From positions 1-24,017 of the IMG/VR virus record IMGVR_UViG_3300025282_002833: DNA of 24,017 nucleotides. One strand, written 5' to 3'. Origin of the DNA: a virus. Under the pieces are notes generated by a model that saw only the letters and a list, made by a program, of their open reading frames with translations, was not told the origin of the DNA and did no database searches. Shown piece by piece: positions 1-24,017 of the stretch (positions within the stretch are counted from its first letter, which is position 1; the number at the start of each line of letters is the position of its first letter). The position numbers and the translations under genes are program-made.

Positions 1-35
1 CCTAGCCACCGCGTCAAAATGTGCCCCCTAGGGCC

Positions 36-61
36 TATAGCGCCAAATTTTTTGGCCTATA
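36..61 (+). promoter_or_regulatory. Imperfect RNA hairpin just upstream of the terminase gene
   Basis: Bases 36-47 (TATAGCGCCAAA) pair with 51-61 (TTTGGCCTATA), giving 11 base pairs with one bulged C at 41 and a three-T loop. The hairpin ends two bases before the GTG at 63. No T-run follows it, so it is not a textbook intrinsic terminator. It could be a processing site, a transcript-stabilising element, or a structure limiting terminase translation. Reading frame 1 is open from the window edge to a TGA at 64-66, so an upstream gene could run through the hairpin, but its predicted residues do not look like a recognisable protein end. The structure is seen in the sequence; the role is inference. 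Confidence 0.5.
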
Positions 62-62
62 A

Positions 63-1691
63 GTGATTTTGGCTAAACTTGTTGCGCACCGCAGCCGTAA
101 GTACCTTATAGCCTCAACAATGCAAGATTATCGCCCTGAACAAATCCGCAATGCCATTCTGAACATCTGGCAAGACCCAATCGCCTTCGGCATCGCTCTG
201 GGCTACAAAGGAGAGGCCGTGACGGGCCGCAAGCAATTTGGCGACTTCCACCGCGCCATGCTGAACCATGTCCACACTCAGCCCAAGACCAGCACCATCG
301 TTCCGCGTGGCCACGCCAAATCGACCCTAATCACGGTCATCGACACCTGCCACCACCTCCTGCACTTCCCCGAGTCCCGCAGCCTCATCGCGTGCGCTAC
401 TCTTGACCTCGCTAAGAAACTGGTGGGCGAGATCCGTGATCGGCTGGCTGGAGAACTCGAACTCCTCCCTGGGCTATTCCTTCCTATATCCAATGTCTTC
501 CCCTGGATCTCCATTCAGGGCGATGCCCGAAAGTCAGGCCCCTGCGACCGCTTCAATATTGTTGGCCGCTCTGGCAAGGGCCGAGAGCCGTCAGTCTTCG
601 CCTCCTCAGTCGAGTCCAACCTCGCGGGTAACCATCCCACCCGCGCCATCATCGACGACCCCGCCAACGAGCAGAACAGCCGGACCTACTCGCGCCGCCA
701 GAAGGTCATCGACTTCATCGAGGCGCTTGAACCGCTGATGTATTCCCCCGACTCGCCGATCAACCACATCGGCACGCCCTGGGCTTTCGAGGATGTGACC
801 GCCTATCTGAAGCGCCGCACCGACTGGGCGCAGTTCCGCTTCGGCGTCTGGGATGGCCCCCGCCCCGATGACGCAGCCGAGGACGACGAAGGCCCCTGGG
901 CGCTCTGCCCCTCGTTCCTGACTGGCGGAGAGATTAGCGATAAGAAAGAAGCCCTGAGCCGCACCTTCTTCTCTGCCCAGTACCTTTGCGAGCCAGTCCC
1001 CTCCGAAGAGGCTATCTTCGACCAGCAACTCGTCGCCGCCGCCACCGACTTTGAACTGGCCTTGGAGAATCTTCCTGAAGGCCACGAGATCCTGCTCTAC
1101 GATCCAGTCGCCCGCGTGGACGGCAATACTGGCGACCTGAACGGCATCATCGTGGTGCGCGTCCTCCCGGCGCATGCCCTTGGACTGAAGGGCTTTGCCC
1201 CCGACCGCAACATCTTCATTCCAGTCCGCGCCCAGGAACTCAACGGCGGAGCCGATGCTGCCGCGTGCTGGATAGAAGAGATCGGCGTCCCGGCCCACCC
1301 CTTCCTGAAGTCGCTCTGGATCGAACAGGTCGCCGCTCAGTCTCTCTTTGCCCCCTGGCTCGAAGAGCGCGGAAAGATCAAGGGCATCAAGATTCGCGGC
1401 CAGAAGGTAGGGAACGCCTCCCTGCCCTTCCGGTTAATGAGTCTTCAGACTGCCATGCGTAAGGGCTACCTTATTATGCCCAAGGATTTCCCTGGCCGGA
1501 AGTTACTCCACCAGCGCCTATTGGAGTACCCCCTCAGTAACTCTGACGACCTAGTATCGGCCTTGGCTCTCCTAAGCACTATGGTAGAGAGAAAAGGTCA
1601 ACTTCCTGGCCTTCCAGTCGCCGAACAAGTACCCTATAATTTGCGTGTATGGAATACTCCCCCCGATACAGGGTACTGGCCTAATGGCTAA
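63..1691 (+). CDS. terL: Phage terminase large subunit (packaging ATPase and nuclease)
   Basis: This is the motor that translocates phage DNA into the procapsid through the portal and cuts the concatemer. Numbering is from the GTG at 63. A Walker A-like loop VPRGHAKST is at residues 80-88, a Walker B strand AIIDD at 195-199, and a coupling motif IGTPW at 236-240. The C-terminal half looks like the RNase H-fold nuclease: LLYDPV with Asp347 is the first acidic strand, and the SDDLVSALAL helix near 494-503 carries the last acidic pair. The 542-residue length is normal for the family. Neither the GTG at 63 nor the ATG at 120 has a good ribosome site. An in-frame TAA at 60-62 limits any upstream extension, and ATG 120 (starting MQDYRPEQ) is a credible alternative. 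The end overlaps the portal start by 8 bases. No small terminase subunit is visible, so it must lie outside the window. The ATPase assignment is firm; the exact nuclease residues are inferred from spacing. Confidence 0.95.
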   Translation: MILAKLVAHRSRKYLIASTMQDYRPEQIRNAILNIWQDPIAFGIALGYKGEAVTGRKQFGDFHRAMLNHVHTQPKTSTIVPRGHAKSTLITVIDTCHHLLHFPESRSLIACATLDLAKKLVGEIRDRLAGELELLPGLFLPISNVFPWISIQGDARKSGPCDRFNIVGRSGKGREPSVFASSVESNLAGNHPTRAIIDDPANEQNSRTYSRRQKVIDFIEALEPLMYSPDSPINHIGTPWAFEDVTAYLKRRTDWAQFRFGVWDGPRPDDAAEDDEGPWALCPSFLTGGEISDKKEALSRTFFSAQYLCEPVPSEEAIFDQQLVAAATDFELALENLPEGHEILLYDPVARVDGNTGDLNGIIVVRVLPAHALGLKGFAPDRNIFIPVRAQELNGGADAAACWIEEIGVPAHPFLKSLWIEQVAAQSLFAPWLEERGKIKGIKIRGQKVGNASLPFRLMSLQTAMRKGYLIMPKDFPGRKLLHQRLLEYPLSNSDDLVSALALLSTMVERKGQLPGLPVAEQVPYNLRVWNTPPDTGYWPNG

Positions 1692-3657
1692 AAACTTTCG
1701 CATTGAAGAAGATGCGGCGCGAGAACTAGCCGCACTAGTTAATTCTGCCTCTGATGCTATTAGCGGGCCGCTTGAAGGTAACGAGCGCCTGATCGCTGAC
1801 ATCTACACGGGACGAGATCCCCTTGGACGGGTTGGAGGACTCATTGGAGAACAAGGTGTTGCGGCCCACCTATTGAACAACCCGACTGAAGTCGGCTCCT
1901 GGCGTCCCCCCGAAACCACGGCCAACTTGTTCCTCTCACGCATTCGCCAGATTGTCACCAATCTCACACCCGGCGTGCCCTCATTCCGCGTCAAGGCTCG
2001 CGTCCCCGGCTCCGCCCATCTCGCCGATAAGCAGAATATGCTGACTCGCATCCAGACCGACCAAGGCAAACTGCGCGAGGCCATGCGGCGCGCTGCCTTC
2101 GTCGGCTTGGTCTCACCTTACTTCGGGGTCAAGTTGACCTACGACAAAAAGGAGAAGATCCCCTATCTACGCACGAAGTATCTCGCAGTAGAACCTCGCG
2201 ACTGCGGGTACGAGCCGTTCCATCGTCGTTTCGCTTGGCACGCTTACGACATGCAGTATGCCGACTTGCCGGATGACTGGAAACCAGATCACAAGGGAGA
2301 AGAAGAACCTAAGCCCTGGAGCATCGCCCGCGTAACCGAAGTCTATCACGATGGCTTTAAACACGGCGCGCCCAAGAAATCCTTTGGCCATTGCCCGATG
2401 TCTATTTTCGTCAACATTGGCGAACCCAAGTCAGCGGATATTGCGCTCCTACCCAACGCCGAGAAAGACGATAGCCTTGGCGAATACATGACGACTGAGG
2501 CGCTTCCCGCGTGCCCAATCGTGATGGGTAACTTCTTGGACCCCGCTCCCGGCGAAGATGTCCCCGCCGCCGAAGTCCTGTCGTGGATCCCGCTAATGCG
2601 TATGATCGTTCAGACCCTTGTCCAGATCGACCGCGAAATCCGCACCCTCAATAAGACAGTCCTCTATGACAAGAACGCCATCAGCGATGATGCCCTTCAA
2701 GTCGTGAAGCATGTTGCCCCCGGCGGGACCGTCTTCGTCGGCGTCGATCCCGACGACAATACCCGAGGCGTCAACGCCACCATGCGTCCCGTCGAGCAGA
2801 GCGCAGTTCTAGGCGAGTACCTCGCTGCCCTGAACACCTACATGCAACTCTTCGATGATGTGACTGGCGTATCCCCCGCTGATCGCGGCGTCCCAGCCAA
2901 CCCGAGGAAGTCAGCCACCGAAGCCGCTGCGATTACCGATGCCTCCAGCAAGCGCAACCAGGATCGCCTTGAAGTCATGGCCTTGGTCTGGACTCGCCTC
3001 GCCCAAGTAGGTTTCAAGTACCAGCGCGATATCTTCGGGCCGACCGTTGATGTCCCCCTCGATAACGGCGTCATCAAAACGATCCATGTCCCTGACCCGA
3101 TAGTTGCCTGCTTCTCCTTCGATGTTGACCCGGTTGAACTTGGGCACCTAAGCAATCAGGGCGACATTCAAGCCCTCATGCAATGGCTCACCGTGACCAC
3201 CAACACACAGCAGACCTTCGCTCAAGGGATGCCGCGCATGACCCGCGAAGCCCTGCGCCGTCTCGGCAATGCGATGGGCATTGAAGATGCTGACCTGTTC
3301 CTCGATGCGCCGATTATCGAACTTGGTCCCGAGGAGCGCTACATTCGCCACCTCCAGACCCAGGCCCCGATTGCGGTCTACGAAGACGATCAGCACGATA
3401 TGTATATGGCCTACTACACCAAGATGCAGGACGCCGCGCTCTCCCGAGGCGACAGCGAAATTGCGCTCATGGAACTGCGCCAAGCCATCGACATGCACCG
3501 CATGTTTGCGGCCAGACGCCAAGATGTCATCAACCCCGCCCAGATGGGCGAGATCATCCCTGGCATTGGCGCGGGTACTGGCGAGGTTGATAACAACCTC
3601 CAGGCAGCCTTGGCCTCTGGCGGTGTCCCCAGCGCGGTACCGCAGGGGGGCTACTAG
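1684..3657 (+). CDS. Portal protein
   Basis: The portal is the dodecameric ring at one capsid vertex that docks the terminase during packaging and holds the tail afterwards. I start it at ATG 1684 (657 residues), because the ATGGCTAA overlap with the terminase stop is typical and CAGGG lies about 10 bases upstream. An in-frame ATG at 1645 has no ribosome site. The assignment rests on position directly after the terminase, length in the podoviral portal range, and a typical portal segment at about residues 394-440: TGVSPADRG, a small-residue linker, SATEAAAI, then a long charged helix (crown/clip type helices). The C-terminus is low-complexity and Gly/Ala-rich (GIGAGTGEVDNN onwards). The gene is followed without a gap by the zinc-ribbon gene. 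The family assignment is confident, but no domain search was possible. Confidence 0.88.
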   Translation: MAKNFRIEEDAARELAALVNSASDAISGPLEGNERLIADIYTGRDPLGRVGGLIGEQGVAAHLLNNPTEVGSWRPPETTANLFLSRIRQIVTNLTPGVPSFRVKARVPGSAHLADKQNMLTRIQTDQGKLREAMRRAAFVGLVSPYFGVKLTYDKKEKIPYLRTKYLAVEPRDCGYEPFHRRFAWHAYDMQYADLPDDWKPDHKGEEEPKPWSIARVTEVYHDGFKHGAPKKSFGHCPMSIFVNIGEPKSADIALLPNAEKDDSLGEYMTTEALPACPIVMGNFLDPAPGEDVPAAEVLSWIPLMRMIVQTLVQIDREIRTLNKTVLYDKNAISDDALQVVKHVAPGGTVFVGVDPDDNTRGVNATMRPVEQSAVLGEYLAALNTYMQLFDDVTGVSPADRGVPANPRKSATEAAAITDASSKRNQDRLEVMALVWTRLAQVGFKYQRDIFGPTVDVPLDNGVIKTIHVPDPIVACFSFDVDPVELGHLSNQGDIQALMQWLTVTTNTQQTFAQGMPRMTREALRRLGNAMGIEDADLFLDAPIIELGPEERYIRHLQTQAPIAVYEDDQHDMYMAYYTKMQDAALSRGDSEIALMELRQAIDMHRMFAARRQDVINPAQMGEIIPGIGAGTGEVDNNLQAALASGGVPSAVPQGGY

Positions 3658-4050
3658 GTGCCTCAGTACCCCTACCGCTGCGAGGATTGCGAGACTAGTT
3701 GGGTTGAGTTGCGACCCGGCTCGGCTTCCGGCGATCCCACCACTTGCCCTGAGTGCGGGCTAGAAGCAACCCAGCAAGACTATAGTGCTAAACAAGTCGG
3801 TGGGTTTGTGAGTTCCGAAGGCGCTTGGTCTTCGGGCAAATTAATTACGCAGTTGCATCCTCTCCACCCGGATAGGTATGTAACATCGAAAACGCAAATG
3901 GAGAAAGTTTACCGTAAGCACGGTATTAGCCTTGATACAGGGCACTACACCTCTAAAGAGGCCCAGGTCAAGGCGACTGTACCGCGTAAGCAGCGGCTAG
4001 GCGCTAATCTCGATGATCTCACCGTGGGCGGAGTGATTGAAGAAAATTAG
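3658..4050 (+). CDS. FmdB-like zinc-ribbon protein
   Basis: A 130-residue protein whose N-terminus is a four-cysteine zinc ribbon: CEDC at residues 8-11 and CPEC at 30-33. The opening MPQYPYRCEDC follows the FmdB/Zn-ribbon pattern (Met, aromatic, YxC). The rest is polar and basic (around KATVPRKQR) and is not recognised. The GTG start follows the portal TAG directly, with AGGGGG (3644-3649) about 8 bases upstream, so the two genes are likely translationally coupled. FmdB-type ribbons occur in phage genomes and are usually annotated as putative regulators, but position between portal and scaffold also fits a small assembly or late-gene factor. The zinc-ribbon reading is strong; the function is unknown. 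There is no predicted partner beyond neighbours and no membrane segment. Confidence 0.75.
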   Translation: MPQYPYRCEDCETSWVELRPGSASGDPTTCPECGLEATQQDYSAKQVGGFVSSEGAWSSGKLITQLHPLHPDRYVTSKTQMEKVYRKHGISLDTGHYTSKEAQVKATVPRKQRLGANLDDLTVGGVIEEN

Positions 4051-4059
4051 CATTTTTTC

Positions 4060-4076
4060 GCTTTAAACAGTAAAGC
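4060..4076 (+). other. Small perfect hairpin after the zinc-ribbon gene
   Basis: GCTTTA (4060-4065) and TAAAGC (4071-4076) are perfect inverted repeats around the loop AACAG. The hairpin sits 10 bases after the TAG of the zinc-ribbon gene and is preceded, not followed, by a run of six T. With only two G-C pairs and no downstream T-run it is a poor terminator on either strand. It may mark an RNA processing site or be chance. It overlaps the possible -35 region of the promoter described next. Confidence 0.3.
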
Positions 4077-4091
4077 CCACTCGTATAGAAT
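4062..4091 (+). promoter_or_regulatory. Candidate promoter for the scaffold/capsid genes
   Basis: The only intergenic space longer than 60 bases carries TATAGAAT at 4084-4091, a good -10-like hexamer (TAGAAT, 4086-4091). TTTAAA at 4062-4067 lies 18 bases upstream as a weak -35 match. The site is 54 bases ahead of the scaffold ATG, where a strong late promoter for capsid production would be expected. The core TATAGAA also resembles the initiation region of single-subunit phage RNA polymerase promoters such as SP6, so a phage-polymerase site is an alternative. A near copy, GTATGGAATACT against GTATAGAATACT here, lies at 1643-1654. Sequence match is seen; function is inferred. Confidence 0.4.
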
Positions 4092-4144
4092 ACTAACTGG
4101 GAACTCTCTCTAGGAGCCTGAATAGGTAGACCCAAAGGGAAGCC

Positions 4145-4837
4145 ATGACTGAAACTTCTGATTCTGCGTCTGAGACGCCAACTGATGCTAGCCCGATTAC
4201 TACGGAGCAGGCCGCGCAACCCGCGCCTGTAGACCTTGTAGCGGAGGCGGGGGAGGCTGCTGCATCTAGCGATGCGGCACCAGTGCAGACAACCCGTTCT
4301 TTAGATGACCTGAACCTCGATGATGGAGTTCGCGCACAAATCGAATCCTATGTCAGTAAGTCCGTTAACGATGCTCTTCATAAACATGATGAGCGCCAGC
4401 AGCGGAAACTCGACGACGAAGGCTTTATGAATAAGTCCCAGATCGAAGAGTTACTTGCGGATAAAGACGCCGAATACTCAAGGCGAGAAGAGGCAAAGGA
4501 CTCTTTCCTACAAATCCTTGGTGGTGAGGGCATCAGCCCTGGCTCCGAAGACTACGGAAAGATCCAGAGTTTCTATCGCGATGCTGTTACAGACGGTCGC
4601 CTTACTCCGCACATTTTACTGTCAGAGGCCGGAATCAAAACTCTTGTCGCTATGTCTGGCGTTACCAACGCTCAGTCCACAGGCCCCCAAAGCGGCCTCA
4701 GTCGTTCGGCACCCGCGCCGGATGGTTCAGCCGCTTGGTCTGATGGTACTATCCAGTTGAACGCGACCGCAGCAAAGGGAGTTGGTTCCGACCAACAGAT
4801 GCGTGACGACATCAAGCGAGCGTTAGGTGATCTGTAG
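4145..4837 (+). CDS. Scaffolding protein (capsid assembly protein)
   Basis: This 230-residue protein sits directly before the major capsid gene, the usual place for a scaffold. It would form an internal core that guides capsid protein into a procapsid and is then expelled or degraded. Residues 1-60 are a disordered acidic region rich in Ser, Thr, Ala and Pro. Residues about 60-120 are highly charged, helical and probably coiled-coil (ERQQRKLDDE, EELLADKDAEYSRREEAKD). Residues about 170-210 are a Ser/Gly/Ala-rich linker. The protein ends in a short amphipathic charged helix (MRDDIKRALGDL), as in scaffolds whose C-terminus binds the capsid shell. The start has AAAGGGA at 4134-4140, close to the ATG, and a second TAGGAG at 4111-4116. 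No protease motif is visible. The call rests on composition, order and size, not sequence identity. Confidence 0.8.
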   Translation: MTETSDSASETPTDASPITTEQAAQPAPVDLVAEAGEAAASSDAAPVQTTRSLDDLNLDDGVRAQIESYVSKSVNDALHKHDERQQRKLDDEGFMNKSQIEELLADKDAEYSRREEAKDSFLQILGGEGISPGSEDYGKIQSFYRDAVTDGRLTPHILLSEAGIKTLVAMSGVTNAQSTGPQSGLSRSAPAPDGSAAWSDGTIQLNATAAKGVGSDQQMRDDIKRALGDL

Positions 4838-4856
4838 AACGACCCTTCTGTTCTAC
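4834..4856 (+). promoter_or_regulatory. Hairpin overlapping the scaffold stop codon
   Basis: GTAGAAC (4834-4840) and GTTCTAC (4850-4856) form a perfect 7-bp stem around a 9-base loop. The stem includes the scaffold TAG at 4835-4837. The following bases (TTGTAACCC) are not a T-run, so full termination is unlikely. Its position, 30 bases before the capsid ATG, suits an RNA processing or stabilising element that lets the capsid gene be expressed above the scaffold. The structure is seen; the role is inference. Confidence 0.5.
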
Positions 4857-4873
4857 TTGTAACCCGTTCCCAC

Positions 4874-4880
4874 AAGGAGG
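4874..4880 (+). promoter_or_regulatory. Consensus ribosome binding site of the capsid gene
   Basis: AAGGAGG lies six bases before the capsid ATG, a perfect match to the anti-Shine-Dalgarno complement at good spacing. It is the strongest ribosome site in the window; most other genes have partial sites or depend on stop/start overlap. This fits the capsid protein being needed in hundreds of copies per virion. Confidence 0.85.
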
Positions 4881-4886
4881 CCAACA

Positions 4887-6041
4887 ATGGCCGTTCGATC
4901 TTACGATCAGACTATCGACACGATGGTCACAACTGCGCTGGACTCGATCACTCGTGATCCGGCGAACCTTCTCACCGAGTCAGGCGAGAAGTTTCTGAAG
5001 GCAGCCGCCCAAAAGGGTAGGCTGTTTGTCGTCAATGACGCAGAGAATCTCCGGCACCCCGTGATGTACGACCACGGGGAAAGCACGACCTACTATGCAC
5101 CGGATAACACCGGAAGCACCGATGGGTCTGCAACTGGAAACCTCTCTAGCGGTGCAACTGAGATTCTTACTCAGGCGCTCTTCACTATGCAGGCTGCAAC
5201 GCGGAACATCAACTTCCCGCAATCGCAACCCGCTGGCAACATGATCGACTATGTTTCGGCGGTCGTGAAAGCCAACATGATGAGCATTCTGAACGAAGAG
5301 GAATGCCTCTTTGTGCGTGGGGAGAACACAAGTTCCGGTACTGAGGCTGTGATTAGCCCCTTCTCAGGGGATCAGAACTTCGGTACGACTCGTCAACCGA
5401 TGAGTATTGGTGATCTGCTAACAAACGGTTCTGAAACCGCTACTCATGTCTTTGCTAACCTCCGTAGTGATGCCATCAATGTCGGCTCTGCCAACACCAA
5501 CTGGGCACCGCAACAGGTTGATGCTACTTCCCCGACTGGTGGAGTCACTATCTTCACCGACATGCAGAAGTGCATTCTCCAGGCAGGTTTCAGCGAGGTG
5601 GAGCGTCCTACGGACTTCTACTGTAGCCAGACCTTCTATGAGTTCTTCCTCGCGCAGATGAGGAAACTCGGGGCGCTGCCCGATCCCGTTCAGGCCAACC
5701 TGGGCCGGGAGAGTGCGATTCCCTTTGGTGGTATCACCATCGACTGGTCGCGCTATCTGGAGAAGGATGTTATCTGGGACGGTAAAGCCGCTTCAAACAC
5801 TACTGCTCAGGAGCCTGTCTTCGGTATCAACTGGAACTCGCTGCGCCTGAACCTTGTCCGTTCGGGTGGGGTTAGTGGTGATTCGCTGGGGTTCATCCGA
5901 ACCATCGGCGGAATGCAGCCGCACCCCCTGACGGTGACGCTCTTCAAGCGCATCGAATGGAAGCGCCAATGGTCGATTGACAAGGGACGGCGTTCCTTCG
6001 TCAACCTGAACCTGCTGACTGGCACCCTCGCCGCTACCTAA
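4887..6041 (+). CDS. Major capsid protein
   Basis: A 384-residue protein following the scaffold gene and preceded by the best ribosome site in the window. It would form the icosahedral shell, presumably with the HK97 fold shared by tailed-phage capsid proteins. Features that fit are an N-terminal helical arm (residues about 1-60, starting MAVRSYDQTIDTMV), a central FYCSQTFYEFFLAQMRKLG helix, the strand PFGGITIDWSRYLEKDVIWDG, typical of the A-domain beta region near residues 275-300, and a C-terminal strand with NWNSLRLNL followed by basic FKRIEWKRQWSIDKGRR. There is no prohead protease domain or obvious cleavage site. Its codons are strongly biased to C-ending and common types, consistent with high expression. 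Identity comes from order, length and fold-like pattern; I did not recognise a close named relative. Confidence 0.88.
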   Translation: MAVRSYDQTIDTMVTTALDSITRDPANLLTESGEKFLKAAAQKGRLFVVNDAENLRHPVMYDHGESTTYYAPDNTGSTDGSATGNLSSGATEILTQALFTMQAATRNINFPQSQPAGNMIDYVSAVVKANMMSILNEEECLFVRGENTSSGTEAVISPFSGDQNFGTTRQPMSIGDLLTNGSETATHVFANLRSDAINVGSANTNWAPQQVDATSPTGGVTIFTDMQKCILQAGFSEVERPTDFYCSQTFYEFFLAQMRKLGALPDPVQANLGRESAIPFGGITIDWSRYLEKDVIWDGKAASNTTAQEPVFGINWNSLRLNLVRSGGVSGDSLGFIRTIGGMQPHPLTVTLFKRIEWKRQWSIDKGRRSFVNLNLLTGTLAAT

Positions 6042-6050
6042 GTCTAGGTA
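6035..6050 (+). promoter_or_regulatory. Hairpin spanning the capsid stop codon and adaptor ribosome site
   Basis: TACCTA (6035-6040) and TAGGTA (6045-6050) form a perfect 6-bp stem around the loop AGTC, ending one base before the adaptor ATG at 6051. The stem contains the capsid TAA (6039-6041) and the only purine-rich ribosome-site candidate (TAGGT) of the adaptor gene. A ribosome terminating on the capsid gene would melt it, so it could couple adaptor translation to capsid translation and keep it low. The structure is seen; coupling is inferred. Confidence 0.45.
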
Positions 6051-6920
6051 ATGGCCCTTCGGTCTGAATTACGCACCCGGCTCCAGCGCCGTCTGGGGCT
6101 GGGTGTCGTATCTGCCATTGAACAGGAACGCCTGAACGAGGCCCTGAACTCCGGTATCGCGAGAGCGGTCTCAGACGGGGTTCCGGGTCTTTCTCACGAT
6201 ACCTTTGTCGGGTCCGTCTATGGAGAGATGGCCCTTACTGGAGGCGCGACAATAACCTGCCCACTCGGGGGTACTACCTTCACTTTTGTCGGCGGCGATA
6301 ATCCGCTGACCTCGAATGTGTACCCGCACGATATTTTGCAGGTTGTAATTACTGGTACGACTACAAAGTTTCTGCTACGCGATGTTAAGGACGCTAACGA
6401 GGTTGATATCGGCGCTCCGGCTACGCAGGGTTATACTGGAGATGCTAACTCCACCGTTATCCGGCGATCTATTCCTCTTCCCACAACGGGTCAAGTTGTA
6501 GGTGTTTATCGCCACAGCGCCTCCTCCTCGGATGGCCTGAATACACGCAGGCTTACCCACGATCCGATTGTTGCGCGCCAGAGTCCCTTCAAAACGGGAA
6601 CTCCCAAGCACTACGAGCAACGCTTCTCTGAGGGGCAAAGCAAGAGTTTCATCTCGCTTTGGCCAGCGCCGACTTCTGTGACTGACCAGTTCACCGTTGT
6701 CCAAATGCGCTATATTCCTCGCCTAACTGCGGATAGCGATACTCTAATTTTCCCTGAAGAGGCTCTGGACGCTATTCTTGAACGCGCCCGAATGGCTTAT
6801 ATTACCTGGGCCGGAACGCACGCACCGACTACTCTCGCGTTGGCTAATGAGGCCATCCGAGATACGGCGGATTCCTTAAAGAACACTTCTAATACTAGAC
6901 AGATCGTAACTAAAGAATGA
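6051..6920 (+). CDS. Head-tail adaptor (tail tubular protein A-like)
   Basis: This 289-residue protein lies just after the capsid gene, where podoviruses encode the ring joining portal to nozzle (T7 gp11-type adaptors). An N-terminal helical stretch (LRSELRTRLQRRLG; then QERLNEALNSGIARAV) is followed by a beta-rich middle. The C-terminal pattern is characteristic of phage adaptors: FISLWPAPTS near residue 200, RYIPRLTADSDTLIFPEEALDAILERAR at about 220-247, where the Pro-rich strand feeds into a helix, then a helix over about 255-280. The region at about 55-140 looks like an inserted beta domain (GGATITCPLGGTTFTFVGG), which makes the protein longer than minimal adaptors. The start is nine bases after the capsid stop and lies beside a hairpin. 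The end overlaps the next gene by ATGA. The call is by pattern and position. Confidence 0.72.
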   Translation: MALRSELRTRLQRRLGLGVVSAIEQERLNEALNSGIARAVSDGVPGLSHDTFVGSVYGEMALTGGATITCPLGGTTFTFVGGDNPLTSNVYPHDILQVVITGTTTKFLLRDVKDANEVDIGAPATQGYTGDANSTVIRRSIPLPTTGQVVGVYRHSASSSDGLNTRRLTHDPIVARQSPFKTGTPKHYEQRFSEGQSKSFISLWPAPTSVTDQFTVVQMRYIPRLTADSDTLIFPEEALDAILERARMAYITWAGTHAPTTLALANEAIRDTADSLKNTSNTRQIVTKE

Positions 6921-7705
6921 GTGATTGCACTTGCGGGGGATGTCCTAGTGGTGACTATGGTTGCGGCTGCTGCTGCGCTTCGGTTACCGGATTACGCGGC
7001 GGTATTCACCCCGACTACATCAAGTCGATTTCTGCGGATATGGCGGTGGATCTCGATGGTGACACAAAGACTTTTCAGACCCGTGCGATTCTAGATTCAC
7101 CTGTTCATATCGTTTCGGTCAGCATCTCGCTGGTCTGCCTGCGCCGTAATGCTGCTACTTCAACAGAAGCAGGTTTGAAGAAGCAGATTCAAGAGGTAAA
7201 CACTACCGCGCTAGCCACTCTTCGGCCTCCAACACCCATTAATGTCTCGCTCTTCACACTACCCTCTTATAGTAGTACCACAGTAGATTTTGGTGGTTGG
7301 AATACGCATGTTAATACAATAGATGGGCGTACCTATATTTCGACCTGTTCCGTAAATTCTTACTCGCCCAACTGGACTTCGCCCGACGATCTCTTCGGTT
7401 ACTTCTGCGATGGTGGATTATTCATCGAGGTCAATGCCCCTACTACACAATATGGTCTTCGCGTTGTCGTGAACTATGTTGATCGCGCCTCCTTCTCGCC
7501 CGCTTATGGTGATCCGGTAGCCGTGCTTCAGCACTACTGGTCCTGCGCCCACGGAGAGACTGAGTTCCTAGAGGGCTTCTACGGAGGTAACTCTAGCAAT
7601 ACCGGATCTTCCGGCACCTCGACTGCTACTGAGGATACTTCGATTGCGGGTTCTGGTACCAACCCGTGGACTATTGCTACTGATCTAACTGAGATGGGGT
7701 TCTGA
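6917..7705 (+). CDS. Unknown virion-cluster protein with a Cys-rich N-terminus
   Basis: I do not recognise this 262-residue protein. It opens with seven cysteines in the first 20 residues (C4, C6, C9, C16, C18, C19, C20; MSDCTCGGCPSGDYGCGCCC), with Gly between them. Four more single cysteines follow. Residues about 30-215 look beta-rich and alternate hydrophobic and polar (SVSISLVCLRR; LRVVVNYVDRASF). The last 35 residues are a Ser/Thr/Gly-rich linker ending in TDLTEMGF. There is no hydrophobic signal segment. The gene starts inside the adaptor stop (ATGA overlap) and ends 7 bases before the nozzle gene, so it is co-translated with tail genes and is probably a tail or head-completion component. 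The Cys cluster could bind a metal or form disulfides. It is too irregular for a standard zinc ribbon. Confidence 0.75.
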   Translation: MSDCTCGGCPSGDYGCGCCCASVTGLRGGIHPDYIKSISADMAVDLDGDTKTFQTRAILDSPVHIVSVSISLVCLRRNAATSTEAGLKKQIQEVNTTALATLRPPTPINVSLFTLPSYSSTTVDFGGWNTHVNTIDGRTYISTCSVNSYSPNWTSPDDLFGYFCDGGLFIEVNAPTTQYGLRVVVNYVDRASFSPAYGDPVAVLQHYWSCAHGETEFLEGFYGGNSSNTGSSGTSTATEDTSIAGSGTNPWTIATDLTEMGF

Positions 7706-7712
7706 TCGAGTA

Positions 7713-10700
7713 ATGGCTAGTATGCGGATAGATAACCTGCCTATGGATCGCCAAACGGCGGGCTATGCGCGCAAGGAACCTAGCGGCGGAACAATGTTTT
7801 CGTCAGCAGCCTTGACTTCTGTCTTTGAGAAACGGGATGTGGACCCCGAAGCACCCCTGTTTAAACGCAGGTACGGAAGTCGCCGCCTTACTAATGCCTC
7901 GCCCAATCTCCTTGGCGTCACAGCCGATATTGACGAGGGGCGTGTCGAGGTTAATCACTCTTTCGCTACCGGAGTGGAGGACTGGACGATCTTCTGCACT
8001 TTACGCACCCCGCTCGATTCTTCAGATGGTGCGTTTCCGATATTCGAGTTTCAAGGTCTTCATGCGTATGTCTACTATGACTTCAACGCTGGCGCATCTA
8101 CTAGTACGGTATATCTACGCATCTATAATGCATCAGGAACTCAACTCTTAACTCACACTATGGGCGAGATAGGTGCTAATGGCACCGACTACCGCATCAT
8201 GGTGCGTTACATAGATTCGTCTAATACGATTTCAGCCGTTAGTTGGATAGTACCCGCAGAAGGGGGTACTGCCACGATTGGCACAGAGACAACTGCTACA
8301 AGCGCTGTTAGTGGCGGGGTTCTGAAGTTGATGGGCGAGCCGCTTGGTGTTGGAGCGCTGGCCTCCGCAGATGCAGCCGGATCAGCCACCTTGACCTTCG
8401 GGGATACCGAATTCGATGATGTCAATAATGGAACGCTGACTCTGATCTCAACAGATACGACTAGCCGTGTCTATACGATCAAGAACGACTATGGGGCCAC
8501 CACAAGCCTGGAGTACAACGCTGGTGCTTCTGCCTCGGTAGCGGCCACGAACTTAAAGAATACTATCGAGAGCGCGGCTGGTCATAACGGCAAACTGACT
8601 GTCGTGCAAACTGACGCTACCCTGGTAATTACTCAGGCTACTGCGGGAACAGGTGGCAATACTACAATCACTGCGGGAGCCAACTTCAATAATACCTGCG
8701 ATGTAAATATTGGGGCTACATTTACTGGCGGGCTGACGCAGGGACCGGGGGCATACCATCGAGTAGTCGTAACTAACTTCTTGCTCTACGATGTATCTGA
8801 CTTTAATAAGAGTTCGGAATACGAGGCGCTTGCCTCTGATCTAACTCCCACTAAGAGTGACGATAACGCCGCTGAGACTGATTACCTACTAGTCTGGCAT
8901 GATACCTTTGATGAGGGCGGCGATGTCCTGTCCTACACAAATAATGCTGGTACGGCCATCGATTCCTATCTAGTCCCGACTTCGCCAAATAATGGGGGCG
9001 ACACCTCCGGTACTGATATCCATTTTGGCGGGCAGGGCGTGATCGAGATACCGTTCTATCTCGACTTTGACGAATACTACTGGACTCCGATTACGGCATC
9101 AGCGCGCCTTGATTGGATGTTTCAGATCAACCTTACGCTGCCAGCAACACTCAAGAGTAGTACCGTCTTTGAGTTTCAGGATATCCTTAAACTAGATATC
9201 TTTAACAGCACAGGCAGTACATTTGTTTTTAAAGGTACCTACGCTGGAACGGGTACTGTTCAATCGACTCTCAGCCTTACTGCCGGAGCCTCCTATCAAG
9301 TCTTTGTTGGACGCGCCACTTCACAGACTCTTATTCGCGTAGTTGCGTCTAACGGTACGGCCACAGATACTACGGGCACTTCTGATAACCCGGCTGTCTT
9401 TAACTACGACAAGATGATGGGCTTTGTCATCGGAGATACCGCTGACCAGGAGAACACGGCACCTTTTGGCGGAAAGATCGAGCGTATGGCGTTCCACAAT
9501 GAGAATGATCTCAAGTGGCTTCCGCTACAAGATGCGGTCTTCTATTACGACATTTACTCGCTCTCTGGCGATCAGATCATTGACCGGGGCAATCGCGCCC
9601 TCAACTCATTCGGCAGCACTCGCATATCCTCCGCACCCCCGCATTATGCACAAGGTGGCTTCAAGGGTGGAGCCTATGTCGCGGCAACTGGCGGGTATAC
9701 GATGGCGGTCAGTACCCCCGACATCGACTATGTAGGTGAACTAAAGAAGGCGCTCAAGAAAGACGCGGCTATTCAACGCCGAGGTAGTAAGGCGTTTATG
9801 ACTTCTAACGGTGTCAACTACTTGATCGACGACTTCTCTAAGACTTTCCGCCCTCTTGGTATACCGCGCCCCGGTACTAAGGTTTCTTGTACCCCTCAAG
9901 GTGTGGGCGTTATCGACGGCTTCGTTCGCTATGCTTATCGCTGGGTAACCAAGGATGGCACAGTCGGGCCAGCCTTTGACCTAGATCCCGTAGATGCCCA
10001 GAGCGGAGTCAATGTCTTTCTCGGGGCTGATAACTTCGGCCTTCCCGGCGAGACACCCTTTGGTATCTCTTATGGTGAGTGCGAGGGCACGAAGAAAGCG
10101 GAAGGGCGTGGAGCAACCGCTACTGATGCGGTTGAGACCTTCTTTGTTAAAGATAGTGACGGCGGCTCTAATCATAATCTGCTTCGGCGCGAGATCAGTT
10201 TCCCCGGCCTTACACTAGAAGCAGCGGTCCGTATTCCTGGCATTGCCCAGATTAAAGAGAGCATCTTTAGCCAGGGTGTCGGTGCGCCAGTTGGCGTGGC
10301 TAACTGGATGTCCGATGAGGCTCCCTATACCTTTCCCTGGATTGGTCAGGGTACCCAAGAGTGCTGCTTCCAATTCGCCTTCCGCTATGACAGCAGCGCC
10401 GATTATCAGGTACTTTTTGGTATTGGAGCCAAGGATCAGCATTATACAACTGGCTGGCTAGTCTCTAATGACCATTACAAATTGAACCACCTAGTGGTTT
10501 CGATTCAGCCACCTCTTGTTGGGGGCAATAACCACAGTCTAGTTGTCTGTCGTGATGCGCCTTCGGGATCTAAAAAGCGCGATAACGATTTGACCGAATT
10601 CGCTTGGGACTACGATTTCCAAGACACGCATGACTACTGCGTAATCGTTCGTCGTGCAGGAACAAACTTCGCCTCTGGTACGGGCGAAGACCTAGCCGTT

Positions 10701-13559
10701 AGTATTTACAATAATACGCTTGATGGTACGGATAACGGTGCGGGAGGTACCTATGACGGTTGGAGGCTTTGGCCGAGTAGTACGGATGCAGAAAAGTTAA
10801 AGCCTAACTTCTGGGGACCGACTTATGCAGGTGTTGCTAATGACCAGGTAATGTGGGGCGCATCGCGCCTTGAAGGTTCAACCGCAAACCTATCGGTAAA
10901 AACACGCAAGCGTGCTGCTTCTGGAAGTGCCACCTTTAACTTTGATTACATAAACGGGGTACCGGGTGGTGCTACGGCAGGCCCTTATGTTCCTGGTACT
11001 GTCATGTACCACGGACGAATGTGGCGACAAGATTTCTTACTCCAGGTCTTGGCTATTAAGGGTTTAGATCGCTATGGCGCTCGTTCCGGTCCCCTTGCCT
11101 CAAACCTTGAAGTTGATACAGCATTCTGTCCAGACTCGGGCGTAGATACTATTAATGGCGGCTGGGATTACCCGCAGAGTCTCCGCACTAAATTCTACAA
11201 GTCGGGTGGTAGTACCTTCGATGCTCAGGTAGTGCTTACGGAGAATGTATCTAATACACCGCTCTTGGCTTACGGTCACGATATGACGGTTAATGCGGCA
11301 ACTACGCCGGATACTTGGACCACGACTAGTCTCGATAATGTACCCCTCTGGATCAACTGGACTTCGCGTAACGAGGGTTCAATAACAGTTGGTGTCGGAT
11401 CGAAACCGTCTGTCGAGATCGCGACTAAGAAATGGCATACCGGAGCCGGCATTCAAACATTCGGCGAATTCGCAAACGCTGTTGATCTCAAGCAATGGAC
11501 TTGGATCACACTTTATTTTCATCATATAAAGCGAGAGAGCGGTACTACTAGTAACATTATAGATGTCTGGCTAGAGCGAGTATTCATCGACGGGAATACT
11601 GGTGACTGGGGCGAAGTCTTTGATGTTGATATTGAACTAACCGGAGTCTTGGCTAACGGCGCTGCTGGTACCGGGCAATACGGCTTGTTCACAGTCGGCG
11701 GTTGGCCCGGTATGGATCAGGAGTATGAGACTGAGATTGCCGAAGTGCGTCTCTGGGATGGCGAATATTACACGGCGGCTGGAGGAGGTCTCGGAGCGAA
11801 TGCCTTTGGTACTTACCTCTCGAATCGTATCCCCCCTAATATCTGGGGTGAACTCTGGTACTACCTGCGCTTTATGAAGCCAGATGTCAATGATCCTGAT
11901 AATCAGGAGACAATGGACCAGTTTGGACTCAAGCAGAACAGTTCAGGTATTGGTGAGAAGGGTGCGGACTCTGTTGTTCTCTACCAACAATCTGAAGTTA
12001 AAGATGATGCTGATGATCCAGACAGCACGACCTTTTTTGTACCTTTCCCTGATCCGCCTCTGTCGGCTATTCGGGGAATCCAGATATTCCGCACTCAAGT
12101 TGTGCCAGTTACTAATACATTCCCCAATGGCAATACTAATCCCAACGCTATCCCCGAAGCCTGGAAGGCATGCCGTGATGCGCCGCTGTACCACCTATCC
12201 GAGATCCCGCGTGGTACGAGTTCGTATATTGATACCGCCGATGACACGGCACTAGGCACCCAACTTGACCAACTCACAGGCTTGATCCCGGCTAACCCCA
12301 GGGGAGTCTTTGAGTGGGGAGGGCACCTGGGCATCTATGTGCAGGATCAACCCCGCGTTCACTTCGCTGAATCCCCTACTTCTTGGGAGAGTTTCCCTCT
12401 GGATATGGTCTACGACCTTCCGGTGCGCGAACACGGCCCCATCGAAGCAGCGATTGAACTAGCCTCTCGTGACGCGAGACAGTCCCGTGTATTGTGCCTA
12501 GGCAAGTCTTGGGGTGTCTTCATTGATGGCAGCCCCACTCAACCCCAGGCGAACACGCTTGGAGGGGGTGTTGGGGCCTCTTCACCACGCTGCCTCGTGG
12601 TCGAAAAAGGCATTGCTTATGCCTTTAATGGTACTCTCTGGGGGATTACCGGAGATGGGCAAGTTGAAGACCTCAGCCTTCCCGTTCTAGACCTTCTCCC
12701 AGATCCCGATAATGCTCGGCTGTCCGTATCAGCGGCGCTGAGTTCTCTTTTCCTGATTGACGAATCAACCGGAGTCGCACTTAGGTTCCACCTAGCACGA
12801 CGACAATGGTATGTAGAGGATCGAAATGCGCTTTCTGTTACGGATGTGGATGGGGTTGACACTTGGGTTCATGTTTCTGGGTACCCTTCTGCTGGAAATA
12901 CCGCCGTTTATCAAGACGATGTGGAGTCGGATACGCCAGAAGTCGGGATTGCAGTAGCGAGTTACAACAACGGTGCCAATACCTTTGTGGTAAGCAGCGC
13001 GACTGGCCTGAAGATAGGACAACGGGGAGTCCTGGTTGGGGATGCCCACGCATCTGCGGCAGGGCGTAATCCGTACTACCGTCAGGCGGTAACTATCCAA
13101 TCTATCGATGGGACAACTATCACAGTTTCGGATGACCTAGACCTGACTGCCTCGTTTACTGAACTGGACGGTACGACTTCATATACCCTGGCTTACAAGT
13201 TCTATGCAGGAGTAGGCTATTGGGGTACTATGGTTGATACGGGACAGTTTAACCTTACAGGAGACCTAAGCCATGTGGACATGGGAGTTGAGCGAGGAGA
13301 TGGATGGTGGGCGGCATTTGACTCTTCAGATTTCGCCAAAGATCCAACAGACCGGACTGGTTTCGCTAGCCCTGAGTCTAAACCGACTAATATTGTCGAT
13401 GTTGCTGGTGATGGAGCATCAGCAAGATGGGGACTCTCCAACCGACAGCGACTCGAAAGGATCCTTGTTTTCTCCCAAGAACCGACTAACGGGTCAGGAT
13501 CCCCCGTGGGACTCACCGAACTTGAACTAAACTACACATCTGACCCAGGGGTTAAATAG
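7713..13559 (+). CDS. Giant tail nozzle-like protein with inserted LamG-type modules
   Basis: This 1948-residue protein occupies the place of the podoviral nozzle (T7 tail tubular protein B, P22 gp10 type), which is usually well under half this length. Nozzle-like segments are at residues about 675-760 (FRPLGIPRPGTKV, then the YAYRWVTKDGTVGPAF strand pair), 1110-1130 (LAIKGLDRYGARSGPL), 1445-1525 (IRGIQIFRTQVV, then SYIDTADDTALGTQL), and 1526-1735 (propeller-like repeats, for example GGHLGIYVQDQPRVHFAES, SWGVFIDGS, GIAYAFNGTLWGITGDG). The C-terminal closing part is at about 1829-1948. Between and before these lie concanavalin/LamG-like beta domains at about 78-380, 440-605, 830-1060 and 1135-1355, and a small beta module at 1740-1828. 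ATG 7713 has only weak ribosome complementarity; ATG 7722 is possible. The virion structural call is strong. The nozzle-with-insertions reading is inference from pattern. Confidence 0.7.
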   Translation: MASMRIDNLPMDRQTAGYARKEPSGGTMFSSAALTSVFEKRDVDPEAPLFKRRYGSRRLTNASPNLLGVTADIDEGRVEVNHSFATGVEDWTIFCTLRTPLDSSDGAFPIFEFQGLHAYVYYDFNAGASTSTVYLRIYNASGTQLLTHTMGEIGANGTDYRIMVRYIDSSNTISAVSWIVPAEGGTATIGTETTATSAVSGGVLKLMGEPLGVGALASADAAGSATLTFGDTEFDDVNNGTLTLISTDTTSRVYTIKNDYGATTSLEYNAGASASVAATNLKNTIESAAGHNGKLTVVQTDATLVITQATAGTGGNTTITAGANFNNTCDVNIGATFTGGLTQGPGAYHRVVVTNFLLYDVSDFNKSSEYEALASDLTPTKSDDNAAETDYLLVWHDTFDEGGDVLSYTNNAGTAIDSYLVPTSPNNGGDTSGTDIHFGGQGVIEIPFYLDFDEYYWTPITASARLDWMFQINLTLPATLKSSTVFEFQDILKLDIFNSTGSTFVFKGTYAGTGTVQSTLSLTAGASYQVFVGRATSQTLIRVVASNGTATDTTGTSDNPAVFNYDKMMGFVIGDTADQENTAPFGGKIERMAFHNENDLKWLPLQDAVFYYDIYSLSGDQIIDRGNRALNSFGSTRISSAPPHYAQGGFKGGAYVAATGGYTMAVSTPDIDYVGELKKALKKDAAIQRRGSKAFMTSNGVNYLIDDFSKTFRPLGIPRPGTKVSCTPQGVGVIDGFVRYAYRWVTKDGTVGPAFDLDPVDAQSGVNVFLGADNFGLPGETPFGISYGECEGTKKAEGRGATATDAVETFFVKDSDGGSNHNLLRREISFPGLTLEAAVRIPGIAQIKESIFSQGVGAPVGVANWMSDEAPYTFPWIGQGTQECCFQFAFRYDSSADYQVLFGIGAKDQHYTTGWLVSNDHYKLNHLVVSIQPPLVGGNNHSLVVCRDAPSGSKKRDNDLTEFAWDYDFQDTHDYCVIVRRAGTNFASGTGEDLAVSIYNNTLDGTDNGAGGTYDGWRLWPSSTDAEKLKPNFWGPTYAGVANDQVMWGASRLEGSTANLSVKTRKRAASGSATFNFDYINGVPGGATAGPYVPGTVMYHGRMWRQDFLLQVLAIKGLDRYGARSGPLASNLEVDTAFCPDSGVDTINGGWDYPQSLRTKFYKSGGSTFDAQVVLTENVSNTPLLAYGHDMTVNAATTPDTWTTTSLDNVPLWINWTSRNEGSITVGVGSKPSVEIATKKWHTGAGIQTFGEFANAVDLKQWTWITLYFHHIKRESGTTSNIIDVWLERVFIDGNTGDWGEVFDVDIELTGVLANGAAGTGQYGLFTVGGWPGMDQEYETEIAEVRLWDGEYYTAAGGGLGANAFGTYLSNRIPPNIWGELWYYLRFMKPDVNDPDNQETMDQFGLKQNSSGIGEKGADSVVLYQQSEVKDDADDPDSTTFFVPFPDPPLSAIRGIQIFRTQVVPVTNTFPNGNTNPNAIPEAWKACRDAPLYHLSEIPRGTSSYIDTADDTALGTQLDQLTGLIPANPRGVFEWGGHLGIYVQDQPRVHFAESPTSWESFPLDMVYDLPVREHGPIEAAIELASRDARQSRVLCLGKSWGVFIDGSPTQPQANTLGGGVGASSPRCLVVEKGIAYAFNGTLWGITGDGQVEDLSLPVLDLLPDPDNARLSVSAALSSLFLIDESTGVALRFHLARRQWYVEDRNALSVTDVDGVDTWVHVSGYPSAGNTAVYQDDVESDTPEVGIAVASYNNGANTFVVSSATGLKIGQRGVLVGDAHASAAGRNPYYRQAVTIQSIDGTTITVSDDLDLTASFTELDGTTSYTLAYKFYAGVGYWGTMVDTGQFNLTGDLSHVDMGVERGDGWWAAFDSSDFAKDPTDRTGFASPESKPTNIVDVAGDGASARWGLSNRQRLERILVFSQEPTNGSGSPVGLTELELNYTSDPGVK
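7944..8852 (+). other. LamG-like domain 1 with a nested beta module (residues 78-380)
   Basis: The start (VEVNHSFATGVEDWTIFCTLRT) and end (YHRVVVTNFLLYDVSDFNKSSEYEAL) match the opening and closing strands of a LamG/concanavalin-like sandwich, including the typical closing pattern before a short helix. Residues about 216-345 interrupt it with a different module: GSATLTFGDTEFDD, TLTLISTDTTSRVYTI, VAATNLKNTIESA, LTVVQTDATLVITQATAG and a GGNTTITAG turn. That layout of two hairpins, a helix and two more hairpins is seen in a recurrent phage tail-protein module. The nested organisation is inferred from where the LamG strands break off and resume. Confidence 0.5.
9030..9527 (+). other. LamG-like domain 2 (residues 440-605)
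   Basis: A second beta-sandwich-like stretch: ARLDWMFQINLTLPA at the front, VFEFQDILKLDIFNS and FVFKGTYAGTGTVQS strands, YQVFVGRATSQTLIRVVASN in the middle, and IERMAFHNENDLKW at the end, the position where LamG domains carry their closing strand. There is no obvious calcium-binding signature. It ends about 70 residues before the first nozzle-like segment. Confidence 0.45.
10200..10892 (+). other. LamG-like domain 3 inserted in nozzle strands (residues 830-1060)
   Basis: Begins FPGLTLEAAVRIPGI, continues with CCFQFAFRYDSSADYQVLFGIG, LNHLVVSIQPPLVGG, DYCVIVRRAG and LAVSIYNNTLDG, and ends near VMWGASRLEGS. This is a full set of alternating strands of the concanavalin type. It follows the YAYRWVTKDGTVGPAF segment (residues 740-755). 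The related LAIKGLDRYGARSGPL segment comes only after it (about 1113-1128), so the domain appears to split a nozzle region. Two adjacent cysteines occur at residues 884-885. Confidence 0.45.
11115..11777 (+). other. LamG-like domain 4 inserted in nozzle strands (residues 1135-1355)
   Basis: Strands include FDAQVVLTENVS, PLWINWTSRNEGSITVGVG, WTWITLYFHHIKRE, IIDVWLERVFIDGNTG and the closing IAEVRLWDGEYY, a classic LamG-type ending. The nozzle-like segment resumes at about residue 1376 (NIWGELWYYLRFMKPDVNDP) and 1445 (PLSAIRGIQIFRT). The domain is therefore bounded on both sides by nozzle-like sequence. Confidence 0.5.
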
Positions 13560-13561
13560 AT

Positions 13562-14308
13562 ATGGCTATCCCTTTTGCAGCACTCTCCTTCGGTACTGGT
13601 ATCGCCAGTTCGATTCTGGGTGGCCGCGCCAAGAAGAAGGCAGCAGCCGCCGCTGCCGCTGAGGCGAAGCGTATCCGCGAGTGGTACGAACAGAAGGCGC
13701 GTGATACTCAGCAGACCCTTGGCCGCGAGATCGAGACGATGCGTGCCTTGCGCGACCTCGATCTTCCTGCTCACCAACAAGCCGCACGGATCGCTTACAT
13801 CCAGCGCCAGAAAGGTTCGGAGCGTCAGGCTCGCGTTCGTGCCATCGGTCGAATGCCCCGCGAAGTCCGCGATGCAACCTTTGGCGGGCAGTTGACTCAG
13901 TACCTTGGTCGCGAAGGCCAGAAGATTGATCGCTATGCCAAGATGTCCCAGAACATCTACGGCATGGCTTCTGGGATGCAGCAGCAAGTCAACCAACTGC
14001 TCCAGGCAGGCGGCTCGGAATACGGCAGCATGATGAAGTCGGCCCAGATGATGGAGTACGAAGCGGGCGATCCGCTTGGTCAAGCGTTAGGCGCAGCCGC
14101 CCAGGGCTTCTCGTTGGCAGCCAAGCAGCAGAGCCAGGAAGCGGCACTTAAGAAGTCTATGGAGAGTCAGTTTAAACGCGATTTCTTTTCTAGTGCTGTC
14201 TTTGGCGATCAAAAGATCGGAACAACAATGGATAAGGCGAGGTCGATTGGTGACATGATGGATGATCCTGACTTTATGAATTTGTTTAAGGGAATGTTTA
14301 ATCAATAA
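13562..14308 (+). CDS. Internal virion protein A (T7 gp14-like position)
   Basis: A 248-residue protein, the first of three ejection proteins. Residues 4-23 are small and hydrophobic (IPFAALSFGTGIASSILGGR), a possible membrane-inserting segment. A Lys/Ala/Arg helix follows (KKKAAAAAAAEAKRIREWYEQKARD). A long, mostly helical Gln/Arg-rich body runs to about 200. The C-terminus is Met/Asp-rich (DMMDDPDFMNLFKGMF). T7-like phages encode a short internal protein here that inserts into the outer membrane during ejection, and the layout fits that role. AGGGG (13547-13551) lies 10 bases before the ATG, and the stop shares a base with the next start (TAATG). Codons are strongly C-biased up to about 14150 and then change. 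No enzymatic motif is seen. Family placement is by position and composition. Confidence 0.65.
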   Translation: MAIPFAALSFGTGIASSILGGRAKKKAAAAAAAEAKRIREWYEQKARDTQQTLGREIETMRALRDLDLPAHQQAARIAYIQRQKGSERQARVRAIGRMPREVRDATFGGQLTQYLGREGQKIDRYAKMSQNIYGMASGMQQQVNQLLQAGGSEYGSMMKSAQMMEYEAGDPLGQALGAAAQGFSLAAKQQSQEAALKKSMESQFKRDFFSSAVFGDQKIGTTMDKARSIGDMMDDPDFMNLFKGMFNQ

Positions 14309-17300
14309 TGGCTGCTCCCGATCTCTCTGGGTCTAGTCTAGGCGATACCTTTAGCGGCATGTTTGAAGGTTTCGGCAGCGCGCTAGGTGACATTGGCGGC
14401 ATCGCTGGTGCCCTCGGCGCTGGCGGTCCCCAGGCGATGACGAACTTCGTCAACAAGATCGCCGAGAAGCAGAATATGGAAATCGCCCGTAAGTGGGATG
14501 GTTTCCAGAAGGGGCAAGAACGCACCTTCACTATGATTCGTGATTCTGCCCAGCGCCGCCACGAGATGGCGATGCTGCATGAGAAACATAGCCTAGAAAA
14601 AGGTAAGGCGAATCAAGAGGCTATTTATAAAACGAACGCTGCGCTTCAAAACGATCCTACTGGACGATTGCGCGGACAACTTGTAGGAGGTCTTCCTCCA
14701 GAACTACAGCAGGAGGCGGGAACTCTCACCGATTGGGGACTTTCTGGTCTGGTAGTAAGGAGTGGTGGCGGATTAGGGTTGATTACTCAAGCGCAGGCGG
14801 GGGTTGAATCGGTCGCTGTTCAAACTAATTACTTAGCGGAGGAACTTGGTGTTCCTATTGAACCGGAAGCCACCAATACTGAAATCAACGACCAGTATCT
14901 AATGTGGCAACGCGATGCGGTTGGTTGGGTTAATGCTATGGATGGTATTGGTCGAGATGTTACTGCGCTACTTGGTTTAATCGAAGTAGAGTCGAAGTTA
15001 GAACCCTCTAAGTTATTTAGGTCGGCCCAAGGTAAGTTGGAGCAACTTACTGGATTGCAGAATCGGCTTATTGAACTAAATAAGAATTCTGATTCTTACG
15101 CAACACTTAGTGTTAGCCCAAAATACTCGGATAAGTCATTAAAATTACAGAGCGATATAGATGGGGCTAGAAAACTACTCGAACTAAGCGAGGACTACGG
15201 AGCAACTGCTCACTCAGCCAGCACCCTCAAGGAATCTATAGTAAGTGGGCAATTAAATACTTGGGAGCCTTTTACTCCAGGTAGCGTTATGGCTGATCCC
15301 GAGAAATTCCATGATTTAATGGAGATGCCGGAGGTTGTAGATTTACGAGCAGGCTTTGATAACCTTGAGAAACTTATTAACAGCCTTGATCCCGCCGCTC
15401 TAAAAGAGATATACGGCGATAAATTTGCAGGTTCCCCTGTTCAAAAGTTATTAGACCTTTGGACAAAAAGGAAGCGTGGCCCTGATAATCAACCAGTCAC
15501 TTTCGATACCCGTAACATTTTTCAGGAGATGCAGCGTCTAGCAACTGATCCCCAGGCTAGTCCAGAGGAGTTTAAAATCTGGGAAAACGGGCTAAAAGCC
15601 TTGTCTAAATTAAATGATCGTGATTGGGCCGTAAGAATCGCCCAGCGCGAAAATAAGATTAACCAAGTAGCCCAGGCCCAGCAGCACTTCCGCACACTAT
15701 TGCCGCATGAGATGAAGGCCAGGTGGGGTCAAGATCCATTTGGCGCATTCGGGCTTGATATAGATGAAGTGATGCGCCTAAGTTTAAGTGACGAACACGA
15801 GACTGTAGGAAACGCACTTGAGGGCCGTGGCCTGACAGATCACTCAGGATTTGATACTTCCCAAGAGATATCTCTTCCAGGGTATGACCCCTCTAAAGCC
15901 TATCTGCTCCCAAGTGTCGTGGACGCTACGGCTAAGGTGTATCTTACACCTCTCTTTGAGGGCATGACTCGGGAGCAAGGGCTTAACCAAGCCAATAAAT
16001 TGGCACAACTTATGGGTAGCAAAGGTATCGCCACTAACTTCCAAGATTCGGACTTTAGGCAAGCAGTTTTGACTCGTATAGGCCAACTAAACAAGGAATT
16101 CAACGGGCTGGTTCCGGCACGCTCAGATGCAGGTAGGGTAGAGGAGGTCATTAACTGGGGTGGTCGTCCCGCAGGATTAGATGAGGTTGAAGGATTTTCT
16201 TCAGACCCAAATCTAGGCGATAATATTATTCGCGATTCTTCTACTGGGCGGGCAGTCGATGAAACAGACAATACTTGGTTAGGCGCTATTGCACAGAGGG
16301 CCGGATCTAAGCCAGCCGGAGAGGAAGCCGCTATTAAGGCTGAAGGAGGGACTATAAATTTATCTGATCTTAAAAACTTCTTTGGCGAAGTGGCGGGGCA
16401 CGACTGGGTTACCTTGGTAGAAGGTAAGTTCCGTCATCGGGACAAACCGATTGGGAGTCTCTTTGCTCCTATAATAGAGACGACTATGCTCTGGGGTACC
16501 GAAGCAGATAGGGCGCTTAAGATACCGGGGGAGAAAAGGTTATCGGAGGGTGGCTTGGCAGGTACAGGGATCGGCTGGGCTGGAGATAAACCGCCTTATC
16601 ACACCTTGGAGTCGGACGCCTTGCGAAAGAAGGTTGAGGGTCGGCTCGCCACGATAGATGCTATGCGAAACTATGATTTTAGTCAGCAACCTGACCCGGT
16701 ACTTCGCCGTAAGGGGCAAGTTGTCCAAGATGCTTTGCGTAAGATACCTGATGATGAACTTGTTAGGCGGTTAGTTGCTTACGGTGGGCTAATGAGTGAA
16801 CTTGGATTTAGCCATGAAGAGTTATTTCCCAAGGGTTTAGTACCACAGACACCCGCAAATATAAAACCCCCGGAGGCGCGTTTCGATTCCTCTATACCTA
16901 CAATCGAGACTGTGCGAGGTTGGCGAGATGAGGCTACGGCAGCGCTATCCAGCCTACCAAATGTTTTCGCGACTTATGAGGGCCGTATGATAGATGCGGC
17001 CCCTGGCTTGGAGGTATCCCCTGAGATTATGGATAAGACTGTCCTCGATGCGATGCGCGTCGAGTTGTCCAAAACTGTAGCAGACTCGGAGGAGTTGCTT
17101 GCTGCTATGGAGAATCCTGAAATGGGAGCCTCTATTGTAGGCGTTCTTCAACAATGTATACTTGGTGATACAGGTAAAGATTATGCGACAACGGCAACAA
17201 AATTATCTGAAAGGGTAGAGGCTGCTCTCAATTCTGTAAATATTGGCGGCGGCGGATTAGCGTCAGACCAACCTAATCTCGTCAAAGGAGTCGTAGATAA

Positions 17301-17670
17301 AGTCAGCGCCCAGGAGAATCTACCGGACGCGATGAATGTGCTAGCGGAGGAACTAGTTAAATTAACGAATCTAGCGTTTACTAAACTTGGAACTGCTGGT
17401 CATGTTGAGAAGGCGGCGCAGTCTCCCCAAGTCAAATATATTCAACGCCTGATAGGTACATTTATGTCAGACCTTGAGGCGACCGCAGCCTCCGAACAAT
17501 TAGCCTTCCATAAAAGTTGGGAATCGCCTCCTGAACTTCAGGCTTTCCTTACTTCAGAGTACGATGAGTATGCAAAGGATCCTGATAATGCTTATAAACG
17601 CGCAGCAATTCTTATTGCAGCGCGCGGTAAAGTCTCGCAGAACCAAATTCTATTAGGTAGGCCGCGCTAG
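14308..17670 (+). CDS. Internal virion protein B (large ejection protein)
   Basis: An 1120-residue, mostly helical protein in the position of T7 gp15. Residues 1-40 are Gly/Ala/Ser-rich (GFGSALGDIGGIAGALGAGG), followed by a charged helix at about 50-100 (KIAEKQNMEIARKWDGFQKG, RRHEMAMLHEKHSLEKGKANQ). The remainder alternates helical blocks with short loops and is not recognised. I looked for a lytic transglycosylase or peptidase and found none; GLIEVESKLEPS (nt 14974-15009) resembles the start of a transglycosylase site, but the downstream GLMQ-type motif is missing. The start overlaps the previous stop by one base. Codons are C-biased for about the first 90 residues, then become A/T-richer from about nt 14581. 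Role in a trans-envelope ejection channel is inferred from order and size. Confidence 0.65.
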   Translation: MAAPDLSGSSLGDTFSGMFEGFGSALGDIGGIAGALGAGGPQAMTNFVNKIAEKQNMEIARKWDGFQKGQERTFTMIRDSAQRRHEMAMLHEKHSLEKGKANQEAIYKTNAALQNDPTGRLRGQLVGGLPPELQQEAGTLTDWGLSGLVVRSGGGLGLITQAQAGVESVAVQTNYLAEELGVPIEPEATNTEINDQYLMWQRDAVGWVNAMDGIGRDVTALLGLIEVESKLEPSKLFRSAQGKLEQLTGLQNRLIELNKNSDSYATLSVSPKYSDKSLKLQSDIDGARKLLELSEDYGATAHSASTLKESIVSGQLNTWEPFTPGSVMADPEKFHDLMEMPEVVDLRAGFDNLEKLINSLDPAALKEIYGDKFAGSPVQKLLDLWTKRKRGPDNQPVTFDTRNIFQEMQRLATDPQASPEEFKIWENGLKALSKLNDRDWAVRIAQRENKINQVAQAQQHFRTLLPHEMKARWGQDPFGAFGLDIDEVMRLSLSDEHETVGNALEGRGLTDHSGFDTSQEISLPGYDPSKAYLLPSVVDATAKVYLTPLFEGMTREQGLNQANKLAQLMGSKGIATNFQDSDFRQAVLTRIGQLNKEFNGLVPARSDAGRVEEVINWGGRPAGLDEVEGFSSDPNLGDNIIRDSSTGRAVDETDNTWLGAIAQRAGSKPAGEEAAIKAEGGTINLSDLKNFFGEVAGHDWVTLVEGKFRHRDKPIGSLFAPIIETTMLWGTEADRALKIPGEKRLSEGGLAGTGIGWAGDKPPYHTLESDALRKKVEGRLATIDAMRNYDFSQQPDPVLRRKGQVVQDALRKIPDDELVRRLVAYGGLMSELGFSHEELFPKGLVPQTPANIKPPEARFDSSIPTIETVRGWRDEATAALSSLPNVFATYEGRMIDAAPGLEVSPEIMDKTVLDAMRVELSKTVADSEELLAAMENPEMGASIVGVLQQCILGDTGKDYATTATKLSERVEAALNSVNIGGGGLASDQPNLVKGVVDKVSAQENLPDAMNVLAEELVKLTNLAFTKLGTAGHVEKAAQSPQVKYIQRLIGTFMSDLEATAASEQLAFHKSWESPPELQAFLTSEYDEYAKDPDNAYKRAAILIAARGKVSQNQILLGRPR

Positions 17671-17672
17671 AT

Positions 17673-20600
17673 ATGGCTGCACAGCAAGCAGGTTGGATTG
17701 ATCGTATATTCAACTCTACGATTGGCCTCCCGCAACAAATCCTTTGGCGTTTGATACGCGCCGCTAAAGATGAGGACATCTCCCTGTGGAGTGAGAAGGG
17801 TCTTCTTGACTTCGCTAATGTTCCGCTCCTTGGCATCCTAGATACTCATAAAGAGGATGTTATGCCCGATGCTATGGCCGAAACCTTTGGCCTAGAACCG
17901 GGTCTTATGAACGAACTTGGAGTCGCCATTGCGACTGATCCGCTAACCTATCTCACGGGTGGTCTTAGCGCTTTGGGTAAGGCCGCGAAGGGAGCCGAGT
18001 TCGCTTCAAAAATCCCCGCTGTTCAAAAGGTGATGCAAACCGCAGCGAGGGCTGGTGGCCGCTTCGATCTCCCTGTGCCTTCCTCAGTTAAGGGGGCAAA
18101 AGATCCTGCCGAAAAGGTCTTCTCAACTTCTACCCAATATGCCGCCGAACTAACTGGCCGCGATCTCAATACTGTTCTAGAGCGCGCTACCGCGAATCTT
18201 GTGGGTAAGTCCGGAGATAACTATGGCCGCCAATTAAAGGGTATCCAGAAGGCTAAAGGAATGCTCGGGGGTTTAAACGAAGAGCAGATGGGCATGAAGG
18301 TCATAGACCTTATGAAGAATGATGGCCACCGCAAGTTGGCTGTTGGTATCCCCATGCTAACTAGTCTAGGCATGAAGATTGATGTCCCTGGAACACACCA
18401 AAACTGGTGGCAAGCCTATTCGGCGGCTAAAGGTAAAGGCGGCGAAATGCTAGCCAATACTTGGTTGACACGCAATATAGCAGGGCTTCCTTGGGTTTCC
18501 TCTGGCCTCAAAACAATCGCTTCACCCGTTACCCAATTCAAGGGCGGTTTTCGTGTCGGTGCGGAAGCGCGGACTGCAATTCATACTGCGGCTGATAAGG
18601 TCAGCCCCGAGCAATTTGAGAGTATGAGTCATTGGCTAAACTCGGCTACTGGAGGAGGCGAGATTGCAGTTAAGATTAGTGCTGGTGGAGCAGAGCCGAT
18701 TATGAAGGCTTTTGATGTAGCCGTGAAGGCTGGTAAGTCTCCCCGTGACGCTCTGACCGCAGCCATTAGTAAGATTAAGGATAAAGGAGATACAACTGAG
18801 CAAGTTTGGGCGCGGCTTAAAGGTCTAGATGCTGCTCCTGATAGCGACACCTTTAAGAAACTCCTTCTGCCCAAGACTAAAGGTACGATGCGGAAGCAGT
18901 TGCAGCAGGCACTTCATACTGCAATGATTGAAGGCGATCATGCAAGGCGGCTTGCCCGCAGTGGTCAGTACGATAATTACCTGACTAAACTTGATCTCGA
19001 CCTACAGGCTAAAGAACTTTTTGCGAAGCGCGAAGAACTGGCGTTCGGTACTGGACTCGCCGAAACAGCCTACGAGGCTGGGCGTAATCTTCGGCGAGGT
19101 ATAAATTGGGCGTTTAAAACTGGAACTGATACTCAGCACGCGCAGGAAGCGATGCACCAGTACCTCGCCCATTCTGCCCGAGGGCATGACCAAGCGGCCC
19201 AGTTGGGTAAGATGCTATATACCAAGGTAAAGCATATCCTCAAGGAACCCGGCATGGAGGGTTGGACTGAGGAGAATTTCTTGGACATGATCGGCGGTCT
19301 AATGGAGTCTGATGCGCTCCAGGTTGAACTAGTTGAATCCCTTAAACTAGGTAAGATTAATCCTTCAAATGCCCTAGATGTAGCCAAAGGTTGGGATAAC
19401 TTTGTCCAGCGGCATACTCAGGTTATGTCCTCATTTGAGGGTATCCTTAAGAGTAGGGGTGTCACAGGCGAGACCCGTGATAAGTTACTCGAACAGTTCC
19501 AGGGCGAGGTCTTTGATTATTTGCCTCGAATAGAAGAACAGCGTTTGACTACGCATTATGAGCGGTTACTTAAGGTCAATAAGGATGTTAAGCGCTCTTG
19601 GACACCGCAGCAAAAGCGCCGAATGCGCCGCCGCCATAACGCGCACATTCTTCGGAGCGGGCCGCATAGAGATTATCAAGTTGGTGAACTTACTGACGAT
19701 CAACTTCGAGGTGCGCTTGATACTATCGAGAATACTGCGCGGCGTGGTATGCGTCCAGATGAGATCGCTGCCCATATTGACGAGAATCGCGTTCTTAGTA
19801 TGTTTAGGCAAGCCCACGGACTGACACACGACGAACTAATTACCGTGTTTAGACGACGCGGTAAAGGCGACTTCCGCCGAGTTCGCCGTGAGATGCTGCC
19901 CAATCGCTTCCCGCTTTGGTCGCAAACTCGTAAGTCTTGGACAACGCATCAAGCGCAGGAGAGCGTTGCGCCGTTTGGTTTCTCGATTAAGCGGGGCGAG
20001 AAAGGTGGCTATTTCATTCGCCCTGATGCGGTTAAAGAAGGAACAGCCAAGCGTAGTTGGGGCTGGGACTCTAAGCAAGGCTATACCACAATCGACGCTG
20101 CCATGCAGGATATGAGGAAATGGCTAGATAGCGATACAGGAGCCAAATGGCGTAGCAAGTACGGTCCTGATATGGAGCAGTTGCCGGAGGCAGCACTTAA
20201 GAAGTTAAAGCAGCAGAAAGATATCCATATTAGCACTAGCGAATTAGGGCTTTTACGCCAGGCTATTAGTGCAGCAGATAAACGCATTCTGCTGGGTACA
20301 CAAAAGAAATTCGACGAACATCTGCTGCCCGGTTATGGTCGCGCCATCAACGAGAAATCTGGTGACGCTATGGACTGGTATCGGATGCGTCAGACCGCAG
20401 ATGCGCGGACTTATAGCCTGGAAAATAAACTCAAGGAAGCGGACGAGTATGGGCAGGGTGGGGATGCGGCCTTTGAGGCAGCGAATACTCCAAAGTACGA
20501 TAGCGTTAGTGTAGATATTGATGCTCCTCGCGCACTAGGAAAGGAGGAGGACCAAGCCATCTTTCTTAAGGCTATTAGAGATGCAGGTGGTGTTGTCTTT

Positions 20601-23432
20601 GATGGTGTCGAAGGGAAGGCACTACTCGACGGCTGGGCTAGAGATTATGCACGAGGCAGGCTTAATATCGCTGAGTTGATGAACTTTCTTAAGATGCAAA
20701 CTAAGCACAATGTCATCAATCCTACTGTGCCATATGAGATGCTGGAGAGTATTTCAGGCGACCTAGCCTCAATGGGGAATAGGGTTAGTGAGATTACTCT
20801 CAGTCAATTACCTGATTCAGCGTCAGAACTCTTCAGGGGTGTTCGCCATATCAGCAAAGATGTATTTATGGAGGCCCGCAGAACTGGTGTTTATACCCCA
20901 GGATCACCTATCGGGTATGTTGGCCGATTCTTTAATCATGCGGCATCACAGCGGATTGCAAGAGTGCTTGGGTCAATGGGAGAAGATGAATTAGGCCGAG
21001 GTGTTCTTATGCGCCTTAGCGCAAAGCACCCTGATCGGTTTGCCCGAGACTTAGATAATCTATCCCTAGAAGATTTGAACTCTCTCCACAAACGACTTCG
21101 CGAGGATTTAGCACAAACTGATCGCTTAGATCCTAATTTCATTGGCCCGAAAAGGGCGGGCTATGATCGTTTAGCGAAGTGGTATGAAGAGATTAATGAG
21201 ACGATGCGCCAAGAAGGTTATAAGGTAAAGGGCGTAAGTAAGAAACTCAAATGGACCGAAGATCGGCTTGAAGTCGATCCTGTGCTTTCTCTATTGACTA
21301 GGTTATCCAACGCTAATCAAGAAAATACCATCGAGAAATACTTTGACTCTGTTCTCAAGGCTAGTGATTTGAGTGATGGTAACTCACTAATGCTAGGAGG
21401 AAAGGTCGTGGCTATTTGGGATGACGCGCAGAATCCCATATCAGTTTCCCAATTACACACCCGCGCCGTTCAGCGCCAAAAAACAAAAGGTCTCCCAGTT
21501 CGCGATCCACAAGGTCGGCTTACTGGTGAGACAATCGTGGGTGAAGGTTCAGTTGAACAGATAGTAAAAGAACATGAAATAGGTAAGCCTTCTTGGATCA
21601 TCATTAAGACTGATGACGGGAATCTGCACCCTATAAATGCTCGGATGGGCAGGGAAGACGGGTATGGTTTCCTACAGTTAGGCGAACAGGCTGATCCGAC
21701 AGCCCTTGACTATAGCCCGACTACAGCAGGGGCCTTCGCACGAGCCTCAACACGATCAGATTTAGACTCGAAGTTTGTCTACAGCGAAGACCTACTTAAG
21801 ACTGATGCTGTTGGCGATTTACTCGGGCAACATGTTGCCTTTGGGGCACAGAATCTCGTAGTCGGCGCGGCAAAAACCGCTGCCCAAACGCTGCAAGTTT
21901 CTTCGGCGGGCTGGCGTTCGTTCGATAATGTCAATTACATGATTAAGTCGTTCCAGACTGTCTTCCGGCTACCCTTCCAGTTGATGAACTTGTCATCTGG
22001 TGTCTTCCAGGCACACATGGCTGGGGTTACCCCGAAGAACCTCTTGGCCTCATATGTTGATACCTTTAAGTTGCTAACTGGAAATACCGAATTCATTAAA
22101 CATGGCGATGTATTGCTGTCGTTGATGGATGTTCCAGGGTTTACTAGTAAGAGTTCGTTTCATATGCCCCGCTTGGATTTGATTAATGCGGCTCGAAGGA
22201 ATGGCGGAGCAGTCCTAACCGCAGTAGGCGATGCCGAACTACAGGCACATAATCTGGACCGAGTTGATGATTTCCATTTGAATCTAGGAGATGGCCGTGA
22301 ACTTGCAATGTCTGACTTCATTAAGAAGGCAGGCGATATGCAACTCTATGGTACTTACGCATCTATGCTAAGTCGGGGTTCTAAAACTATTGCTGACTCG
22401 CTAGTCCGTCTAAAACTTCAGGCATTAGATACAAAAAGCCTCCGTAGTATGGGCCATCGAGCCTTGGCCGGAGCAATCGAAAAGACTGGCGCTCGCCCTG
22501 GAGAACTGCGCGAAGTGACCGAAGCCGTTAACCGGACAGCCACGGCCATCGGCCTAATTCGTGAAGGGCATACGATGGAGCGGGCAATCGAGATTACAAA
22601 GAATGCCCATGTTCCTTATGAGCGTTTAACTGCCTTTGAGCGAAGTTCGCTGAAGCGAGCCTTCCTTTACTACTCGTTCCCCAGACACTACATGCCCTGG
22701 GCCTGGACGAAGTTCATGGAAAATCCTACTCACCTAAGCAAACTGGCTAACACAATTAAGAATGATCGTATTATCTCTACTGATGAAGGCCGCGCTCATC
22801 TGAAACTAGGTGATTATCGGGTTGATCTTGGAAGGGCGAATGCCAATATGGAAGCATCCATGATGATTGGTGCCTTCGCTGATGCCTTTGCTATGCCAGT
22901 AGCCCGTATGGCTGGGTTAGGCCCTAGTAATACTTATCCTTATGATCCGAATGTTCTTAACGATCAGATAACGGATGCTGGCCTGACCTCTTTCGGTGGG
23001 GCTTTCAGTCTTTTGACTGGTGGAGCGCGTCTTTTGCCTCAAGGATCAAGGTCGGGGGCGCGGCAGTCGAACACATGGGACGATGCTCGCCGACTTGTCT
23101 GGCCGATGAAGTTAGCCTTCACTAGCATGCGTATGATGGGCCTTGATGCGGGTACTCCAACTAAGGAAGAGCAATCTCCATTCGTGGATTACACCATGAT
23201 GGAGCGGCTTATTTCAGACACAGATTTTGGATTGGGTATTCGCAAAGTTCGACCTGACCAAGAGATTCGTAATGCCTATTATGAATATCGGTCTCTTGTG
23301 CGAGGACTTCGTTTAAAAGCCGCTGCAACTACTGATTCAACTCTTCAAGATAAGTACCAGAAAAACGCAGAACTCCTTACTGAGACGCTACGCGCCATGA
23401 GAGACAGCCATGATCTACAGGAGTTTGATTGA
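17673..23432 (+). CDS. Internal virion protein C (giant ejection protein)
   Basis: A 1919-residue protein in the T7 gp16 position and clearly longer than that relative. Near residue 87 ATDPLTYLTGGLSALGK is a motif I associate with giant phage internal proteins. A long helical body with Arg/Lys-rich parts follows (KRSWTPQQKRRMRRRHNAH; RRRGKGDFRRVRREMLP). Residues about 1649-1690 hold PYERLTAFERSSLKRAFLYYSFPRHYMPWAW, a conserved-looking Glu-Arg, basic, aromatic-Phe/Tyr pattern found near the end of such proteins, then a KFMENPTHL helix. The C-terminus is charged and helical. No metalloprotease, lysozyme or polymerase motif is visible. The start is two bases after the previous stop, in the same TAGATATGGCT context as at 13557. 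It would be injected with the DNA to form the inner part of the ejection channel; this is inference. Confidence 0.68.
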   Translation: MAAQQAGWIDRIFNSTIGLPQQILWRLIRAAKDEDISLWSEKGLLDFANVPLLGILDTHKEDVMPDAMAETFGLEPGLMNELGVAIATDPLTYLTGGLSALGKAAKGAEFASKIPAVQKVMQTAARAGGRFDLPVPSSVKGAKDPAEKVFSTSTQYAAELTGRDLNTVLERATANLVGKSGDNYGRQLKGIQKAKGMLGGLNEEQMGMKVIDLMKNDGHRKLAVGIPMLTSLGMKIDVPGTHQNWWQAYSAAKGKGGEMLANTWLTRNIAGLPWVSSGLKTIASPVTQFKGGFRVGAEARTAIHTAADKVSPEQFESMSHWLNSATGGGEIAVKISAGGAEPIMKAFDVAVKAGKSPRDALTAAISKIKDKGDTTEQVWARLKGLDAAPDSDTFKKLLLPKTKGTMRKQLQQALHTAMIEGDHARRLARSGQYDNYLTKLDLDLQAKELFAKREELAFGTGLAETAYEAGRNLRRGINWAFKTGTDTQHAQEAMHQYLAHSARGHDQAAQLGKMLYTKVKHILKEPGMEGWTEENFLDMIGGLMESDALQVELVESLKLGKINPSNALDVAKGWDNFVQRHTQVMSSFEGILKSRGVTGETRDKLLEQFQGEVFDYLPRIEEQRLTTHYERLLKVNKDVKRSWTPQQKRRMRRRHNAHILRSGPHRDYQVGELTDDQLRGALDTIENTARRGMRPDEIAAHIDENRVLSMFRQAHGLTHDELITVFRRRGKGDFRRVRREMLPNRFPLWSQTRKSWTTHQAQESVAPFGFSIKRGEKGGYFIRPDAVKEGTAKRSWGWDSKQGYTTIDAAMQDMRKWLDSDTGAKWRSKYGPDMEQLPEAALKKLKQQKDIHISTSELGLLRQAISAADKRILLGTQKKFDEHLLPGYGRAINEKSGDAMDWYRMRQTADARTYSLENKLKEADEYGQGGDAAFEAANTPKYDSVSVDIDAPRALGKEEDQAIFLKAIRDAGGVVFDGVEGKALLDGWARDYARGRLNIAELMNFLKMQTKHNVINPTVPYEMLESISGDLASMGNRVSEITLSQLPDSASELFRGVRHISKDVFMEARRTGVYTPGSPIGYVGRFFNHAASQRIARVLGSMGEDELGRGVLMRLSAKHPDRFARDLDNLSLEDLNSLHKRLREDLAQTDRLDPNFIGPKRAGYDRLAKWYEEINETMRQEGYKVKGVSKKLKWTEDRLEVDPVLSLLTRLSNANQENTIEKYFDSVLKASDLSDGNSLMLGGKVVAIWDDAQNPISVSQLHTRAVQRQKTKGLPVRDPQGRLTGETIVGEGSVEQIVKEHEIGKPSWIIIKTDDGNLHPINARMGREDGYGFLQLGEQADPTALDYSPTTAGAFARASTRSDLDSKFVYSEDLLKTDAVGDLLGQHVAFGAQNLVVGAAKTAAQTLQVSSAGWRSFDNVNYMIKSFQTVFRLPFQLMNLSSGVFQAHMAGVTPKNLLASYVDTFKLLTGNTEFIKHGDVLLSLMDVPGFTSKSSFHMPRLDLINAARRNGGAVLTAVGDAELQAHNLDRVDDFHLNLGDGRELAMSDFIKKAGDMQLYGTYASMLSRGSKTIADSLVRLKLQALDTKSLRSMGHRALAGAIEKTGARPGELREVTEAVNRTATAIGLIREGHTMERAIEITKNAHVPYERLTAFERSSLKRAFLYYSFPRHYMPWAWTKFMENPTHLSKLANTIKNDRIISTDEGRAHLKLGDYRVDLGRANANMEASMMIGAFADAFAMPVARMAGLGPSNTYPYDPNVLNDQITDAGLTSFGGAFSLLTGGARLLPQGSRSGARQSNTWDDARRLVWPMKLAFTSMRMMGLDAGTPTKEEQSPFVDYTMMERLISDTDFGLGIRKVRPDQEIRNAYYEYRSLVRGLRLKAAATTDSTLQDKYQKNAELLTETLRAMRDSHDLQEFD

Positions 23433-23653
23433 TGTCTACTCATCCGACTACCAGGGTACCTCTTGAAGATCGGCTCTTGACCTTCGCCAGTAGAACACTA
23501 CTTGCCATTACTATGTTTCTTCTCACCACACTATGGTCTAAAGTAGATCGTCTGGATGAGGAGAATAAAAACCGTGACCGCGAATTGGCTGCTTTCATGT
23601 TAGAAATTGAACACCGTATGACCACCCTGGAGACGCTAGCCGATGACAATTAA
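23432..23653 (+). CDS. Small membrane-anchored coiled-coil protein (holin or inner spanin candidate)
   Basis: 73 residues from ATG 23432, which overlaps the previous TGA by one base and has AGGAG at 23419-23423, eight bases upstream. An in-frame TTG three bases earlier is less likely. Residues about 16-35 form one membrane segment (LTFASRTLLAITMFLLTTLW). Residues about 36-70 are a highly charged probable coiled coil (KVDRLDEENKNRDRELAAFMLEIEHRM). One N-terminal membrane anchor plus a charged helix fits a small inner spanin, a holin or an XhlA-like anchor protein. Its position after the ejection genes and its overlap with the next membrane gene favour a lysis role. Which of these it is cannot be decided from the sequence. 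Confidence 0.6.
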   Translation: MSTHPTTRVPLEDRLLTFASRTLLAITMFLLTTLWSKVDRLDEENKNRDRELAAFMLEIEHRMTTLETLADDN

Positions 23654-23996
23654 AGCCCACTACCTCCTCCTCACCGCGCTTTGCGCTTCCTGCGCTAGCC
23701 TTGGCCGTGCTGGTGGCGCTGCGGCGGGTGCTGCCGCTGGGTCTGTTATCGGCCCTGGTGGTGCTGCGGCTGGCGCAGCCATCGGCTCTTTAACTTCCGA
23801 GGCTGCATTCCCAAGTGAGAGCGCGCCGCAACCCGAGACAGTCTGGGGCTTACTAGGAAAACTAGTGGACCAAGCCGCGTGGCTAGCCTTCGTTATGGGG
23901 CTTCTATGGATCCTGACTTGGATCGCGCCCTCACCGAAGGATCTGTTTAAACGCGCTATAGCCCGCTGGCGTAGTCCAGAAGTTCCGCCGTCTTGA
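23643..23996 (+). CDS. Glycine-zipper membrane or lipoprotein-like protein (lysis or envelope)
   Basis: 117 residues, starting 11 bases inside the previous gene with GGAGA nine bases upstream (23629-23633). The N-terminus is signal-like (KAHYLLLTALCASCASLG), with Cys14 and Cys17. Neither cysteine sits in a perfect lipobox (TALC, CASC). Residues about 22-50 are a glycine zipper (AGGAAAGAAAGSVIGPGG, then AAGAAIGS), a pattern typical of outer-membrane lipoproteins and membrane-inserting helices. Residues about 76-95 form a second hydrophobic segment (WLAFVMGLLWILTWIAPS), followed by a basic tail (KDLFKRAIARWR). The overlap resembles an Rz/Rz1-type arrangement, but a C-terminal membrane segment is not normal for an outer spanin, so a holin- or pore-like protein is equally possible. 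Confidence 0.6.
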   Translation: MTIKAHYLLLTALCASCASLGRAGGAAAGAAAGSVIGPGGAAAGAAIGSLTSEAAFPSESAPQPETVWGLLGKLVDQAAWLAFVMGLLWILTWIAPSPKDLFKRAIARWRSPEVPPS

Positions 23997-24017
23997 AAGA
24001 CACGGATTGGGCATATC

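Follow-up and report, generated by a model that had tools for sequence, protein, structure and literature searches.

A 1948-residue tail protein encoded after the SU10-type portal and adaptor genes

We analyzed an IMG/VR viral contig of 24,017 bases, termed the window below, and found that one of its genes (7713-13559) encodes a tail protein in which a core resembling podoviral nozzles by fold is separated by LamG-like stretches. A hexameric tail nozzle whose LamG domains crown the tip, contact ligands, adsorb the particle and trigger opening is somewhat probable on this evidence. An earlier note, made from the sequence alone, had proposed a nozzle with LamG insertions; position, conservation and fold matches speak for this proposal, whereas sequence profiles give no link to SU10-type nozzles. 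What that note had observed was partly confirmed: the open frame, its position, the distinction between a conserved core and inserts and the fold were borne out, whereas the extent of LamG1, the fold of LamG1 and LamG2, the closing part and the claim about fibres required correction.

The gene consists of a single open frame on the plus strand, of 1948 residues and without internal stop; all other features given with coordinates for the window lie on the same strand. A terminase (PHROG 38) is encoded upstream, as are a portal protein of the SU10 type (1645-3657; Pfam SU10_portal, E 1.1e-7, above cut-off) and an SU10-type adaptor protein (6051-6920; Pfam SU10_adaptor, E 1.1e-6, above cut-off). 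A beta-rich gene of 262 aa (6917-7705) precedes the nozzle gene, and three helix-rich ejection-type proteins, so assigned from composition and position, follow it: 248 aa (13562-14308), 1120 aa (14308-17670) and 1919 aa (17673-23432). The fraction of A/E/L/M/Q/K/R residues is 0.46-0.57 in these three proteins compared to 0.31 in the nozzle. Size, order and composition thus fit ejection proteins; family searches, including Pfam and PHROGs, returned no match confirming that role. The gene at 7713-13559 lies where nozzle-type genes are found, near the adaptor and before the ejection-type genes.

Conserved core pieces flank less conserved LamG-like blocks

To follow the protein beyond the window, relatives were collected from IMG/VR. 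Further loci of a near group provided 12 full-length orthologues with 50-66% identity to the window protein from end to end. Distant lineages (G014, G016/G017 and L129) were found in IMG/VR via portal and core profiles, and there conservation also runs end to end, at about 25-40% identity. The near group and these lineages, all of them uncultured and apparently short-tailed phages, have a common order: N-terminus, two LamG-like domains, core, two LamG-like domains, core. A portal-based scan detected no relative without LamG stretches, and the distant ones with a readable nozzle keep the architecture; the LamG expansion is therefore old in the lineage. Among GenBank phages, neither the nozzle (searched by tblastn) nor the portal or the capsid had a relative. 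A related phage piece lies in the chromosome of a Gemmatimonadota MAG (L053, 209-10699). As this piece is bounded by two 100-N scaffold gaps, the link is doubtful and a Gemmatimonadota host was not accepted.

Conservation was expressed as the mean pairwise identity among 13 orthologues (the window protein and the 12 others). It amounts to 0.70, 0.64 and 0.74 in the core (residues 606-770, 1436-1525 and 1526-1738, respectively), compared to 0.31, 0.53, 0.46 and 0.51 in LamG1 to LamG4. Blocks of higher identity flank the low-identity LamG blocks on either side, which in an alignment is the pattern of domains inserted into a core. LamG3 (residues 830-1118; 10200-11066) and LamG4 (residues 1119-1362; 11067-11798) are situated between highly conserved core pieces and are thus read as insertions, as the earlier note had it for at least two of the stretches. 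For LamG1 (residues 78-384; 7944-8864), the fastest evolving of the four, and LamG2 (residues 385-606; 8865-9530), the left boundary is a conserved N-terminus of only 77 residues (7713-7943, identity 0.49), so that the flank on this side is a short one. This presumed platform segment of the nozzle is kept in L129 and G016/G017 and resembles, by eye, the N-termini of minimal nozzles. LamG2-4 contain invariant motifs, e.g. PFYxDFDEY, and their degree of conservation (0.46-0.53) is compatible with either role, structural or binding.

The core itself is composed of several pieces. Residues 683-770 (9759-10022) comprise conserved blade strands and the beginning of a presumed FN3/Ig-like domain in two halves, of which residues 1436-1525 (12018-12287) would constitute the second. 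Beta-propeller blades occupy residues 1526-1738 (12288-12926). The C-terminal part includes a variable small domain (residues 1739-1830; 12927-13202; identity 0.42), whose profile weakly matches part of a solved tail tube chain (E 0.12), and ends with the closing or platform part (residues 1831-1948; 13203-13556; identity 0.55). The stretch 1445-1948, described earlier as the closing part of the nozzle, includes this further variable module.

Fold matches to solved nozzles and to LG domains

An AlphaFold2 model of residues 680-1879, a stretch that includes LamG3 and LamG4, was built from an alignment of 20 sequences and has a pLDDT of 68.8. Most of the body of LamG3 and a portion of LamG4 have values of 75-93, and much of the propeller has values of 70-84; LamG4 as a whole is modelled with less confidence than LamG3. 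The model is poor in the first core strands, in another part of LamG4 and in some linkers, residues 683-770 appearing as beta strands of low confidence. When the model was compared to the PDB with Foldseek, nozzles were retrieved (SU10 7z47_G, E 3.4e-6; phicrAss001 7qol_P, 5.3e-6; Pa223 tail, 2.5e-5), together with laminin alpha-2 LG4-5 (E 1.4e-6), neurexin (2.8e-6), Gas6 and pentraxin (4.1e-5), and several propellers as well as sialidases in which a propeller is joined to a lectin domain. BFVD matches comprise podovirus proteins, seven-bladed-propeller proteins, ConA-lectin phage proteins and P22 Gp10-like proteins. The query being a multidomain model of 1200 residues, all TM-scores were low, and the sub-region to which each match belongs was inferred. 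A control model of residues 1-1080 made from the single sequence (pLDDT 33.8) gave no confident fold match; its 2 matches at E<=0.001 had probabilities of 0.23 and 0.09.

At the moderate confidence of the 680-1879 model, a propeller core like that of solved nozzles is present, and the LamG3/4 region matches LG domains instead of folding as part of the propeller; on both points the nozzle-with-LamG proposal held. Of the four LamG stretches it included, LamG3 and LamG4 thus have laminin, neurexin and pentraxin matches, whereas for LamG1 and LamG2 the evidence for the fold is weaker and consists of weak profile matches and sequence pattern (e.g. LamG2 to Laminin_G_3 by hhalign, P 0.011).

Searches of Pfam, PHROGs and PDB sequences with the whole window protein and its segments gave nothing significant. 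No LamG family profile scored above cut-off in the window protein or across the 13 records; the Pfam Laminin_G_3 profile matched one relative with E 0.00024-0.0012 in the stretch equivalent to LamG4. Comparison by hhalign of the LamG stretches among themselves and with controls (28 comparisons) had a best P of 0.0013, obtained for LG1-LG3, with LG1-LG2 at P 0.0058. As these are values of single tests, profile likeness between the LamG stretches is suggestive at best. For the nozzle part, hhalign revealed no profile link between the joined core and SU10-type nozzles, nor were the sequences of solved nozzles linked to the core, and homology in sequence to a known nozzle family was not found. SU10 and T7 nozzles are likewise without detectable sequence homology to each other (PMC9509320), and sequence homology is therefore not strictly defining for nozzles. 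To the eye, the propeller motifs of the core follow each other much as they do in minimal nozzles of 513-554 aa.

Foreign modules at LamG1

LamG1 proper measures about 180 residues in each of the relatives. In the window protein, a promiscuous module of 126 residues (residues ~218-343; 8364-8741) interrupts the domain, so that the extent of 78-380 given to LamG1 in the earlier note describes a LamG-like stretch but overstates the true domain. The module is missing from the 12 other full-length nozzles and is unique to that of the window. Outside nozzles, it was detected in 16 other viral contigs (loci L133-L148) with 44-73% identity, in at least 14 unrelated viral proteins; contexts include tandem arrays (L146), an apparent tail-collar protein (L134) and large structural-looking proteins. 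With this distribution it looks like a mobile domain. It starts with 'ATLTFGDTEFDDVNNGTLTLI' and ends with 'FTGG', and no name was found for it in Pfam or PHROGs.

A different insert of about 200 residues is present between LamG1 and LamG2 of the nozzle in another locus (L007, about 4091-4750). It resembles structural proteins from the virions of giant Vibrio phages (E 1e-14) and has a weak CBM_4_9 match. Because two independent gains occurred at nearly the same place, the LamG1 region is tolerant of insertions and probably forms an exposed surface.

The gene upstream of the nozzle

The earlier note found no separate fibre or spike gene between the nozzle and ejection genes. Two relatives classed as linear, G003 and G006, have ends that overlap over 1336 and 1828 bases, respectively; they are probably complete genomes, with sizes of about 42.2 and 42.1 kb. 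ORF clustering and inspection, short of full family annotation, detected no other large beta-rich or fibre-like gene in either, and no clear fibre gene is thus present in the two complete relatives. However, the claim had overlooked the gene at 6917-7705, which is situated not on the ejection-gene side but directly upstream of the nozzle, between it and the adaptor gene. By slot and size (about 210-270 aa) this gene corresponds to the SU10 short tail fibre gp16, and in other phages the same slot is occupied by fibre or collar genes; it is a candidate for a second appendage or adhesin. Homology to gp16 or to collar-type fibres was not found (hhalign P 0.62). The gene is conserved in relatives, together with the nozzle gene in the near group, and in the window and G006 its product is short and conserved, with no added domain. 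A dense cysteine cluster (CTCGGCPSGDYGCGCCC) lies at residues 4-20 of the product and is kept in many relatives.

In two other loci the upstream gene has twice the usual length. The counterpart in L004 (2410-3927) encodes 505 aa and ends in an ArabFuran-catal-like domain (E 2.2e-5, narrowly missing the cut-off), of alpha-L-arabinofuranosidase-like or lectin-like character, a module also present in tail proteins of actinophages and cyanophages; the counterpart in L010 (225-1775) encodes 516 aa and carries an extension similar by eye to that of L004. In L129, a BclA/C1q-like, fibre-like protein of 184 aa is encoded directly before the LamG nozzle (1689-2243; E 3.8e-5). As judged from these genes, a second exposed protein besides the nozzle probably exists, hence recognition by the nozzle alone is just one possibility, and the adhesin role may be shared between the nozzle and the 6917-7705 product. 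Large extra genes lie beside the portal in two distant lineages (L095, 10526-14101, 1191 aa; L105, 3731-5608, 625 aa) and could be fibres or spikes.

Proposed working of the tail tip

Starting from what was observed directly (the open frame, the gene order, the conservation pattern, the insert and the fold matches), we infer a hexamer with LamG domains exposed on the tip, ligand binding and triggering. The propeller core (about residues 683-716 and 1526-1738) would form the exit channel beneath the adaptor. The first insertion (LamG1 and LamG2, residues 78 to ~606) would separate the N-terminal platform segment from the first blade strands, and the second (LamG3 and LamG4, residues ~830-1362) would be accommodated inside an Ig/FN3-like nozzle domain projecting from between blades. 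In such an arrangement the LamG domains, probably 24 per tail, would crown the tail tip and make contact with envelope ligands such as surface glycans, the particle would adsorb, and ligand contact would trigger channel opening. LamG1 would be the variable, module-accepting face. In a stronger version, possible if unlikely, separate fibres are absent and receptors are bound solely by the nozzle, with its four LamG domains at two sites and its capacity to acquire further adhesin modules in LamG1; host range would then evolve inside the channel protein.

The LamG domains could instead be mainly structural and lengthen or gate the tip, with recognition ensured by the 6917-7705 product or another small protein, a reading that we consider rather unlikely. 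The conservation of LamG2-4 and their invariant motifs agree with it, SU10 with its Ig-like domains and phicrAss001 with its crass domain serve as models for lengthening and gating, and the upstream gene occupies the slot of gp16 and of other phages' fibre genes, with the ArabFuran-catal-like end domain of the L004 counterpart and the C1q/BclA-like protein of L129 pointing in the same direction. Against it, LamG1 diversifies and takes up foreign modules, and the 6917-7705 product is dissimilar to SU10 fibres and, in the window and G006, carries no added domain. It is improbable that receptor binding is shared, within one apparatus, between the LamG domains of the nozzle and the 6917-7705 protein, the latter docking as the SU10 short fibre does on a nozzle loop. 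Joint conservation of the two neighbouring genes in the near group would suit such sharing, as would the gain of adhesin-type modules by either partner in different lineages, but SU10 short fibres are unrelated in sequence. That the protein is a large LamG adhesin or tail fibre, the nozzle being made by another gene, would accord with the lack of a sequence profile match to any nozzle family but is very improbable given the propeller and nozzle fold matches, the gene position right after the adaptor region and the absence of an alternative nozzle candidate in the two complete relatives.

Comparison with known nozzles

The nozzle is usually seen as a conserved part of the channel, and host range as evolving in the fibres. 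The tail tip proposed above, a nozzle with lectin-like domains that acquires foreign modules, would combine adsorption with channel gating in a single molecule, would allow a direct test of how binding triggers opening and would explain podophage genomes without a detectable fibre. Nozzle expansion is already known: the nozzles of SU10 (Ig domains) and phicrAss001 (crass domain) are expanded at places comparable to those of the window nozzle. By contrast, the literature searched gave no instance of a nozzle that bears four LamG domains, distributed over two sites, and that has captured a module in one of these domains.

In phicrAss001, the muzzle gp44 is a nozzle built on a seven-bladed propeller; it bears Ig-like domains, one of which has a large distal domain inserted into it. 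This distal domain is proposed to contact the cell, and length varies through insertions (PMC10172136). These traits recall the window nozzle. Unlike in the latter, however, the inserted part has a crass fold and not a LamG fold, no lectin-like insertion is found near the N-terminus, separate tail fibres are present, and gp44 has no detectable sequence relation to the window nozzle.

In the SU10 nozzle gp17, four Ig-like domains that rearrange upon attachment are located between blades 2 and 3, and the window shares with SU10 the type of its portal and adaptor neighbours and a gene of 260-270 aa directly upstream (PMC9509320). The two nozzles differ in that the Ig-like domains of gp17 are part of a 1005 aa protein whereas LamG domains are found in 1948 aa; SU10 also possesses a needle and separate fibres of a short and a long type, and no sequence similarity to the window nozzle was found. 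T7-type tail tubular proteins provide an experimental precedent for host receptor binding by this part of the tail; the receptor in that case is a protein, and the literature searched reports no LamG domains for them. Minimal nozzles (Bruynoghevirus PAA2, Vicosavirus NV1, SCYZ1, BUCT695 and VpJYP1) also have a small gene upstream; they differ from the window nozzle by a length of 513-554 aa, with no extra domains, and their upstream gene is of the tail-fibre or collar type.
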